Shown here piece after piece: positions 1 to 64,000 of a stretch of 64,000 nt of DNA; the first letter of the stretch is position 1, and each line of letters starts with the position of its first letter. Both the position numbers and the translations under genes were made by a program. The notes under the pieces were generated by a model. That model made no database searches. It was not told the DNA's origin and was given only the letters and a program-made list of their open reading frames with translations. The stretch comes from an uncultured Lachnospiraceae bacterium (lineage in GTDB: Bacteria > Bacillota > Clostridia > Lachnospirales > Lachnospiraceae), in contig CANQSB010000005.1 in NCBI GenBank assembly GCA_947626435.1, positions 62,001-126,000 of the forward strand. Reading direction: 5' to 3'.

Positions 1-222
1 GCGCTGATAGATATGGACATATACCGCCCAGTATGCGGATTTGACGGAGTGAGCCTTATGGGCTACGCTGGCAAGCAGATGCATACCGTAAAGCAGGATT
101 TCAGCAGCATAGCCGCGAGCGCGGTCGAGGAGCTTTCAAGGCTTATGGAGGGCGAAAGCGGCAGGGAGATAATAATGCCGCACGAGCTTATCAGGATAAA
201 GTATCTTGATGTCATATCATAA
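1..222 (+). CDS. LacI-family transcriptional regulator, C-terminal fragment
   Basis: The window opens inside this gene; the reading frame is open from base 1. The visible 70 or so residues match the end of a periplasmic-binding-protein-like effector domain: 'CGFDGVSLMGY' resembles the GFD/GYDG strand of LacI regulators and 'TVKQDFSSIAASAVEEL' the following helix seen in GalR/CcpA-type proteins. The DNA-binding domain is outside the window. It lies 204 bases upstream of glgP in the same direction, so it may regulate carbohydrate genes, but its target is not visible. Sure of the family, not of the ligand. Confidence 0.8.
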   Translation, partial: ALIDMDIYRPVCGFDGVSLMGYAGKQMHTVKQDFSSIAASAVEELSRLMEGESGREIIMPHELIRIKYLDVIS

Positions 223-246
223 GCGGATTGCCGCAGTGTGTTAAAA

Positions 247-310
247 ACGATTGCGAGCGGATATTCACATTGACGGGGTGAGATTATACTAAGACGATTG
301 TGGGCGGATA
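247..310. repeat. Direct 17-nt repeat upstream of glgP
   Basis: Two copies of a 17-mer of the form ACGATTGyGrGCGGATA begin at 247 and 294, 47 bases apart, with two differences. They sit in the 204-base gap between the LacI tail and glgP and could be paired operator sites or a chance low-level duplication. I see no clear promoter with correct spacing in this gap. Confidence 0.35.
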
Positions 311-426
311 CGCAAACCAGAAAGCGGAGATGATAGACGGATTTTCATGGAATTTTGTTTCATAAGGCTTCAATTTGGTAAAAATAATATAAGCAAAAGC
401 GCAGAATGCGCGGAAAGAGGTAAAAA

Positions 427-2697
427 ATGAGCGTAAAGACGAATCTTGAGGCAGTGGCGCAGAAAATGTATGGCAAAGCCATCAAAGAGCTTGACGACAG
501 GCAGCTTTACTTTGCAGTCCTCAACATGACAAAGGACATGATGAGCGGCAAGGGACAGATTAAGGGCACGAAAAAGGTTTACTACATTTCAGCGGAGTTT
601 CTTATCGGCAAGCTGTTGTCAAACAACCTGATAAATCTTGGCATATATGACGAGCTAGAGCAGGCTTTGAAGGAGGAAGGCAAGTCGCTTAGCGTTATCG
701 AGGAGATAGAGCCAGAGCCTTCGCTTGGCAACGGCGGGCTTGGCAGACTGGCGGCGTGTTTCCTTGATTCTATTGCAAGCCTTGGACTTGCGGGCGACGG
801 CATAGGTCTTAACTACCATTTTGGACTTTTCAAGCAGGTATTTAAGGACAGACAGCAGACGGCTGAGAAAAATGGCTGGATTGAGGAGCAGTCGTGGCTT
901 ACAAAGACAGACATTTCCTTCCCTGTTTACTTTGGCAATAGAAAGGTTATGTCAAGGCTGTACGACATTGACGTAGTAGGCTATGAGCAGGGCGTAAACA
1001 AGCTGCATTTGTTTGACATAGAGACGGTTGACGAGAGCATAGTAGAGGACGGCATAGACTTTAATAAGGAAAACATTGAAAAAAATCTTACGCTTTTCCT
1101 CTATCCCGACGATTCAGACGAGGCAGGGCAGCAGCTCCGTATTTACCAGCAGTATTTTATGGTATGCAACGGCGCGCAGCTTATTTTAAAGGAGATGAAG
1201 GACAACGGCTACGACCTTCACAAGCTCAATGAGCACGCCGTTATCCAGATTAATGATACGCATCCGACAATGGTTATCCCTGAGCTTATCCGAATCCTTA
1301 CGGAGCAGGAGGGCTTTAGCATGGACGAAGCTATTGACGTCGTGAGCAAGACCTGCGCGTACACAAACCATACGATACTTGCAGAGGCGCTCGAGAAATG
1401 GCCCGTCGAGTACCTCGAGAAGGTTGTGCCGCAGCTTATGCCTATTATCAAGGAGCTTGACAGACGCGTGGCGGTTAAACATTCTGAGGAGGCAGTGCAG
1501 ATTATAGACAAGAATGAAAGAGTGCATATGGCGCACATAGATATCCACTATGGTTTTTCGGTAAACGGCGTGGCGGCTATCCACACGGAGATTTTGAAGA
1601 ACAGCGAGCTCAATCATTTTTACAAGCTTTATCCTGAAAAGTTCAACAACAAGACGAACGGCATCACCTTCAGAAGATGGCTGCTTTCGTGCAACAGGGA
1701 GCTTGCGGCTTGCATTTCAAATGCTATAGGCGACGGCTACAAGAAGGACGCGGCAGAGCTTGAAAAGCTTATGCAGCACATTGATGACGAGGCGCTTTTG
1801 TCAGAGATAAAGGTAATCAAGAAAGAAAAGAAAGCTGAGCTTGCCAAGTACATCAAGGAAAATGAAGGGCAGGAGATTAACCCTGATTCAATCTTTGATG
1901 TCCAGATTAAGAGACTTCACGAGTACAAGCGCCAGCAGATGAACGCGCTCTACATCATACACAAGTACCTTGAAATAAAGGGCGGCAAAAAGCCCTCTAC
2001 GCCGATTACGTTTATTTTTGGCGCAAAGGCTGCCCCTGCATATACGATAGCGCAGGACATTATTCACTTACTTCTCGTGCTTGAGGAGATAGTAAACAAT
2101 GACTCGGACGTAAAGGATTACATGAAAGTTGTAATGGTTGAAAATTACAACGTAAGCTATGCCGAAAAGCTTATCCCTGCCTGCGACATCTCGGAGCAGA
2201 TTTCACTCGCGTCAAAGGAGGCAAGCGGTACGGGCAACATGAAGTTTATGCTGAACGGCGCTGTTACGCTCGGCACAAGTGATGGTGCGAATGTAGAAAT
2301 CCATGAGCTTGTAGGTGACGACAATATCTATATTTTCGGCGAGAAGTCAGAGCAGGTTATCGAGCATTACGCTAAGGCTGATTATGTGGCGAAAGATTAC
2401 TACAAAAACAGCAAGGTTATAAGAGAGGCGATTGATTTTATCACAAGCAAGTCCGCGCTGCTTGCAGGAAACAAGGAGCGTCTTGTAAGGCTTCAAAAGG
2501 AGCTTATCAACAAGGACTGGTTTATGACGCTGCTTGACCTCGAGGATTATATCGCGGCAAAGGACCGTATGTTTGAGGACTACAGGAATGAGGAGAAATG
2601 GAAACGCATGATGCTTGTAAATATCGCAAAGGCAGGCTTCTTCTCATCAGACAGGACAATCGCAGAGTACAACAGGGATATCTGGAAGCTTAACTAA
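427..2697 (+). CDS. glgP: Glycogen/maltodextrin phosphorylase
   Basis: Pyridoxal-phosphate-dependent GT35 phosphorylase that releases glucose-1-phosphate from alpha-1,4-glucans using inorganic phosphate in the cytoplasm. At 756 residues it is the length of compact bacterial phosphorylases. Visible family signatures are '[16 protein letters not shown]' near residue 100, 'NDTHPT' around 280 and the PLP-lysine segment '[24 protein letters not shown]' near residue 605 (the lysine follows GTGNM). The start is preceded by 'GGAAAGAGG'. It is followed by a terminator and then malQ, its usual partner: MalQ rearranges short dextrins so that GlgP can keep degrading them. Confidence 0.97.
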
Positions 2698-2718
2698 AAT
2701 AAAATATATAATGTTTTC

Positions 2719-2757
2719 AAAAAACGGTGGCGGTGAAGTTTTCCGCCGCTGTTTTTT
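2719..2757 (+). terminator. Rho-independent terminator after glgP
   Basis: A 15-bp stem (2719-2733 with 2743-2757, including two G-U pairs) with a 9-base loop ends in a run of T. It lies 22 bases after the glgP stop and separates glgP from the malQ transcription unit. Confidence 0.85.
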
Positions 2758-2838
2758 GCGCACAATAGCAATAAGGAGAAGGAGTGATTTCAGAGGAAGA
2801 AGGCTTGTGCAAATATCATAAAAAAATTCAGTATTTTT

Positions 2839-2883
2839 CCAATACGATTAGCTATTGTAATTGTATTGGCATAATGGTAACAT
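2839..2883 (+). promoter_or_regulatory. Possible malQ promoter overlapping an inverted repeat
   Basis: In the 358-base gap before malQ, 2839-2850 and 2858-2869 form a 12-bp inverted repeat with one mismatch. A weak sigma-A-like pair, TTGTAA at 2855 and TAACAT at 2878 with a 17-base spacer, overlaps it and ends ten bases before the LacI-type operator. Each hexamer matches consensus at only four of six positions, so this is tentative. The rest of the gap (2758-2838) shows nothing clear. Confidence 0.35.
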
Positions 2884-2892
2884 GATAGTAAT

Positions 2893-2916
2893 GGTAACGT
2901 TTCCGAAAACGTTACC
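2893..2916. promoter_or_regulatory. Palindromic LacI-family operator upstream of malQ
   Basis: A 24-base palindrome with two perfect 10-base arms (GGTAACGTTT / AAACGTTACC) around a 4-base centre. The CG-centred arms with AAACG/CGTTT half-sites are typical of operators for maltose-type LacI regulators and CcpA-like proteins. It lies 140 bases before malQ; the LacI regulator directly after malQ is the likely binder, an inference from adjacency. Confidence 0.8.
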
Positions 2917-3055
2917 AAATTTATTAAAAATATGTTTAAGAAAATACGCATAAGCGGATTTGATTTTCATGCACAGCCTTGTGCCTGCGCTGTCGGCACA
3001 AGCTGTAGTCTAGGTATGATTTTGTATAAAGAGCAGCGCAGAAAAGGGGATATTT

Positions 3056-4567
3056 ATGAGAAAATGTGGTGTTTTGATGCCGATATCAAGCCTGCCATCA
3101 AGATTTGGAATTGGCGGCTTTTCAAAAGAGGCATATGATTTTGTTGATTTTCTTGCGGATGCGGGGCAGTCGCTTTGGCAGATTCTGCCGCTCGGACCTA
3201 CGGGCTATGGGGATTCGCCCTACCAGTCATTTTCGACATTTGCGGGTAGTCCTTATTACATCAGTCTTGACGCGCTTATTGACGAGGGGCTTCTTACGCA
3301 GGAGGAGTGCGAAGCGGTTGACTACGGTGATGAGCCTGATAAAGTAAACTATGAAAAAATTTACAATACGCGCTTTAAGCTTCTTAGAAAAGCTTACGAG
3401 AGATCGAATATAAAGACAAATCCCGACTATCTGGAATTTGTGGAGGAAAACAAGGAGTGGATTAAGGATTATGCTATGTATATGGCAATCAAGGATTCAC
3501 TCGGCGGCATTTCATGGATAGAGTGGGACGAAGATATAAGATTGCGCAAGCCTGACGCTATGGCTGAATATGGCAAAAAGCTTTCAGGTGAAATATCGTT
3601 TTACGCTTTTCAGCAGTATCTTTTTGCGAAGCAGTGGGGTGAGCTGAAGGCATACGCCAACCAAAAAGGCATCAGCATAATCGGCGATATTCCTATATAT
3701 GTGGCGTTTGACAGCGCGGATACTTGGGCGAATCCCGAGCTTTTCCAGCTTGACGAGGAAAATGTGCCCATAGCGGTGGCAGGCTGTCCGCCCGATGCGT
3801 TTTCGGCTACGGGACAGCTTTGGGGCAATCCGCTTTACAAGTGGGATTATCACGAGGAGACGGGCTTTGCGTGGTGGTTAAGGCGTCTTGCGTATTGCTT
3901 CAAGATATATGACGTGGTGCGTATCGACCATTTTAGGGGCTTTGACGAATATTGGGCAGTGCCGTATGGTGATGATACGGCGGAAAACGGCGAGTGGAGG
4001 AAAGGACCGGGCTATAAGCTTTTCGAGGCGATGAAAAAGGCGCTTGGCAATCAGGCGGTTATCGCTGAGGACTTGGGCTTTCTTACGCCGAGCGTGTTGA
4101 AGCTTGTCAAAAAGACGGGGTATCCCGGTATGAAAATTTTGCAGTTTGCGTTTGATTCGAGGGAGGATAATGACTATCTTCCGTATAATTACCATAAAAA
4201 CTGCGTGGTTTACACAGGTACACATGACAATGATACGGTAAATGGTTGGATTGCGGAAGTAGGAAGAAAAGACCTAGCATTTATGAAAAGATTCCTTGGG
4301 ATTAGGAGAAATTCCGAAATTTGCAGGAGTCTTATCAGGTCTGCGCTTGCAAGCGTGGCGGATACGGCAATCATACCTTTGCAGGATTATCTGGGGCTTG
4401 GCAGCGAGGCGAGGATTAATACGCCGTCAACGCTTGGCGGCAACTGGGAGTGGCGTGTGAGTGCGGAGGCGTTTACGCAGGAGCTGAAGGACGAAATGCT
4501 GGAGCTGTCGCTGCTTTACGGTAGAGCGCCGCGTCCCAAAAAAGAAAAAGCTAAAAAGATTAAATAA
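3056..4567 (+). CDS. malQ: 4-alpha-glucanotransferase (amylomaltase)
   Basis: GH77 enzyme that transfers alpha-1,4-glucan segments between maltodextrins, keeping acceptors long enough for GlgP. The 503-residue length and N-terminus 'GVLMPISSLPSRFGIGGF' followed by 'LPLGPTGYGDSPYQS' are diagnostic. Catalytic-region motifs seen are 'DVVRIDHFRGF' (nucleophile Asp about 285), 'VIAEDLG' (acid/base Glu) and 'YTGTHDNDT'. The ATG at 3056 follows AAAAGGGG; an earlier in-frame ATG-containing frame at 2932 is different and not used. It runs into the LacI regulator 13 bases downstream, so both are probably one operon under the palindrome at 2893. Confidence 0.96.
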   Translation: MRKCGVLMPISSLPSRFGIGGFSKEAYDFVDFLADAGQSLWQILPLGPTGYGDSPYQSFSTFAGSPYYISLDALIDEGLLTQEECEAVDYGDEPDKVNYEKIYNTRFKLLRKAYERSNIKTNPDYLEFVEENKEWIKDYAMYMAIKDSLGGISWIEWDEDIRLRKPDAMAEYGKKLSGEISFYAFQQYLFAKQWGELKAYANQKGISIIGDIPIYVAFDSADTWANPELFQLDEENVPIAVAGCPPDAFSATGQLWGNPLYKWDYHEETGFAWWLRRLAYCFKIYDVVRIDHFRGFDEYWAVPYGDDTAENGEWRKGPGYKLFEAMKKALGNQAVIAEDLGFLTPSVLKLVKKTGYPGMKILQFAFDSREDNDYLPYNYHKNCVVYTGTHDNDTVNGWIAEVGRKDLAFMKRFLGIRRNSEICRSLIRSALASVADTAIIPLQDYLGLGSEARINTPSTLGGNWEWRVSAEAFTQELKDEMLELSLLYGRAPRPKKEKAKKIK

Positions 4568-4580
4568 AAGGAGCAGAGAC

Positions 4581-5618
4581 GTGTTTGAACCTACAATAAA
4601 AGACATAGCAAAGCTTTGCGGCGTGGGCGTGAGCACAGTATCGAGGGCGATTAACAATCACCCTGACATAAATCCTGAAACGAAAGAGAAGATTTTGCAG
4701 ACTATAGAGGAGTACGGCTATGTGCCAAATAACAGCGCGAGAAATCTTAAACGCGCTGACGCCAAGGCGATAGCAGTGCTTGTAAAGGGAATGTCAAATC
4801 TGTTTTTTGCAAATATGATAGAGATTATTGAGGGAGAATGTAAGAAGAAGCATTATTCGATGGAGCTTTCCTACCTTGAAGCTGATGAAGACGAGGTGGA
4901 CATGGCGCAAAAGCTTATAAAGGAGAAGCGCTTAAGGGGCATAATCTTTTTGGGCGGTATATTCTCACATTCGGAGGAAAAGCTTAAAAAGCTGAGCGTG
5001 CCTTTTGTGTTCAGTACAGTGGGTGCGATACCTGAAAACATAAGCAAAAGCCTTTATTCCAATATATGTGTGGACGACCGCAGGGAGAGTAAGAGGATGG
5101 TTGACTATCTTATTGGATTAGGGCACAGGAAGATAGCGATACTTGTTGCGGAAGCAGAGGAGGAGCATAGTATTGGCAGGCTACGGCTGGAGGGGTATTA
5201 TGACGCGTTGCGGGACAGTGATATCGAGATAAATCCGAGGCTTGTATGCCATACGAGCCAGAAGATGATTCCGTTTTCGATGAACAGCGGATATATGACG
5301 GCAAAGAAGCTGCTTGCGGGTGGCGAGGAGTTTACGGCGCTGTATGCGGTGGCTGATACGCTTGCGATAGGCGCGGCAAGGGCTTTATATGAGGCAGGGA
5401 GGATTGTTCCGAGGGATGTTTCTGTTTCGGGGTATGATGGAATAGAACTGGCTAATTATGTCACGCCTAGTCTTACTACGATACGGCAGCCGATTGAGAG
5501 GATGGCGAGGGATACTGCTAGGTTGTTGTTTGACATTATTTCGGGGAAGAGGCAGCATCAGCATATTGTGTATGAGGCGGAGCTGTTGGAGAGGGAGTCT
5601 ACCCGGGCGATAGTTTAA
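4581..5618 (+). CDS. LacI-family transcriptional regulator (MalR/CcpA-like)
   Basis: A 345-residue repressor. The N-terminal helix-turn-helix reads 'TIKDIAKLCGVGVSTVSRAINNHPDI', followed by the hinge helix 'NNSARNLKRADAKAIAVLV' and a periplasmic-binding-protein-like effector domain ending in 'VSGYDGIELANYVTPSLTTIRQP'. The start codon is GTG, set by AAAAGGAG seven to eight bases upstream. It sits 13 bases after malQ and probably controls malQ and itself through the operator at 2893-2916; the effector is likely a maltodextrin or sugar phosphate, which is inference. Confidence 0.93.
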   Translation: MFEPTIKDIAKLCGVGVSTVSRAINNHPDINPETKEKILQTIEEYGYVPNNSARNLKRADAKAIAVLVKGMSNLFFANMIEIIEGECKKKHYSMELSYLEADEDEVDMAQKLIKEKRLRGIIFLGGIFSHSEEKLKKLSVPFVFSTVGAIPENISKSLYSNICVDDRRESKRMVDYLIGLGHRKIAILVAEAEEEHSIGRLRLEGYYDALRDSDIEINPRLVCHTSQKMIPFSMNSGYMTAKKLLAGGEEFTALYAVADTLAIGAARALYEAGRIVPRDVSVSGYDGIELANYVTPSLTTIRQPIERMARDTARLLFDIISGKRQHQHIVYEAELLERESTRAIV

Positions 5619-5696
5619 TGAAATAAGATAAATGCCGGAAATCTGATTTATAATAGGTTTTCGGCGTTTGTCTGTTTTAGGTTGTGGCATGGGGGC

Positions 5697-5863
5697 GCCC
5701 GAGCAGGGTCATACACCCCATTCAGACGCGTTTGCACTCTGTGGGAAACGTAGCGGACACTAAGCTCAATGGCGCTGCAAAAGGAGCTACGCTTTTGCAG
5801 CTTATTTCGCTAAGTGCCGACGTTTCCCAAGGGTCTTCATGGGGTGTATGACCTTGCTCGGGC
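5697..5863. repeat. 167-bp nested inverted repeat (fold-back element)
   Basis: Three nested pairs of arms: 5697-5720 with 5840-5863 (24 bases, one G-U mismatch), 5742-5751 with 5820-5829 (10 bases, perfect) and 5774-5783 with 5792-5801 (10 bases, perfect) around an 8-base tip. The pairing continues imperfectly between, so the whole element can fold into one long arm. No reading frame of note lies inside. It could be a MITE/REP-type palindrome or a structured RNA; I see no second copy in the window. Confidence 0.85.
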
Positions 5864-6047
5864 TTGTTTTTCGCAATAATTTTTGGGTGTATGATTATTG
5901 ATGGTTGTTTGTTGCTTATTGCTTATTTCTTATTGCTGGTTGTGGTGTTTTGGTGGTGGACAAGTAAAGTGGTGTTGTGGTAAACTAAAGGTAATGTTGA
6001 GATATTAGTGTAATGAATTTTGATTAGGATGTGGAGGTATTGAGGAT
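5864..6047. other. G/T-rich low-complexity spacer before ugd
   Basis: The 184 bases between the fold-back element and ugd are strongly T/G-biased on the + strand, with short imperfect repeats of TTATTGCTTAT and TGGTGGTG type around 5905-5965. No promoter or gene is evident except the ribosome binding site GGAGG at 6032-6036 just before ugd. Confidence 0.5.
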
Positions 6048-7214
6048 ATGAAGATTGCGGTGGCTGGGATTGGTTATGTGGGATTGTCGAATGCTGTTTT
6101 GCTGGCGCAGCACAATGAGGTGACGGCGGTGGATATTTTGCAGGAAAGGGCAGACATGATAAACAATAAAAAGTCGCCTATTATTGATAAGGAGCTTGAG
6201 GAATATTTGGGCACGAAGCCGCTTAATTTGAAGGCGACGACAAACGGTGAAGAGGCATATAGGGATGCTGAATATATAATTATAGCGACGCCGACTAATT
6301 ATGACCCTGATATGAATTATTTTGACACGAGCTCGATTGAAAAGGTTGTGGAGCTTGTGCTGAGGGTGAATCCTGATGCAGTGATGGTTATAAAGTCGAC
6401 GGTTCCTGTAGGTTATACGAAAAAGCTGAAAAAGCGGTATGCCACAGACCAAATCATGTTTTCGCCTGAGTTTTTGCGCGAGGGCAGGGCGTTGTATGAC
6501 AATCTTTATCCTACGAGAATTATCGTGGGAGAGCAGTCGGAGAGAGCGGAGGTTTTTGCGGGGCTTTTAAAGCAGGGAGCGCTCAAGGAAAATATTGATG
6601 TATTGTTTACGGGTTCGACGGAGGCGGAGGCGATTAAGCTTTTTGCGAATACTTATCTGGCGCTGCGTGTGGCGTATTTCAATGAACTGGACACTTATGC
6701 AGAGGTGAGGGGGCTTGACACGAAGCAGATTATTGAAGGGGTGTGTCTTGACCCGAGGATTGGCACGCATTACAATAACCCTTCGTTTGGTTATGGCGGG
6801 TACTGTCTGCCGAAGGACACGAAGCAGCTTCGCGCGAACTTTGCGGATGTGCCAAACAATCTTATTTCCGCGATTGTAGAGGCGAATACTACTCGTAAGG
6901 ACCACATAGCGAAAATGATTCTTAACAGAAAGCCTAGGAAGGTAGGTATTTATAGGCTTACAATGAAAACAAACTCTGATAATTTCAGACATTCCGCGAT
7001 TCAGGGTATCATGAAGCGTATTAAGGCTAAAGGTATTGAGGTTGTCGTGTATGAGCCGACGATGAAGGAGGACAGTTTCTTCAATTCAAGGGTTACGAAG
7101 GACTTGGAGGGCTTTAAGGCGGAGTGTGATGTGATTATTGCAAACAGACTTTCCGAGGAGTTGAAGGACGTGGAGGACAAGGTGTATACGCGTGATTTGT
7201 TTGGACGCGACTAA
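6048..7214 (+). CDS. ugd: UDP-glucose 6-dehydrogenase
   Basis: Oxidises UDP-glucose to UDP-glucuronate with two NAD+, supplying uronic acid for surface polysaccharide. N-terminal Rossmann motif '[14 protein letters not shown]', then '[24 protein letters not shown]', the substrate-binding '[17 protein letters not shown]' and the catalytic-cysteine segment '[18 protein letters not shown]' near residue 245-260. The 388-residue length is standard. The start has GGAGG 11 bases upstream. It stands alone, about 9 kb before the glycan cluster it may serve. Confidence 0.97.
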
Positions 7215-7254
7215 AAATGCGGTGGCAGTGGATTGGAATAGATAGGGATGGGTT

Positions 7255-8313
7255 ATGAGACGTGAAAAAATAACGCATGTTGCGGCGCTTGTTTCTGCGT
7301 TTTTGACCGCGGCTTTGCTTGCGGGGTGTGGCAAAGAGGCAGAAAATACTAATATTTCAAAGGGTATGGAGCTTTTGGAGGAGTACGATTATCAGGCGGC
7401 GCTTGAAAGCTTTGAGGCAGCGATTGTTTATGAGGAAGACGACCAGCTTTTATACAGGGGGGAAGGGCTTGCCTATATGGGGCTTGGCGATTATGAGAGC
7501 GCCAAGGAGGCTTTTCTAAAATCCCTCACATATGCGGGTAGCGGGCTGACGGCGCTTGAATATGACACGAATTATTATCTTGCGGCGGCGCATATGAAGC
7601 TTGGCGAGTACGGTGATGCGGAGCAGATATATACGGCGATAATCGGGCTTAAAAAGAAAGAAGTTGACGCTTACTATTTAAGAGCATGTGTTTTTTTAAA
7701 GGAAAACAGATACGAGGACGCTATAGCTGATTTTGAGAAGGCATTCTCCCTTGAACCTGACAATCTTGAACTTGTGATTGACGCATATGCGGAGATGCAG
7801 GCGGCGGGTTATACTGAGGAGGGAAAGGTATACCTTAGCGAGCTGATGGAAAGCAAGGAAAAAAGCTTGAAGGACAGCGAGAAAGGCATGATATACTATT
7901 ACCTTGAAGATTATGATAACGCGCGTATTTATTTGGATTCGGCAGTAAATGGAGACAGCGCGGAGACTTCGCTGATACTGGGTAAAACCTATGAGAAGCT
8001 CGGGGACATGAATTATGCGGCGGTAGTGTACCAGACTTATCTTGACGCGAATGCGCCGGACGCGGCGATATACAACAGCCTTGGCATCTGCCTTATGAAG
8101 CAGGAGAAATACAGCGAAGCACTTGACGCGTTTGAGGCGGGGGCGGCATTGGGTAACACCGGTTATCTTCAGGAACTCAAATATAATTTGATTGTCGCGA
8201 ATGAAAGGCTTGGAAATTTTGCAAGCGCCAAAACCATGATGAATGAATACCTTTCCATGTATCCGGACGACGCCAATGCAAAGCGCGAGGCGGATTTTTT
8301 GAGCACGAGGTAA
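7255..8313 (+). CDS. Tetratricopeptide-repeat lipoprotein
   Basis: 352 residues. The N-terminus has two to four basic residues, a hydrophobic stretch and the lipobox 'LLAGC' with the lipidated cysteine near residue 25, so it should be anchored to the outer face of the membrane. The rest is a chain of TPR units (for example 'GMELLEEYDYQAALESFEAA', 'AYYLRACVFLKENRYEDAI', 'YNSLGICLMKQEKYSEALDAF'), a protein-protein interaction scaffold. It is 40 bases after ugd. The specific partner is unknown. Confidence 0.85.
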   Translation: MRREKITHVAALVSAFLTAALLAGCGKEAENTNISKGMELLEEYDYQAALESFEAAIVYEEDDQLLYRGEGLAYMGLGDYESAKEAFLKSLTYAGSGLTALEYDTNYYLAAAHMKLGEYGDAEQIYTAIIGLKKKEVDAYYLRACVFLKENRYEDAIADFEKAFSLEPDNLELVIDAYAEMQAAGYTEEGKVYLSELMESKEKSLKDSEKGMIYYYLEDYDNARIYLDSAVNGDSAETSLILGKTYEKLGDMNYAAVVYQTYLDANAPDAAIYNSLGICLMKQEKYSEALDAFEAGAALGNTGYLQELKYNLIVANERLGNFASAKTMMNEYLSMYPDDANAKREADFLSTR

Positions 8314-8329
8314 CGGGATTACTACGCAA

Positions 8330-8375
8330 ACACAAGATGTAGTGCCTGATTAATAAAGAACACATGATATTTAGT
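8330..8375. promoter_or_regulatory. Putative NrdR-box pair upstream of nrdD
   Basis: The 16-mer at 8330-8345 (ACACAAGATGTAGTGC) matches 13 of 16 positions of the NrdR box consensus ACACwATATATwGTGT. A weaker second site at 8360-8375 matches about 12. Start-to-start spacing is 30 bases, close to the roughly 31-32 usually seen for paired NrdR boxes. Position before a ribonucleotide reductase gene fits; the assignment rests on consensus only. Confidence 0.45.
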
Positions 8376-8395
8376 AGTGTTCGATTGACTTACCG

Positions 8396-8477
8396 TTCCT
8401 TATCTGCTATTATTGGATATAGGGTTCGCGTCGTTGGAAATGTTCGGAATCAGGACGCGGATTCTACAGATAAGGAA
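8396..8477 (+). promoter_or_regulatory. Structured nrdD leader that pairs with the ribosome binding site
   Basis: An 11-base perfect inverted repeat (8396-8406 TTCCTTATCTG with 8467-8477) encloses a second stem (8422-8432 with 8454-8465, core CGCGTC/GACGCG) and a 21-base loop. The 3' arm contains AAGGAA, part of the Shine-Dalgarno region (8473-8480) of nrdD, so closing the outer stem would hide the ribosome binding site. This is the geometry of a translational switch or attenuator; I do not recognise it as a named riboswitch. Confidence 0.6.
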
Positions 8478-8490
8478 GGAGTATGGTTAA

Positions 8491-10887
8491 ATGTTTGGGG
8501 TTATTAAAAGGGATGGCAGCTATGCCGAGTTTAAGCTTGACAAGGTAGGAGGCGCCATTATAAAAGCATTTGACGCTACACAGGTACAGTACAATAAGGA
8601 CGTAATCGATTTGCTCTCGCTGAGAGTTACGGCGGATTTCCAAGGCAAAATCAAGGACGAGTCAATCCATGTGGAGGACATTCAGGACAGCGTTGAGAAG
8701 GTGCTGGAGGAGGCGGGATATACCACCGCGGCAAAGGCGTTCATCCTCTATAGGAAACAGCGCGAGAAAATGCGCAATATGAAATCCACGATACTTGACT
8801 ACAAGGAAGTGGTAAACAGCTACGTCAAGGTCGAGGACTGGCGTGTGAAGGAAAATTCTACGGTGACTTATTCGGTAGGTGGATTGATTTTGTCAAACTC
8901 GGGTGCAGTAACGGCAAATTACTGGCTGTCCGAGATATATGATGAGGAGATAGCGAATGCCCACAGGAACGCGGACATACATATCCATGATTTGTCCATG
9001 CTTACGGGGTATTGTGCCGGCTGGTCGTTAAAGCAGCTCATAAAGGAAGGGCTTGGCGGTATTACAGGTAAAATAACATCTGCTCCCGCAAAGCATCTGT
9101 CAGTGCTGTGCAACCAGATGGTCAATTTCCTTGGCATAATGCAGAATGAATGGGCGGGCGCACAGGCGTTTTCGTCTTTTGACACATACCTTGCGCCGTT
9201 TGTAAAGGCGGACAATCTTTCATATAATGAAGTGAAAAAGTGCATTGAGGCGTTTATATACGGCGTGAACACGCCGAGCCGCTGGGGGACTCAGGCACCA
9301 TTCAGCAACATCACGCTTGACTGGACGGTGCCAAACGACTTGGCGGAGCTGCCTGCGATTGTGGGCGGCAAGGAGATGGATTTCTGCTATAAGGACTGCA
9401 AGGCGGAAATGGACATGATAAATAAGGCGTTTATCGAAACCATGATAGAGGGCGATTCAAATGGCAGAGGCTTCCAGTATCCTATTCCTACATATTCAAT
9501 AACACGCGATTTTGACTGGTCGGACACAGAAAACAACCGACTGTTATTTGAAATGACGGCAAAGTACGGCACGCCGTATTTTTCAAATTATATCAATTCA
9601 GATATGGAACCTTCTGACGTGAGGAGTATGTGCTGCCGCTTAAGACTTGATTTGAGGGAACTCCGAAAAAAAACAGGTGGTTTCTTTGGCTCCGGCGAGA
9701 GTACGGGCAGCGTCGGGGTAGTCACCATAAATATGCCGCGCATTGCATACCTTGCAAAGGACGAGGCTGATTTTTACAAGCGGCTTGATAAGCTTATGGA
9801 TATAAGCGCGCGTTCGCTGAAGATAAAGAGAAACGTTATATCAAAGCTTTTGGACGAGGGATTGTACCCGTATACTAAACGATATCTTGGCAGCTTTGAC
9901 AATCATTTTTCCACGATAGGGCTTATCGGCATGAATGAGGCGGGACTTAACGCGGCTTGGCTGAAAAAGGACTTATCACACAAGGAAACGCAGGAGTTTA
10001 CCAAGGCGGTATTGAACCATATGCGTGAGAGGCTGTCCGATTACCAGGAGCTTTACGGCGATTTATATAATCTTGAGGCTACGCCTGCGGAAAGTACGAC
10101 ATACAGGCTGGCAAAGCACGACAAGCAGAAGTGGCCTGATATCATTACGGCGGGAAATGAAGGCGATACGCCTTACTATACAAATTCATCGCATCTGCCT
10201 GTAGATTATACTACGGATATTTTTGACGCGCTTGACGTGCAGGACGAGCTGCAGACGCTTTATACTTCTGGTACGGTTTTTCACGCGTTTCTCGGTGAAA
10301 AGCTGCCTGATTGGAAAGCGGCGGCAAAGCTTGTAAGGACAATTGCGGAGAACTATAAGCTGCCATATTATACTCTGTCGCCGACTTATTCCATATGCAA
10401 GGAGCATGGGTATCTCAGCGGCGAGCAGAAGAAGTGCCCTAAGTGCGGCAAGGTTACGGAGGTTTACAGTCGTATTACGGGTTACTATAGGCCGGTACAG
10501 AACTGGAATGACGGCAAGCTTCAGGAATATGCCAACAGGACAGAGTACAAGATGGGGAATACAGTTTATGCGGCTCATGAAAAGCTCAATGTAAAGGCGG
10601 TTGAGAAGAAGGCGGCAGAGGAGAGGCGTGCCAGTGCGCGTTCGGGCATGAGCGTGAGGACTTTCCTGTTTACTACGAAGACTTGTCCGAATTGCAGGCT
10701 TGCAAAGGAATATCTCAAAAATATTGATTATACGGTGATTGACGCTGAAGAAAACTCAGAGCTTGCCATAAAGTACGGCGTAATGCAGGCGCCTACACTT
10801 GTCATAGAAGCGGGACAGTCGCGGCAAAAGTATGTGAATGTTTCAAATATCAAAAAATATGCGGATTTTGTAAAGACCGTAGTTTAA
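8491..10887 (+). CDS. nrdD: Anaerobic (class III) ribonucleoside-triphosphate reductase with C-terminal glutaredoxin-like domain
   Basis: Reduces NTPs to dNTPs under anaerobiosis using a glycyl radical. Residues 1-90 form an ATP-cone ('GVIKRDGSYAEFKLDKV'), followed by the large catalytic barrel. Near the C-terminus are a zinc site ('CPKC', residues 649-652) and the glycyl-radical loop 'RITGYYRPVQNW' with the radical Gly about 664. Residues about 720-798 add a thioredoxin/glutaredoxin fold with 'TKTCPNCRLAKEYL' (CPNC, 732-735), possibly the electron donor. No nrdG activase lies next to it. At 798 residues it is longer than a plain NrdD by that extra domain. Confidence 0.95.
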   Translation: MFGVIKRDGSYAEFKLDKVGGAIIKAFDATQVQYNKDVIDLLSLRVTADFQGKIKDESIHVEDIQDSVEKVLEEAGYTTAAKAFILYRKQREKMRNMKSTILDYKEVVNSYVKVEDWRVKENSTVTYSVGGLILSNSGAVTANYWLSEIYDEEIANAHRNADIHIHDLSMLTGYCAGWSLKQLIKEGLGGITGKITSAPAKHLSVLCNQMVNFLGIMQNEWAGAQAFSSFDTYLAPFVKADNLSYNEVKKCIEAFIYGVNTPSRWGTQAPFSNITLDWTVPNDLAELPAIVGGKEMDFCYKDCKAEMDMINKAFIETMIEGDSNGRGFQYPIPTYSITRDFDWSDTENNRLLFEMTAKYGTPYFSNYINSDMEPSDVRSMCCRLRLDLRELRKKTGGFFGSGESTGSVGVVTINMPRIAYLAKDEADFYKRLDKLMDISARSLKIKRNVISKLLDEGLYPYTKRYLGSFDNHFSTIGLIGMNEAGLNAAWLKKDLSHKETQEFTKAVLNHMRERLSDYQELYGDLYNLEATPAESTTYRLAKHDKQKWPDIITAGNEGDTPYYTNSSHLPVDYTTDIFDALDVQDELQTLYTSGTVFHAFLGEKLPDWKAAAKLVRTIAENYKLPYYTLSPTYSICKEHGYLSGEQKKCPKCGKVTEVYSRITGYYRPVQNWNDGKLQEYANRTEYKMGNTVYAAHEKLNVKAVEKKAAEERRASARSGMSVRTFLFTTKTCPNCRLAKEYLKNIDYTVIDAEENSELAIKYGVMQAPTLVIEAGQSRQKYVNVSNIKKYADFVKTVV

Positions 10888-10888
10888 G

Positions 10889-10910
10889 AAACGCAAAGGC
10901 GGCGTTTTTA
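10889..10910 (+). terminator. Short hairpin terminator after nrdD
   Basis: AAACGC (10889-10894) pairs with GCGTTT (10902-10907) over a 7-base loop and runs into T residues, immediately after the nrdD stop. The stem is short, so termination may be partial. Confidence 0.5.
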
Positions 10911-10978
10911 TAGTAGACTGCGGCGGATAGCCGGGCGGCGCGGTATGGCGAATGGCGTGTGATAGGGGGTATGGTAAA

Positions 10979-11926
10979 ATGATTGACAGGCTTATAGATA
11001 AGATTAAAAAGACGGGAGCGCCTATTGTCGTAGGACTTGATCCTATGATGAAGTTTGTGCCCGAGCATATAAAGAAGCTTGCTTTTGAGAAGGAGGGCGA
11101 GACGCTGGAGGGCGCGGCTGAGGCTGTGTGGCTTTTTAATAAGGAGATTATCGACAAGACGTATGACCTGATACCTGCGGTGAAGCCTCAGATTGCCATG
11201 TATGAGCAGTTTGGGATTACGGGACTTTTGGCTTTTAAGAAGACGGTCGATTACTGTAAGGAGAAAGACCTGGTGGTGATAGGTGACGTGAAGCGCGGGG
11301 ACATAGGTTCTACATCGGAGGCTTACGCGGCGGCGCATCTTGGAAAGGTCAAGGTGGGCGATGGCTCATATGCAGGCTTTGATGAAGATTTTGCGACGGT
11401 GAATCCATACCTTGGAAGCGATGGCATACAGCCGTTTATAAATGTATGCAGTGAGGAGAAAAAGGGAATTTTTATACTTGTGAAGACTTCGAATCCCAGT
11501 AGCGGTGAGTTTCAGGACCGCCTTGTGAGGGACGGTGATACGGAGCGGCCACTTTATGAGATAGTAGGCGCAAAGGTGGCGGAGTGGGGGGCGCAGCTTG
11601 TGGGCGTAAACGGTTATAGCAGCGTCGGCGCCGTGGTAGGAGCGACTTATCCCGAGCAGGGGCGCGTACTGCGTAAGCTTATGCCCAAGACGTTTATACT
11701 CGTGCCGGGATATGGAGCGCAGGGCGGCAAGGGCAAAGACTTGATACATTTCTTTGACGATAACCGTTTGGGGGCTATTATCAATTCGTCAAGGGGAATA
11801 ATTGCCGCCTACCAGAATGAGAAGTATGAGAAATTTGGCTCGCTGAATTTTGCCGATGCGTCAAGGCAGGCGGTGATTGATATGATAGAGGACATTAATC
11901 AGGCGTTTGATGGTGTCGGGAAGTAG
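10979..11926 (+). CDS. pyrF: Orotidine 5'-phosphate decarboxylase
   Basis: Decarboxylates OMP to UMP, the last step of de novo pyrimidine synthesis. The 315-residue form with 'VVGLDPMMKF', 'PAVKPQIAMYEQFG' and the catalytic 'VIGDVKRGDIGSTSEAYA' belongs to the longer bacterial type. 'IVNSSRGI'-like 'AIINSSRGIIAAYQ' lies near the end. The start at 10979 is chosen over an in-frame upstream ATG at 10952 because GGGGG lies about 10 bases before it and homology begins there. No other pyr gene is adjacent. Confidence 0.95.
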   Translation: MIDRLIDKIKKTGAPIVVGLDPMMKFVPEHIKKLAFEKEGETLEGAAEAVWLFNKEIIDKTYDLIPAVKPQIAMYEQFGITGLLAFKKTVDYCKEKDLVVIGDVKRGDIGSTSEAYAAAHLGKVKVGDGSYAGFDEDFATVNPYLGSDGIQPFINVCSEEKKGIFILVKTSNPSSGEFQDRLVRDGDTERPLYEIVGAKVAEWGAQLVGVNGYSSVGAVVGATYPEQGRVLRKLMPKTFILVPGYGAQGGKGKDLIHFFDDNRLGAIINSSRGIIAAYQNEKYEKFGSLNFADASRQAVIDMIEDINQAFDGVGK

Positions 11927-11971
11927 GAAGCCGCTAGTAGGAATGGACAGTAAAAATGGAGGAATGACGGT

Positions 11972-12244
11972 ATGAGTGATAATGAATTGTTGTTGGCGAT
12001 ATCGAATATGATGGATAAAAAACTTAGCTCGCAGCTACAGCCGATTGAAAATAGGCTTAAAAAGGTTGAGATGACCTTGGAAAACAATATTGTCCCAAGA
12101 TTGCAAAATATAGAAGCCTGCTATACATCTACATATGACAGGTATAAGAATTATGCTGATAGGATGGAGGCAGCTTTTGCGGATATCGAGATTATGAAAA
12201 AGGTAATCGCCGAGCATAGCGCGAAATTACAAAAAATATCATAG
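11972..12244 (+). CDS. Small coiled-coil protein
   Basis: A 90-residue acidic/basic helical protein. Heptad-like 'LLLAISNMMDKKLSSQLQPIENRLKKVEMTLENN' suggests a coiled coil, and the second half ('DRMEAAFADIEIMKKVIAEHSAKLQ') continues helical. The ATG has GGAGG 13 bases upstream. No signal peptide or membrane segment. It is followed by a terminator, so it closes a transcription unit with pyrF. I do not recognise a function. Confidence 0.7.
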   Translation: MSDNELLLAISNMMDKKLSSQLQPIENRLKKVEMTLENNIVPRLQNIEACYTSTYDRYKNYADRMEAAFADIEIMKKVIAEHSAKLQKIS

Positions 12245-12257
12245 AGGAAATAATAAA

Positions 12258-12298
12258 AGGCGCAAGGCTTTGACTGTTTATAAGCCAAGCGTCTTTTT
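12258..12298 (+). terminator. Terminator after the small coiled-coil gene
   Basis: Arms 12259-12270 and 12282-12293 pair with an internal AA/AA mismatch and are followed by six T. It lies 15 bases after the preceding stop codon. Confidence 0.75.
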
Positions 12299-12343
12299 TC
12301 ATGCCCGTAAATGCACCCGAATGCGCAAAAATAATACTTTACA

Positions 12344-12373
12344 TTGACATAGCCTGTTTTTTAGAGCTAATTT
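12344..12373 (+). promoter_or_regulatory. Probable sigma-A promoter for the C39-like peptidase gene
   Basis: A perfect TTGACA at 12344-12349 is followed after 18 bases by TAATTT at 12368-12373. It lies about 70 bases before the start of the downstream gene. Confidence 0.55.
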
Positions 12374-12441
12374 AGATATAGATATGTAAGAATGATTTTG
12401 TTCATTAAGTATATCATAATTATGCTCATACGGAGGAAAAT

Positions 12442-13485
12442 ATGGCGCAAAGGGTACGCAGCGGAAAAACGGACAATAGGATTAATGCCAAAAGCAAAGT
12501 AAGAAGCAATCAAAGAAGGAAAAGGCGCGTTTATGAAATGCGTAAGCGCAGGCGGAGAAAGCGCGTGCTTTTTGGTCTGGTATTGACATGCTTTGTGCTG
12601 ATGGCATTTAAAATCAAGGACACAAATATACAGATTGAAGAGGTAAAGGCGGCGCTGGAAAAGGCGCAGGCGGCTTATGAAACGGAAAGGCGGCAGCTTT
12701 CAGGTATTGCAGGCGGTAATGGACAAGGCACAGGCATTTATATGGAGAGCGTTAAGGCGATAGAGGTTGCAAAGCCTGTAAAACGCACAAGGGCTGAGGC
12801 TATAGAGTGGCTTAAAGAGTTGGCTGACGGCAATGACGACATTGCGTGGGTCGTAAAAAACGAAGCGGAATATCCCGAGGATTTGCTGATGGCATTGGCA
12901 AATAATCCTGAGATGGCTGACTTTGCCGCAAATTATCGTGAGTATATAAAAGAACCTCCTGCGGACGAGCTTTCAAAGCTTACTGAAGGCGAGAAGGCGC
13001 AGGTGTATCCTTTATTTTTGCAGTGGGACAGGAGATGGGGATATAAGCCGTATGGCGAAAGCTGCATCGGGCTTGCAGGGTGCGGACCGACATGCCTTTC
13101 GATGGTATTGTTTTATTTGACTGGGGACGCGTCATGCACGCCTGATAAGGTGGCGGATTATGGCATGAAAAACGGCTTTTATGTAGAGGGGACAGGGACG
13201 GCATGGGCGCTGATGGAAAATGTGCCGTTTCATGAATTGAAGGTGACGAAGCCTAGTCTTTCGCGGACGGCGCTTACAGGGGTGCTTGACAGCGGATATG
13301 TGATAATATGCGCAATGGGCGCAGGCGATTTTACGACGGCGGGGCATTTTATTGTGATTTATGGATATGATGAGGATGGTTTTATGGTGAACGACCCGAA
13401 TTGCGTGGCAAGGAGCAGGGAAAGATGGACTTATGATGAAATCGCGGGGCAGATTAAGAGTATCTGGGCGTATAAAGGAGTATGA
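12442..13485 (+). CDS. Membrane-anchored C39-like (papain-fold) peptidase
   Basis: 347 residues. An extremely basic N-terminus (about 40 residues rich in Arg/Lys) precedes one membrane helix at about 36-56, giving a type II orientation with the bulk outside. After a coiled linker comes a C39_2-type domain with catalytic Cys214 in 'GCGPTCLSM', His302 in 'GHFIVIYGY' and Asp318 in 'NDPN'. Such proteins are exported cysteine peptidases or amidases. It is a single-gene unit with its own promoter and terminator. Substrate unknown. Confidence 0.85.
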   Translation: MAQRVRSGKTDNRINAKSKVRSNQRRKRRVYEMRKRRRRKRVLFGLVLTCFVLMAFKIKDTNIQIEEVKAALEKAQAAYETERRQLSGIAGGNGQGTGIYMESVKAIEVAKPVKRTRAEAIEWLKELADGNDDIAWVVKNEAEYPEDLLMALANNPEMADFAANYREYIKEPPADELSKLTEGEKAQVYPLFLQWDRRWGYKPYGESCIGLAGCGPTCLSMVLFYLTGDASCTPDKVADYGMKNGFYVEGTGTAWALMENVPFHELKVTKPSLSRTALTGVLDSGYVIICAMGAGDFTTAGHFIVIYGYDEDGFMVNDPNCVARSRERWTYDEIAGQIKSIWAYKGV

Positions 13486-13505
13486 AATTTTTCTGATAAA
13501 AAAGG

Positions 13506-13545
13506 TGAGACTGTCTGATAGTATATCAGGCAGTTTCTTGTTTTT
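13506..13545 (+). terminator. Terminator after the C39-like peptidase gene
   Basis: 14-bp stem 13506-13519 / 13523-13536 (with G-U pairs), 3-base loop, then a T-rich tail to 13545. Confidence 0.88.
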
Positions 13546-13585
13546 TGCGGGTTTGGGCAGGCTGTGTTTGATTGGAGAAAAAATG

Positions 13586-13748
13586 ATGAGCCAAAAAGTA
13601 TACTTTTGGGCTCATTTTATATATCGGCAAAACTCTCACAAATTTAATGCTATTTTACAAAAAAATCATGGTAAAGTCAACTCTTTTTTTGTGCAATTCG
13701 TATATGTGAACAATCCAAAATTTAACAACAAAAAAGTATACTTTTTGG
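13586..13748. repeat. Two AAAAAGTATACTTTTT palindromes ahead of the TnpB-like gene
   Basis: A 30-base near-palindrome at 13586-13615 and a 20-base one at 13729-13748 share the core CAAAAAGTATACTTTTTG. Each is followed by CTCACAAATT (about 13635 and 13765), so the 318-base gap upstream of the TnpB-like gene looks like an old tandem duplication of a palindrome-plus-tail unit. They may be binding sites or relics of transposon ends. Sigma-D-like elements are also present: minus strand TAAA-N14-GCCGATAT (13646 to 13621) and plus strand CAAA-N15-GCCGAAAG (13729-13755). These are suggestive only. Confidence 0.55.
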
Positions 13749-13803
13749 CCGAAAGACTTTAACGCTCACAAATTCACTATTTAAGCGAAGGCAGAGGCAG
13801 AGT

Positions 13804-15138
13804 GTGGAGACAGTTACAAAGACGATATCACAGTACAGCAGGGAGCTTTCGGGCGAAGTCCTGGAATTTCTGAATGGAATAGCGCAGGATTACTGCAAGG
13901 TGAAAAATTACGTGTACAGACGATATTCGGGCATCAAAAGTTTGGACAAGCTTACGCCTGTATATGATATCCTGACGCAGATGCGCTATTGCGGACTCAG
14001 GTCGCAGCTCGAGCTTCCGGTGGTGTATTATGAGCTTGCTGTTACAGAGGCAGTCACTGACATAAAGGCGATGTGGGGAGTATTGAAAAATACGGTACGC
14101 AGCCTTATAGATGCCAATGACGGACTGAATGCGGATGAGCGCATGTATATCAGGACTGTACTTAAGATCAACAGCACTTTCTACGCTGTGCTTAACTGTC
14201 TGGAATACGATATGCCAAATAAAGTCTCAGGCTTGGAGCTTGATACGAAGAAGCTTAACAACCTTATCAGAAGGCTGGTAAGGAGGCATATAAAGACGCC
14301 AAGGCAGCAGAAAGCTGACAATTTTCTCGTGTCGCCCGCAGGTTACAGATATGGCGACGGCGGCATATATCTTGTGAGCCGTACACCGAGAAAGCGTGTA
14401 TTTATACCGTTAAAAGATGATGTGACGACAGACAGGCAGATACGCGTATGTATCAGCGGCAGCAGCGCAAGATTTGCCATCCCGATCGATATGCGTCCAA
14501 GGAAACACAGCGATTATGACAATACAGTATATGCCTATATAGGATACAGAGATATGCTCACTTTATCGAACGGGAATATATACGGTGCGGCGCTGAATGA
14601 AATGGTGGGACCTGAAACCGAGAGATTAAACCGCAAAAACCGGGAACGCGCTAAAGCATATTCGGCTTACAGAATGTATGAGGAAAGCGGCGAAAAAACA
14701 AAAACAGAACGCATTGACAACAATAATCTTGGCAGGAAGAAGTATGATGACCGCAAACGCCGCGAGCGTGAAAAAACTCAAAATTACATCAACGCCGAGA
14801 TAAACAGAATGTTCAGAGAAGAAAAACCGGCACGGATAGTGATCACGAAACCGGTAACCAAGAACAGGACTAAGAATTATTCAAAGGCGTTCAACAGGCG
14901 GCTTACAAGGAATTTCAGAGGATATATCAGGGAAACGCTGATTTATAAGTGCAAGATCAACAGCGTGGAGCTTGTGGAAATAAACTCAAAGGGAACAGGA
15001 AGCATATGTTCCGAATGCGGCAGCGAGGGTAAGCGCGAAAGGGAAAATTTTATATGCCCCGCCTGCGGACTGCATACGACAATAGCTGTAAATACGGCTA
15101 AAAATATAGAAAAAGCGGCAACACCGCAAAACGGTTAA
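13804..15138 (+). CDS. TnpB-family protein lacking RuvC catalytic residues (nuclease-dead)
   Basis: 444 residues, GTG start. The C-terminal half aligns by eye with TnpB/Cas12-type RuvC and zinc-ribbon regions: 'YIGYRDMLTLSNG' for RuvC-I, 'ARIVITKPVTKN' for RuvC-II, 'GSICSECG..CPACG' (Cys 402, 405, 418, 421) for the ribbon and 'TTIAVNTAKNI' for RuvC-III. The acidic residues expected in DxG, E and DxN positions are Tyr245, Thr348 and Ala428. The frame is intact and the ribbon retained, arguing against recent decay. There is no TnpA and no recognised transposon end. Either a domesticated RNA-guided DNA-binding protein or a dying IS gene. Confidence 0.82.
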   Translation: METVTKTISQYSRELSGEVLEFLNGIAQDYCKVKNYVYRRYSGIKSLDKLTPVYDILTQMRYCGLRSQLELPVVYYELAVTEAVTDIKAMWGVLKNTVRSLIDANDGLNADERMYIRTVLKINSTFYAVLNCLEYDMPNKVSGLELDTKKLNNLIRRLVRRHIKTPRQQKADNFLVSPAGYRYGDGGIYLVSRTPRKRVFIPLKDDVTTDRQIRVCISGSSARFAIPIDMRPRKHSDYDNTVYAYIGYRDMLTLSNGNIYGAALNEMVGPETERLNRKNRERAKAYSAYRMYEESGEKTKTERIDNNNLGRKKYDDRKRREREKTQNYINAEINRMFREEKPARIVITKPVTKNRTKNYSKAFNRRLTRNFRGYIRETLIYKCKINSVELVEINSKGTGSICSECGSEGKRERENFICPACGLHTTIAVNTAKNIEKAATPQNG

Positions 15139-15413
15139 ACCTGTATGACCTGAGAATGAACATCCGAAAGGCTGTTTTAACGCGAATGCGTATCACGGGA
15201 AACAACAGTTAATGATAAAGCAATAAACGGCATTATCAGGAGTCCTGACAGACTCTGCTTGTATGCCAAGACCATGGCTTTACATGGAGCGAACTGCGGG
15301 GGATTGATTTTCTCTGCGGAGGCGTAAGCCAAGCTAATCCGTATGATAATAAGAAGATACGGAATATTTTCAGAGGAAAAAATTTTCGGAGGAAAAATTT
15401 TCGGAGGAAAATT
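15139..15413 (+). other. Region after the TnpB-like gene; candidate guide-RNA location
   Basis: 275 bases without a gene. Small hairpins are visible: GAGTC/GACTC at about 15238-15254 and TCCGTAT/ATACGGA at about 15339-15363. TnpB guide RNAs normally overlap the 3' end of the gene and extend past it, so a guide RNA would be expected here, but I cannot delimit it from sequence alone. The region also serves as the leader of the following glycan cluster. Confidence 0.35.
15367..15411 (+). repeat. Three tandem ribosome-binding-site units
   Basis: The unit TTTTCrGAGGAAAAA occurs three times in tandem (15367-15382, 15383-15397, 15398-15411), each carrying an AGAGG or GGAGG Shine-Dalgarno core. Only the last, three bases before the ATG at 15414 from its A-run, is in position to start the glycan gene. 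Slippage between units could change leader length or create alternative pairing. Confidence 0.75.
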
Positions 15414-17957
15414 ATGAGAACGGCGCAGAAGGAACTGGCTAAGAACTTAATAAAGCTGCTGGAGCAGGCGCATGACCAGATAAGAAATGACATCGGAAAA
15501 CAGGATGTTCAGAGCGCTCTTATGCTGCTGGCTGATTGTCAGGAGAAGGCTATTGAACTTGGAACTATGATAGAAAAGTCTGAGGGAGATGGTCTTAAAG
15601 CTGTGTCTATGCTTGAAGAATACTGCGAGATGGCGTATCAGATTTATGATAAGCTTTCAAATGGCGAAGAAGTCGGCGCTAATAAGGCTTACAAGATTTT
15701 GAGGCAGCAGATAGTGAGAGTGTCAAACAGCGTGGCAAATGATATCGCGGTAAAGAAAGAGGTCGTGTTCATACCGTACAAGGCTTCGATGTGGGATAGT
15801 TTGGAGAGTGTATGGAGAGCGGCGGACGCCGATGCAGGATGCGACGCGTATGTTGTGCCTATACCATATTATGATAAGAACCCTGATGGGAGCTTGAAGG
15901 AGTGGCACTATGAGATAGATGAATATCCGAAGGATGTGCCTGTGGTGGATTATAGGGAGTATGACTTTGAAGAGAGGCATCCTGATATTGTGTTCTTCCA
16001 TAATCCTTATGACCAATATAACCTTGTGACGAGCGTGGAGCCGTTTTTTTATACGGAGAATTTGAGGAAGTATGCGGATAAGCTGGTTTATATACCGTAT
16101 TTTGTACTTGGGGAAGGTATGTATGAAAGCATGTGCGTGACACAGGGAACATTGTCATCAAATATTGTAATAGCTCATTCTGAGACGGCGAAGGAAGACT
16201 ATATAAGACACATGAAGAAGTCTTATATGAAGGATACCGATATTAGGGAAGCAGAAATAGAAAATATACTTCAAAAAAAGATTTTGCCATTAGGCTCACC
16301 AAAAATAGATAAAGTTGTAAATGGAAAACGGGAAGATTATGAGCTTCCGGAAGAATGGAAAAAGAAGCTTGATGGTAAGAAAGCCGTGCTATATAACACG
16401 GGTGTGTCGGGAATATTAAATGGAAATGAGCAGGAATTAAAAAAGATAAAAGATACTATTGCTTTTTTTGCAAAGCGTGATGATGTAGTCCTGTGGTGGC
16501 GCCCTCATCCGCTGGCTGGTGCTACTGTACAGACTATGCGGAATTATCTTTTTGATGAGTATTTGGCGATTATTGAGGATTATAAGAAATCAGGCATAGG
16601 AATTTTTGATGATACGGCAGATTTGCATAGGGCAGTCATTTGGACGGATATGTACTATGGGGATGACAGCTCTGTTATTTATCTGTATGGAGTGCAGGGA
16701 AAACCGATTGTTATGCAGAATATTTATCGCTTGGCTGCAGATGATATAGTTGGAACGGCGCAGGGTATCAGATATAGGATTTCTTGTGAGGTGTCAGGAG
16801 ATATTTATTTTTTTGCCTTGGAATACAATTATCTGTACCGAATAGATATGTCCACTGGTCGGATTATCGCTGTGTCGGATGTGCCGGGCGAACAGAAGAT
16901 GGAAACATCTTTATACAGTGGGATGTTTTTTCGGGATGGAACGATATGGCTTGTGCCTTCAAGAGCGCATGCGCTCGCGGCGTATTGTTTGGAAACAGGT
17001 CAATGGGAGTTATATGATTTGCCTGACAGAATTAAAAGTTATGCACAGGCGGAAGATAAAATATATATGATTTCTTCTGACTATAAAACGCTGTGGTGCA
17101 TGGATATTTATGCAAAAAAGCTGGAAAGAAAGGAAATTTTTTATCAACAGAAAGAAAGGTTTGGTAAAAGTGATGAGTCATATAGTATTGACTCTTATCT
17201 GATATATGGGAATCTTTATTATTTGATTGCTTACACTAATATTATTGCCGTGTGTGATATAGAGCATGGACAGGCAAAATTACTACATATTGGAGATGGG
17301 AAAAATCAGTATCAAAGAATGACATATGACGGTAGTTATTTCTGGCTCTTGCCGGATAACGATAAACTCGGTGTAGTGTGTTGGAATGGAAAGCAGGTTA
17401 ATGAGAGCGATGCGGACAGTTACCCTAAGGGGTTTTCAGCGCCGTGGGGCTTTAAGAATTTGGTATGTGCGGATAATTATATATGGTTGTTTCCTTATAG
17501 AGGAAATGCAATTTTATGTTTTGATAAAAATAAAAAACAGATAACACGCGTATTAGAAATGAGTCGGATTTTTGGTGAGGAAGTAGTTGATATAGATAAT
17601 ACTCTCCTGTTGTCGGATGGCAGAATAGCGGTTTCTGCGTCAAGGATGAATACAGGCAGTCTTATCCTGCTTTTTAATAATGCCTGTGAGATGGCTGTTG
17701 AGTACTCGAGCACTTGTGCAGACGAAAAGAGGATTGCGTATAATCAGATATTTGAAAGACTGGAACAGGAAAAGTATACCTCAATCTATGCTTATCAAAT
17801 TAGCGAGGGCAATATATACACCCTTAAGCGTGTCTGTGATGCTTTGATAAAGTCGGAGCATACATATTCGGCAATGAAATCGTATTTCAGAAGTTTGTAT
17901 GCAAACAGTGACGGTACAGCGGGCGTTCATATATGGGAAGAGGTAAAAGGATGTTAA
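15414..17957 (+). CDS. CDP-glycerol glycerophosphotransferase-like protein with C-terminal beta-propeller-like region
   Basis: 847 residues. Residues 1-110 are helical. About 115-450 resemble the TagF/CDP-glycerol:glycerophosphate transferase fold, with 'VLYNTGVSGIL', 'VLWWRPHPL' and 'YYGDDSSVIYLYGVQGKPIVMQN' matching its donor-binding end. Residues 460-800 contain repeated strand-rich segments with 'YDGSYFWLLP', 'ADNYIWLFPYRGNAI' that look like a beta-propeller. Such proteins polymerise or attach glycerol-phosphate-like units to surface glycans. First gene of the cluster, stop overlapping the next start. Exact substrate not known. Confidence 0.75.
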   Translation: MRTAQKELAKNLIKLLEQAHDQIRNDIGKQDVQSALMLLADCQEKAIELGTMIEKSEGDGLKAVSMLEEYCEMAYQIYDKLSNGEEVGANKAYKILRQQIVRVSNSVANDIAVKKEVVFIPYKASMWDSLESVWRAADADAGCDAYVVPIPYYDKNPDGSLKEWHYEIDEYPKDVPVVDYREYDFEERHPDIVFFHNPYDQYNLVTSVEPFFYTENLRKYADKLVYIPYFVLGEGMYESMCVTQGTLSSNIVIAHSETAKEDYIRHMKKSYMKDTDIREAEIENILQKKILPLGSPKIDKVVNGKREDYELPEEWKKKLDGKKAVLYNTGVSGILNGNEQELKKIKDTIAFFAKRDDVVLWWRPHPLAGATVQTMRNYLFDEYLAIIEDYKKSGIGIFDDTADLHRAVIWTDMYYGDDSSVIYLYGVQGKPIVMQNIYRLAADDIVGTAQGIRYRISCEVSGDIYFFALEYNYLYRIDMSTGRIIAVSDVPGEQKMETSLYSGMFFRDGTIWLVPSRAHALAAYCLETGQWELYDLPDRIKSYAQAEDKIYMISSDYKTLWCMDIYAKKLERKEIFYQQKERFGKSDESYSIDSYLIYGNLYYLIAYTNIIAVCDIEHGQAKLLHIGDGKNQYQRMTYDGSYFWLLPDNDKLGVVCWNGKQVNESDADSYPKGFSAPWGFKNLVCADNYIWLFPYRGNAILCFDKNKKQITRVLEMSRIFGEEVVDIDNTLLLSDGRIAVSASRMNTGSLILLFNNACEMAVEYSSTCADEKRIAYNQIFERLEQEKYTSIYAYQISEGNIYTLKRVCDALIKSEHTYSAMKSYFRSLYANSDGTAGVHIWEEVKGC

Positions 17958-19084
17958 AGCTGAAAAATCTTTCTTATATGGACTGGTCGCGGGAAATAAA
18001 GCGTGAAGATAAAAAAATTATTATATACGGCGCGGGAATGATAGGGCAGATTGCTGTGCCTGATTTGATGCAGCGATTTAATCTGGAACACTATCTGCTG
18101 TTTTATGTAGATGCCGATCCCTATAAATTTGGAAAGACTGTGACGATTGGCAATTGCGGGTACGAGATAAAAATGCCGGAGGCTTTGCGGTCATATTGCT
18201 CTAAAAATAAAAATGTAACGCTTCTTATAACCAACAGCCATTTTGAGCCAGTCACAGCCGCGCTGGACAGTTTAGCGGAATTAGATGGCATTGAAGCCTG
18301 TATTTTACCAATTATGCAGATAGAAGAAGGAAAAAAAGAGGAAAAAACTGCGCCAATCCGGTCATCAAAAAAGCCAATTATCCCTAAGGTTATTCACTAT
18401 TGCTGGTTTTCAGGCAAAGCGATGCCTGACAGCTTTAAGCGCTGTATCGAAAGCTGGGAAAAGTACTGCCCTGATTATGAAATCAGAAGATGGGATGAGG
18501 GCAATTATGATATCACCAAAAACCAGTATATGAAGACAGCTTATGAAAAAGAAAAATGGGGATTTGTGCCTGATTATGCAAGGCTTGATATCCTATATAA
18601 TTATGGCGGTATTTATATTGATACGGATGTAGAGCTTGTGAGAAATCTGGACGAGCTGTTATACCAGCCGGCTTTCTGCGGCGTAGAGAAATGGGGCAAT
18701 ATCAATATGGGTGGCTGCAGCGGTGCGGTGAAGGGACACCCTATGATTCGTCGGCTGATTGAGGCAAGGGAAAATGTTTCATTTATCAGAGAGGATGGCA
18801 GCCTGAATTTGGAAACTTGCGGTATATATGAGACACAGCCGTTTATCAAAGAAGGGATGCGCGTAAATAATCAGGTGCAGACAGTGTGTGGCATGACAGT
18901 TTATTCATCTGATTATTTTCATCCTTATGATTATATGAGCGGCGAACTGACTATGACAAAAAATACATTTTCCATACATCATTTTAATGGCGGCTGGCTT
19001 GATGATAAGGCAAAGGCGCAGAGAGAAAAGACGCAGAAGCAGTATCAGGCAATTTTGCAGCGAATGGAAGAAGAAAATGATTGA
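17951..19084 (+). CDS. GT32-like glycosyltransferase with N-terminal GAG Rossmann module
   Basis: About 377 residues. An N-terminal module begins 'KKIIIYGAGMIGQIAV' and resembles a small nucleotide-binding Rossmann domain; the catalytic part starts at about 140 with 'IPKVIHYCWFSGKAMPDSFKRC' and has the DXD motif in 'YGGIYIDTDVE', typical of capsular GT32/OCH1-like sugar transferases. The start is placed at 17951 rather than the in-frame 17933 because GAAGAGG lies at 17938-17944. It overlaps the previous gene by 7 bases and the next by 8, implying translational coupling. Confidence 0.85.
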   Translation: MLKLKNLSYMDWSREIKREDKKIIIYGAGMIGQIAVPDLMQRFNLEHYLLFYVDADPYKFGKTVTIGNCGYEIKMPEALRSYCSKNKNVTLLITNSHFEPVTAALDSLAELDGIEACILPIMQIEEGKKEEKTAPIRSSKKPIIPKVIHYCWFSGKAMPDSFKRCIESWEKYCPDYEIRRWDEGNYDITKNQYMKTAYEKEKWGFVPDYARLDILYNYGGIYIDTDVELVRNLDELLYQPAFCGVEKWGNINMGGCSGAVKGHPMIRRLIEARENVSFIREDGSLNLETCGIYETQPFIKEGMRVNNQVQTVCGMTVYSSDYFHPYDYMSGELTMTKNTFSIHHFNGGWLDDKAKAQREKTQKQYQAILQRMEEEND

Positions 19085-20282
19085 CGTACAAGTAAGCAAA
19101 AAACAATATCCGCTGCTCAGCGTGATCATACCTGTGTATAATGCTGTGCCCTACTTAAAGAAATGTCTGGACAGTGTGGTAAAGCAGACATATAAAAATC
19201 TGGAGATTTTGTTAATTGATGACGGTTCAACAGATGAAAGCCCGGCATTATGCGATAAATATGCGGAGACTGATGACAGGATAAAAGTGGTTCACAAAAA
19301 AAATGAAGGGCTGGTGAGGGCAAGGAAAACAGGTGTATCATATGCCACAGGAGAATATATAACCTATGTGGATGCGGATGATTGGATTGATATAAATGCG
19401 TATGAGAGGATTTTAAACAGCTCGTTGAAGAATAGTGCAGATTTGATTTTGTATGGTCTGACAGAAGAATATGAGGATGTTTCTGTAGAAAAAGCAAATC
19501 TGTTTGAGGAAGGATATTATGTGGGAAAAGAAATTGCGAAAAAATTATATCCAAAAATGCTTTGCAGCGATGTGTTTTTTCGATTTGGAATTATACCGAA
19601 TTTATTTTGTAAGTTAGTCAAACGTGAAGTTTTGCTAAAAGTACAGCAAATGGTCGGTGATGAAGTAACGTTTGGCGAGGACGCAGACTGCACATATCAA
19701 CTGCTGCTTGAAGTGGAAAGTGTGCAGATTGTGAATTATGCACTGTACCATTACCGTAAAAGACATGATTCTATGGTATGGGAGAATACAGCTTTTCCAA
19801 AGCTTCAGTGTCTTTATCGTGATCTGAAGAGAGCGTTTGAAAAGAGCGCACAGCGAGAAATGCTGATACCGCAGCTTTATAAGTACATGCTTTTCATATT
19901 GCTTTTAAAATCAGCAGAGCGCTTTATGGATTGTGAAACTTTTATGAAATACTTCACAAATAAAAAGATTGTTTTGTATGGCGCGGGCGGCTTTGGACAG
20001 GCAATATATCGCGCGTTGGCAGAAAAAAATACATGTGAGATCGTGCTGTGGGCAGATCAAAAATACAAGGCATATCAAGAGCTTGGGTTGTCAGTAAGTG
20101 CCGTTAGTAAAATTTCAGACTGCGAGTATGACAGTATTTTTATAGCTGTTTTAGATATGCGGATATGTGAAAAAATCGCGGAAAAACTTGTGACTCAGGG
20201 AATATGTGCAGACAGGATTCACTATATCGCGCCAACGGCGGATTTGTTAGAGAAAGCCAGGCAGATTTTGGAAACAGAATAA
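19077..20282 (+). CDS. GT2 glycosyltransferase with C-terminal GAG Rossmann module
   Basis: About 401 residues. Classic GT-A family 2 N-terminus 'LLSVIIPVYNAVPYLKKCLDSVVKQTYKNLE' in pieces, nucleotide-binding 'IDDGSTDES' and metal-binding 'YVDADDWID'. From about 295 a second domain begins 'KKIVLYGAGGFGQAIYRAL', the same module as in neighbouring proteins but here C-terminal. The ATG at 19077 overlaps the upstream stop; a longer frame from 18987 lies inside the previous gene and is rejected. Role: transfer of a sugar in the surface glycan. Confidence 0.9.
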   Translation: MIDVQVSKKQYPLLSVIIPVYNAVPYLKKCLDSVVKQTYKNLEILLIDDGSTDESPALCDKYAETDDRIKVVHKKNEGLVRARKTGVSYATGEYITYVDADDWIDINAYERILNSSLKNSADLILYGLTEEYEDVSVEKANLFEEGYYVGKEIAKKLYPKMLCSDVFFRFGIIPNLFCKLVKREVLLKVQQMVGDEVTFGEDADCTYQLLLEVESVQIVNYALYHYRKRHDSMVWENTAFPKLQCLYRDLKRAFEKSAQREMLIPQLYKYMLFILLLKSAERFMDCETFMKYFTNKKIVLYGAGGFGQAIYRALAEKNTCEIVLWADQKYKAYQELGLSVSAVSKISDCEYDSIFIAVLDMRICEKIAEKLVTQGICADRIHYIAPTADLLEKARQILETE

Positions 20283-20312
20283 AGAAATGAATGGTTTCGA
20301 GATGGAGAGCAG

Positions 20313-22976
20313 ATGGAAAATGATTATGTAAGCCAAAAAAGCAGACCTGAAATTAGTATCGTAATGCCCGTGTATAATGGGGAAGCCTATCTGAGAGAGG
20401 CAGTTGAAAGCATTCTTGCGCAGACATTTGCAGACTGGGAGCTTATTTTTGTGGATGACTGTTCTACGGATTCTTCGCCTGCAATTATGAAAGAGTATAA
20501 ATCAAAGGATAAGCGGATCGGGATTATTCACAATGAAACGAATCAGAAACTGCCGGGTTCTTTAAACATTGGATTTTCACAGGCAAGGGGAAAATACTAT
20601 ACATGGACATCCGATGACAATCGTTATAAGCCGCAAGCCTTGGAAGAAATGAGGCGTTTCCTTGAGATGCACAATGAAGGCAGTTTTGTTTATGCGGATA
20701 TGGATTTTATAGATGAGGCGGGGAGAAAAACAGGTCATTTATCACGGAATGAAAATGAAATATACAGCTGCAATCCGGTAGGCGCCTGTTTTTTATACCG
20801 CAGTGACGCGGCTCGCCAAGTAGGCGGATATGACGCTGATATGTTCCTTGTGGAAGATTATGATTATTGGCTCAGATTTGCAAAGCGTTATGGTATAAAC
20901 CACCTTGCTGAATGTCTGTATGAGTACCGCCAGCATGGCAAAAGCCTGACACAGAAACGGGAAAGAGAGATTGCCAAACAACTGGAGAAACTGCGTTATC
21001 GTGAGATTGATTTTTTGCTCGCCAATGCAGATGAATGTGAAAAAGAGCGTTTGTTTTGGGATATGTGGCGGCAGAAGGGAAGCAGAAAGGAATACCTTAA
21101 GGAAAAGTTTTTTGTAAACGGAGGTCTTCCACAGTCGCTGCGGTGGATAGAGAGGAAAAGGGAAATGGACGAAAACAAAAAAATAATTTTATTCGGTGCG
21201 GGTGCGTTTGGGAAAAAGGCGCTTGACTATTTTGGTGAAGAGCGAGTTGCTTATTATTTGGACAATAATGAGGCAATGGCGGGAAGTTTTGTCAATGGTA
21301 AAGAAGTTATCTCATTTTCGCATTTTATGGGAATTAAAGATGAATACCAGATCGTCATATCCGTGGATGCAAGGAAAGTGCCGACGCTTGCAGCACAGCT
21401 TGAAGAAAATGGAATTACGGAATATGTGGCTTATTTAGAGCTTGTAAATCATCTGAAAAAGCCATCGGAGGGTGCAGTTGCGTGGTTGGATGTCTGTAAA
21501 AAAGCAAGAAAGTGGATTGAAAAAAACAGCATATCGGGCGGCGGTATTATCAATAACAGCAAGCTGCCTGAAAGCTATCCCGAGGTGACCGGATACTATA
21601 TTCCGACACTGATGAGATGGGGATTTTTGGAGTTAGCAGTGTCTTATGCAAAATGGCTATGTTCTATACAGCACTCGGATGGTGCATGGTATGATACTGA
21701 AGGCAAAAATCCATATGTGTTTGATACCGCGCAAATATTGAAAGGATTGCTGGCTGTCAGAGACAGGGTTGCCGGAGTTGATACAGCTATTCGCAAGGGG
21801 TGCGACTGGATTTTATCCAATATAAAGGAAAACGGAAGATTGACTACGCCATCAAAGGAAGAATGGGGAGAAGAAGGCGTATGTTCAGAATTGATTCACT
21901 TGTATTGCTTGTCGCCGTTGTATGAGGCGGCTGATGTATTTGGAGAGAAAAAGTACCGCGAAGCTTCTGACAAGGTGGCTGATTACTATATTACAGAGCA
22001 CGGTGAAGAAATCAGAAACTTTGGATTTCTGTCACATTTTTATGCCTATGTTATGGAGGCTCTGTGTGACATTGGCAGAGAGAATCTGGCTAGGGAATCT
22101 ATGAAACAGCTTGAAAAGCTTTTGGACGAAAAGGGATATGTCCCGGCTTATCGTGATGTGAACTGGGTCTGTTCGACAGGAATGTTTCAACTTGCGATTG
22201 TGTGGTTTAAACTGGGGGATTTGGAGCATGGGAATAAAGCTTTAAACTATGCGGCAAAATTGCAGAATGAAAGCGGCGGATGGTACGGAAGCTATCCAAC
22301 GATTGATAATCCAAAAGCGTCTGATAGGAAAGAATATCCTGATTACATAGCAGATGCGGAAATAAGCTGGGCAGTGAAATATTTTCTTGATGCTGTATAT
22401 TTTAAAAATAAGCTGGAGTTTGAGCAGCAGGCGGACAGCTTTTCTGATTATATAGAGGAAGAAGACGGTAGATATCAGGTGATTTTTAATGAAGTTAAAA
22501 ATCATAACGCAAAGAAGGTTTTGGATGTCGGCTGTGGAAAAGGGAGATATCTGAAAAATCTGCAAAAAGCAATTCCTGATGCTGTATATAGCGGGGTGGA
22601 TTTGTCTGTGAATGTGATGGCAGATATTCTGGCACCGATAGAGAAAAAAGAAGGCATTTTGACACAGCTTCCATATGAAAATGAAACATTTGATTTGGTA
22701 TATGCTGTAGAATCCTTAGAGCATAGTATTTTTCCCGATAATGCGCTGCGTGAACTGCTTAGGGTGACTAAAGCGGGCGGCGAGCTAGTAGTTATTGATA
22801 AAAACAAATCAGCGATGGGGTTGCTTGAGATAGATGAGTGGGAGCAGTGGTTTACGGATGAATTGTTTGAGAGAATTGCGAAAGAAGAAAAATGTAATTT
22901 GAAGATTATAGAAAATGTGTCATATGAAAATGTAATTGCGGATGGATTGTTTAATGCCTGGGTATTGAAAAAATAA
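20313..22976 (+). CDS. Four-domain protein: GT2 + Rossmann module + alpha-toroid + SAM methyltransferase
   Basis: 887 residues. Domain 1 (about 10-260) is a GT2 transferase ('ISIVMPVYNGEAYL', 'DDCSTDSSP', 'ADMDFIDEAG'). Domain 2 (about 285-385) is the recurring module 'KIILFGAGAFGKKAL'. Domain 3 (about 395-700) is helical with 'SIQHSDGAWYD', 'LQNESGGWYGSYP' repeats resembling an alpha/alpha toroid of the terpene-cyclase/glycan-binding kind. Domain 4 (about 725-887) is a class I methyltransferase with 'VLDVGCGKGRYLK'. It probably adds and methylates a sugar in one polypeptide. The fusion order is unusual. Confidence 0.88.
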   Translation: MENDYVSQKSRPEISIVMPVYNGEAYLREAVESILAQTFADWELIFVDDCSTDSSPAIMKEYKSKDKRIGIIHNETNQKLPGSLNIGFSQARGKYYTWTSDDNRYKPQALEEMRRFLEMHNEGSFVYADMDFIDEAGRKTGHLSRNENEIYSCNPVGACFLYRSDAARQVGGYDADMFLVEDYDYWLRFAKRYGINHLAECLYEYRQHGKSLTQKREREIAKQLEKLRYREIDFLLANADECEKERLFWDMWRQKGSRKEYLKEKFFVNGGLPQSLRWIERKREMDENKKIILFGAGAFGKKALDYFGEERVAYYLDNNEAMAGSFVNGKEVISFSHFMGIKDEYQIVISVDARKVPTLAAQLEENGITEYVAYLELVNHLKKPSEGAVAWLDVCKKARKWIEKNSISGGGIINNSKLPESYPEVTGYYIPTLMRWGFLELAVSYAKWLCSIQHSDGAWYDTEGKNPYVFDTAQILKGLLAVRDRVAGVDTAIRKGCDWILSNIKENGRLTTPSKEEWGEEGVCSELIHLYCLSPLYEAADVFGEKKYREASDKVADYYITEHGEEIRNFGFLSHFYAYVMEALCDIGRENLARESMKQLEKLLDEKGYVPAYRDVNWVCSTGMFQLAIVWFKLGDLEHGNKALNYAAKLQNESGGWYGSYPTIDNPKASDRKEYPDYIADAEISWAVKYFLDAVYFKNKLEFEQQADSFSDYIEEEDGRYQVIFNEVKNHNAKKVLDVGCGKGRYLKNLQKAIPDAVYSGVDLSVNVMADILAPIEKKEGILTQLPYENETFDLVYAVESLEHSIFPDNALRELLRVTKAGGELVVIDKNKSAMGLLEIDEWEQWFTDELFERIAKEEKCNLKIIENVSYENVIADGLFNAWVLKK

Positions 22977-23032
22977 ATAATTTGTATGAGAAATGCCATA
23001 AATTGCAAAGCAATGAGGATGGAGACAGAGCA

Positions 23033-25303
23033 ATGGAAAAGATTATTTTATTTGGAGCAGGCAATATAGGAAAAGAAGCACTGCTGTATTTTGGCGAAGA
23101 AAACATTTTTTGCTTTTGTGACAACAACTCAGAATTATGGGGAAAAGAAGTACTTGGCAAAAGGGTGATTGCACCTGAAAAACTAAAGCATTATAAAGAG
23201 AGTTTAATTATAATTCTTGCCGCAGAAGAGCATATATGTGATGCGATGGGGGATCAGCTGCAAAGAGAACTTCATATAAATTGTTTCTTGTCGTATAAAG
23301 CATTAAAAAGATATTTTGAGAAAAAAAGTTCTGTTGAGGAGTTCATATCTGATTGTAATGATAGTGTCAGCATATATAGATGGATGTACTTATGTATGGA
23401 CGAAGCGTTAAAGAAGTTACAGGATAAAATAGAGTATTTTGAGAATCACACAGATATTACAAAGATGAAACCTGCAACGGGCTTTGTCAGGAAAAAACAA
23501 TTGCAGCAGATTGCGTTCGTAGAAGCTTTTATGAGAGATTTTCAACATTTAGACCTTCATCCGTTTATAGTTGCGGGGACTCTTATTGGCAGAGTACGGC
23601 ATGGTGGGTTTATACCATGGGATGATGATTTAGACTTTGGTTTAATAAGAGAAGAATATGACAGATTGATAGAATACTTTGAAAAGAACCATCATGTTGA
23701 ACTTAATTCAGAAAAACTGAGTGAATATAGCAATGAAAAGCATTTAATCAGGATGGATGCTTTGGTGAAAAAATATCCGAATCAATATTTGTTGGATATT
23801 AGCGTAGATCAGATACAGGTAATGAAGGGGACTTCAGGCTTAGATAGAATTGCCATAGATTTCTTTGCGTATGACTATTATAAGGAAGATTATGGTATAG
23901 AAGAACATCTTGAGTATTTAAAAAAAATCAAGAAAAAGATAAATGAGATTGATATCATTTCGGATATTGTCAAATTTTTGCGAATGGAGATTAAACGAAA
24001 TGCAAATATTTCTGTAGAGAAAACAAGATATGTATTTCCAGGAATCGACAGCATGCAGGGATATTATAGAATTAACCAGACAAAAAAATGGGTAGAAACG
24101 GACAGTGTTTTCCCACTACAGAAATGCCTTTTTGAGAACACATATTTTTGGACGGCGAAGGATGAAAACGCGTTTTTGGAATATCAATATCCTGATTATA
24201 TGAGTTACCCAAAGGATATGGGAATAACAAGTCATGAATGGTATAAAGAGGAGTATTTTTCGCAAAATTATCCAAGTGTGGAATTTTATCTTATAGACGC
24301 CTTTGAAATATACCATTTTCTTCCATTGTATCGTTTGTTTGAACGTAACGGAATATATGTGAAATTTATTGCAGAACCGCAGAAATATAATACATCTGGG
24401 AAGTGGTTTGATTATGAACGGGCAGTAAAACTGTTGGATTTAAATGAGGTGCGCTATGGGAAGGAATGTAATATAAATTGTGATTTTGCTTTTACTACGC
24501 AGACGGCAGAAATATTGAGAAAATATAAGGGAAAGAAAGTGCATCTTGTATATGGATATTCATTTGGCAGATACTCGTTTTGTGAATCAGAAAATACGCT
24601 TGATGGATTTGATTATAAGCTCATACATGGAATCAATACATATAATATGCTGAAAAGCAAAGCGTTTGATGGACAAGTGTATATAGTGGGATATCCAAGG
24701 CATATGTGGAAATTCCCTGCAATTTATGATGAATCGCAGGATATAGAAAAAGAAGTAAAGAAGAAAAATATAGAGAAAAAGCCTATATTGATATATTTCC
24801 CAACTTGGGATGTGGGTTCGTCTATTTCTTGGTATTGGCAGGAGATGATGCGGTTGAAGGAAAAGTTTTTCGTCATTACTAAACTGCATCATTGTTCTGC
24901 AAGATTGCAGTCTGAACAGGAACACAGAACCATAATTGAGAAAATATCTGATATTATTTGTTTGGGAAACGATGAATTGAAAACGATTGCTGAAATAGGA
25001 GATATAGCTGTATGTGATGCAATGTCAGGATCAGCGTCGGAAGTTCCGTTACTGAATTCAGATATTGATTTACTTCTTTTGTTTTCTCCATTGCCTGAAA
25101 AGAATAATTTCAAAGAAGAGATTTTTGAATTTGCATGCTGTGTAAAAGAGCCAAGTGAGCTACAGCAAAGCTGTAATAGTGTTTTTGGGCATGACAGATA
25201 CAAGGAGAGAAGGAAAAAACTCATAGAGGATATTTTTCAAACGACAGATGAAACCTGTCTTGAAGATTTTTTGAGTATATTAAAACGGAGGAATAAAAGA
25301 TGA
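23033..25303 (+). CDS. LicD-family phosphotransferase fused to CDP-glycerol transferase-like domain
   Basis: About 756 residues. Starts with the recurring module 'KIILFGAGNIGKEALLYFG'; from about residue 150 a LicD/FKRP domain with 'AGTLIGRVRHGGFIPWDDD' and 'DLDFGL', the metal/nucleotide site of phosphocholine-type transferases. Residues 430-750 resemble a TagF-like GT-B fold ('KPILIYFPTWDVG', 'ICDAMSGSASEVPLL'-type segment). It likely moves a phospho-substituent such as phospho-alcohol or phospho-amino-acid from CDP to a sugar. The start at 23033 is preferred to the in-frame 22982 because it follows a GGATGGAGA site. Markedly AT-rich. Confidence 0.85.
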   Translation: MEKIILFGAGNIGKEALLYFGEENIFCFCDNNSELWGKEVLGKRVIAPEKLKHYKESLIIILAAEEHICDAMGDQLQRELHINCFLSYKALKRYFEKKSSVEEFISDCNDSVSIYRWMYLCMDEALKKLQDKIEYFENHTDITKMKPATGFVRKKQLQQIAFVEAFMRDFQHLDLHPFIVAGTLIGRVRHGGFIPWDDDLDFGLIREEYDRLIEYFEKNHHVELNSEKLSEYSNEKHLIRMDALVKKYPNQYLLDISVDQIQVMKGTSGLDRIAIDFFAYDYYKEDYGIEEHLEYLKKIKKKINEIDIISDIVKFLRMEIKRNANISVEKTRYVFPGIDSMQGYYRINQTKKWVETDSVFPLQKCLFENTYFWTAKDENAFLEYQYPDYMSYPKDMGITSHEWYKEEYFSQNYPSVEFYLIDAFEIYHFLPLYRLFERNGIYVKFIAEPQKYNTSGKWFDYERAVKLLDLNEVRYGKECNINCDFAFTTQTAEILRKYKGKKVHLVYGYSFGRYSFCESENTLDGFDYKLIHGINTYNMLKSKAFDGQVYIVGYPRHMWKFPAIYDESQDIEKEVKKKNIEKKPILIYFPTWDVGSSISWYWQEMMRLKEKFFVITKLHHCSARLQSEQEHRTIIEKISDIICLGNDELKTIAEIGDIAVCDAMSGSASEVPLLNSDIDLLLLFSPLPEKNNFKEEIFEFACCVKEPSELQQSCNSVFGHDRYKERRKKLIEDIFQTTDETCLEDFLSILKRRNKR

Positions 25304-27039
25304 ATCTGTCGGAACGATACAGAGAGAAACTGGAGAAGAAAACGGTGATTGCAAAAGCGGGAGAAGAACTAAATGATATTCTCTTGCAGATAGAGGTAAC
25401 AAACGCATGCAATCATAAATGCTATTTTTGTCCGAATGAATATAGTAGCCGACCTGTAAAAATGATGCCTTATGAATTCGCTGTAAAGGTTATGCGTGAG
25501 TGTGCGGATTTCCTTGGAACAGGGAAAAAGATATGTTTTCATATGAATGGGGAGCCTCTTTTATATAGACAGCTTCCTGACCTCGTAAGACTCTCAAAAG
25601 AGCTGGGATATGAATATTCTTTTGTGACCACTAATGGATCGGTTGCTACAGACGAATTGTTAAAAGCTTTGTTTGATGCAGGCTTGGATAGCATTAAATT
25701 TTCAATCAATGCAGGAACAAGGGAAAGTTATCTGAAAATTCATGGGAAAGATGATTTTGAAAAAGCAATACATGCTTTGAAGTTTGCCGCAGCATACCGG
25801 AAGGAGAGCAGGAAAAATTACAAAATTTATGTTTCATGTGTTGGAACAAAGGATAATTATACAGAGTTGGAAGAATTTGCAGCATATGCAGAAAGATTAT
25901 GTGATGAGGTTGTTTTTTACTATCCTTGCGGCTATGCTGGACAGAACAACCAGTTGGCAAAAGAGTTGCGTTGTGATTTGTCTAAACTTGATATTAAAAC
26001 ATTTGAGATTAAACATACCTGTCCATGTTCGGTTTTATGGAATTCTATCAATATCACATGCGAAGGCTTTTTATCATTATGCTGCAGTGAATCTGATAAT
26101 CGTTTAATTGTGGAAAATCTAAATGAAAAGGATGTTAAGGAGGCATGGTTGGGTGAAAAAATGCAGGCTATTAGGGCACTCCATACAGAGGGAAAGATTC
26201 AGAATACCCCTTGTTTTGCTTGCATTAATGAGACGGAATATGAGGAGAAAGAAATAGACAAGGAATTGTTTGCATTGGCATTAGAGCAGAGAAAAAAAAG
26301 CACAAGAATAAAAAAAGTACCAACAAGTATTGATTATGAGCAAACGAGACTCTTTTTTAATAAAAGAGCAGACAAGTATCAGGAATCGAACCCATATTCT
26401 GTAACCATGTATCAAGACAGCAACCCTGTGCTTGTAGAAGAAAGAAATAAAGCTGAGATGCGCAAATTGCTGCCCTTGTTGCGTTTGGATGTTGAATCTA
26501 GGGTTTTGGATGTTGCCTGTGGAATTGGGCGGTGGTCTGATGCAATTACAACGCAGATTGATGAGTATTGCGGCATAGATTTTAGTGAAAATTTGATAGA
26601 GTTAGCTCAAAAAAGGTCACATGCAGCAAATCGTTCTTTCCTTGTGGGTTCGGCGAATGAACTTCAGCATGTGCTTGTTTCAAATCAAAAAGGGAAATTT
26701 AACAGGATTCTTATGATAGGGATTTTCATGTACATAAATGATCAAGAGTTGGTGTCTGTTATGGAGCAGTTGATTGAGGTGTCTGCAGAGCATGCGATCA
26801 TATGTATTAGAGAGCCATTAGGAATTGATGAGCGTTTGACATTAAAAGATTTTTATTCAGAAGAGCTGAAGGATCATTACAATGCAATCTATAGGACTAG
26901 AACCGAAGTGGTAAATGTACTGCATAACACCTTGTTAAAAGCAGGATTCCGGATGACACAAAGTGGATTTTTGTTTTCAGATGACGAATTAAATAACCGC
27001 AAAGAAACTGCACAATATTATTTTATTTTGGAGAGATGA
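25300..27039 (+). CDS. Radical SAM/SPASM protein fused to a SAM methyltransferase
   Basis: 579 residues. N-terminal radical SAM motif 'CNHKCYFC' with Cys37, Cys41 and Cys44, then 'MNGEPLLY' and 'FSINAGTRESYLKIHG'. A SPASM-like auxiliary cluster region follows at about 240-310 ('CPCSVLWNS', 'LSLCCSE', 'CFACI'). From about 345 a separate class I methyltransferase has 'VLDVACGIGRWSDAI' and 'GIDFSENLIELA'. It could modify a sugar or amino acid substituent. It overlaps the preceding gene by 4 bases (ATGA). The substrate cannot be read from sequence. Confidence 0.88.
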   Translation: MNLSERYREKLEKKTVIAKAGEELNDILLQIEVTNACNHKCYFCPNEYSSRPVKMMPYEFAVKVMRECADFLGTGKKICFHMNGEPLLYRQLPDLVRLSKELGYEYSFVTTNGSVATDELLKALFDAGLDSIKFSINAGTRESYLKIHGKDDFEKAIHALKFAAAYRKESRKNYKIYVSCVGTKDNYTELEEFAAYAERLCDEVVFYYPCGYAGQNNQLAKELRCDLSKLDIKTFEIKHTCPCSVLWNSINITCEGFLSLCCSESDNRLIVENLNEKDVKEAWLGEKMQAIRALHTEGKIQNTPCFACINETEYEEKEIDKELFALALEQRKKSTRIKKVPTSIDYEQTRLFFNKRADKYQESNPYSVTMYQDSNPVLVEERNKAEMRKLLPLLRLDVESRVLDVACGIGRWSDAITTQIDEYCGIDFSENLIELAQKRSHAANRSFLVGSANELQHVLVSNQKGKFNRILMIGIFMYINDQELVSVMEQLIEVSAEHAIICIREPLGIDERLTLKDFYSEELKDHYNAIYRTRTEVVNVLHNTLLKAGFRMTQSGFLFSDDELNNRKETAQYYFILER

Positions 27040-27041
27040 TT

Positions 27042-27761
27042 ATGTATAAACAATCTATTGGAATTATTGGCGGCTTCGGAGCATATGCGACACTTGCGTT
27101 TTATCAAAGTATACTGGAGCAATTTGCTTCTGACAGTGAGAGAAATTATCCACATATTTATATGGACAATGATTTTACGATGCCGAGTAGAACAAGAGCG
27201 CTTTTATATGACAGAGGAGGCGTATCATACAATGAGATTGTCTGCATGATAGCAGATTCTATGAAAAAAATGGAAATGCTTGGCGCAGATCATATTGTGC
27301 TGGTATGCGGAACAGCGCATGCGTTTTTGCCGGATGTTTACAGAATAGTCCCGGAAGTAAAAACAAAAGTGTGCAACATCATTGAGATATTGAGAGATAA
27401 TTTGATAGCGGAAGGTATTTCGAAGGTTTTAGTGATTGCGGCGGAAGGAGCATTAAAGCAAGGACTTTATTCAGAGTATCTGCAAGGATTAGACTGCGTG
27501 AATCCGGGAGAAGAGTATTATGAGGAGATTAGGTACTTTATTGAAAGCGTAAAGAAAAATGTCCTGAACGAAAATATCTTTCAAAGATTTATTGATTTCT
27601 TACATGAATTTGAATGTAAAGAAATAATTTTAGGATGTACGGAATTTCCTGTTTTGATAGACGCTATAAGGAAGAGTTCGTTTTCGGGAGAAATTAATCG
27701 GTTTCATTTTTGGAATCCTTTGTTCCTGACTATAAAAAAGTTGAAAAAGATAATGGAGTAA
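27042..27761 (+). CDS. Aspartate/glutamate racemase family protein
   Basis: About 239 residues. 'SIGIIGGFGAYATLAFY' at the N-terminus and the two catalytic cysteines in 'VLVCGTAHAF' and 'ILGCTEFP' mark a cofactor-independent amino-acid racemase of the Asp/Glu/hydantoin superfamily. The start at 27042 is favoured over 27036 because GGAGAG ends directly before 27036, leaving no spacer. Within a cluster that also has a HAD phosphatase and a nucleotidyltransferase, it could invert an amino acid used as a glycan substituent, which is inference. Confidence 0.85.
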   Translation: MYKQSIGIIGGFGAYATLAFYQSILEQFASDSERNYPHIYMDNDFTMPSRTRALLYDRGGVSYNEIVCMIADSMKKMEMLGADHIVLVCGTAHAFLPDVYRIVPEVKTKVCNIIEILRDNLIAEGISKVLVIAAEGALKQGLYSEYLQGLDCVNPGEEYYEEIRYFIESVKKNVLNENIFQRFIDFLHEFECKEIILGCTEFPVLIDAIRKSSFSGEINRFHFWNPLFLTIKKLKKIME

Positions 27762-27772
27762 GAAAATAGGTT

Positions 27773-28375
27773 ATGAGCAGATATATTTTTTTGTTTGACT
27801 TGGATTCTACGATTACAAGACAGGAAATACTTCCAACCATTGCTAAGGAAGTTGGTGTATATGAGCAAATGAGGCGTATGACAGAGAGCAGTATGAAAGG
27901 GGAAGTGCCTTTTAAACAGAGTTTCCTACAAAGAGTGGAATTGTTAAAGCAGATTCCGGTATCGAAAGTACAGGATATTGTATCACATATAAAACTAAAC
28001 GAACATTTAGTGGAATTTATAGAAGACAATAAAAGCCGAAGTTATATTGTTACAGGGAATTTGGATGTGTGGATAGATGGTTTGATGATGAAATTGGGAA
28101 TGGAGAAAAATGTGTTTTCTTCCAAAGCATTAGTGGAAAATGATTATGTGCAGGAAGTCTTTAACATTGTGGATAAAGATGCTGTGATACGACAAATGAT
28201 ACTTCCGTTTGTAGCCGTGGGTGATGGTAATAATGATGCGGAGATGATTGAGGCGGCAGAAATTGGAATTGGATTTGGTGGTGTACGGACGATTGCACCT
28301 TCTGTTCTTGCCTGTGCCACACATATAGTATATCAGGAAGATAAGCTGGTGGATTTTTTACATAAATTAGTGTGA
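27773..28375 (+). CDS. HAD-family phosphatase, phosphoserine-phosphatase-like
   Basis: 200 residues with HAD motif I 'LFDLDSTIT', motif II 'YIVTGNLDVW' and motif III/IV 'FVAVGDGNNDAEMI'. The domain arrangement resembles SerB-type phosphatases. It overlaps the next open frame and lies 11 bases after the racemase gene. In Clostridioides difficile strain 630 a similar phosphatase lies in the type A flagellin-glycan operon that makes a phospho-N-methylthreonine substituent; the resemblance of context is notable but the substrate here is unproven. Confidence 0.85.
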   Translation: MSRYIFLFDLDSTITRQEILPTIAKEVGVYEQMRRMTESSMKGEVPFKQSFLQRVELLKQIPVSKVQDIVSHIKLNEHLVEFIEDNKSRSYIVTGNLDVWIDGLMMKLGMEKNVFSSKALVENDYVQEVFNIVDKDAVIRQMILPFVAVGDGNNDAEMIEAAEIGIGFGGVRTIAPSVLACATHIVYQEDKLVDFLHKLV

Positions 28376-28389
28376 AGGGTGGAGAAAGT

Positions 28390-29037
28390 ATGAGTTTTTC
28401 AAGAACAGTTATTATCAGCTGCGCAGGTATGGGAAATCGTTTGGGACTTGGAACGACTAAAGCATTACTGGAAATTGATGGAAAGCCGCTTATTATCAGA
28501 CACCTTGAATATTTGAAAGATGAAAATGATATAAGGATAGTGGTTGGATATCAGGCGGAAAAAGTAATAGAAACAGTAAATGCATATCGCAAAGATATTC
28601 TGTTTGTATTTAACCATGATTATAGAAATACTGGAACGGGTGCCAGTGTGGCATTGGCTTCCAGATATGCAAACGAATATATCTTGTCTTTAGACGGAGA
28701 TATGCTGGTTCATCCTGATGATATGCAGAAGATTTTGGCGTGTGAGCAAGAGTTTGTTGGCGGCAATCCGATAGAATCAGATGATCCATGGATGCTGCAG
28801 ACATATTGGCAGAATGGCTGTGAAATGGTAAGTGCTTTTTCGCATTGTATGGGTAATTATGAATGGAATGGAATCACGCAGATGCTTTCAAGCAAAATGC
28901 TTAATGGCAGCGGTCATGTTTTTCAACTCATAGAACCATATCTCCCAGTAGCATTTATGGAGCTGCGAACAAGGGAAATAGATACAGTCAATGATTATGA
29001 ACGAGCGACTAAATGGGTGAAGAATAAATTTCAGTAA
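28390..29037 (+). CDS. Nucleotidyltransferase (LicC/CDP-substrate type)
   Basis: About 215 residues. The N-terminal 'IISCAGMGNRLGLGTTKAL' is the nucleotide-binding loop of sugar/choline-phosphate nucleotidyltransferases, and 'YILSLDGDMLVHPDD' carries the metal-binding Asp. Length fits LicC-like cytidylyltransferases. The start at 28390 follows GGGTGGAG; the in-frame 28372 start would overlap the HAD gene. It should activate a phosphorylated small molecule, probably as a CDP derivative, for the LicD or TagF-like transferases in the cluster. Confidence 0.85.
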   Translation: MSFSRTVIISCAGMGNRLGLGTTKALLEIDGKPLIIRHLEYLKDENDIRIVVGYQAEKVIETVNAYRKDILFVFNHDYRNTGTGASVALASRYANEYILSLDGDMLVHPDDMQKILACEQEFVGGNPIESDDPWMLQTYWQNGCEMVSAFSHCMGNYEWNGITQMLSSKMLNGSGHVFQLIEPYLPVAFMELRTREIDTVNDYERATKWVKNKFQ

Positions 29038-29060
29038 TTTTGAAAGGAGTAGATTTTGGG

Positions 29061-30094
29061 ATGAAAGTATTGGTTTGGGGAACAGGAGAATGGGCAGACA
29101 GGTTGTTGCCAGTGATAGGAAATGAGGACGAAATAATAGGTTTTGTAGAAAGCGAAAAAAGCAAAGATTTTTTTCGTGGGAAAAAGGTCTATGGTGCAAA
29201 TGAAATTAAAGAAATAGATTGTGATGTTATTGCTATTATCAATTCGCATGCAGACGAAATACAGTATGAAATAGAAAAGCAAGGGATTCAAAAGGAAAAA
29301 GTAATATTTCCTAACACAAGCAAAATTGGAATTGTTGGAGATTTTTGCGGAAACGGGGGGGGGGGGTATACAGATTAGATTGGCTAGGAACTGAAAAGTG
29401 CAGCACATGGATAAGTTTTGGATATGCTATTTTTACAAATTCCATTAAAATTTCCGGAAAGGTTCGGACAGTATTGAATCTACAGGATTTTTGGAAAAAT
29501 AAAATTGTTTGGGAACCTCCTGTGCAGACGCAGAAAACGCAACAGGAATTTTTGGAAACATATTTTATTCGGAATTTAAATAAGGATGATGTGGTTTGCG
29601 ATTTTGCTTGTGCCGATGGACTATGGAGTGAAGTTGTTGCGCCTTATGTGAAACGGGTAGACGGATTTGACTGTTCCGAAAAAATGCTTGAAACTGCCAG
29701 AAAAAATTCAGAGGAAAAGCGGTTAAACAATATTTTTTATCAGTATATGGATGCTTTTAATGTGCGTTTTGAATGTAGATATGACCATATTATGATGCTG
29801 GGGCTGCTTACATGCATTGATGATGACAAGACAGCAGATAGAATTGTTAAAACCGTGGCAGAAAGCATAAAGGTAGGAGGGTATCTGATTGTTAGAGATA
29901 CGCTCAATATGTATGAGCCTGATGATGTTTATTATGATGAACCAAATTACAGCGCAATATATCGGGCAAAGGAGAATTATGAACGAATATATTTGAGAAA
30001 TGGATTTGAATTGATTGCATATCGATACTTAAATCCTTATTCCAGTCATCCAATAGAATTAGGCAGTCATGGGTATGTATTTAGGAAAAAGTAA
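29061..30094 (+). CDS. Phase-variable Rossmann-module/SAM-methyltransferase gene, currently out of frame
   Basis: The first frame (29061-29378) encodes the recurring module 'KVLVWGTGEWADRLLPV' and runs into a 12-G tract, giving four glycines and then 'YTD' and a stop. The methyltransferase frame (open from about 29345 to 30094, 'VVCDFACADGLWSEVV', 'MMLGLLTCIDDDKTAD') is offset. One extra G (13) or two fewer (10) would join them into a single 344-residue protein. So the gene is read here as OFF. The alternative is a sequencing error in the homopolymer. The second half has no good start of its own with a ribosome binding site. Confidence 0.85.
29355..29366 (+). repeat. Poly-G tract (12 G) within a coding region
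   Basis: Twelve consecutive G residues in a strongly AT-rich neighbourhood. Mononucleotide G tracts of this length are unstable through slipped-strand mispairing and drive ON/OFF switching of surface-glycan genes in other bacteria such as Campylobacter. Confidence 0.95.
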
Positions 30095-30111
30095 CTATCT
30101 TCATATATTAA

Positions 30112-30240
30112 ATGCGGAGAAAACACACTTTATTTGGTTGTGAAAAAATCGGGCAGGAAGCAGCGGAGTATTTTGAAAAAAATAATGTAGCATATTTTGT
30201 GTATGATAATGCTGATATGGAAGACGGGGTGCAACAATGA
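30112..30240 (+). CDS. Orphan 42-residue copy of the GAG Rossmann module start
   Basis: ATG at 30112, stop TGA at 30238-30240 overlapping the wecB start (ATGA). The peptide includes 'TLFGCEKIGQEAAEYFEKNN' and 'VAYFVYDNADMEDG', closely resembling the first 40 residues of the LicD fusion protein ('ILFGAGNIGKEALLYFGEEN'), but the second Gly of GAG is Cys-Glu here. It looks like the stump of a lost larger gene, kept perhaps for translational coupling to wecB. No obvious strong ribosome binding site. Confidence 0.6.
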   Translation: MRRKHTLFGCEKIGQEAAEYFEKNNVAYFVYDNADMEDGVQQ

Positions 30241-31352
30241 AAAAAATCAAAACAGCCGTCGTCTTTGGTACGCGTCCCGAGGCGATAAAGATGTGCCCGC
30301 TTGTTTTAGAACTGAAAAAACATGAGCAGATTGACTGTCGGGTGTATTTAACCGGGCAGCATCGGGAAATGTTAAATCAGGTAATGGAGATTTTTAAAAT
30401 TCAGGCGGATCAAAATTTAGATATTATGGGTGATGGTCAAACACTCACATCTATAACTGCAAATGTACTGAATAAGCTGGGAAAAGTGTTAGACGAAGAC
30501 CGTCCCGACATCATTCTTGTCCATGGTGATACATCTACGTCTTTTTCGGCGGCGCTGTCAGGCTTTTATAGACACATTCCTATAGGTCATGTGGAGGCAG
30601 GGCTCCGTACTTATAATATGGATTCGCCATATCCGGAGGAATTTAACAGACAAGCTGTAGACTTGATTTCAGAATTGTATTTCGCACCAACAGAGCTTGC
30701 GAGAAAACAGCTTTTGAATGAAAAAAAGAAGCCGGAGCATATCTTTGTTACGGGAAATACAGTAATAGATGCTTTGAAAAATACGGTTACGGATGATTAT
30801 TATAATGAACATCTTGAGTGGGCAGGAGACAGCCGTATGATTTTATTTACATCTCATAGACGGGAGAATATAGGTGAACCTATGCGGCACCTTTTTTATG
30901 CAGTTCAAAGGGTTGTGCATGATTTCCCAAATGTAAAACTGATTTATCCGATACACAAAAATCCAAAAGTTAGGGAAATTGCGCATGAAATTTTGGCTGA
31001 TGAGGAGCGGATTCGCATAATAGAGCCTTTGGATGTGTTTGACTTTCATAATTTCATGGCAAGAAGCTTTTTTGTTATGACTGACAGCGGAGGCATACAG
31101 GAAGAAGCCCCGGCTCTTGGGAAACCTGTGCTTGTTATGCGGGATACAACAGAACGCCCGGAAGGTGTTGAGGCAGGAACATTAAAATTAGTTGGGACAG
31201 ATGAGGATACAGTATATAAAGAAGCCAAAAGACTGCTTACAGATGAGAACAGTTATCAGGCAATGTGCCATGCCGTCAATCCTTATGGTGATGGAACTGC
31301 TTCAAAAAGAATAACAGAGGCGATTTTGAAATATTTTAATGCGGACAATTAA
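30237..31352 (+). CDS. wecB: UDP-N-acetylglucosamine 2-epimerase (non-hydrolysing)
   Basis: Interconverts UDP-GlcNAc and UDP-ManNAc for surface glycans. 371 residues with 'VVFGTRPEAIKMCPLVLEL', 'VHGDTSTSFSAALSGFY', 'HVEAGLRTY' and 'DSPYPEEFNRQ', then 'TDSGGIQEEAPALGKPVLVMRD TERPE' near the C-terminus. Overlaps the orphan module ORF by 4 bases. Last AT-rich gene of the cluster; codon use changes to GC-richer C-ending codons right after it. Confidence 0.96.
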   Translation: MKKIKTAVVFGTRPEAIKMCPLVLELKKHEQIDCRVYLTGQHREMLNQVMEIFKIQADQNLDIMGDGQTLTSITANVLNKLGKVLDEDRPDIILVHGDTSTSFSAALSGFYRHIPIGHVEAGLRTYNMDSPYPEEFNRQAVDLISELYFAPTELARKQLLNEKKKPEHIFVTGNTVIDALKNTVTDDYYNEHLEWAGDSRMILFTSHRRENIGEPMRHLFYAVQRVVHDFPNVKLIYPIHKNPKVREIAHEILADEERIRIIEPLDVFDFHNFMARSFFVMTDSGGIQEEAPALGKPVLVMRDTTERPEGVEAGTLKLVGTDEDTVYKEAKRLLTDENSYQAMCHAVNPYGDGTASKRITEAILKYFNADN

Positions 31353-31371
31353 TAAACAAAAGGAGACTACC

Positions 31372-32037
31372 ATGATGAACTTTGAACTGACAGCCTCAAT
31401 GATGTGCGCCAACTACGGCAGTCTTGAAAATGAAGTAAAAGCGCTAGAAGAAGGAGGCATAGACTCATTCCACATAGACATAATGGACGGTCGCTATGTC
31501 CCAAACTACGCAATGTCCCTAAACGACATGCGCTACATAGCCTGCGCGACAAGCAAGCCCCTTGATGTCCACTTAATGGTCGAACACCCAAACAACACAA
31601 TCGCCCTTTTCCTCGAAAATCTCCGCAAAGGCGACACAGTATATATTCACCCAGAGGCGGAATACCACCCGTCAACTACCCTGCAGAAAATCATCAACGC
31701 AGGCATGATACCAGGCATAGCGATAAATCCCGGCACTTCCGTGGAAACTGTCATGGAGATGCTCCGTATAGTAAAAAAAGTTCTCGTCATGTCAGTAAAT
31801 CCCGGCAACGCAGGTCAGATGTATCTTCCATATGTAGGCAAAAAAATCACAAAACTCCTTGCGCTAAAGGAGGACATGGACTTTGAACTCTACTGGGACG
31901 GAGCCTGCAGCGCGCAGCGTATTTTAGAATACGCTCCCAAAGGAGTAAAGGGCTTTGTCCTCGGCACGACGCTGCTTTTTGGCAAGGACAGGCCATATGG
32001 CGAGACACTTCAGAACATACGCGAATTAAAATTTTAA
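31372..32037 (+). CDS. Ribulose-phosphate 3-epimerase family protein
   Basis: 221 residues. The TIM-barrel signatures 'SFHIDIMDGRYVPN', 'LDVHLMVEHP' and 'VLVMSVNPGNAGQ' match Rpe, but the usual C-terminal 'DGG' strand reads 'YWDGACS', so it is a divergent paralog rather than the housekeeping enzyme. The start at 31372 follows AAGGAG by 7 bases; 31375 is also an ATG. Paired with the cytidylyltransferase gene next door, it may prepare a pentulose- or pentitol-phosphate for activation. Confidence 0.8.
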   Translation: MMNFELTASMMCANYGSLENEVKALEEGGIDSFHIDIMDGRYVPNYAMSLNDMRYIACATSKPLDVHLMVEHPNNTIALFLENLRKGDTVYIHPEAEYHPSTTLQKIINAGMIPGIAINPGTSVETVMEMLRIVKKVLVMSVNPGNAGQMYLPYVGKKITKLLALKEDMDFELYWDGACSAQRILEYAPKGVKGFVLGTTLLFGKDRPYGETLQNIRELKF

Positions 32038-32100
32038 TTCCTTCCTGCCGCAGTCACACCGGCAATAATAACTCCGATTATTCAAAACAGGGTGAAAAAT

Positions 32101-32862
32101 ATGAACACAGCGCTTTTATTGTCAGGCGGCATCGGTTCCCGCCTGCAGTCGGAAATGCCAAAGCAATATATATGCATAAACGGTAAAATGCTGATTACAT
32201 ACGCGCTCGAAACGCTGTCCGCCTCCGAATTTATTGATGAAATACAGATAGTATCAGCGCAGGAATGGCGTGATGCCATCATATCAGACGCGCAGAAACA
32301 TAAAATCCGTGCAGACAAGCTGAAGGGCTTCTCCAGCCCTGGCGCAAACCGTCAGATCTCTATATTGAGCGGAATGCAGGGAATTTTGCAGCGAAAAAAT
32401 AATGCATTGAATACAGACGCACTGGGCGCAGATGCAATGAGCACATATGCAATTAATGACTGCGACACAATATTTATCCACGATGCCGCCCGTCCATTGC
32501 TTACCCAAAGTCAAATTTCATACTGTTTCAAGGCTCTTAAATGCCACGATGGCGTTATGCCGGTGCTGCCAATGAAGGACACGGTATATTTAAGCGAAGA
32601 CGGTGACACTGTATCAAAGCTTTTAGACAGGGAAAAAATATTCGCCGGGCAGGCGCCCGAGCTTTTTAATTTAAAAAAATACTATCAGGCAAATATAGCG
32701 CTGATGCCGGATGATATAATGAAAATAAACGGCTCAACCGAACCCGCAGTTCTTGCAGGAATGGACATAGCAATGATTGCAGGCGACGAAAACAACTTTA
32801 AAATCACTACACAGGCGGATTTAGACAGATTTAAGTCTGTTATTACTGGAAAAATCGGCTGA
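32101..32862 (+). CDS. IspD/TarI-family cytidylyltransferase
   Basis: 253 residues. 'LLLSGGIGSRLQSEMPKQY' is the CTP-binding loop and 'IFIHDAARPLLTQ' the second signature of the IspD/TarI family. IspD works on methylerythritol phosphate and TarI on ribitol phosphate; sequence alone does not separate them here. Adjacent to an Rpe-like gene and at the end of a glycan cluster, a role in CDP-polyol or CDP-sugar synthesis is more likely than isoprenoid synthesis. A GTG at 32092 is in frame but the ATG at 32101 has the better site. Confidence 0.82.
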   Translation: MNTALLLSGGIGSRLQSEMPKQYICINGKMLITYALETLSASEFIDEIQIVSAQEWRDAIISDAQKHKIRADKLKGFSSPGANRQISILSGMQGILQRKNNALNTDALGADAMSTYAINDCDTIFIHDAARPLLTQSQISYCFKALKCHDGVMPVLPMKDTVYLSEDGDTVSKLLDREKIFAGQAPELFNLKKYYQANIALMPDDIMKINGSTEPAVLAGMDIAMIAGDENNFKITTQADLDRFKSVITGKIG

Positions 32863-33020
32863 ATTTGTTTTCAATATATAAATCCCGTCCCTGAAAGAAA
32901 AAAATAATTCTCACTAATTTTGCATACAGCTCAGCACTGTTAGAAACAAGAATTGATTGAGATTTAAATCAAGATGTGTTATCATTGGTACATAAAATAA
33001 AAAGGGGCAAGATAATATAT

Positions 33021-33974
33021 ATGGGCAAAGCAGATATTATAACAAAAGACTATATAAGGCGTCCTGATATATTTGCGGATGTGTTTAATCAATTCCTGTA
33101 TCATGGCAGTAAAAAAATTGTTTCAGACAGACTGGTAGAACTGGATACGACTGAGCTTGCTCTTCCATATGGAGCAGATAATGCGGATGTACCAGAGCAG
33201 AAATACAGGGATGTAATAAAGCTGTTGGCATCAATGACTGACGGAAAAGTGGCTTATTGTATATTGGCAATAGAGAATGAGTCAAAAATTAACTATGCGA
33301 TGCCTGTTAAAAACGGGCTGTATGATTTCCTACAGCTTTCTCGGCAGGTGACGGAAACGGCGAAATCACACAAAAAGCCATACAGGAATGATATCAGACC
33401 AACAGCCGATGAATATCTGAGCGGATTTTGGAAAAACGACAGATTGCTGCCAGTGGTTACGCTTACAATTTATTTTGGAGCGGATGCGTGGGACGGTGCG
33501 CTGTGCTTAAGGGAAATGTATGCGGAATGTGATGAGGAGATATTGAAATATGCAGCTGACTACCGCATAAATCTGATTGCTCCAAGCCTATTGTCTGATG
33601 AAGAAATAGATGAATTCAGTACCAGCTTTCGTGAAATTATGAAGTACATTAAGTATTCTTCGGATGGCAAAAAGTTTAGGAACATGGTAAATTCAGATGA
33701 ACGCTTTAAAAGCGTTGAGCGGCAGGCGGTAGATGTAATTAACGCTGTGACAGGTTCAAAAATCAAATACCCCAAAGGAGAGGAGAATGTCGATATGTGT
33801 GTTGCAATTCAGGAAATCAGGGAAGAGGGAATGCTTGAAGGTGAGATCATAGGAATCATTCGTGCTGATAAAAGGCGCAAGATTCCACAGGAAGATACAC
33901 GCAGATATATTATTGAGGAGTATCAAAAAAGTGAAGAAGAGGCAGATGAACTGATAAGGAAATACTGGAAATAA
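33021..33974 (+). CDS. Rpn-family (PD-(D/E)XK) nuclease/transposase-like protein
   Basis: About 317 residues. 'DYIRRPDIFADVFNQFLYHG' and 'YCILAIENESKINYAMPVKN' are the hallmark segments of the YhgA/Rpn family, linked to recombination-promoting endonucleases; the acidic/ExS core is visible. Family members are scattered in Lachnospiraceae genomes and are often multi-copy. The chosen start follows AAAAGGGG but with a long spacer of about 12. Stand-alone gene between the glycan cluster and the nitroreductase, likely acquired. Confidence 0.82.
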   Translation: MGKADIITKDYIRRPDIFADVFNQFLYHGSKKIVSDRLVELDTTELALPYGADNADVPEQKYRDVIKLLASMTDGKVAYCILAIENESKINYAMPVKNGLYDFLQLSRQVTETAKSHKKPYRNDIRPTADEYLSGFWKNDRLLPVVTLTIYFGADAWDGALCLREMYAECDEEILKYAADYRINLIAPSLLSDEEIDEFSTSFREIMKYIKYSSDGKKFRNMVNSDERFKSVERQAVDVINAVTGSKIKYPKGEENVDMCVAIQEIREEGMLEGEIIGIIRADKRRKIPQEDTRRYIIEEYQKSEEEADELIRKYWK

Positions 33975-34184
33975 GAGCCAATTAGTTAAATGTTATGCCG
34001 TATTCATCAAGACTGTTTTTTTTCGGAAAGCGATAGATAATTGAAAAAAACTAATGCAATTCTTCCAAATATTAGTTATACTTAATATATGCTGATAATC
34101 GGCATTAAAGCAACCGCAAAGCAGGCGCTGCCGTTTGCGTTATGTTGGCGGCGCGTTATTCTCATCAGAAATGGAGGATTTTAT

Positions 34185-34727
34185 ATGGAAACAATAAAAT
34201 GTATCGAGACAAGAAGAAGCATCAGAAAATTTAAAACCCAGCAGATACCGCATGAGCTCATGCAGGAGATAATCGGCGCGGCGGCATATGCGCCGTCATG
34301 GAAAAACACACAGGTCACAAGATATGTCGTAGTTGAGGATGCTGCCATAAAGAGCAGAATCGCAGACGAAGCAGTGCTTGGTTTTGAACACAATAAAGGC
34401 ATAATAAACGGCGCGGCGGCGCTTGTCGTAGTTACGCTCGTGCATGGCAGGAGCGGCTTTGAGCGCGACGGCTCATACACGACCAGCAAGGAAGACCGCT
34501 GGGAGGTTTTTGACACAGGACTTGCCACACAGACCTTCTGCCTTGCGGCGCATGACAAAGGTATCGGTTCAGTAATTCTTGGAATTTTTGACGAGAACAA
34601 GGTGGCGGATATCCTTGGCGTTGAAGAAGGACAAAAGGTAGCGGCGCTTGTCGCTGTAGGCTATGCCGATGAAGCACCCGACGCACCTAAGAGAAAAAGT
34701 GTTGACGATCTCTTAAAATTTGTCTAG
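34185..34727 (+). CDS. Nitroreductase family protein
   Basis: 180 residues, FMN-dependent NAD(P)H oxidoreductase fold. 'CIETRRSIRKFKTQQIP' and 'AAYAPSWKNTQVTRYVVV' are FMN-binding signatures, and 'GIGSVILGIFDE' plus 'AALVAVGYADEAP' close the fold. The longer in-frame start at 34089 is rejected since GGAGG stands 10 bases before 34185. Cytoplasmic; physiological substrate not evident. Confidence 0.9.
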   Translation: METIKCIETRRSIRKFKTQQIPHELMQEIIGAAAYAPSWKNTQVTRYVVVEDAAIKSRIADEAVLGFEHNKGIINGAAALVVVTLVHGRSGFERDGSYTTSKEDRWEVFDTGLATQTFCLAAHDKGIGSVILGIFDENKVADILGVEEGQKVAALVAVGYADEAPDAPKRKSVDDLLKFV

Positions 34728-34777
34728 TGGAAATAACGGGTGAAAATATTGGGTGAAAATCTTAGGTCAAAAAATAC

Positions 34778-34806
34778 TTGAAATTAAAAACCCCTTGTGC
34801 TATTAT
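34778..34806 (+). promoter_or_regulatory. Sigma-A promoter of the aspS-gatCAB T-box transcript
   Basis: TTGAAA at 34778-34783, 17-base spacer, TATTAT at 34801-34806. It is placed just before the T-box leader. Confidence 0.75.
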
Positions 34807-34814
34807 AAAAAAAG

Positions 34815-35146
34815 TTAAATTTCCATATACTTAAATTAAGACTCGGAATAAAAATGAAACAGACTTCCAAATGCTATGAAAAAGACTCTTGTTAAGGAAA
34901 GCGACAGGAAGACGGCGTCACCGGCTGAGAGCGCTGTCAGCGGGAGATAACAAAGGGAACACTTTGGAGCAGATTATCTGAAAGGCAGGACAAAAGCTTA
35001 CTAGGGTAATACGTCACGCGCGTTAAGCGTAAGAGAGGATAAAATCAATGTAAATGTTGATTTATCAATGCGGGTGGTACCGCGGGTAATTGAGATTGTC
35101 AAAATATCCGTCCCGAAATACATTTTGTATTTCGGGACTTTTTTAT
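34815..35146 (+). promoter_or_regulatory. T-box riboswitch leader (tRNA-sensing), probable Asn specifier
   Basis: The T-box core GCGGGTGGTACCGCG is at 35070-35084 and the terminator stem is 35110-35121/35127-35138 with a T run to 35144. In stem I the segment AAC-ACTTTGGAGCA (34958-34971) has the register of known leaders, where the specifier precedes an 11-base segment ending GAGCA; this reads AAC (Asn), not GAC (Asp). Uncharged tRNA-Asn would therefore turn on aspS-gatCAB, consistent with tRNA-dependent Asn synthesis. Core T-box certain; specifier inferred. Confidence 0.93.
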
Positions 35147-35267
35147 GTGCGGACATGCGTAAGGAAAACGGCTGTTGACGCAGCACGTGAGCCGTGCGGC
35201 GAATAGGGAAAAAAGTGTCCCTGTTTGATATATGTGGATTTTACTGAATAAGAACGGAGGTATCAAT

Positions 35268-37004
35268 ATGTACAGAGACATTACAATGAAGGAAATCGGC
35301 GAACAGCATATCGGGCAGACGCTGCAGGTGGCGGGCTGGGTGGAAAATATCCGCGACCACGGCGGAGTGTCGTTTATTGACCTGCGCGATATGTACGGAG
35401 TTTTACAGGTGGTTATGCGCGACACGTCGCTTTTGAAGGGCATCACCAAGGAGATGTGCGTTTCTATCGAGGGATCTGTAGAAAAGCGTGACGAGGAGAC
35501 ATACAATCCCAAGATACCCACGGGCACAATTGAGCTTGAGGCAAAAAGGGTAACAGTGCTCGGCAAAGTGTACCATCAGCTTCCATTTGAGGTAATGACC
35601 TCAAAGGAGACAAGGGAGGATATCCGATTAAAATACCGCTACTTGGATTTGAGAAATGCAAAGGTGCGCGACAACATAATCTTCCGCTCGCAGGTGATAA
35701 GCTTCCTGCGCCAGAAGATGACGGAAATGGGCTTTTTGGAAATTCAGACGCCGATTTTGTGTGCGTCGTCGCCGGAGGGCGCGCGCGACTATATCGTGCC
35801 GTCACGAAAATATAAGGGCAAATTTTATGCGCTCCCGCAGGCGCCGCAGCAGTATAAGCAGCTTTTGATGGTATCGGGCTTTGACAAGTATTTCCAGATT
35901 GCCCCATGCTTTAGGGATGAGGACGCGCGAGCTGACCGTTCACCTGGTGAATTTTACCAGCTTGACTTTGAGATGAGCTTTGCGACGCAGGAGGACGTGT
36001 TTAAGGCGGGCGAGGAAGTGCTTTCCGCGACATTTGAAAAGTTTGCGCCCGAGGGCTTTGAAGTGACGAAAGCGCCATACCCGATTTACAGCTATAAGCA
36101 GGCGATGCTAGAGTTTGGCACTGATAAGCCCGATTTGAGAAATCCGCTCAGGATAATCGACGTGACGGAATTTTTCCAGAAATGCACATTTAAGCCGTTT
36201 ATCAAGCGAACAGTACGTGCTATCAAAGTACATGCCGAGATGTCAAAGGGCTTCCATGAAAAGCTGCTCAGCTTTGCCACGTCGCTTGGAATGGGCGGGC
36301 TTGGATATCTTGAAGTGGCGGAGGATATGTCGTACAAAGGACCTATCGACAAGTTTATACCTGACGAGTTAAAGCCAGAGCTTGCCGCGACTGCAGGACT
36401 TGAGGCGGGCGACACGATTTTCTTTATCGCTGACAAGGAGGAGCGCGCAAACTACTATGCGGGACAGATAAGGATAGAGCTTGGCAATAAGCTTGACCTT
36501 TGCGAAAAGAATGCGTACCGCTTCTGCTATGTGAATGACTTTCCGATGTTTGAGCTTGACCCCGACACAAAGCAGATCGGCTTCACGCACAATCCGTTTT
36601 CAATGCCGCAGGGCGGGCTTGACGCGCTGATGAACAAAGATCCGCTTGACATACTCGCGTACCAGTATGACATTGTGTGCAACGGCGTGGAGCTTTCAAG
36701 CGGCGCTGTGAGAAACCACGACATAGACATAATGGTAAAGGCATTCGAGATAGCAGGATATGATGAGGAGACGCTGAAGGCAAAATTCGGCGCACTCTAT
36801 CAGGCATTCCAGTTCGGAGCGCCCCCACATGCAGGAATGGCGCCAGGCGTAGACAGAATGTTGATGCTTCTTAAGAACGAGGAAAATATCCGCGAGGTCA
36901 TCGCTTTCCCAATGAGCGGCTCAGCGCAGGATCTGATGTGCGGCGCGCCAAACGACGTGACGGAGCAGCAGCTTAGGGAAGTGCATATAAAAGTCCGCGA
37001 TTAG
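35268..37004 (+). CDS. aspS: Aspartyl-tRNA synthetase (probably non-discriminating)
   Basis: 578 residues. N-terminal OB fold ('GWVENIRDHGGVSFIDLRD'), class II catalytic core with 'RYLDLR' and 'FRDEDARADR', bacterial GAD insertion at about 300-410, and motif 3 'GAPPHAGMAPGVDRMLM'. Being co-transcribed with gatCAB under a leader that appears to read Asn codons, it probably charges tRNA-Asn with Asp as well as tRNA-Asp, which is inference. The start at 35268 follows GGAGG; the in-frame 35232 start is rejected. Confidence 0.95.
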   Translation: MYRDITMKEIGEQHIGQTLQVAGWVENIRDHGGVSFIDLRDMYGVLQVVMRDTSLLKGITKEMCVSIEGSVEKRDEETYNPKIPTGTIELEAKRVTVLGKVYHQLPFEVMTSKETREDIRLKYRYLDLRNAKVRDNIIFRSQVISFLRQKMTEMGFLEIQTPILCASSPEGARDYIVPSRKYKGKFYALPQAPQQYKQLLMVSGFDKYFQIAPCFRDEDARADRSPGEFYQLDFEMSFATQEDVFKAGEEVLSATFEKFAPEGFEVTKAPYPIYSYKQAMLEFGTDKPDLRNPLRIIDVTEFFQKCTFKPFIKRTVRAIKVHAEMSKGFHEKLLSFATSLGMGGLGYLEVAEDMSYKGPIDKFIPDELKPELAATAGLEAGDTIFFIADKEERANYYAGQIRIELGNKLDLCEKNAYRFCYVNDFPMFELDPDTKQIGFTHNPFSMPQGGLDALMNKDPLDILAYQYDIVCNGVELSSGAVRNHDIDIMVKAFEIAGYDEETLKAKFGALYQAFQFGAPPHAGMAPGVDRMLMLLKNEENIREVIAFPMSGSAQDLMCGAPNDVTEQQLREVHIKVRD

Positions 37005-37028
37005 CGAAGATATAGGAGAGGCTGATTT

Positions 37029-37322
37029 ATGAACAATATAATTTCAGACGAAACAATTGAGTATGTAGGCATTCTTGCAAAGCTGGAGCTTTCTGAAGAT
37101 GAGAAGGAGCAGGCAAAAAAGGATATGGGCAGCATGCTTGATTATATTGATAAGCTTAACGAGCTTGACACGACGGGAATCGAGCCGATGTCGCACGTAT
37201 TTTCGGTGCAGAATGTTTTCCGCGAGGATATTGTGACAAACGGCGACGACAGGGAAAACATATTGAAAAATGCGCCTGCGCAGAAGGACGATATGTTTAT
37301 GGTACCTAAGACGTTTGATTAA
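37029..37322 (+). CDS. gatC: Asp/Glu-tRNA amidotransferase subunit C
   Basis: 97 residues, usual for GatC. '[20 protein letters not shown]' and '[19 protein letters not shown]' are family signatures, as is 'REDIV' further on. GatC clamps GatA and GatB together. It is 24 bases after aspS and 52 before gatA. Confidence 0.95.
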
Positions 37323-37374
37323 ATTTTTGATTAGATTTTAAATGTCCGCTGAAACGGGCAAGGGGTGTAAAAGA

Positions 37375-38829
37375 ATGGAAAATATTTTATCATACAGCGC
37401 CGTGGAGCTTGGGGCAGCGATAAAGGCAGGAAATACCACGGCTGTCGAGGCGATGGAGGCTGTACTGGAAAGCATAGGCAAAAAGGAAAAAGAGATAAAC
37501 GCCTATGTCACCGTGGACAAAGAGCGTGCGCTTGAAAAGGCAGCTCAAACGCAGAAAAAAATCGAGCAGGGAGAGCTTACAGGCGCACTTGCGGGAGTGC
37601 CTGCCGCCATAAAGGACAATATGTGTACGGAGGGGCTGCTCACCACCTGCTCATCAAAAATACTTGAAAATTTTGTGCCGACATACACGGCGGAGGCAGT
37701 CTTAAACCTTGAAAAAGCGGGCGCTGTCGTTATCGGCAAGACAAATATGGACGAATTTGCCATGGGCTCTACCACTGAGACATCCGCCTACGGCGTGACG
37801 AGAAACCCTCGCAATTTGCAGTATGTCCCTGGCGGTTCGTCAGGCGGCTCTGCGGCGGCAGTGGCGGCGGAGGAATGTTTCTTTGCACTTGGCTCAGATA
37901 CGGGCGGTTCGATAAGGCAGCCCGCGGGTTTTTGCGGCGTAGTGGGCATGAAACCGACATACGGCACTGTTTCGCGCTATGGGCTGATTGCCTACGGTTC
38001 GTCGCTTGACCAGATAGGACCTCTGGCTAAAAACGTAGCCGACTGCGCGGCAGTTTTGGAGGCAATTACATCACACGACGAAAAGGACTCGACTTCCGTA
38101 AAGCGCGACGACACGGAATTTATGTCTGCCCTTGTAGATGATGTAAAGGGAATGCGCGTCGGCATACCGCGCGATTATTTTGGCGAGGGTTTGGACAGCG
38201 AGGTAAGGACGGCTGTGCTTGCGGCGGCAGACTCTTTGAAGGAAAAAGGGGCTGTAATCGAGGAGTTTGATTTGAGCCTTGTCGAGTATGCTATCCCGAC
38301 ATATTATACAATCGCGGCAGCGGAGGCAAGCTCAAACTTGGAGCGCTTTGACGGCATAAAATACGGCTACCGAACGCCTGACGCTGAGGGGCTTGGACTT
38401 CACAATATGTACAAAAAGACGCGTTCCGAGGGCTTTGGCGCGGAGGTAAAGCGCAGGATAATGCTCGGTTCGTTCGTGCTAAGCTCAGGCTACTATGACG
38501 CATATTATTTAAAGGCTTTGAAGGTAAAGGCTATGATAAAGAAAGCGTTTGACGATGCCTTCAAAAAATATGACCTGATACTAGGACCTATCGCGCCCAC
38601 GACAGCGCCAAAACTTGGAGAGAGCCTTTCCGATCCTTTGAAAATGTACCTTGGCGACATTTACACTATTTCCGTAAATCTGGCAGGACTTCCCGCGATT
38701 TCAGTTCCGTGCGGCGAGGACGCCAAGGGGCTTCCCATAGGAATGCAGCTTATAGCCGACAGTTTTCAGGAGAAAAAGCTGATAAGGGCGGCATACGCCT
38801 ATGAGCAGAGCAGAAAGGAGAGGGCATAA
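37375..38829 (+). CDS. gatA: Asp/Glu-tRNA amidotransferase subunit A
   Basis: About 484 residues, amidase-signature enzyme that releases ammonia from glutamine or asparagine for GatB. The Ser-cisSer-Lys triad is seen in 'PAAIKDNM' (Lys), 'GGSSGGSAAAVA' (cis-Ser) and 'GSDTGGSIRQPAGFCG' (nucleophile Ser). The start at 37375 is preferred to the in-frame 37342 because of AAGGGG about 11 bases upstream. The stop overlaps the gatB start by one base (TAATG). Confidence 0.96.
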   Translation: MENILSYSAVELGAAIKAGNTTAVEAMEAVLESIGKKEKEINAYVTVDKERALEKAAQTQKKIEQGELTGALAGVPAAIKDNMCTEGLLTTCSSKILENFVPTYTAEAVLNLEKAGAVVIGKTNMDEFAMGSTTETSAYGVTRNPRNLQYVPGGSSGGSAAAVAAEECFFALGSDTGGSIRQPAGFCGVVGMKPTYGTVSRYGLIAYGSSLDQIGPLAKNVADCAAVLEAITSHDEKDSTSVKRDDTEFMSALVDDVKGMRVGIPRDYFGEGLDSEVRTAVLAAADSLKEKGAVIEEFDLSLVEYAIPTYYTIAAAEASSNLERFDGIKYGYRTPDAEGLGLHNMYKKTRSEGFGAEVKRRIMLGSFVLSSGYYDAYYLKALKVKAMIKKAFDDAFKKYDLILGPIAPTTAPKLGESLSDPLKMYLGDIYTISVNLAGLPAISVPCGEDAKGLPIGMQLIADSFQEKKLIRAAYAYEQSRKERA

Positions 38830-40259
38830 TGGCAAAGCAATATGAAACGGTTATTGGTCTTGAAGTGCATGTAGAACTTGCGACCAAGACAAAAATTTTC
38901 TGCGGCTGCTCTACGGAGTTTGGGGGAGCGCCGAATACGCATACCTGTCCTGTGTGTACAGGCATGCCTGGTTCCCTGCCCGTGCTGAATAAGCAGGTTG
39001 TAAATTATGCGCTTGCCGTAGGGCTTGCGACAAACTGTGATATCACTCAATTTTGTAAATTTGACAGAAAGAACTATTTTTACCCCGACAATCCGCAGAA
39101 CTACCAGATAAGCCAGCTCTATCTGCCAATCTGCAGAAACGGGCATGTTGATATAGAGACGCCTGAGGGCAGAAAATCAATAGGCATTCACGAAATCCAT
39201 ATGGAGGAGGACGCGGGCAAGCTTATCCATGACGAGTGGGAAGACTGTTCGCTTGTTGATTATAACCGTTCGGGAGTGCCGCTTATCGAGATAGTTTCCG
39301 AGCCTGATATGAGGAGCGCTGACGAGGTTATCGCGTACCTTGAAAAACTCCGCATGATCGCACAGTATATTGGGGCATCCGACTGTAAGCTAAACGAAGG
39401 TTCGATGCGAGCTGACGTAAACCTTTCTGTGCGTGAAATGGGCGCAAGGGAATTTGGCACGCGTACCGAGATGAAGAATCTTAATTCATTTAAGGCTATC
39501 ATGCACGCGATAGAGGGTGAGCGCGAGCGTCAGATAGAGCTTTTGGAGGCTGGCGAAAAGGTTATTCAGGAGACGAGACGCTGGGACGATACCAAGGAAT
39601 ATTCATATGCGATGCGCTCAAAGGAGGACGCGCAGGACTACCGCTATTTTCCGGATCCCGATCTTGTGCCTGTGTATATCAGTGACGAGTGGATCGATGA
39701 GGTAAAGAAAAGCCTGCCAGAGTTTCGCGAGGAGAAAATGGCGCGGTACAAGGCGGAGTTTGACATTCCTGACTACGATATAGGTATTATCACAGATTCG
39801 AAGCATATGGCGGATATTTTCGAGGAGACTGTGTCTATCTGCAATCAACCCAAAAAAGTGTCAAACTGGCTTATGGGCGAAACGTTGAGGCTCTTAAAAG
39901 AGCAGGATATGGACGCTGAGGACATACGCTTTTCACCCGAAAATCTTGCAAAGCTCATAGGGCTTGTGGACAGTAAGGCGATTAATTCTTCAGTCGCGAA
40001 GGAAGTATTTGAGGCGATGTTTGAAAATGACATTGATCCTGAAAAGTATGTTGACGAGAAAGGGCTTAGGACAGTAAACGACGAGGGTGCGCTAAAGAAA
40101 ACTGTCGAGGAGGTTATCGCAAACAATCCGCAGTCGGTTGAAGATTACCGTAACGGCAAGGAGAAGGCTATCGGCTTTTTGGTCGGGCAGACAATGAAAG
40201 CTATGAAAGGAAAGGCTGATCCTGCGATGGTTAATAAGATGTTGAAGGAATTGTTGTAG
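38829..40259 (+). CDS. gatB: Asp/Glu-tRNA amidotransferase subunit B
   Basis: 476 residues. 'YETVIGLEVHVELATKTKIFC' starts the kinase-like cradle that activates the acyl group of mischarged Asp-tRNA-Asn or Glu-tRNA-Gln; cysteines of the zinc site are in 'FCGCS' and 'CPVCTGMPG'. A C-terminal helical/YqeY-like tRNA-binding tail ends 'ADPAMVNKMLKELL'. Last gene of the T-box operon. Confidence 0.97.
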   Translation: MAKQYETVIGLEVHVELATKTKIFCGCSTEFGGAPNTHTCPVCTGMPGSLPVLNKQVVNYALAVGLATNCDITQFCKFDRKNYFYPDNPQNYQISQLYLPICRNGHVDIETPEGRKSIGIHEIHMEEDAGKLIHDEWEDCSLVDYNRSGVPLIEIVSEPDMRSADEVIAYLEKLRMIAQYIGASDCKLNEGSMRADVNLSVREMGAREFGTRTEMKNLNSFKAIMHAIEGERERQIELLEAGEKVIQETRRWDDTKEYSYAMRSKEDAQDYRYFPDPDLVPVYISDEWIDEVKKSLPEFREEKMARYKAEFDIPDYDIGIITDSKHMADIFEETVSICNQPKKVSNWLMGETLRLLKEQDMDAEDIRFSPENLAKLIGLVDSKAINSSVAKEVFEAMFENDIDPEKYVDEKGLRTVNDEGALKKTVEEVIANNPQSVEDYRNGKEKAIGFLVGQTMKAMKGKADPAMVNKMLKELL

Positions 40260-40328
40260 ACCCTTTTGAGAGCGTATGACTTCATGAGTTTCTAAATGAC
40301 ATTGGTTCAGCCTTGCGGCTGGATTAAC

Positions 40329-40364
40329 GAGCATTACACCGGCTAAAATATAGCCGGTGTGCTC
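40329..40364. terminator. Hairpin between gatB and the convergent gene
   Basis: ACACCGGCTA (40336-40345) pairs perfectly with TAGCCGGTGT (40351-40360), with partial flanking pairs. It lies 70 bases after gatB and 26 before the end of the leftward small gene, suited to serve both directions, though neither side has a strong T run. Confidence 0.55.
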
Positions 40365-40389
40365 ATAAATATTGGAATCAAGTATTTAC

Positions 40390-40689
40390 TTAAAATCCGA
40401 TACGGTTATTGGATTTTGTGCGCAACATTTTCAGTTCCGACTCCATCTCACCCAGACTCTTTACAACTTCCTCTGCGGTTTCCAACTGGGCGGAATTTAT
40501 GCAGAATACTATATTAGGTTTTGCGCTGCCGAAGATTTTGGAGAAAAAGCTTGGTTTTTCCCATCTTAGGAAATATGAAACTCTTGCCTTCATGAATGCT
40601 TTTTCCAGAGTTGCCTTAACATCTATGTCAGTTACAGAACAAAAATCCATTTCATTGTTTACTTTTACTTTGCTATATTCATTTTCCAC
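40390..40689 (-). CDS. Uncharacterised small protein
   Basis: 99 residues on the minus strand, GTG start with GGAAGG nine bases upstream. The sequence is mixed alpha/beta, with 'SVTDIDVKATLEKAFMKARVSYFLRW' and 'IVFCINSAQLETAEEVVKSL', and has no membrane segment. An overlapping plus-strand frame (40409-40783) has poor composition and no site. I do not recognise a domain, although the 'CINSAQLETAEEVV' segment suggests a small regulatory or ferredoxin-like fold. Followed by a shared hairpin. Confidence 0.65.
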   Translation of the reverse strand: MENEYSKVKVNNEMDFCSVTDIDVKATLEKAFMKARVSYFLRWEKPSFFSKIFGSAKPNIVFCINSAQLETAEEVVKSLGEMESELKMLRTKSNNRIGF

Positions 40690-40845
40690 TGTAAGATGCC
40701 TTCCTTCGTCATATTTTAATTATAATATGCTTTTTCATTTACAACCGTACATTTATCATTTTTTGTTACAATATGTACTTTAATTTATACCAGCACATTC
40801 ATTGTAATTTTTGCTGCAATAACACGAATTGTATTCTATGCCATA

Positions 40846-41460
40846 TTAGTCGTAATAAGTCTTTCCTTCAGCAATAATGGAAGCTTTGCCGTTATCTACG
40901 TCAACGATAGTCACGGCGCAGTTTTTATGCACGCCGCCACGCCAAAAATCTTCAATCCCTAGATTATTTATATGCGACAAAATCCCTCTAAGCGCAGCCC
41001 CATGTGTTGAAATAAGTATTGTCTCTTTTTCTATATCCTTATTATGCACCAATTCTTCAAAAAAATCAGTTGTCCGCTCCCTCAGCGCCGCTATCGTTTC
41101 AGCGCCTTGTGGCGGCTTATATTCCTGAGGCTTATCAAAAAATTTCATAAATTCGGGATCGGGAATATTATAATGTTCTTTATCACAACACAGTCCCTCA
41201 TATTCTCCAAAACTTATTTCTATGATACGTCTGTCCTCTATAATTGGAATGTCCCTGTTGCCTTTTATAATTTCCGCCGTTTCCAAGGCTCTCTTTAGTG
41301 GACTTGTGTATATTCTCGAAAAAGTCACATCTGAAAGCGCCTCTGCTGTGATCCTCGCCAGACGTCTGCCTTCGTCATTCAGTGGTATGTCGGAATGCCC
41401 CTGAAAACGCTTTAGGACATTCCATTGTGTTTCGCCATGACGTATTATATAAAGCCTCAC
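40846..41460 (-). CDS. Histidine phosphatase family protein
   Basis: 204 residues. 'LYIIRHGETQWNVLKRFQGHSDIPL' carries the catalytic His in RHGE, and 'ILISTHGAALRGIL' the second. This is the phosphoglycerate-mutase/alpha-ribazole phosphatase superfamily; the specific substrate is not determinable. The GTG at 41460 is chosen because GGAGGAGG lies 6 bases before it; a longer frame to 41526 has no site. Divergent from valS. Confidence 0.9.
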   Translation of the reverse strand: MRLYIIRHGETQWNVLKRFQGHSDIPLNDEGRRLARITAEALSDVTFSRIYTSPLKRALETAEIIKGNRDIPIIEDRRIIEISFGEYEGLCCDKEHYNIPDPEFMKFFDKPQEYKPPQGAETIAALRERTTDFFEELVHNKDIEKETILISTHGAALRGILSHINNLGIEDFWRGGVHKNCAVTIVDVDNGKASIIAEGKTYYD

Positions 41461-41600
41461 AAACAGCCTCCTCCAAATTACTTTTCCTAATATGTGACAG
41501 GCAATTATTCTGCCTACTCGTCGCAAAACTGTCCTTTACCATACATTAGCAGAATTATTTGTTGCATATGGAGCAGTACTCTACTCCAAAGTATTTTCCT

Positions 41601-41640
41601 ATCATACAGTAGACAGTAAATTCACTATTTACTATATGAT
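41601..41640. repeat. 17-bp imperfect inverted repeat between divergent genes
   Basis: Arms 41601-41617 and 41624-41640 differ at three positions and enclose a 6-base loop. The 290 bases from 41461 to 41747 otherwise show nothing recognisable except AT-rich upstream sequence for both the leftward phosphatase and the valS promoter. Confidence 0.5.
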
Positions 41641-41747
41641 AATATAATTTTGTTCAAAAAACAAGTAGATATTCATTTGCAGATTGTCTATGAAAAGAAT
41701 TATGATTTCAAACGATGAGGAATTTTTCTAAACTATAAAAAACCATC

Positions 41748-41776
41748 TTGACATTTCCCCACATATTGGCTACTAT
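41748..41776 (+). promoter_or_regulatory. Sigma-A promoter of the valS T-box transcript
   Basis: Perfect TTGACA at 41748-41753, 17-base spacer, TACTAT at 41771-41776. Confidence 0.82.
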
Positions 41777-41784
41777 TGTATAAG

Positions 41785-42108
41785 GAAATAATCAAAAGGC
41801 AATGACAAAGAGGAGTATTCGCAAGCCCCTTTACAGAGAAAAAAGCCCATAGGCTGTAAGGCTTTTAAAAGGAAGAAGCGAAGAAGGTAGCTTTGAAGCC
41901 TGATATCTGAATACGGCGCATATCATCAAGGCGCATTAAGCCATACATGGCGGCAGCGTCTCATCGCCGAGGTAAGATTTCACGTTTTGCCCGCGTTATA
42001 GGGCAGGGCTTTGAATGAAGCCTGCAGAGGGAGAAAGCATTTCTCCGAACAAAGGTGGTACCGCGTATTTACACGCCCTTTGCCGAGCAGTCGGCAGAGG
42101 GTGTTTTT
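41785..42108 (+). promoter_or_regulatory. T-box riboswitch leader of valS, Val specifier
   Basis: T-box core AGGTGGTACCGCG at 42053-42065, terminator stem 42073-42086/42091-42104 and T run to 42108. The specifier reads GTA (Val) at 41887-41889, followed by GCTTTGAAGCC in the same 11-base register used for the aspS leader. Uncharged tRNA-Val would allow read-through into valS. Confidence 0.95.
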
Positions 42109-42153
42109 GATATACGGGCGGCTAGGATTAAGTTAGTAATTGGAGGAATCTAT

Positions 42154-44808
42154 ATGAGTAAGGAATTGGCAAAAACCTATGATCCTCACGGACTTGAGGA
42201 CAGAATTTATGAAAAGTGGCTTGAAAAAAAGTATTTCCACGCAGAAGTTGACAGAAGTAAAAAACCATTTACAATCGTGATACCGCCCCCAAATATCACA
42301 GGACAGCTTCATATGGGGCACGCGCTTGACAATACCATGCAGGATATACTTATCCGCTTTAAAAGAATGCAGGGCTATAACGCGCTCTGGCAGCCTGGCA
42401 CAGACCACGCGAGCATCGCGACAGAAGTAAAAATCATAGAAAAGCTCAAGGAGGAAGGCATTGATAAGCACGACCTCGGGCGCGAGAAATTCCTCGAGCG
42501 CGCATGGGAGTGGAAAAAAGAGTATGGCGGAAGAATCATAAGCCAGCTCAAAAAGCTTGGCTCATCATGCGACTGGGACAGAGAGCGCTTTACCATGGAC
42601 GAGGGCTGCAATAAGGCTGTTACGGAAGTTTTCTGTAAAATGCATGAGAAAGGCTATATTTATAAAGGCGCGAGGATAATCAACTGGTGTCCCGTATGTA
42701 ACACCTCTATTTCAGATGCCGAGGTTGAGTACGAGGAACAGGCAGGGCATTTGTGGCACATCAAATACCCAGTGATTAATGATGACGGCACGGAAACGGG
42801 AGAATACCTGACTTTTGCAACGACAAGACCTGAGACAATGCTCGGCGATACGGCGGTGGCAATCCACCCTGATGATGAGCGGTATGCGCATCTGAGGGGC
42901 AAGAAGCTTCGTCTGCCGCTTATGAACCGCGAGATTCCGGTAGTTGAGGACACATATGTTGATATGGAGTTTGGTACAGGCGTCGTAAAGATTACGCCCG
43001 CGCATGATCCGAACGACTTCGAGGTAGGTAAGCGCCACAACCTGCCTATGATAAACATAATGAATGACGACGCGACTATAAATGAAAACGGCGGCAAATT
43101 TGCGGGAATGGACAGGTATGCGGCGAGAAAAGCGATTGTTGACGAGCTTGACAGCCTGGGGCTTCTTGTAAAGATTGAGGATTACAGCCATAACGTAGGC
43201 ACGCATGACCGCTGCAAGACCACGATTGAGCCGCTTGTAAAGCAGCAGTGGTTTGTAAAGATGGACGAGCTTATAAAGCCTGCGGTAGAGGCAGTAAAAA
43301 ACGGCGAAATAAAACTTATCCCCGAGAGAATGGAAAAGACCTACTATAATTGGACAGACAATATCAAGGACTGGTGCATATCAAGGCAGCTATGGTGGGG
43401 ACATAGGATTCCCGCGTATTACTGTCAGGATTGCGGCGAGATAGTGGTTGCAAAGGCTATGCCCGAGACATGCCCTAAGTGCGGCAAAAATCACTTTGAG
43501 CAGGATCCCGACACGCTTGATACATGGTTTTCTTCGGCGCTGTGGCCTTTTTCAACGCTGGGCTGGCCTGAAAAGACTGAGGACTTGGAGTATTTTTACC
43601 CTACAGACGTGCTTGTGACGGGATATGACATTATTTTCTTCTGGGTAATCAGAATGATTTTCTCAGGCTATGAAAATATGGGCGAGCGGCCGTTTAAGAC
43701 AGTGCTTTTCCATGGACTGGTACGCGATTCGCAGGGCAGAAAGATGTCAAAGTCGCTTGGCAACGGCATCGATCCGCTTGAAATAATAGAAAAATACGGC
43801 GCAGACGCGCTTAGAATGACGCTCATTACAGGAAACGCGCCTGGAAACGATATGCGTTTTTACTATGAGAGGGTTGAGGCAAACCGCAACTTCGCAAATA
43901 AAATCTGGAACGCGTCGCGCTTTATTATGATGAATATTGAGGGCAAAGAGGTAACTGACGCGTCAGGCACGCTTGAACCTGCGGACCGCTGGATAATGTC
44001 AAAGCTCAACACGCTTGTAAAAGACGTGACCGACAATATGGAGAGCTTTGAGCTTGGCATTGCCGTACAGAAGATTTATGATTTTATCTGGGACGAGTTC
44101 TGCGACTGGTATATTGAGATGGTAAAGCCGAGGCTTTATAATTCAGACGATGCCGCATCACAGAATGCCGCGCTTTGGACATTGAAAACAGTGCTTATTG
44201 ATGCGCTAAAGCTTTTGCACCCGTATATGCCGTTTATTACGGAGGAGATTTTCTGCACGCTGCAGTCCGAGGAGGAGTCGATTATGATTTCCAAGTGGCC
44301 TGAGTTTAGGGCGGACAGGAGCTTTCCGAAGGAGGAGAAGGCTGTCGAGATTATCAAGGAGGCTGTGCGCGGGATCAGAAATGTAAGGACTTCGATGAAT
44401 GTCGCACCGTCAAAAAAGGCTCATGTTTTTATAGTCTCGCAGAATGATGAGATAAGGAGCGTTTTTGAGGAAGGCAGGCTTTTCTTTGCGCCGCTTGCGT
44501 ATGCGTCTGAGGTGACTATACAGGGCAGCAGGGACAATATCGCAGACGACGCTGTATCGGTAGTAATTGCAAACGCCGACATATACATTCCCTTTGCAGA
44601 ACTGGTGGACATCAAGCAGGAGATAGAGCGTCTTGAAAAAGAGGAAAAACGCCTTGATGGTGAGCTTGAAAGAGTAAACAAAATGCTCAACAATGACAAA
44701 TTTATGTCAAAGGCGCCTGAGGCAAAAATTGCCGAGGAGAGGGAAAAATTAACAAAATATACACAAATGAGGCAACAAGTTACAGAACGACTTGCGCAAT
44801 TGAGGTAA
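42154..44808 (+). CDS. valS: Valyl-tRNA synthetase
   Basis: 884 residues, class I synthetase. '[21 protein letters not shown]' contains the HIGH-equivalent HMGH, and '[16 protein letters not shown]' the KMSKS loop. An editing domain lies between ('[20 protein letters not shown]'), zinc-type cysteines near 'CPKCGKNH', and a C-terminal coiled coil '[21 protein letters not shown]'. The ATG at 42154 follows GGAGG; an in-frame upstream start at 42055 lies inside the T-box terminator and is rejected. Confidence 0.97.
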
Positions 44809-44863
44809 ATGGTGTTAGAATATAACTATATGGATACCGCTTTGAGTTCTTGGAGGTGATTTG

Positions 44864-46249
44864 ATGGTTAATGCTAAATCCTATGTAAGAATTACTGAGG
44901 ATAATACAGAGGCGTGGCTTTATCTGTGCGCGCCTGAGGACGGCTCGAGCTACGAGAAGTCCGAGGTAATGCGTTATCTTCAAGTAAATAAGGTGGTGGC
45001 AGGCATAAATGAGTCGCATATTGCCGCTATGTGCAAGAAGAAAATATATGAACGCGAGGTCAAGGTAGCTACGAGTGAGAAGGGTCTTCCGGGCAGAGAG
45101 GGCTATTATGAGTTTATGTTCAATACCGAGAAGCCAAAGCCTGAGATACGCAATGACGGTTCGGTTGATTATAGAAGCATGAGCCTTGTGCAGAATGTGG
45201 ATGAGGGCGAGCTTTTGGCAGTTTATCATCCGGCTGTGCAGGGGACGTCAGGGCGCGATGTTACGGGCAAATTTGAAAAGCTTAATATTTTCAAGGAGCT
45301 TAAGCCGCTTACAGGCAAGGGTATAAGTAATGAGGGCACGCCTAATGAATATTATGCGACTAAGTCAGGAAAGATAGAGTATGACGGGGATGTCCATCTT
45401 TCTATAGAGGAGGTTTATGAGGTGCGTGGCGGCTGCGACCTCACGAACAATGCGCTTATTGAATTTAACGGTGACGTCATTATATATGGTAATGTCGAGG
45501 CGGGTGTCGTCATAAATGCAGGCAAGAGCCTTACCGTAGAGGGCGTAGTGGAGTCGGCGACTATCACAGCGGGCGGAATGGTCTGCCTAAAGCGCGGCAT
45601 GCAGGGCGCGGGTAAGGGTTCTATTACGTCGGGCGGCGACGTGTTTACGGAATTTTTGGAGTATACGAGAGTGAACGCGTCGGGAAGCATTCAGGCAAAC
45701 GTCATCTTGAATTCTAATGTTGAGGCAGGCGAGTCTATTACGCTTACGGGTAAAAAAGGCTTGATTGCGGGCGGCAGCGTACACGCCATGAACGGCATAA
45801 ACTGTATCAATATGGGCAACCAGTCGGAGATTAAGACAAGGGTGCATGTCGGCGTAATGCCTGAGATGATGGAACAGCGCATAGCGGTGAATGAGGAATA
45901 TGCCAAGATGCATGAGGCGCTTGACGATATAGTTGCAGGAATGGCAAAGATACTCAGGGTAAGGCAGCAGACGGGAGAGTTGAGCGACCAGCTTCAGTCG
46001 CGCCTGAATGAGCTTAGGGTGCAGAAGGACGAGGTATATGCTAAGTGCATGGAGGTCAAAAAGCGCGTTGACAAGCTTGAAAATATGGTTTTGCAGGCAA
46101 GGGATGCCAAAATAAAAGTGACTGGGAATATTTACAAGGGCGTTACTATATGCGTGGACGACCACGAGATGAATATAAACAGGGATACAAGCTTTATGGA
46201 ATATAAGGCGCAAAATGGTATTATAGTGGCAACCGTAATAGTTATGTAG
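44864..46249 (+). CDS. FapA-family (DUF342) polymer-forming protein
   Basis: About 461 residues. The N-terminal region (about 1-170) leads into a right-handed beta-helix marked by repeated Gly/Val strands, 'GNVEAGVVINAGKSLTVEG', 'SATITAGGMVCLKRGMQGAG', 'GSIQANVILNSNVEAG', characteristic of DUF342/FapA. A coiled coil follows ('KDEVYAKCMEVKKRVDKLEN'). Such proteins are linked to flagellar assembly and polar organisation, but function is poorly defined. ATG at 44864 preferred to TTG at 44861 by spacing from GGAGGTGAT. Confidence 0.85.
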   Translation: MVNAKSYVRITEDNTEAWLYLCAPEDGSSYEKSEVMRYLQVNKVVAGINESHIAAMCKKKIYEREVKVATSEKGLPGREGYYEFMFNTEKPKPEIRNDGSVDYRSMSLVQNVDEGELLAVYHPAVQGTSGRDVTGKFEKLNIFKELKPLTGKGISNEGTPNEYYATKSGKIEYDGDVHLSIEEVYEVRGGCDLTNNALIEFNGDVIIYGNVEAGVVINAGKSLTVEGVVESATITAGGMVCLKRGMQGAGKGSITSGGDVFTEFLEYTRVNASGSIQANVILNSNVEAGESITLTGKKGLIAGGSVHAMNGINCINMGNQSEIKTRVHVGVMPEMMEQRIAVNEEYAKMHEALDDIVAGMAKILRVRQQTGELSDQLQSRLNELRVQKDEVYAKCMEVKKRVDKLENMVLQARDAKIKVTGNIYKGVTICVDDHEMNINRDTSFMEYKAQNGIIVATVIVM

Positions 46250-46261
46250 TATATATTAAGG

Positions 46262-46303
46262 GCGGTTCGCAGTATTTTGTTATTTCTGCGAGCCGTTTTT
46301 TGG
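46262..46303 (+). terminator. Terminator after the FapA-like gene
   Basis: Stem of about 12 bp (GGCGGTTCGCAG region 46261-46272 with CTGCGAGCCGTT 46286-46297) followed by six T. Confidence 0.87.
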
Positions 46304-46316
46304 TTTTATTTTAATT

Positions 46317-47660
46317 ATGTTTATTGATATGAGGGCGGACAGCTATGAGGCTGCGGAAGAATTTCTTTTGGAAGTGCCCAAATTTACGACAAAAAATCCA
46401 TTGGAGCAAACGCAGAGATTTTATACTTTTTTACAGGATTGGGACCAAGGAAGCTGTGCGGAGGACCGCCTTGGCAGCATCATACATATAGCGGGGACAA
46501 ATGGCAAAGGTTCTGTGTGTGCGTTTATTGAGAGTGTCTGCATGGAAGCCGGAAAAAGGGTCGGGATGTTTACCTCGCCGCATCTGGTGACTATGAGGGA
46601 GCGGTTTAGGATAAACGGAGAAAATGTTTCAGAGGATGCGTTTGTCGCAGCGTTTAACTGGCTTGGCGAGAGGCTGGTAGAGTACAATGCGTTAAATCCG
46701 TCAAATACACCATATGAGCCGAGCTTTTTTGAACGGCTGTTTTTTATGGGCATATATATCTTTTCAAGGGCGTGTGTGGAGTTTACCATACTTGAGACGG
46801 GGCTTGGCGGGCGGCTTGATGCTACGAATGTGGTGAAGGCGCCAAGGCTTTGCGTGATTACGGAGGTAGGCTTCGATCATATGGAGTATCTCGGAAATAC
46901 GCTTGAGCAGATTGCGGGTGAAAAGGCGGGCATAATCAAGGCGGGCGTGCCTGTCGTGTTTTGCGGCAGGAGAAACGCGGTTAATGGCGTAATAAGGGAT
47001 AAGGCGTCGCATTGTGGCGCTGATTGTCATTGTGTGTCGAAAAAAGACTACAAAATAAATGAAATTAAGAAAAAATACATTGATTTTTCTGTGCGCAGTC
47101 GTTATTATGATTATGGTAGACTTAACATTAAAGGTACGGCGCTTTATCAGGTGGAAAATGCAGCGATTGCGATTAGGGCGTGTGAGCTTTTGGGATTTGG
47201 CGCGGCTGAGATTAAGTCAGGAATAGCAAAGATGAACTGGTCGGGGCGCATGGAGGAGATATTACCTAATGTTTATATAGACGGCGCCCACAATGAGGAT
47301 GGAATAGAGGCTTTTGCAGAATCTGTAAGCAGGGCCGCAGGAAATGATTTTTGCGGCAAATGTATTATTATCTTTTCGGCTGTGAAGGATAAGGCTTATG
47401 ACAGCATGATAAAGAGGATTTCTAAGCTTACGGCGGTTACGGAATTTGTGGTGACGCGCATACCCGGTGAGCGTGGGACTGATTTGGCGGAGCTTGCAGA
47501 TAAATTCAGAATGTATTCGGAAAGAGAAGTCAGGATATTTGAGAAGCCGGAGGAGGCGCTTGCTTATGCGCTTTCTACCAAGGGCGAGAATGGACGCGTG
47601 TATATTGTAGGCTCACTTTATTTAGTGGGAATTATAAAGGCGCGGGCGGCTGAACTGTGA
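46317..47660 (+). CDS. folC: Folylpolyglutamate/dihydrofolate synthase
   Basis: 447 residues. Mur-ligase-type P-loop 'HIAGTNGKGSVCAFIES', 'GMFTSPHLVTMRERFRINGE', 'ETGLGGRLDATNVV' and 'ITEVGFDHMEYLGNTLEQIAGEKAGIIK' are all typical. Adds glutamate to (dihydro)folates. The start is uncertain: no good ribosome binding site precedes 46317 or the alternative ATG at 46329. Preceded by a terminator, so expression may come from a promoter I cannot see. Confidence 0.93.
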   Translation: MFIDMRADSYEAAEEFLLEVPKFTTKNPLEQTQRFYTFLQDWDQGSCAEDRLGSIIHIAGTNGKGSVCAFIESVCMEAGKRVGMFTSPHLVTMRERFRINGENVSEDAFVAAFNWLGERLVEYNALNPSNTPYEPSFFERLFFMGIYIFSRACVEFTILETGLGGRLDATNVVKAPRLCVITEVGFDHMEYLGNTLEQIAGEKAGIIKAGVPVVFCGRRNAVNGVIRDKASHCGADCHCVSKKDYKINEIKKKYIDFSVRSRYYDYGRLNIKGTALYQVENAAIAIRACELLGFGAAEIKSGIAKMNWSGRMEEILPNVYIDGAHNEDGIEAFAESVSRAAGNDFCGKCIIIFSAVKDKAYDSMIKRISKLTAVTEFVVTRIPGERGTDLAELADKFRMYSEREVRIFEKPEEALAYALSTKGENGRVYIVGSLYLVGIIKARAAEL

Positions 47661-47676
47661 TTTTTGGAGGAAGCTT

Positions 47677-47829
47677 ATGATAAATTTTGAGGAAGAATTA
47701 AAAAAATTTCACCCCAGTCTTGAGGTTGATGACGCGGAAAATACGATTTACAATCAGGACATAACGGATATGGCGGATATACTGGTGAATCTGATTAGGG
47801 AAGCGAACGAGAAAAATATTGAAGAGTAG
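47677..47829 (+). CDS. 50-residue acidic protein downstream of folC
   Basis: ATG with GGAGG 9 bases upstream (TTTTTGGAGGAAGCTT), stop TAG at 47827. The peptide 'MINFEEELKKFHPSLEVDDA' onward is strongly acidic and helical and ends 'NEKNIEE'. Placed 16 bases after folC and 28 before the next gene, with coding-like codon use, so probably a real small gene. No function recognised. Confidence 0.75.
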   Translation: MINFEEELKKFHPSLEVDDAENTIYNQDITDMADILVNLIREANEKNIEE

Positions 47830-47857
47830 CGCCGCCTGCGGGAATGGGGGAACTTAA

Positions 47858-49252
47858 ATGATTTGCTATAATTGCGGTTGTCAATTATCAGAGAATAACT
47901 TCTGTACCAACTGCGGTGCGGATGTCGGCATATATAAAAAGCTTATGTTTACTGCAAACCGTTTTTACAATGACGGACTTGAAAAGGCACAAGTAAGGGA
48001 TTTGTCGGGGGCGATTTCAAGCCTTAAACAGTGTATAAAGCTCAATAAAAATCATATCGAAGCGCGAAACCTTATAGGGCTTGTTTACTATGAACGCGGC
48101 GAGGTGGTTGCGGCTCTGAGCGAGTGGGTTATCAGCCAAAATATCAAGGGCGAGAAAAATATCGCGAATGATTATATAGATATGATTCAAAATAATCCGG
48201 AGCGGCTTGACACTTTTAACCAGACGATTAAAAAATACAATATGGCGCTCAATTACTGTCATCAGGACAGTCTTGACCTTGCCGTCATACAGTTAAAAAA
48301 GGTTATATCCATGAATCCGCATCTTGTGCAGGCAAGGAATCTTTTGACGCTGCTTTTCATAAATAATCAGGAGTGGGAGCGAGCCAAGCGTGAGGCGGAG
48401 AGAGTGCTCAAAATAGATGCAAACAATACGATGGCTCTACGGTATTTAAAGGAGATTGAGTCGATGCTTCCCACAGAGGAGGAGCATCCCGCAAAGCGCA
48501 AAAAGGAAGCCGTCGTATACAAAAGCGGCAATGATACAGTGATACAGCCTGTCAAGAAAAAAGAAACGGTCGGAATGTCTATGCTGTTGAATGTGCTGAT
48601 AGGCATAGCGATAGGAGTAGGCGTAACATGGTTTATGGTAGTGCCTGAAAAAGTACAGCAGGAGCAGATTGCGTCAAACACGAAGCTGAATACTATAAAT
48701 GGGCAGCTTGACGCGAAGACAGCGCAGGTGGACGAGCTGATGTCGCAGATAGATGAGCTGATGTCAGAGAAAGATATGCTTTCCGAGAGTCTGACGGCGG
48801 CGCAGGGCAACGGTTCCGCGCTTGAGGCGAATACGGATTTGATAGAGGCGGCGCTCATATTTTCGAGTGAAGAGGGCGATGTAATGGAGGTTGCCGACAA
48901 TCTGGAGCTTATAAGCGAGGATTATCTGGCAAACGACGCGACGGAGAGCTTTAAAAGCCTTTACAATATTATAAAGGATTCCATTTCGGCGAAAGTGTCA
49001 AAAAACTGTTATGATACAGGCTTTAGCGCATATAAGGCAGGGGAGTACGATACGGCGATAGCTGATTTAAAAAGGTCATATGAGTACAACAACGAAAACG
49101 GCGATGCGCTTTACAATCTGGGAAATGCGTATTACAAGAGCGGTGATACCACTTCTGCCATTGAGATATACGAGGATGTCGTTGAGAAGTTTCCAAACAC
49201 AGAAAAGGCGAGGAAATCCAAGGGCTACATAGAGGAAATCAGAGGAGGCTGA
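47858..49252 (+). CDS. Zinc-ribbon/TPR membrane protein
   Basis: 464 residues. An N-terminal zinc ribbon has CxxC pairs ('CYNCG', 'CTNCG'), then TPR units at about 30-195 ('AISSLKQCIKLNKNHIEARNLIGLVYYERGE'-type helices), a basic linker, one membrane helix at about 242-262 ('MLLNVLIGIAIGVGVTWFMVV'), a coiled coil and a second, extracellular TPR pair ('GDALYNLGNAYYKSGDTTSAIEIY'). So it links cytoplasmic and external TPR faces. Function unknown; followed by a terminator. Confidence 0.82.
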   Translation: MICYNCGCQLSENNFCTNCGADVGIYKKLMFTANRFYNDGLEKAQVRDLSGAISSLKQCIKLNKNHIEARNLIGLVYYERGEVVAALSEWVISQNIKGEKNIANDYIDMIQNNPERLDTFNQTIKKYNMALNYCHQDSLDLAVIQLKKVISMNPHLVQARNLLTLLFINNQEWERAKREAERVLKIDANNTMALRYLKEIESMLPTEEEHPAKRKKEAVVYKSGNDTVIQPVKKKETVGMSMLLNVLIGIAIGVGVTWFMVVPEKVQQEQIASNTKLNTINGQLDAKTAQVDELMSQIDELMSEKDMLSESLTAAQGNGSALEANTDLIEAALIFSSEEGDVMEVADNLELISEDYLANDATESFKSLYNIIKDSISAKVSKNCYDTGFSAYKAGEYDTAIADLKRSYEYNNENGDALYNLGNAYYKSGDTTSAIEIYEDVVEKFPNTEKARKSKGYIEEIRGG

Positions 49253-49263
49253 TACTCACTAAA

Positions 49264-49297
49264 GAGGGCTTTGTCTTGAAAGGACAAGTCCTTTTTT
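49264..49297 (+). terminator. Terminator after the zinc-ribbon/TPR gene
   Basis: AGGGCTTTGTC (49265-49275) pairs with GACAAGTCCT (49283-49292) with one bulge and runs into T residues. Confidence 0.72.
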
Positions 49298-49337
49298 GGT
49301 GCAAAAAATGGACAATGCTTGAAGGGAGGACATGGAA

Positions 49338-49652
49338 ATGGAGCAGAAGGCGCAGGAGCTGGCTGTCATTGACAATTATTTATGCATTAAAATGCCAAGG
49401 GAGGTGGACCAGCACGAAGCGGCGGGCATAAGAGAGAGCGCGGACAGGCTCATACTGAACGACAATGTCAAAAATGTCGTTTTCGATTTTGAAAACACTA
49501 CTTTTATGGACAGTTCGGGACTTGGCATAATAATAGGCCGTTACAGGAAGATTTCATGCTTTGGCGGCAAAGTGTACGCTGTGAACGCAAACGACAGGAT
49601 ACGGCGCATACTTAAAGGGGCGGGAATGTCGTCCATAATAGAAATTTTGTAA
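49338..49652 (+). CDS. spoIIAA: Anti-sigma-F factor antagonist
   Basis: About 104 residues, STAS fold. 'VVFDFENTTFMDSSGLGIIIGRY' contains the phosphorylated Ser in DSSGLG; dephosphorylated SpoIIAA frees sigma F by binding SpoIIAB in the forespore. The ATG at 49338 is favoured over 49332 because GGAGG ends only two bases before the latter. First gene of the spoIIA operon. Confidence 0.95.
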   Translation: MEQKAQELAVIDNYLCIKMPREVDQHEAAGIRESADRLILNDNVKNVVFDFENTTFMDSSGLGIIIGRYRKISCFGGKVYAVNANDRIRRILKGAGMSSIIEIL

Positions 49653-49687
49653 TCACGCAGACAGTTTAATGAATGGGAGAAATTAAA

Positions 49688-50179
49688 ATGAGCAGTGTAA
49701 AAAATGAGATTTATTTTGAGTTTGATGCGGTATCGGAAAATGAAAGCCTTGCGCGCGTGGTGATTGCGGCTTTTCTTGCGCGGCTTGACCCTACAGTGGA
49801 GCAGATAGAAGATGTAAAGACTGCTGTGTCCGAGGCTGTGACGAATGCCATTATACATGGTTATAGGGAGAAAGGCGGCAGGGTGGTTATGCAGGCTGCT
49901 ATTTCCAAGGACGGAGTGCTTGAAGTGCATATTTGTGACACAGGTGTCGGAATTGCGGATATTAAACAGGCGATGCAGCCGCTTTTTACTACGGACGCGG
50001 ACAAGGAGAGGTCGGGAATGGGCTTTGCTTTTATGGAGTCGTTTATGGACAAGGTATCTGTGGAAAGCAAGCTCGGCGAGGGCACGAAGGTACATATGTG
50101 GAAAGTGTTTGACGATTGCGCTGTGGAGACAAAGCCGATTTTACAGGCGGCATTATGGAACAGTGACGGCAGGCTGTAG
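49688..50179 (+). CDS. spoIIAB: Anti-sigma-F factor (serine kinase)
   Basis: About 163 residues, GHKL ATPase. 'VKTAVSEAVTNAIIHGY' (N box), 'ICDTGVGIADIKQAM' (G1) and 'RSGMGFAFMESFMD' (G2) are clear. It holds sigma F inactive and phosphorylates SpoIIAA. Start set by GGGAGA about 8 bases upstream. Followed after two bases by sigF. Confidence 0.95.
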   Translation: MSSVKNEIYFEFDAVSENESLARVVIAAFLARLDPTVEQIEDVKTAVSEAVTNAIIHGYREKGGRVVMQAAISKDGVLEVHICDTGVGIADIKQAMQPLFTTDADKERSGMGFAFMESFMDKVSVESKLGEGTKVHMWKVFDDCAVETKPILQAALWNSDGRL

Positions 50180-50181
50180 CT

Positions 50182-50904
50182 ATGGAAGACAAAGAACTGT
50201 TTCTGAGGGCGCAAGGGGGAGAAAAAGAGGCAAGAGATGTACTTTTTGACAGAAACACAGGGCTTGTACGCCATGTGATGAAACGATTTCTTTCAAGAGG
50301 CTTGGAGGCGGAGGACTTGTTTCAGATAGGCGCTGTGGGACTTTTGAAAGCGATTGACAAGTTTGATCCTGATTATGGCGTGTGCTTTTCGACTTATGCT
50401 GTGCCGTTAATCGTGGGTGAAATACAACGGTTTTTGAGAGATGACGGCATTATAAAAGTGAGCCGCAGCATAAAGGAAAACTTAAATAAGCTTAGGGGCG
50501 TGCGTGAGCAGCTTGTGCAGCGGTTTGGCAGAGAGCCGACGCTTGCCGAGCTTTCCGCTGAGTCGGGCATTGGCATGGAAGATATTGTGCTTGCCTTTGA
50601 TTCAGGCAGGGAGGTGGAGTCCATATACAAAACGGTTTATGAGACGGACGGCAGCGAGCTTTGTCTTGTGGATATGCTGGGAGAGAGCGCGGAGAGTGAC
50701 GGCGTGTTGGACAGGCTTTTTGTAGATGACCTTCTGGCGAGGCTTGGCGAGAGGGAAAGGAGGCTTATCGTGCTTAGGTTTTTTGAAAACCGCACGCAGG
50801 TACAGGCGGCGGCGGTGCTGGGCATGAGCCAGGTACAGGTGAGCCGTATGGAAAAAAAAGTGCTGCTGCAGATGAGAAAAGAGGCCGCGGGCTATAAACT
50901 TTAG
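50182..50904 (+). CDS. sigF: Sporulation sigma factor F
   Basis: 240 residues. Region 2 'EDLFQIGAVGLLKAIDKFDP' and 'FSTYAVPLIVGEIQRFLRDDG', region 3 'REPTLAELSAESGI', and region 4 'RRLIVLRFFENRTQVQAAAVLGMSQVQVSR' define a sporulation sigma factor; operon order spoIIAA-spoIIAB-sigF fixes it as sigma F, the first forespore factor. Together they show the organism can form endospores. Confidence 0.95.
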   Translation: MEDKELFLRAQGGEKEARDVLFDRNTGLVRHVMKRFLSRGLEAEDLFQIGAVGLLKAIDKFDPDYGVCFSTYAVPLIVGEIQRFLRDDGIIKVSRSIKENLNKLRGVREQLVQRFGREPTLAELSAESGIGMEDIVLAFDSGREVESIYKTVYETDGSELCLVDMLGESAESDGVLDRLFVDDLLARLGERERRLIVLRFFENRTQVQAAAVLGMSQVQVSRMEKKVLLQMRKEAAGYKL

Positions 50905-50992
50905 CCGTAAATTGTCCGATAAATAAGATATAAAATAGTAGGCAGTGTGCCATGTAAATAATTAATTCACATATTGAGAAAGGTTGGTATTA

Positions 50993-51859
50993 ATGATGAA
51001 TGGAATCAATTACGATGCATTAATGGGAAATTCTGGACTTTACTCAAATCAGTCAAGCTCTATTTTGGAGGAGGCAGTCAGAAATGCGACAGCGGCAAAT
51101 AACAAAACGGCTGAAAGCAAGGCTGACAACAGGCAGGCAAACGCGGATAAGGATACATACGAGCATAGCGCGAGCACAAACAAGGCAGGTTACAGCAGAC
51201 CGAGCTATATAAGGAATAATACAAAGACGGAGACAAAGTACAAGGCGCTTGATGCTGACGGCATTCAGGAGGGCGTAAAGCTTAGCGATAAGGCTAAGGC
51301 TGTGCTCAAGGAGCTTAAAGAAAAGTACGGCGACCAGATGGAGATTGCCGTTGCGGAATGGTCGAGCGATGATGAGCAGGATTATTATGCGAGTCTTACA
51401 GATAAGGCTTATAGCGTGTTGATTAATCCTGAGCTTCTGGAGCAGATGGCAAATGACGATGAAGTTAAGCAGAAATATATGGATGTCCTTGGCGGAGCGG
51501 ACGATAAGTTTAGCGCTTTGAAGGAAGGTCTTGGCGAGGATGCTGAGCATATCAAGGGCTTTAGCATTACGATTGACGCTGACGGTGAGGTATCGTATGC
51601 TGTCAAGCTTATGAAGGATATCGCGGAGAGCAGCAGGGCGAACTCTGAAAAGACCCAGGAGGAGCGCATTGAGGAAAGACGCGAGGCAAAGAAAAAGGCG
51701 GAAAAGGAACGGCTCGAAAAGGTAGAGGCTGAATCGATTGATGAGCTTATCAAGGCTATAAAGGAGAAACTGCATCCTGAGACTGTTGAGGAAGAAGATG
51801 AGAATGTCGAGGAGCAGGAGGCAGAGAAAGTAGTTATTTCTGAGGCAGGAATGAACTAA
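50993..51859 (+). CDS. Uncharacterised protein with charged C-terminal helix
   Basis: About 288 residues. Low-complexity polar start rich in Asn/Ser/Ala, a globular middle ('LSDKAKAVLKELKEKYGDQMEIAVAEWSSDDEQ', 'YSVLINPELLEQMANDDEVK'), and a highly charged tail ('EERIEERREAKKKAEKERLEKVE') ending in a Glu-rich stretch. No signal or membrane segment. The ATG at 50993 follows AAAGG; 50996 is an alternative. Placed right after sigF, but with 88 bases between. Convergent with the next gene; their stop ends overlap by 4 bases. No function recognised. Confidence 0.8.
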   Translation: MMNGINYDALMGNSGLYSNQSSSILEEAVRNATAANNKTAESKADNRQANADKDTYEHSASTNKAGYSRPSYIRNNTKTETKYKALDADGIQEGVKLSDKAKAVLKELKEKYGDQMEIAVAEWSSDDEQDYYASLTDKAYSVLINPELLEQMANDDEVKQKYMDVLGGADDKFSALKEGLGEDAEHIKGFSITIDADGEVSYAVKLMKDIAESSRANSEKTQEERIEERREAKKKAEKERLEKVEAESIDELIKAIKEKLHPETVEEEDENVEEQEAEKVVISEAGMN

Positions 51860-52653
51860 AAGCGGGAGAAAATATCGTCTAAGCCGCTTGTCGCGTGAGG
51901 AATATTTTCATTATCAAAAATAAACACAGGCAGATGGTTTGTCGTATCATCAGTCCAGACGAGTGTATCGTGTGGGACATGGAGCGAAAAGCCGCTGCCT
52001 TTTTTAATGCGTTTTATATAGTCGTCGATTGAAGTGAGCGGAGTGTCAAATTCCATGCCGTAGATATCGCCGCAGCCGGTGACGCCTACTGTGTGTATGT
52101 CGGAGCCTGCCGTCATGGTGATGTTGTTTTCGAGGGCATAGCGGTATGCCATGCGGTTTTGCTCGTAAGGATTTCCGGCGTTTGCGACTTCAAAGGCATC
52201 GCATTGGAAAGGGTGGACATAGACTTCGGAAAGATACCCGCGCTCTCTGAACGGGTGCGCCTGCACGACGAGCCCGCCGTCTGCTTTTATTTTTTGGTAA
52301 TGCGTGATATGGTCCCACTCGAGCATATCGGGGTGCTTTTTGAGCCAGTCTTTGTCAAGACCGTATACGAGAAATTCGTCGCCCCAAAAGCGTGCCTCCC
52401 ATGCAAAAAATACCTGCAATCCCTGTCTGTCGCCCTCTGCCTTGGCGTCCTCGTAGCCGCGGCAGAAAAGGTCTACTCTTTCTTCCCATGGCAGGTCTTT
52501 TGGTATGCTGCAGTTGCCGTTGAAAAAATGGTCTGTGACGATTATGCCGCTGTAGCCGAGTTCTTTATAATATGATATGTACTCGGCGCCGCCGCTGCGT
52601 GCGCATTTGCTGGCGGCTGATGTGTGTAGGTGGGTTTCGTATATGTATGGCAT
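51856..52653 (-). CDS. PHP-domain phosphoesterase
   Basis: 265 residues. 'YETHLHTSAASKC' is PHP motif I (HxH), with further metal ligands in 'IIVTDHFF', 'VVQAHPFR' and 'TAGSDIHTVG'. Related to histidinol phosphatase and PHP nucleases/phosphatases; here a small cytoplasmic phosphoesterase of unknown substrate. Minus strand, convergent with the previous gene. Confidence 0.88.
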   Translation of the reverse strand: MPYIYETHLHTSAASKCARSGGAEYISYYKELGYSGIIVTDHFFNGNCSIPKDLPWEERVDLFCRGYEDAKAEGDRQGLQVFFAWEARFWGDEFLVYGLDKDWLKKHPDMLEWDHITHYQKIKADGGLVVQAHPFRERGYLSEVYVHPFQCDAFEVANAGNPYEQNRMAYRYALENNITMTAGSDIHTVGVTGCGDIYGMEFDTPLTSIDDYIKRIKKGSGFSLHVPHDTLVWTDDTTNHLPVFIFDNENIPHATSGLDDIFSRF

Positions 52654-52850
52654 GGGTAGTCCTCTTTTCGTATTTTATGGAAAATAGTATATCATATAAT
52701 GTGTGGTATTGATAGAGGATTTGGTAAAAATCGTGATTGCGGGGAAAAAGTTATGATGATATAATCGATTGTGTTGGGATAATGATAGAGGTATATTTTT
52801 GATAAAATAAGTTTATTTATATAGGTCAAGGAATAAATGGGTAATTGTTA

Positions 52851-52966
52851 AATGTGTTCTAAGCCGTCCGAATTTAGTCAAAATATATAAAAAAGCGGCT
52901 AGGTGCAGCAAGCTGCAAGACGCCGCTTATTTTATATATTTTGCCTAAATTCTATGTTATCGAATA
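52851..52966. repeat. 116-bp hairpin repeat, copy 1
   Basis: Arms 52871-52899 and 52922-52951 pair over about 29 bases with one mismatch and one bulge, enclosing a GC-rich core with GCAGC/GCTGC. A second copy at 58117-58232 matches at 114 of 116 positions by eye. No open frame inside. Looks like a non-autonomous palindromic repeat (MITE or REP-like) or a transcribed structured RNA. The rest of 52654-53017 is AT-rich intergenic with nothing else noted. Confidence 0.93.
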
Positions 52967-53017
52967 AAGCTTCGCAAATGTCTAAATGCCTATAAGGTGT
53001 GAAGGGAGGAATTGCGT

Positions 53018-54520
53018 ATGGAGCAGAGGCGGGTGCCGCTGTTGGAAGCGGTTGATAGGCTTATTGGTACGAAACCTGCGTATTTTAGGATACCTGGTCA
53101 TCGGTTGGAGCGTGGGATATGTGAGGATTGGACTAGAAAGACAGGGACAGGGATATTTGCATATGATGTGACGGAGACGCCTTTTACTGATGATTTGCAT
53201 TGTCCAGATGGAGCGATATTGGAGGCGCAGGAGCTTTTGAGCAGGCTTTATGGTGCGGACAGGAGCTTTTTTCTTGTGAATGGTACTACTTGTGGGAATG
53301 AGGCCATGATAATGAGTGCGGCATTTGCGGGGCAGAAGATAATGATTGCTAGGAATGCCCACAAATCAGCTATGATGGGGCTTGTGCTTTCGGGGGCAGA
53401 GCCTGTGTATGTCATGCCTGATGTGCTTTCGGACTGGGGAATTCAAGGGGGGATTTCTCCGCTGGCGGTGCGCAGGACTTTTGAAAAAAATCCTGACTGT
53501 AAGGCGTTTTTTCTCGTAAGCCCAAGCTATTATGGGGTGTCGAGCAGCTTAAAGGAGATAGCGGATATCTGTCATGAGTTTAATGCGCTTTTGCTTGTAG
53601 ATGAGGCACATGGGGGGCATTTGTATTTCAGCAGTAGCCTGCCTGTGGGAGCGCTTGAGGCGGGGGCGGATATGTGCGTGCAGAGCATGCATAAGGTGAC
53701 GGGGGCGCTTACGCAGAGTTCTGTGCTGCATATAAAGCGCCATGCGGGGACAAAGCTTGATGTGGAAAGGGTGGTTTCCAGCCTGCAGCTTGTGCAGAGC
53801 ACGAGTCCGAGTTATCTGCTTATGATTTCACTCGACTGCGCGAGAAAAGAACTTGCGGTAAACGGAAAAGAAATGATGTTGTCAGCGCTGGAGCTTGCGG
53901 GGTATGCAAGGAATGAGATACGGAAAATAGGCGGTTTTCGCTGTATGGGAGAAGAAGTGACAGGAGTGTCACAAATTGACGGGATTGACCTGACGCGTCT
54001 TGTTATCTCTGCAAAGGATATCGGGCTTACTGGCTTTGAGCTTGACGCGTTGCTGTTTGAGAAATATGATGTGAATATGGAGCTTTCGGATTATGAAAAT
54101 GCGCTTGCAATAGTGACATATGCCAATACCCGTAATGATATGGACAGGCTTATAGAGGCGTGCCGTATGATTAGTATGGAGAAAGTAAAGGGAATTGGTA
54201 GACATGGTGACAGTGGAAAAAATGACACATATGTCACAAATATACCGCTGCCGCCTGTTCCAGAGCAGGCGCTTACGCCGAGGGAGGCTTACTTTTCAGA
54301 AACTGAGGAGATTGAGTGGGGCAAGGCAGTAGGAAGAATTGCAGCTCAGCCGATTGCGCCGTATCCGCCTGGAATACCGATAGTGTGCGCGGGTGAGCGG
54401 ATAAGCGCTGAGGCGTGGGAATATATAGAAAGCTTTCGCAGAGACGGCAGGCATATTCATGGGGGAGTGAACGGGAAGCTTGACATGGTAAAGGTGATTG
54501 CCGATAAGGTCAATATCTGA
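53018..54520 (+). CDS. Orn/Lys/Arg decarboxylase-family PLP enzyme
   Basis: About 500 residues. 'PAYFRIPGHRLERGI' and 'FFLVNGTTCGNEAMIMSA' start the PLP fold; the PLP lysine is in 'QSMHKVTGALTQSSVLH', and 'LLVDEAHGGHL' holds the PLP-stacking residues. C-terminal domain ends 'AYPPGIPIV'-like 'APYPPGIPIVCAGERIS', typical of the small bacterial arginine/lysine decarboxylases that make polyamines. Start set by GGGAGGA. Between the two repeat copies. Confidence 0.92.
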   Translation: MEQRRVPLLEAVDRLIGTKPAYFRIPGHRLERGICEDWTRKTGTGIFAYDVTETPFTDDLHCPDGAILEAQELLSRLYGADRSFFLVNGTTCGNEAMIMSAAFAGQKIMIARNAHKSAMMGLVLSGAEPVYVMPDVLSDWGIQGGISPLAVRRTFEKNPDCKAFFLVSPSYYGVSSSLKEIADICHEFNALLLVDEAHGGHLYFSSSLPVGALEAGADMCVQSMHKVTGALTQSSVLHIKRHAGTKLDVERVVSSLQLVQSTSPSYLLMISLDCARKELAVNGKEMMLSALELAGYARNEIRKIGGFRCMGEEVTGVSQIDGIDLTRLVISAKDIGLTGFELDALLFEKYDVNMELSDYENALAIVTYANTRNDMDRLIEACRMISMEKVKGIGRHGDSGKNDTYVTNIPLPPVPEQALTPREAYFSETEEIEWGKAVGRIAAQPIAPYPPGIPIVCAGERISAEAWEYIESFRRDGRHIHGGVNGKLDMVKVIADKVNI

Positions 54521-54709
54521 TAAATATTAATTGGATTTTTGTATAATATTTAAGGTCTCTGCTGAGTCATTGTAAGAATCTTGATTTATATTAATCAGTA
54601 TATGAGAGCCAGTAAGTATCTTTGCACAGTATGGAGGAAAAGTATCAGGTGGATTTAGAGAAACAATGGGAAAGATTCTTGAAATAATTTTGAGAATAAT
54701 AGGTGGAAA

Positions 54710-55186
54710 ATGAAAATCATAAATATAACGGGAGAGAAATTTGATCTTTTAGATTGCTCAGAAAGTAACATATTTTTTGAAAAATTTTCTGAGGGAGAGA
54801 TGTTTAAGCTTAAAATATGGGGTGTTACATTAATGCATGAATTGGGGATTTCAGAAAAAGATTCCTATATTGTTGCTACATCTGATATGGTGTTTGAGGA
54901 TGTTGTGTATATTGTTATGAATTATGGTATATATGCAGATGATCAGGGTACAAGATTTGTCAATAATATGGATGGACATGATACCCATATGAAATTGGAA
55001 CTAGGGAAAAAACATAATGTTTTTAATTGCAAAGAATATAATATAGGAGGTATATTAGGCAGGAATATAGGTTACGCTGAGTTTAAAGTTTACTGTAGGG
55101 GAAATGTTGAATTGATTTTTAATGAAAACGCATTAATTGATGCAAAGGATTTTTGCTTGAATACTGAAAAGTATAGATTATCTTGA
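54710..55186 (+). CDS. Uncharacterised AT-rich accessory protein
   Basis: 158 residues, no signal or membrane segment. Beta-rich middle ('DVVYIVMNYGIYADDQGTRFVNNMD') and acidic character resemble immunity-type accessory proteins, but no motif is firm. Codon use is much more AT-rich than neighbours, with ATA and AGA frequent. It heads a short patch with remnants, consistent with a decayed transferred module. Confidence 0.6.
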   Translation: MKIINITGEKFDLLDCSESNIFFEKFSEGEMFKLKIWGVTLMHELGISEKDSYIVATSDMVFEDVVYIVMNYGIYADDQGTRFVNNMDGHDTHMKLELGKKHNVFNCKEYNIGGILGRNIGYAEFKVYCRGNVELIFNENALIDAKDFCLNTEKYRLS

Positions 55187-55201
55187 AAGAATTAGTATAA
55201 A

Positions 55202-55444
55202 CAGCAACAGGGACAAAATCTCTTTTTGGGATTGTCATATGAAGATAGACTTGCATTTGAACAGTATGATTTGCAAAGAGTCTATGCAGAAACAAGACCG
55301 AATGTTGACATAAATGTTGTAGAAAGTAAGCTGCAAGAAGAATATGATATGGCAATGGGAATGAGAGAAGTAAAGGAAATGTTAGAGCTAGAAGGGGAAA
55401 ATGATATGAGCAAACTAGAAGAAATGAAAGATGAGGTATGTTAA
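55202..55444 (+). pseudogene. Remnant of a larger accessory protein
   Basis: An open frame without a proper start: 'QQQGQNLFLGLSYEDRLAFE' leads into 'NVVESKLQEEYDMAMGMRE' and an acidic helical tail. A stop lies just upstream in frame and the only start is a TTG without a site. It looks like the C-terminal piece of a lost gene. Its stop overlaps the next start (TAATG). Confidence 0.5.
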
Positions 55445-55968
55445 TGAAAGAATTTATTCAACAAATGTATCAAGCTATTCAAGAAGGAAATGTGGGGTTA
55501 TTTGATGAGATTGAGGATAGCATAAAGAGAGGAGATATAGAATTATCAACAGAAGACATAGTGCCATTGTGCAAGCTAATTATTTTGGATTCCGAATATA
55601 TAGAGTATAGTCAAATAATAGAAATAGCCCGAATGACTTTATGGGCAGTTGAAAAAAAAGATATAAAAGAGGGATTAGAGGAGTTGGTAAAGGGGTTAGA
55701 AGAAATATACAATGAAGGAAAAAAAGATACATGGAAAAACTGGTATGGTTCTAGTTATGAGGAGTTTATAGATAGATATATTGGTATGACTATATTGAGA
55801 TATAAAGAAAAAGATATGGTGTTATTTGGAGAGTCAATAAGTAAAAGTTGTTCTACAGATTTCAAATCAGTGATGTTGAGAATTTTGAAACATACTATGG
55901 CAAGAGAGGAGGAAAAAGAAGAATACACAATTAGAGGAAAAATTTTAGAAAATAATATAAAACTGTAA
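55444..55968 (+). CDS. Uncharacterised helical accessory protein
   Basis: About 174 residues, helical and acidic, beginning 'KEFIQQMYQAIQEGNVGLFD' with repeated helices ('YSQIIEIARMTLWAVEKKDIKEGLEEL'), which suggests a HEAT-like or immunity-type fold. ATG at 55444 follows GATGAGG; overlaps the remnant upstream by one base. AT-rich like the gene at 54710. Function unknown. Confidence 0.62.
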   Translation: MKEFIQQMYQAIQEGNVGLFDEIEDSIKRGDIELSTEDIVPLCKLIILDSEYIEYSQIIEIARMTLWAVEKKDIKEGLEELVKGLEEIYNEGKKDTWKNWYGSSYEEFIDRYIGMTILRYKEKDMVLFGESISKSCSTDFKSVMLRILKHTMAREEEKEEYTIRGKILENNIKL

Positions 55969-55991
55969 AAAATTTCTATTAGTATGTTTGA

Positions 55992-56227
55992 GTGTATGAA
56001 GAAAAGTCTGTAAAATTTGAGAATTTACCTGAAGAAATTCAAGAATATTTAAGTCAGCAGAATGTAAGTCCATTTGCTGTGTTTACAATAGATAATATGT
56101 CCTTGGTAAATTGCAACAGGATTTTGCAGAATATGAGTTTTCAAGCCATGTGAAACAGCTTGGCGGAGGTGTGAAGCTGTCAGGAGTGGCTTTGCATGGC
56201 TTTTTGCCTGCAATAAGAAAGCAATAA
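55992..56227 (+). pseudogene. Frameshifted gene remnant
   Basis: One frame gives 'KFENLPEEIQEYLSQQNVSP' from about 56010 and stops near 56152; another frame continues 'DFAEYEFSSHVKQLGGGVKL' to a stop at 56225-56227. The two pieces look like parts of one decayed coding sequence joined by a frameshift. Together with the remnant at 55202 this marks a degraded island. Confidence 0.5.
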
Positions 56228-56289
56228 GAAAGCCATAAATCGAGATGATATAAAATTTTAGAATAAATAAGTAAAATACTGTAAAAGAT

Positions 56290-56344
56290 AACAATGATGG
56301 TCTGCTGGATTAATATTTGGCAGATTATCATTGTTTATTTTTTT
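56290..56344 (+). terminator. Terminator after the accessory patch
   Basis: A 15-bp stem (56290-56304 with 56321-56335, two G-U pairs), 16-base loop and T-rich tail. It separates the decayed island from spoVAA. Confidence 0.85.
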
Positions 56345-56386
56345 AATGTGCGGGACATTTAGAGGCACTGGGGCGGATAAGGAATA

Positions 56387-57061
56387 GTGCGGAAAGGCAT
56401 GGTTTTTGTGGCAAATAAGGTGTTGTACATTATGGCAAAGCAGAATGTTTCTGTTTCGCAGGATGATGTAGAGCTTGCGGACGCGGCGGAGCTTTACTGT
56501 GAGGATAAGACGCTGCTTGCAAAGGCAAATGCGCTCAAAATACATCATTTCAAGTCGGGAAAGCCTCCGAGGGCGGTAATCAGCATACTCAAAATCATAG
56601 AGGAGCTTGACGGTCTAAGCCCTGGGATAACCGTGGAAAGTATTGGCGAGACGGACATTATAGTAGAAAAAGCCGCTTTCCAGAAGGACAGGGAGGAGGA
56701 CAAGACAGGCATAGGCGAGATTGTAAAGATTATTTTTGTGGCGCTCGTCTGCTTTTTTGGCTCAGCCTTTACGATTATGGCGTTTCACAATGATATTGCG
56801 CTTTTTGACATACTTTCAAGGATTTACAGGATTGTGACAGGAGCGGAGTCAGACGGGTACACGGCGCTTGAAATATCGTATTCCATAGGGCTTGCCGCGG
56901 GGATTATCATTTTTTACAATCATATCGGCGGGAAAAGGCTTACTTCTGATCCTACGCCGCTTGAGGTGGAGATGCGAAATTATGAGCGCGACGTAAATCA
57001 GGCGATAGTGGAAATGGCAGACAGGCAGAAGGTGGAAGAAAGCGTTGGCGGGAAAGAGTAA
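56387..57061 (+). CDS. spoVAA: Stage V sporulation protein AA
   Basis: Up to 224 residues. N-terminal soluble domain ('VSVSQDDVELADAAELYC') followed by two membrane helices at about 110-130 ('IGEIVKIIFVALVCFFGSAFTIMAFHND') and 160-180. SpoVA proteins form the spore inner-membrane channel for dipicolinic acid. The start is uncertain: GTG at 56387 has AAGGA at suitable distance, ATG at 56399 also possible. Overlaps spoVAB by one base. Confidence 0.9.
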   Translation: MRKGMVFVANKVLYIMAKQNVSVSQDDVELADAAELYCEDKTLLAKANALKIHHFKSGKPPRAVISILKIIEELDGLSPGITVESIGETDIIVEKAAFQKDREEDKTGIGEIVKIIFVALVCFFGSAFTIMAFHNDIALFDILSRIYRIVTGAESDGYTALEISYSIGLAAGIIIFYNHIGGKRLTSDPTPLEVEMRNYERDVNQAIVEMADRQKVEESVGGKE

Positions 57062-57501
57062 TGAGGACAATTTTACTTTGGATTTTGGGGATAAGCTTCG
57101 GGCTTATGGTGTCGGCGGGAGTGTTTACCGTGCTTTTCGTGGTGGGGCTTGTGCCGAGGTTTGCGGGCAGGACTAACACGGCAAAGTATGAGATTTTTTA
57201 TGAGGAGTGTCTTATCGCGGGCGCTGTGCTTGGCGGGCTTTTGAGCGCGTTTCCGCTGGAGGGCTGCAGCCTTTCCGCTGGTGCGGCGGGAGCAGCGCTG
57301 CTGGCGGTTATAGGAGTTTTTTCGGGAATTTTTGTCGGATGTCTTTCGATAGCGCTTGCAGAGGTGCTTGACGGACTGCCTATTTTTGCAAGGCGTGTAA
57401 AGTTGAAAAAAGGAGTGACCACCGCTGTGGCTTCAATAGCGCTTGGAAAGGCGGCGGGTTCGTTTGTTTATTTTGCGGCGGGATTTTTTAATGGTGTCTG
57501 A
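57061..57501 (+). CDS. spoVAB: Stage V sporulation protein AB
   Basis: 146 residues, largely hydrophobic with four to five membrane helices; 'SAGVFTVLFVVGLVPRFAGRTNT' is the family signature. Overlaps spoVAA by one base and precedes spoVAC by 23 bases, the conserved order. Confidence 0.93.
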   Translation: MRTILLWILGISFGLMVSAGVFTVLFVVGLVPRFAGRTNTAKYEIFYEECLIAGAVLGGLLSAFPLEGCSLSAGAAGAALLAVIGVFSGIFVGCLSIALAEVLDGLPIFARRVKLKKGVTTAVASIALGKAAGSFVYFAAGFFNGV

Positions 57502-57524
57502 CGCTGATTGAAGGAGGAAGGGTA

Positions 57525-57989
57525 ATGGCGACTCAGGAAAAAAAGAAGGAATATCAGGATTATGTAGAGAAAAATTCTCCCAAAACAAATCTGGCGGCGC
57601 AGATGGCGAAAGCGTTTGTGACGGGCGGGATTATATGCTGTCTGGGGCAGTTGATTGTGAATGTCGCGCAGGACAGCTTCGGGCTTGACAAGGATACGGC
57701 GGCGAGCTGGTGCTCAATGCTGCTGATTTTGCTCAGCGCGGTTTTGACGGGCTTTAATATTTACGGCGGGCTTGTGAAATGGGGAGGTGCGGGCGCGCTT
57801 GTGCCGATTACGGGCTTTGCAAATTCCGTGGTATCGTCGGCGATTGAGTATAAGACGGAGGGGCAGGTGTTTGGAATCGGGACGAAGATTTTTACGATTG
57901 CGGGACCTGTGATACTTTTTGGAATTGTGACGAGCTGGGGGCTCGGGGTGATTTACTGGCTTGGGAAAATCGTTGGATTTATCGGATGA
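57525..57989 (+). CDS. spoVAC: Stage V sporulation protein AC
   Basis: 154 residues with several membrane helices. 'FVTGGIICCLGQLIVN', 'GFNIYGGLVKWGGAGALVPITGFANSV' and 'IGTKIFTIAGPVILFGIV' match SpoVAC, the mechanosensitive component of the DPA channel. GGAGG 10 bases before the ATG. SpoVAD and SpoVAE, which usually follow, are absent here. Confidence 0.95.
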   Translation: MATQEKKKEYQDYVEKNSPKTNLAAQMAKAFVTGGIICCLGQLIVNVAQDSFGLDKDTAASWCSMLLILLSAVLTGFNIYGGLVKWGGAGALVPITGFANSVVSSAIEYKTEGQVFGIGTKIFTIAGPVILFGIVTSWGLGVIYWLGKIVGFIG

Positions 57990-58021
57990 GTGGCATTGAG
58001 GGGAATCGCATACTGTGATAT

Positions 58022-58048
58022 AATAAGGACGTTGGGAACGTTCTTATT
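58022..58048 (+). terminator. Hairpin after spoVAC
   Basis: 12-bp stem 58022-58033/58037-58048 (one G-U) with a 3-base loop. The downstream tail is A/T mixed rather than pure T, so terminator function is likely but not certain. Confidence 0.6.
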
Positions 58049-58116
58049 ATTTATGATAATAGAAAACTCGCATAGTGTGTTTTCTGTTGTTTTGATATAG
58101 TATTTGGATAATTACG

Positions 58117-58232
58117 AATGTGTTCTAAGCCGTCCGAATTTAGTCAAAATATATAAAAACGCGGCTAGGTGCAGCAAGCTGCAAGACGCCGCTTATTTTA
58201 TATATTTTGCCTAAATTCTATGTTGTCGAATA
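58117..58232. repeat. 116-bp hairpin repeat, copy 2
   Basis: Matches copy 1 (52851-52966) except for a change near 58160 and one near 58224. Same orientation. Lies between spoVAC and the PfkB kinase gene. Confidence 0.93.
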
Positions 58233-58277
58233 GCGTGTAAACTATAATTTTGATTATAGGGTATGGAGGAATTTGCA

Positions 58278-59207
58278 ATGATTGTGACTGTGACGTTTAA
58301 TCCTGCGGTTGACAAGACTGTTGAAATAGAGAGGCTTGAAAGGGGAGGCTTAAACCGCATTAAGCGGATAGAGCTTGATGTCGGCGGAAAAGGGATAAAT
58401 GTATCAAAGACCATACGCGAGCTTGGCGGGGAGAGTATGGCTGTGGGATTTCTTGCGGGAAATACTGGGAGAATGATTGAGCGCGCGCTGGGGGAAATGG
58501 GAATACGGACGGATTTTATTTTTGTTGATGGAGAGACGCGGACAAACACGAAGGTGATTGAGGCGGACGGCACTGTGACAGAGCTGAATGAGGCAGGAGC
58601 GGCGATAGATAAAGTGAAGATTGGTGCGCTTTTGGAAAAGCTTGAGGGGTATGCGGATGAAAATGCTCTTTTTGTGCTTGCGGGGAGTGTGCCGTCGGGA
58701 GTTGATAAGATGATTTACGCTGATATAATCAGGCTGGTACATAAAAAGGGCGCGTGCGTGCTTTTGGACGCTGACGGTGAGCTTTTTAAGAATGCGCTGG
58801 AGGCTTGTCCTGATATGATAAAGCCGAACCGCGAGGAGCTTGAAGAATATGTAGGGCATAAGTGCGAAAATACGGATGAGCTTGTGCAGGCGGCGAGAGA
58901 GTTAAGCCATAAAGGGATAGGGCTTGTGGCGGTTACTATGGGGAGTGACGGAGCTATTATTGCAAAAGGAGACTGCGTTGTCAAAAGCAGGGCGCTTTCA
59001 GTCGAGGCACATTCGACGGTGGGAGCGGGGGACGCGTTTGTCGCGGCGCTGGCTTACGCATGGGAAAACGGGATTGGTGATGATGAGATGATGCGTCTGT
59101 GCATGGCGGCATCGGCAGGGGCGGTCACGACAGTGGGGACTAAGCCGCCTGCAAAGGAGCTGGTGGAGGGATTGAGGAAAGAGGTTGTGGTTGAGAGAGT
59201 GGGTTGA
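58278..59207 (+). CDS. PfkB-family kinase, probable 1-phosphofructokinase
   Basis: About 309 residues. 'VTVTFNPAVDKTVEIE' and 'DVGGKGINVSKTIRELGG' (substrate site) with 'STVGAGDAFVAALAYAW' (anion hole and catalytic Asp in GAGD) match FruK/LacC. It phosphorylates fructose-1-phosphate or a related sugar phosphate; the lack of a fructose PTS nearby prevents a firm choice. ATG at 58278 follows GGAGG by 8 bases. Convergent with the transporter operon that follows. Confidence 0.9.
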   Translation: MIVTVTFNPAVDKTVEIERLERGGLNRIKRIELDVGGKGINVSKTIRELGGESMAVGFLAGNTGRMIERALGEMGIRTDFIFVDGETRTNTKVIEADGTVTELNEAGAAIDKVKIGALLEKLEGYADENALFVLAGSVPSGVDKMIYADIIRLVHKKGACVLLDADGELFKNALEACPDMIKPNREELEEYVGHKCENTDELVQAARELSHKGIGLVAVTMGSDGAIIAKGDCVVKSRALSVEAHSTVGAGDAFVAALAYAWENGIGDDEMMRLCMAASAGAVTTVGTKPPAKELVEGLRKEVVVERVG

Positions 59208-59225
59208 CAGCATAAGGGGGATTAG

Positions 59226-60428
59226 TTATAGCTGCGTTTTATATTGTTTATGGGTTTCTTTTGCGTTCAAAAATATTCCCAGCACAAAAACTATAGCAAT
59301 AGGCACGATTTCAATACCCCTTATCCCCGTCAGTCGGAACAGGTAATTGGTATTGAAAAAGCTATTGTCCAAAGATAATGACACAATAATTCCAGCGAAA
59401 ACAACAGGGAGCGTTTTCATCAGCATTTCAATATAATTATGGCTTGTCCCAGATAAATAAAATACAATTCCACCAATTCCATTTGTGAGAACAAAGACAA
59501 GCCACATCATTATATAAATATATTTGCCGTATTCAATATCCGTAAAAGCGGGTATCTCCGTAATCTGAAATGAAAAAATGCTGCAATTAAAAAAATTATT
59601 TGAGCCTGTGCTGCGCCAAAGCAATAAATAGCCAAACAAAATTGCCGCTGTAAATACAGAGAGGGAAAACAGCATACTTAGATACTGCAGACGATATATT
59701 TTTCTGCCTGTCTTACTGCTGTATTGTCCCTGCCGAATATTACTTCCGTTATCGTTTACCATAACAGGAGCGGCAATAAAGAGTGTCAATATCATACATA
59801 AAATAGAAATATTTACAAAATATCGGTTTGCATAAAATACAAACTCATTGGGCAGAAGGCTTCCCTGTCCCTTTGCCTGCTGTAATGTGGAAAGGATGGA
59901 CACAGCATTTTCTTTTGCCCTGCCAGATAATTTCATTTCATTTTCGTACTCTTTTCTTTCAATGCTGTTTTCATAGTCCTGCATCAGCCGTTCGTACTCC
60001 TGATAATACATGGCGGAATATTCTGTATTTGCTGATATAAAATCCCTCATTTTCCTTAAAGCATCATAGGAATAGCCGTCTGCTCCGTTTAAGGCGTTTT
60101 GCATATAGGAAAGATAATCGTCATAAGTAAACACATGATTTTCCGCAAAATATGGTTCTGTGGAAATAACAGCCTGCCCTGCGGAAAGGCTTTGTGAATA
60201 ACACTGCTTGATTTTTTCAAATTCCTGTGGAGTAATATCCTCCCCATATCGGGAAAGCCAATCACGGGTAATACCTGTTCTTGTTTCAAAAGCGTCTTCT
60301 CCGTCATGCGTTACCGTTACGGAGCGAATCTGCGGAAGTAAAAAAGTGGAGGTATAAGTAAACACAATAAGCGCAATCAATAAAATACGTTCTTTTTTCC
60401 AAATTTTTTTAAGCTCCTGACCGAACAT
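59226..60428 (-). CDS. ABC transporter permease
   Basis: 400 residues. First membrane helix 'RILLIALIVFTYTSTFLL' near residue 15-33, a long external loop (about 35-190), then five further helices ('FVNISILCMILTLFIAAPVMVN', 'SLSVFTAAILFGYLLLW'). ABC-2 type topology. Its ATG lies directly after the stop of the upstream permease gene. Exports peptide or lipid-like cargo, unknown. Confidence 0.82.
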   Translation of the reverse strand: MFGQELKKIWKKERILLIALIVFTYTSTFLLPQIRSVTVTHDGEDAFETRTGITRDWLSRYGEDITPQEFEKIKQCYSQSLSAGQAVISTEPYFAENHVFTYDDYLSYMQNALNGADGYSYDALRKMRDFISANTEYSAMYYQEYERLMQDYENSIERKEYENEMKLSGRAKENAVSILSTLQQAKGQGSLLPNEFVFYANRYFVNISILCMILTLFIAAPVMVNDNGSNIRQGQYSSKTGRKIYRLQYLSMLFSLSVFTAAILFGYLLLWRSTGSNNFFNCSIFSFQITEIPAFTDIEYGKYIYIMMWLVFVLTNGIGGIVFYLSGTSHNYIEMLMKTLPVVFAGIIVSLSLDNSFFNTNYLFRLTGIRGIEIVPIAIVFVLGIFLNAKETHKQYKTQL

Positions 60429-61583
60429 TTATAAAAGCTCCTTTCTCTTAAACCTTTTAACCGTGGCAAAAAAGAAAATAACGCAGATCAATAAATGAAT
60501 GGCAGCCGACCAAACCTCCTGCCAGGGTATCAGCTCATAGGCGCCTAAGTCTGTAAACCACAAATGTTGATGAAGGGTGAGCATAGAGATGGAAAATGTA
60601 TTCAAATAGAACAGCCACCACAACTCCTGATTCACAAAGAAAACGGACAAAAAATACGGGGAAATCAAAATAGCCGCATTAATCAAAAAGCCATTTGCTG
60701 AATGGCAGACCAAAATACTGACGCACGAAGAAATGAGCTGCCAGACTGCAAGCAATATCATTTCTAAAAGCAGGGAAGCCACAAAGTATTCTTTTACCGT
60801 GAAACTCGCCCATGTAAGAAAAGGCTTATCAAAAGGAAGGTTGTCGTCACGTACCTTATGAAAACAGCTTGCCACATTGGAATCCCATATCCCGTCTAAA
60901 TCCCATACAGAGAACAGAATCAGTAAAGTTATGACGTATAAAAACAGAATACAGCAGGCGTTTACAATTCCCGAAGCAACCATTTTATCTTTGACAAGCG
61001 ACCGTCCCCTGCGGCTGCAATATACAATCGCTGTCGTAGAATTCTGTCGTTCCATACCTATAGTATAAATGGTTAAAAAGGAAATCAGTATAAATCCTTC
61101 AACCAGGAGCGATTTTAGCACATAGGTGAACAATGCATCATGCACCTTGTTCGTGGCGTCGGCTGCATAGACAGACAGATCAGCGTTTTCTAAATCTAAC
61201 TGTTGCACAGAATTGTTTAATTTCCCGTATTTTTTCATGAGCAGCCCAGTAAGGAAGGGCGCTTCCGTATAATATTCGTCATAATACCAGTCTTTTCCTA
61301 TTGTCACAGCGTCAAAGGAATCATATATTTTTCCCGCATCAGCGCAATTTGCTATAAGGCGGTTACGAAAGGGATTCTCTGGCTGCGCATTAAGATATTC
61401 TAAAAAGGCAGCATTAGCCTGATCTCCAGTGATATTGACTGTTTCACTCACATAGCTTACAAAGTCGCGTTCATCACTTGTTAAAGCAATTATTGCAAAA
61501 TTAAATATGAGGCATGCCCCAATAAATAAATATAACACTTTATTCAGCAGTAATTTTTTTATTTCCAATCCTATCAGCTTCAC
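60429..61583 (-). CDS. ABC transporter permease (paired)
   Basis: 384 residues. N-terminal helix 'VLYLFIGACLIFNFAIIALT', large external loop (about 35-150), then further helices ('GFILISFLTIYTIGM', 'ASGIVNACCILFLYVITLLILFS'). Same architecture as the following permease, suggesting a heterodimeric channel. Stop 3 bases after... adjoining the ATPase start region at 61586, no gap for a promoter. Confidence 0.82.
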   Translation of the reverse strand: MKLIGLEIKKLLLNKVLYLFIGACLIFNFAIIALTSDERDFVSYVSETVNITGDQANAAFLEYLNAQPENPFRNRLIANCADAGKIYDSFDAVTIGKDWYYDEYYTEAPFLTGLLMKKYGKLNNSVQQLDLENADLSVYAADATNKVHDALFTYVLKSLLVEGFILISFLTIYTIGMERQNSTTAIVYCSRRGRSLVKDKMVASGIVNACCILFLYVITLLILFSVWDLDGIWDSNVASCFHKVRDDNLPFDKPFLTWASFTVKEYFVASLLLEMILLAVWQLISSCVSILVCHSANGFLINAAILISPYFLSVFFVNQELWWLFYLNTFSISMLTLHQHLWFTDLGAYELIPWQEVWSAAIHLLICVIFFFATVKRFKRKELL

Positions 61584-61585
61584 TG

Positions 61586-62437
61586 TTATTTCCTTTCATC
61601 ACGATAAACGATCAGGAACACATCTTCCAAATTGGGGGACACTTTTACGGCTCCTTCTGGATATGTTTCACTGTAAACACGCAGTACGGTTCCCATATCA
61701 GTCTGGCGTTCATATAGAATTTCATAGGATGACTGCACTTGGCTTCCGACAGGTATTTCAAAGACATTGCCGCTTAAAGAGGAACATATTTTTGTAGGAG
61801 CTTCGCAGCAAAGCAGCTTATGATTTTTCAGCAGAATAATCTTATCCGCGATTGTCTCAATGTCTGAAACAATATGCGTAGACAGGATTACAATTCGGTC
61901 TCCTGCCAGTGAATGAAGCATAGAGCGAAAACGCACCCGTTCTTTCGGATCAAGCCCTGCTGTCGGCTCGTCCAGTATAAGTAATTTCGGATCGTTGAGC
62001 AGAGCCTGTGCAATCCCAACCCTTTGAATCATGCCACCAGAAAACTGTTTCATCTTTTTATCCGCAGAATCCTTCAAATAAACCTTTTCAAGAAGCATAT
62101 CTATTTTTTTATCCGCGGTGCGTTTACTGATTCCTTTCAACGCCGCCATATAGCGAAGGAACTGCCGCGGAGAATAGTTTTTATAATATCCAAATTGCTG
62201 CGGCAGAAATCCGAGGATATTTCGATATCCCTCATCTAACTGGCGTATATCCGTACCGTCCCAAAGAATTTCACCTTTAGTTGGGAAAGAAAGAGTTGCA
62301 AGCATTTTCATCAAGGTGGTTTTTCCCGCTCCGTTAGGAGCCAGTAACCCATATACACCATGGTCAAATTCAATATTGATATTTTTTAATGCCGTGAAAT
62401 TACCATATTTTTTGGTGACATTATTTACTGACAGCAT
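61586..62437 (-). CDS. ABC transporter ATP-binding protein
   Basis: 283 residues. Walker A 'LLAPNGAGKTTLMKML', Q-loop 'LGFLPQQFGYY', signature 'QFSGGMIQRVGIAQAL', Walker B 'LLILDEPTAGLDP' and the switch His in 'ILSTHIVSDIE'. BcrA/CcmA-type exporter ATPase. GGGAGG precedes its start; overlaps the upstream membrane protein gene by 17 bases. Confidence 0.93.
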   Translation of the reverse strand: MLSVNNVTKKYGNFTALKNINIEFDHGVYGLLAPNGAGKTTLMKMLATLSFPTKGEILWDGTDIRQLDEGYRNILGFLPQQFGYYKNYSPRQFLRYMAALKGISKRTADKKIDMLLEKVYLKDSADKKMKQFSGGMIQRVGIAQALLNDPKLLILDEPTAGLDPKERVRFRSMLHSLAGDRIVILSTHIVSDIETIADKIILLKNHKLLCCEAPTKICSSLSGNVFEIPVGSQVQSSYEILYERQTDMGTVLRVYSETYPEGAVKVSPNLEDVFLIVYRDERK

Positions 62438-63167
62438 ATTCTTTTCCTCCCTTGCAAGCTATCATATAAATGTATAATGCTGCAAGATACAGCAGCAGCA
62501 ATACTGCGGTTACGGTGTACACAATAGTAATAGACAATTCCATAATAAATTTCTCTATGTGTTCATTAAAAAATATAAAGGCAATGCTGTTTGCGATAAT
62601 CCAAAGTAGGGGCGGTAAAATAAATGATTTTCGTCCCTTCCCCTTTAATTGGAAAAGAATGAGTAAAAGTCCATAGAGAAAAATGGCTGAAAATGAAATA
62701 CCCAGTAATCGCCAAAATAATATATCAGAGTGAAAGAAGCTGCGCTCTGAAAATAGTATAATGAAATTCAGGACAAGATTAAGGCTGCTGAAGTATAACA
62801 TTCTGAGAGCCGTTACTTGATACAGGTCAAAAAAACAGACCATTTTCATCTCATACATCTGCTGCTGGTATTCTTTCCATGCTGTTAAAAGATAAACAGC
62901 CATATATGCAAACGGAGAAGCAGCTAATAAAGAACAGCATAAAAAGTTATCATTTACCCTCCAGAGAACAACCCAGCCTATAAATGCCACCAACAGTCCT
63001 ATGAAAATACAGTCGCCCATATCAAAAAAAAGATATTTGGGGATACAGAAACGAAACACTGCTGTCAGTTTCCTTAATCTGTCATGTGGCGAAACAATTC
63101 CTTTTTCTATGATTTGCTGAATTGCAAGATTTTTTTTATCCTCCGATAACATCTCTATATTCATCAT
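62421..63167 (-). CDS. Membrane protein next to ECF sigma factor
   Basis: 248 residues with about six membrane helices after a 45-residue cytoplasmic start ('MLSEDKKNLAIQQIIEKG'). Overlaps the ECF sigma gene by 32 bases and precedes the ABC ATPase, so it could be the membrane-bound anti-sigma partner or a sensor, as in comparable operons; no zinc-anti-sigma motif is seen. Start set by AAGGAG before ATGATG. Confidence 0.78.
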   Translation of the reverse strand: MMNIEMLSEDKKNLAIQQIIEKGIVSPHDRLRKLTAVFRFCIPKYLFFDMGDCIFIGLLVAFIGWVVLWRVNDNFLCCSLLAASPFAYMAVYLLTAWKEYQQQMYEMKMVCFFDLYQVTALRMLYFSSLNLVLNFIILFSERSFFHSDILFWRLLGISFSAIFLYGLLLILFQLKGKGRKSFILPPLLWIIANSIAFIFFNEHIEKFIMELSITIVYTVTAVLLLLYLAALYIYMIACKGGKEYAVSK

Positions 63168-63696
63168 AAAACTCCTTTTTGATTTTTTTCTGCAGCCTAT
63201 AATAATAAGATTTTACGGTTCCTTCCGAAATGTCCAGACTTAGTGAAATCTGTTCAAACGTAAAATCACCATAAACATGAAGCCTGTAGACCTGCTGTAC
63301 GTTAAGCGGAAAACAGCTTACATAGGCTTCTATTTTATGCAACAGCTCTGATTGCACGATTTGCTGAGTAAAATCATTTTCATCTGTTGCCTCGGTTTCA
63401 TCTAATGCAATCATCTGCGGTACTTTTTTGCGGCGGTAATCTATAATTTTGTTTGTGGCAATATGATACAGCCACGTCCGAAAGGAAGCCTGTTCTTTTT
63501 TGTATGTCTTTATGGATCGCAGCATTGAAATGAATATTTCCTGTGTCAGATCATAGGTATCGGCGTTCCCGGATAGTTGACGGAATACGTATCTGTAAAT
63601 TTCGTCATAATAGGAACGGATTAAAAAGTCAGCGTCTTTTTTAGAGCCGAGTAATCTGATATTTCGGATCCATCTTATTTCTTCCTGTTCTTTCAA
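63136..63696 (-). CDS. ECF-type RNA polymerase sigma factor
   Basis: 186 residues, TTG start. Region 2 'YDLTQEIFISMLRSIKTYKKEQASFRTWLYHIATNKIIDYRR' and region 4 'VYGDFTFEQISLSLDISEGTVKSYYYRLQKKI' are clear; no region 3, so an extracytoplasmic-function sigma. First gene of the leftward operon sigma-membrane protein-ATPase-permease-permease, which it probably drives. It resembles the inducible exporter modules often carried on integrative elements of gut Firmicutes. Confidence 0.9.
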   Translation of the reverse strand: MKEQEEIRWIRNIRLLGSKKDADFLIRSYYDEIYRYVFRQLSGNADTYDLTQEIFISMLRSIKTYKKEQASFRTWLYHIATNKIIDYRRKKVPQMIALDETEATDENDFTQQIVQSELLHKIEAYVSCFPLNVQQVYRLHVYGDFTFEQISLSLDISEGTVKSYYYRLQKKIKKEFYDEYRDVIGG

Positions 63697-63796
63697 TGCT
63701 TGTTTCAGCCCCCTTTCTCTTTTTATATTCGTATCAAAACGTGAAAAAGTTGCATATAGTATAAAATTTTTAAATATTCAACGCAATATACATTGA

Positions 63797-64000
<204 letters not shown>

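Follow-up and report, generated by a model that had tools for sequence, protein, structure and literature searches.

The split gene at 29061-30094 raises the question of whether a run of guanines inside it serves as a switch. We analysed it within a window of 64,000 nucleotides from the genome of an uncultured member of the Lachnospiraceae, a major family of gut commensals. Reading the sequence directly, we found 12 consecutive G on the forward strand at 29355-29366, followed by TAT. On the basis of this sequence, of run-length statistics and of flank counts we propose that the tract is a slippage switch, which is in the OFF state as assembled.

A G12 tract separates two frames

The N-terminal half (29061-29378, forward strand) starts at the ATG at 29061, with a GGAG-type ribosome site directly 5' of it, reads through the tract and ends right past it at a TAG (29376-29378). 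The C-terminal half (29345-30094, forward strand) lies in a different frame. Since the two frames differ by one residue class, a tract of either 10 or 13 G would place them in one frame. A recount of the tract, the frames of the open reading frames and this arithmetic agree with the first-pass annotation, which had described 12 G that put an N-terminal Rossmann module and a C-terminal SAM methyltransferase out of frame, with 13 or 10 G restoring one protein. The same annotation called the surrounding DNA AT-rich, which is right in direction but too strong in degree, as the window has a GC content of 43% and the bias is mild.

The tract sits in the linker between the two domains. Before the tract the sole start codon in the C frame is the TTG at 29345, with a GGAG, seen by eye, four bases upstream. 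This spacing is short yet not impossible for initiation. Past the tract the candidates are TTG 29474, GTG 29522, TTG 29552, GTG 29591, GTG 29648 and a first ATG at 29684, which falls within the methyltransferase domain. It therefore appears unlikely that the C half is initiated by itself.

Domains of the split gene

By profile search the C half belongs to the class I SAM-dependent methyltransferases, with a match to Methyltransf_25 above the cut-off (E 9.8e-12, 45.9 bits against 27), and its best match in the PDB is 1wzn (E 6.7e-09). A structure model of this half had a mean pLDDT of 33.6, too poor for use. The N half is Rossmann-like and resembles the C2185-like N-terminal module (PF22674, E 5.6e-05), a likeness only, as its 23.8 bits lie under the curated cut-off of 27. 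It had no match among solved structures at E<=0.01.

When 200 genomes of the family were searched with PF22674, 17 had a match, which in 8 exceeded the cut-off; here and in the counts below the family is that of the source genome (G000), taken as Lachnospiraceae. Among named relatives, its AspRS is closest to those of MAGs labelled Lachnospiraceae (L050, 91%) or Acetatifactor (88-89%). We scanned ten ORFs among 23 loci for the module. It scored above the cut-off ahead of DUF1919 (L130) and in a methyltransferase (L132), a GT4 (L133) and a TupA-type ATP-grasp protein (L147). Scores under the cut-off were obtained for two TylF methyltransferases (L134 and L136), a Caps_synth protein (L142) and a second GT4 (L148), and the scan reported no match in L145 or L150. 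The C2185-like module gives the impression of a widely shared N-terminal unit in enzymes of glycan synthesis or modification. The protein encoded by L132 has the domain order of the window gene, with C2185-like_N (30.8 bits) and Methyltransf_25 joined in a single frame of 346 residues, and this natural fusion carries no G tract. The product of the split gene is probably a sugar methyltransferase, with a glycan as the substrate that its gene cluster would suggest.

Searches with the C half recovered only the C half itself, whether among 38 genus genomes (E<=1e-15), among 392 order genomes (E<=1e-12) or in genome_contigs. The window gene is therefore without a homolog at the thresholds used, and its tract cannot be compared between genomes at this very gene. 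Length variants of the tract, sought in viral contigs with two flank patterns, also gave no match.

The surrounding gene cluster

The genes around the locus point to a surface polymer. On the forward strand the region begins with a CDP-glycerol:poly(glycerophosphate) glycerophosphotransferase-like protein (15414-17957; PF04464, 28 bits against a cut-off of 22.1), followed by three glycosyltransferase genes (17933-22976; PF04488, PF00535, PF08241), the third with a methyltransferase domain, and a LicD family protein (22982-25303; PF04991). Directly 5' of the split gene, and on the same strand, profile matches identified genes for a radical SAM plus methyltransferase protein, an Asp/Glu racemase family protein, a HAD phosphatase and an NTP transferase (25300-29037). 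On the 3' side the forward strand carries a short ORF (30112-30240), the translation of which resembles, by eye, what is left of another Rossmann N module. The stop codon of this ORF overlaps the beginning of the gene for a UDP-GlcNAc 2-epimerase of the WecB type (30237-31352; TIGR00236, E 4.5e-152, above the cut-off). An IspD-like cytidylyltransferase (32092-32862, forward strand; PF01128 above the cut-off) may be of the ribitol-5-phosphate type (NF001183, under the cut-off), and a gene of the ribulose-phosphate 3-epimerase family also falls within this region. We infer that the genes of 15414-32862 together make a surface polymer and that some of them are teichoic-acid-like.

A TnpB-like protein (13804-15138; Cas12f1-like_TNB match) lies at the edge of the cluster. 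Further along the window, at 42055-44808, a valyl-tRNA synthetase-type protein contains a rubredoxin-like match (RUBY_RBDX) at residues 455-480.

Long G tracts across the genome

The source genome (3.70 Mb, 95.8% complete) gave 60 overlapping G9 hits, which correspond to 30 tracts of 9 or more G. Extrapolating the decay of G-run lengths from the window, with the G12 tract left out, we expected 0.03 such runs per window and 1.7 per genome. Against this expectation of 1.7 the 30 tracts are far longer than chance would give, as is typical of homopolymeric contingency loci. Of 45 runs of 7 or more G with a preceding base, 16 have a length of 7 or 8; the tracts themselves comprise 16 with a length of exactly 9 and 14 that exceed it. 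Runs of 11 A or T were absent from this genome. For 14 of the 30 the next tract is no more than 10 kb away, where 4.3 would be expected. In 80 loci around AspRS (1.43 Mb) we found three G tracts of 8 or more, and such tracts are therefore not general background near that housekeeping gene.

Placed by eye, 25 of the 30 tracts lie in genes; of the other five, three occupy promoter spacers, one a 5' leader and one a small ORF. The last is a G10 (L048:5082-5091) within a phage-looking gene block. The 25 genic tracts, also judged by eye, include 20 with a frame open through them (2 near the gene end), 3 that split their gene, 1 at a gene start and 1 at a contig end. By Pfam family, 19 of the 25 tract genes were grouped as glycan or envelope modification, a raw count with no whole-genome background. 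These are GT2, GT4/GT1, PMT_2, YfhO, four Acyl_transf_3, MBOAT, a hexapeptide transferase, a formyltransferase, an epimerase, a sulfatase, an ATP-grasp protein and five methyltransferases, including the window gene. The others are two DUFs (DUF6492 and DUF6044) and four genes without a Pfam match. The GT4-type glycosyltransferase gene in L045 is also split, and its G11 leaves Glyco_transf_4 on the 5' side and Glycos_transf_1, from profile position 61 on, on the 3' side. Another tract (L041:7040) ends 10 nt ahead of the ATG of a GT4 gene.

Tracts in promoter spacers

In the promoter poly-G spacers of Neisseria, such as that of porA, the tract lies between -35 and -10 and its length sets the promoter spacing. 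Three tracts of the source genome (L036, L044 and L047) occupy the same position, and two of them precede BspA-type LRR_5 proteins. An open frame also crosses the L044 tract, and its reading as a promoter therefore rests on TTGACA and TATAAT. Altogether 11 tract sites carry TTGACA, with spacers of 16-21. Unlike the Neisseria examples these lie in Clostridia, and 6 of the 11 share a 19-bp spacer, five of them as TTGACA-N9-G10-TATAAT. TTGACA-spacer-G10-12-TATA, with spacers of 19-21 bp, also precedes a set of five LysM paralogs whose starts are signal-like (L163, L229, L233, L237 and L241; four in G028, one in G026). The L047 promoter tract is G10 in all three genomes compared. Across these sites the length of a tract shifts either a reading frame or a promoter spacing, the property on which a contingency locus depends.

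Frame status and length differences in genus mates

At least one G9 hit was found in 29 of 35 genus mates, with a range of 1 to 174 overlapping hits when runs at contig ends are counted. From the 125 tracts in four of these mates we fetched 28 of 29 in G028, 17 of 23 in G026, 8 of 23 in G035 and 8 loci (9 tracts) of 50 in G017. In G028 ten tracts fall within 26 kb. By eye, four tracts among the 8 of 23 fetched from G035 (L153, L173, L177 and L181) come directly after the signal-peptide-like starts of secreted-looking proteins.

Among 91 tracts in five genus genomes, 41 were open with 40 or more codons on each side, 18 were split, and 32 were neither (gene ends, gene starts or no long frame). 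The 41 open of 59 exceed the one third given by random lengths (p 2e-08), and 18 split genes of 59 are many. A looser automatic count (48 open and 26 split of 74) was dropped, as it had classed tracts at gene starts, for example L031:13121, as split. By strand, 74 of the 91 tracts were sense, 5 antisense and 12 without a long ORF. We do not use this sense bias as evidence, since short G runs are equally biased (15 to 2, p 0.60).

The window gene has no homolog for a comparison of tract length between related genomes, and the comparison was made at sibling tracts. Lengths differ at two of them. The MBOAT acyltransferase gene of the source genome (L034) has G11 and is open over 388+189 codons, whereas its counterpart in G028 (L230) has G9 and is shifted past the tract; the two share 97.4% identity across 1209 positions, and in nine of these N stands in for the tract. 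The second difference concerns the downstream side, as L039:4906 (G10) and L224:1480 (G9) are 95-96% identical 3' of the tract and unrelated 5' of it. This tract therefore also looks like a recombination joint. The TGA of its ORF overlaps the ATG of the next gene, and the tract may therefore set translational coupling. Lengths are the same at the L047 promoter and in the homologous methyltransferase genes L041:8293 and L156 (G026), both with G9 at the same place. Of these two genes the source copy is split and the G026 copy open; the alignment shows one extra base in the source copy, and a C follows its tract.

Further comparisons bear on how the tracts originate. At the YfhO site ten genus-mate homologs encode Gly-Gly, and the source genome encodes Gly-Gly-Gly with a G9. 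Weak alignments of the GT2 gene (30-36% identity, four loci) have a gap at or near the tract. In the MBOAT gene (L034:4559-6223) the tract lies inside an insertion of about 40 residues after a GGN motif, and five homologs are without the insertion. These patterns suggest that tracts may be born in places where extra glycines are tolerated.

A proposed contingency locus and its alternatives

The best-supported reading of the window tract is a contingency locus controlled by slippage, given the tracts across the genome, the difference in both length and frame between L034 and L230, the GT4 gene split by a tract and the surface-gene content. We consider it likely that the G12 tract is such a homopolymeric contingency locus, caught in its OFF state. 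Strand slippage during replication would add or remove G at the tract. With 12 G the cell would make only a truncated N module, whereas an in-frame number would yield a single protein in which the N-terminal Rossmann module is joined to the methyltransferase. The full protein would methylate a sugar or another unit of the surface polymer made by the cluster. The window tract would then be one of about 30 such sites in the genome, located in coding regions, promoter spacers and one 5' leader. We infer slippage and reversibility at this tract from its siblings, and methyl transfer and the glycan substrate are likewise presumptive. A switching locus had already been suggested in the first-pass annotation, and the set of tracts, the split frames and the length change at a sister locus support that suggestion; its methyl group, glycan and mixed population retain the status of predictions.

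An assembly error, with a true tract that is in frame and a gene that is always ON, seems improbable to us. G tracts are hard to count and assemblies may miscount them, and database lengths can differ from measured populations, according to PMC9187656. However, one miscount would leave the 30 tracts, the excess of runs of 9 or more, the split GT4 and the G11/G9 difference in MBOAT unexplained. Less probable still is slippage during transcription or translation that yields a fixed fraction of full protein without heritable switching. G runs are slippery for polymerases and a gene split between frames fits this idea, but neither the 11 promoter-spacer tracts with TTGACA nor the mix of open and split alleles is accounted for. 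We give slightly less credence to a decayed pseudogene with a fixed frameshift, as the tract is the only interruption of the two halves in about 1 kb, even though a similar remnant-like N module adjoins at 30112-30240 and no orthologs were found at the thresholds used. The least likely arrangement is that of two separate genes with the tract incidental to expression, where the GGAG four bases ahead of TTG 29345 and the existence of stand-alone methyltransferases of this size must be set against the short spacing, the weak start codon and the same-order fusion in L132.

Relation to known systems

A slippage-controlled contingency locus would place the source genome beside the poly-G phasome of Campylobacter jejuni, whose G tracts number in the tens, measure about 9-12 and lie within glycan loci, in genes for sugar transferases and methyltransferases, with mixed ON and OFF states. 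The two are alike in tract number, length, gene types, clustering in glycan loci and mixed states. They differ in that our genome belongs to an unrelated phylum and that promoter-spacer tracts before LRR and LysM proteins occur here in addition. In the gut commensal Bifidobacterium breve, PMC9187656 describes G tracts at sortase-pilus loci, where several tract lengths coexist in one culture. The likeness is that the two portions of a gene for a surface protein are joined or separated by a G tract; the differences are the phylum and the scale, with two pilus loci in the studied strain (PMC9187656) against about 30 mostly glycan loci here.

No description of such poly-G phase variation in Lachnospiraceae was found in the literature searched, and within that scope the earlier remark that it may be undescribed stands. 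We regard the tracts as a new and extensive case of slippage phase variation, a phenomenon already known, plus one unexplained regularity. If this is true, some Lachnospiraceae would possess a phasome on the scale of Campylobacter, through which surface glycans, BspA-like proteins and LysM proteins would vary randomly within one strain. This would bear on phage resistance, immune recognition and the tracking of strains in metagenomes.

A TAT context around the tracts

The regularity concerns the bases on either side of the tracts. In the five genus genomes 57 of the 91 tracts have TAT directly 3' of them, compared with 8 of 182 G5-6 runs in the same loci (Fisher p 4e-26), and TAC ends 1-3 nt ahead of 51 of 91 tracts (17+23+11) against 12 of 182 short runs. 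Tracts at contig ends with under 12-15 nt of flank were excluded from these counts. The context is the same in genes and in promoters (L031-L048, L153-L182, L224-L243). A codon or amino-acid cause is ruled out, as TAT is present in all three reading phases (16/21 in phase 0, 19/31 in phase 1 and 12/22 in phase 2). Shared descent is also ruled out for most sites, as only 19 of 95 show similarity to one another within 400 nt (E<=1e-5), forming 7 groups. Counting against a TAT rule of wide reach, only 4 of 24 tracts have TAT behind them in six further genomes, of which two belong to this genus.

In the 397 genomes of the family we counted 238 occurrences of G9-TAT, spread over 92 genomes, and 37 of the reversed TAT-G9, spread over 25, or 177 to 31 when G000, G035 and G546 are removed; 305 of the 397 have no G9-TAT site. 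In 375 class genomes outside the family the ratio is 59 to 17, with G9-TAT in 33 genomes. Long G tracts, common in this genus, are sporadic elsewhere in Clostridia. The view that they are uncommon in Clostridia, put forward in the first-pass annotation, therefore holds at class level and fails within the genus. Judged by eye, about 10 of the 20 G9-TAT loci listed are located within or at a sense frame of some length, unlike the rest; contingency loci therefore cannot account for every such site. G10-TATA is present in at least 120 stretches of IMG/VR against 73 with the reversed pattern, and part of the asymmetry is therefore general.

The context can be written roughly as TAC-(0-2 nt)-G9+-TAT, a near inverted repeat (ATAC...GTAT) that appears to recur across mostly unrelated genes and promoters. 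Tentatively, and with considerable doubt, we suggest that the tracts may be more than simple repeats under selection and may be shaped by a sequence-specific process, in which the context may raise slippage or mark sites of seeding or exchange, amounting to a tuned, motif-guided hypermutation of the surface in Lachnospiraceae. Candidate causes of the TAT flank are that slippage is selected for, that the DNA next to the tract melts easily, or that tracts arise by seeding. A limited literature search on flanks found no mention of a TAT flank of contingency tracts. The TAT context holds whatever the reading phase, and as a feature of contingency tracts it lends itself to direct testing.
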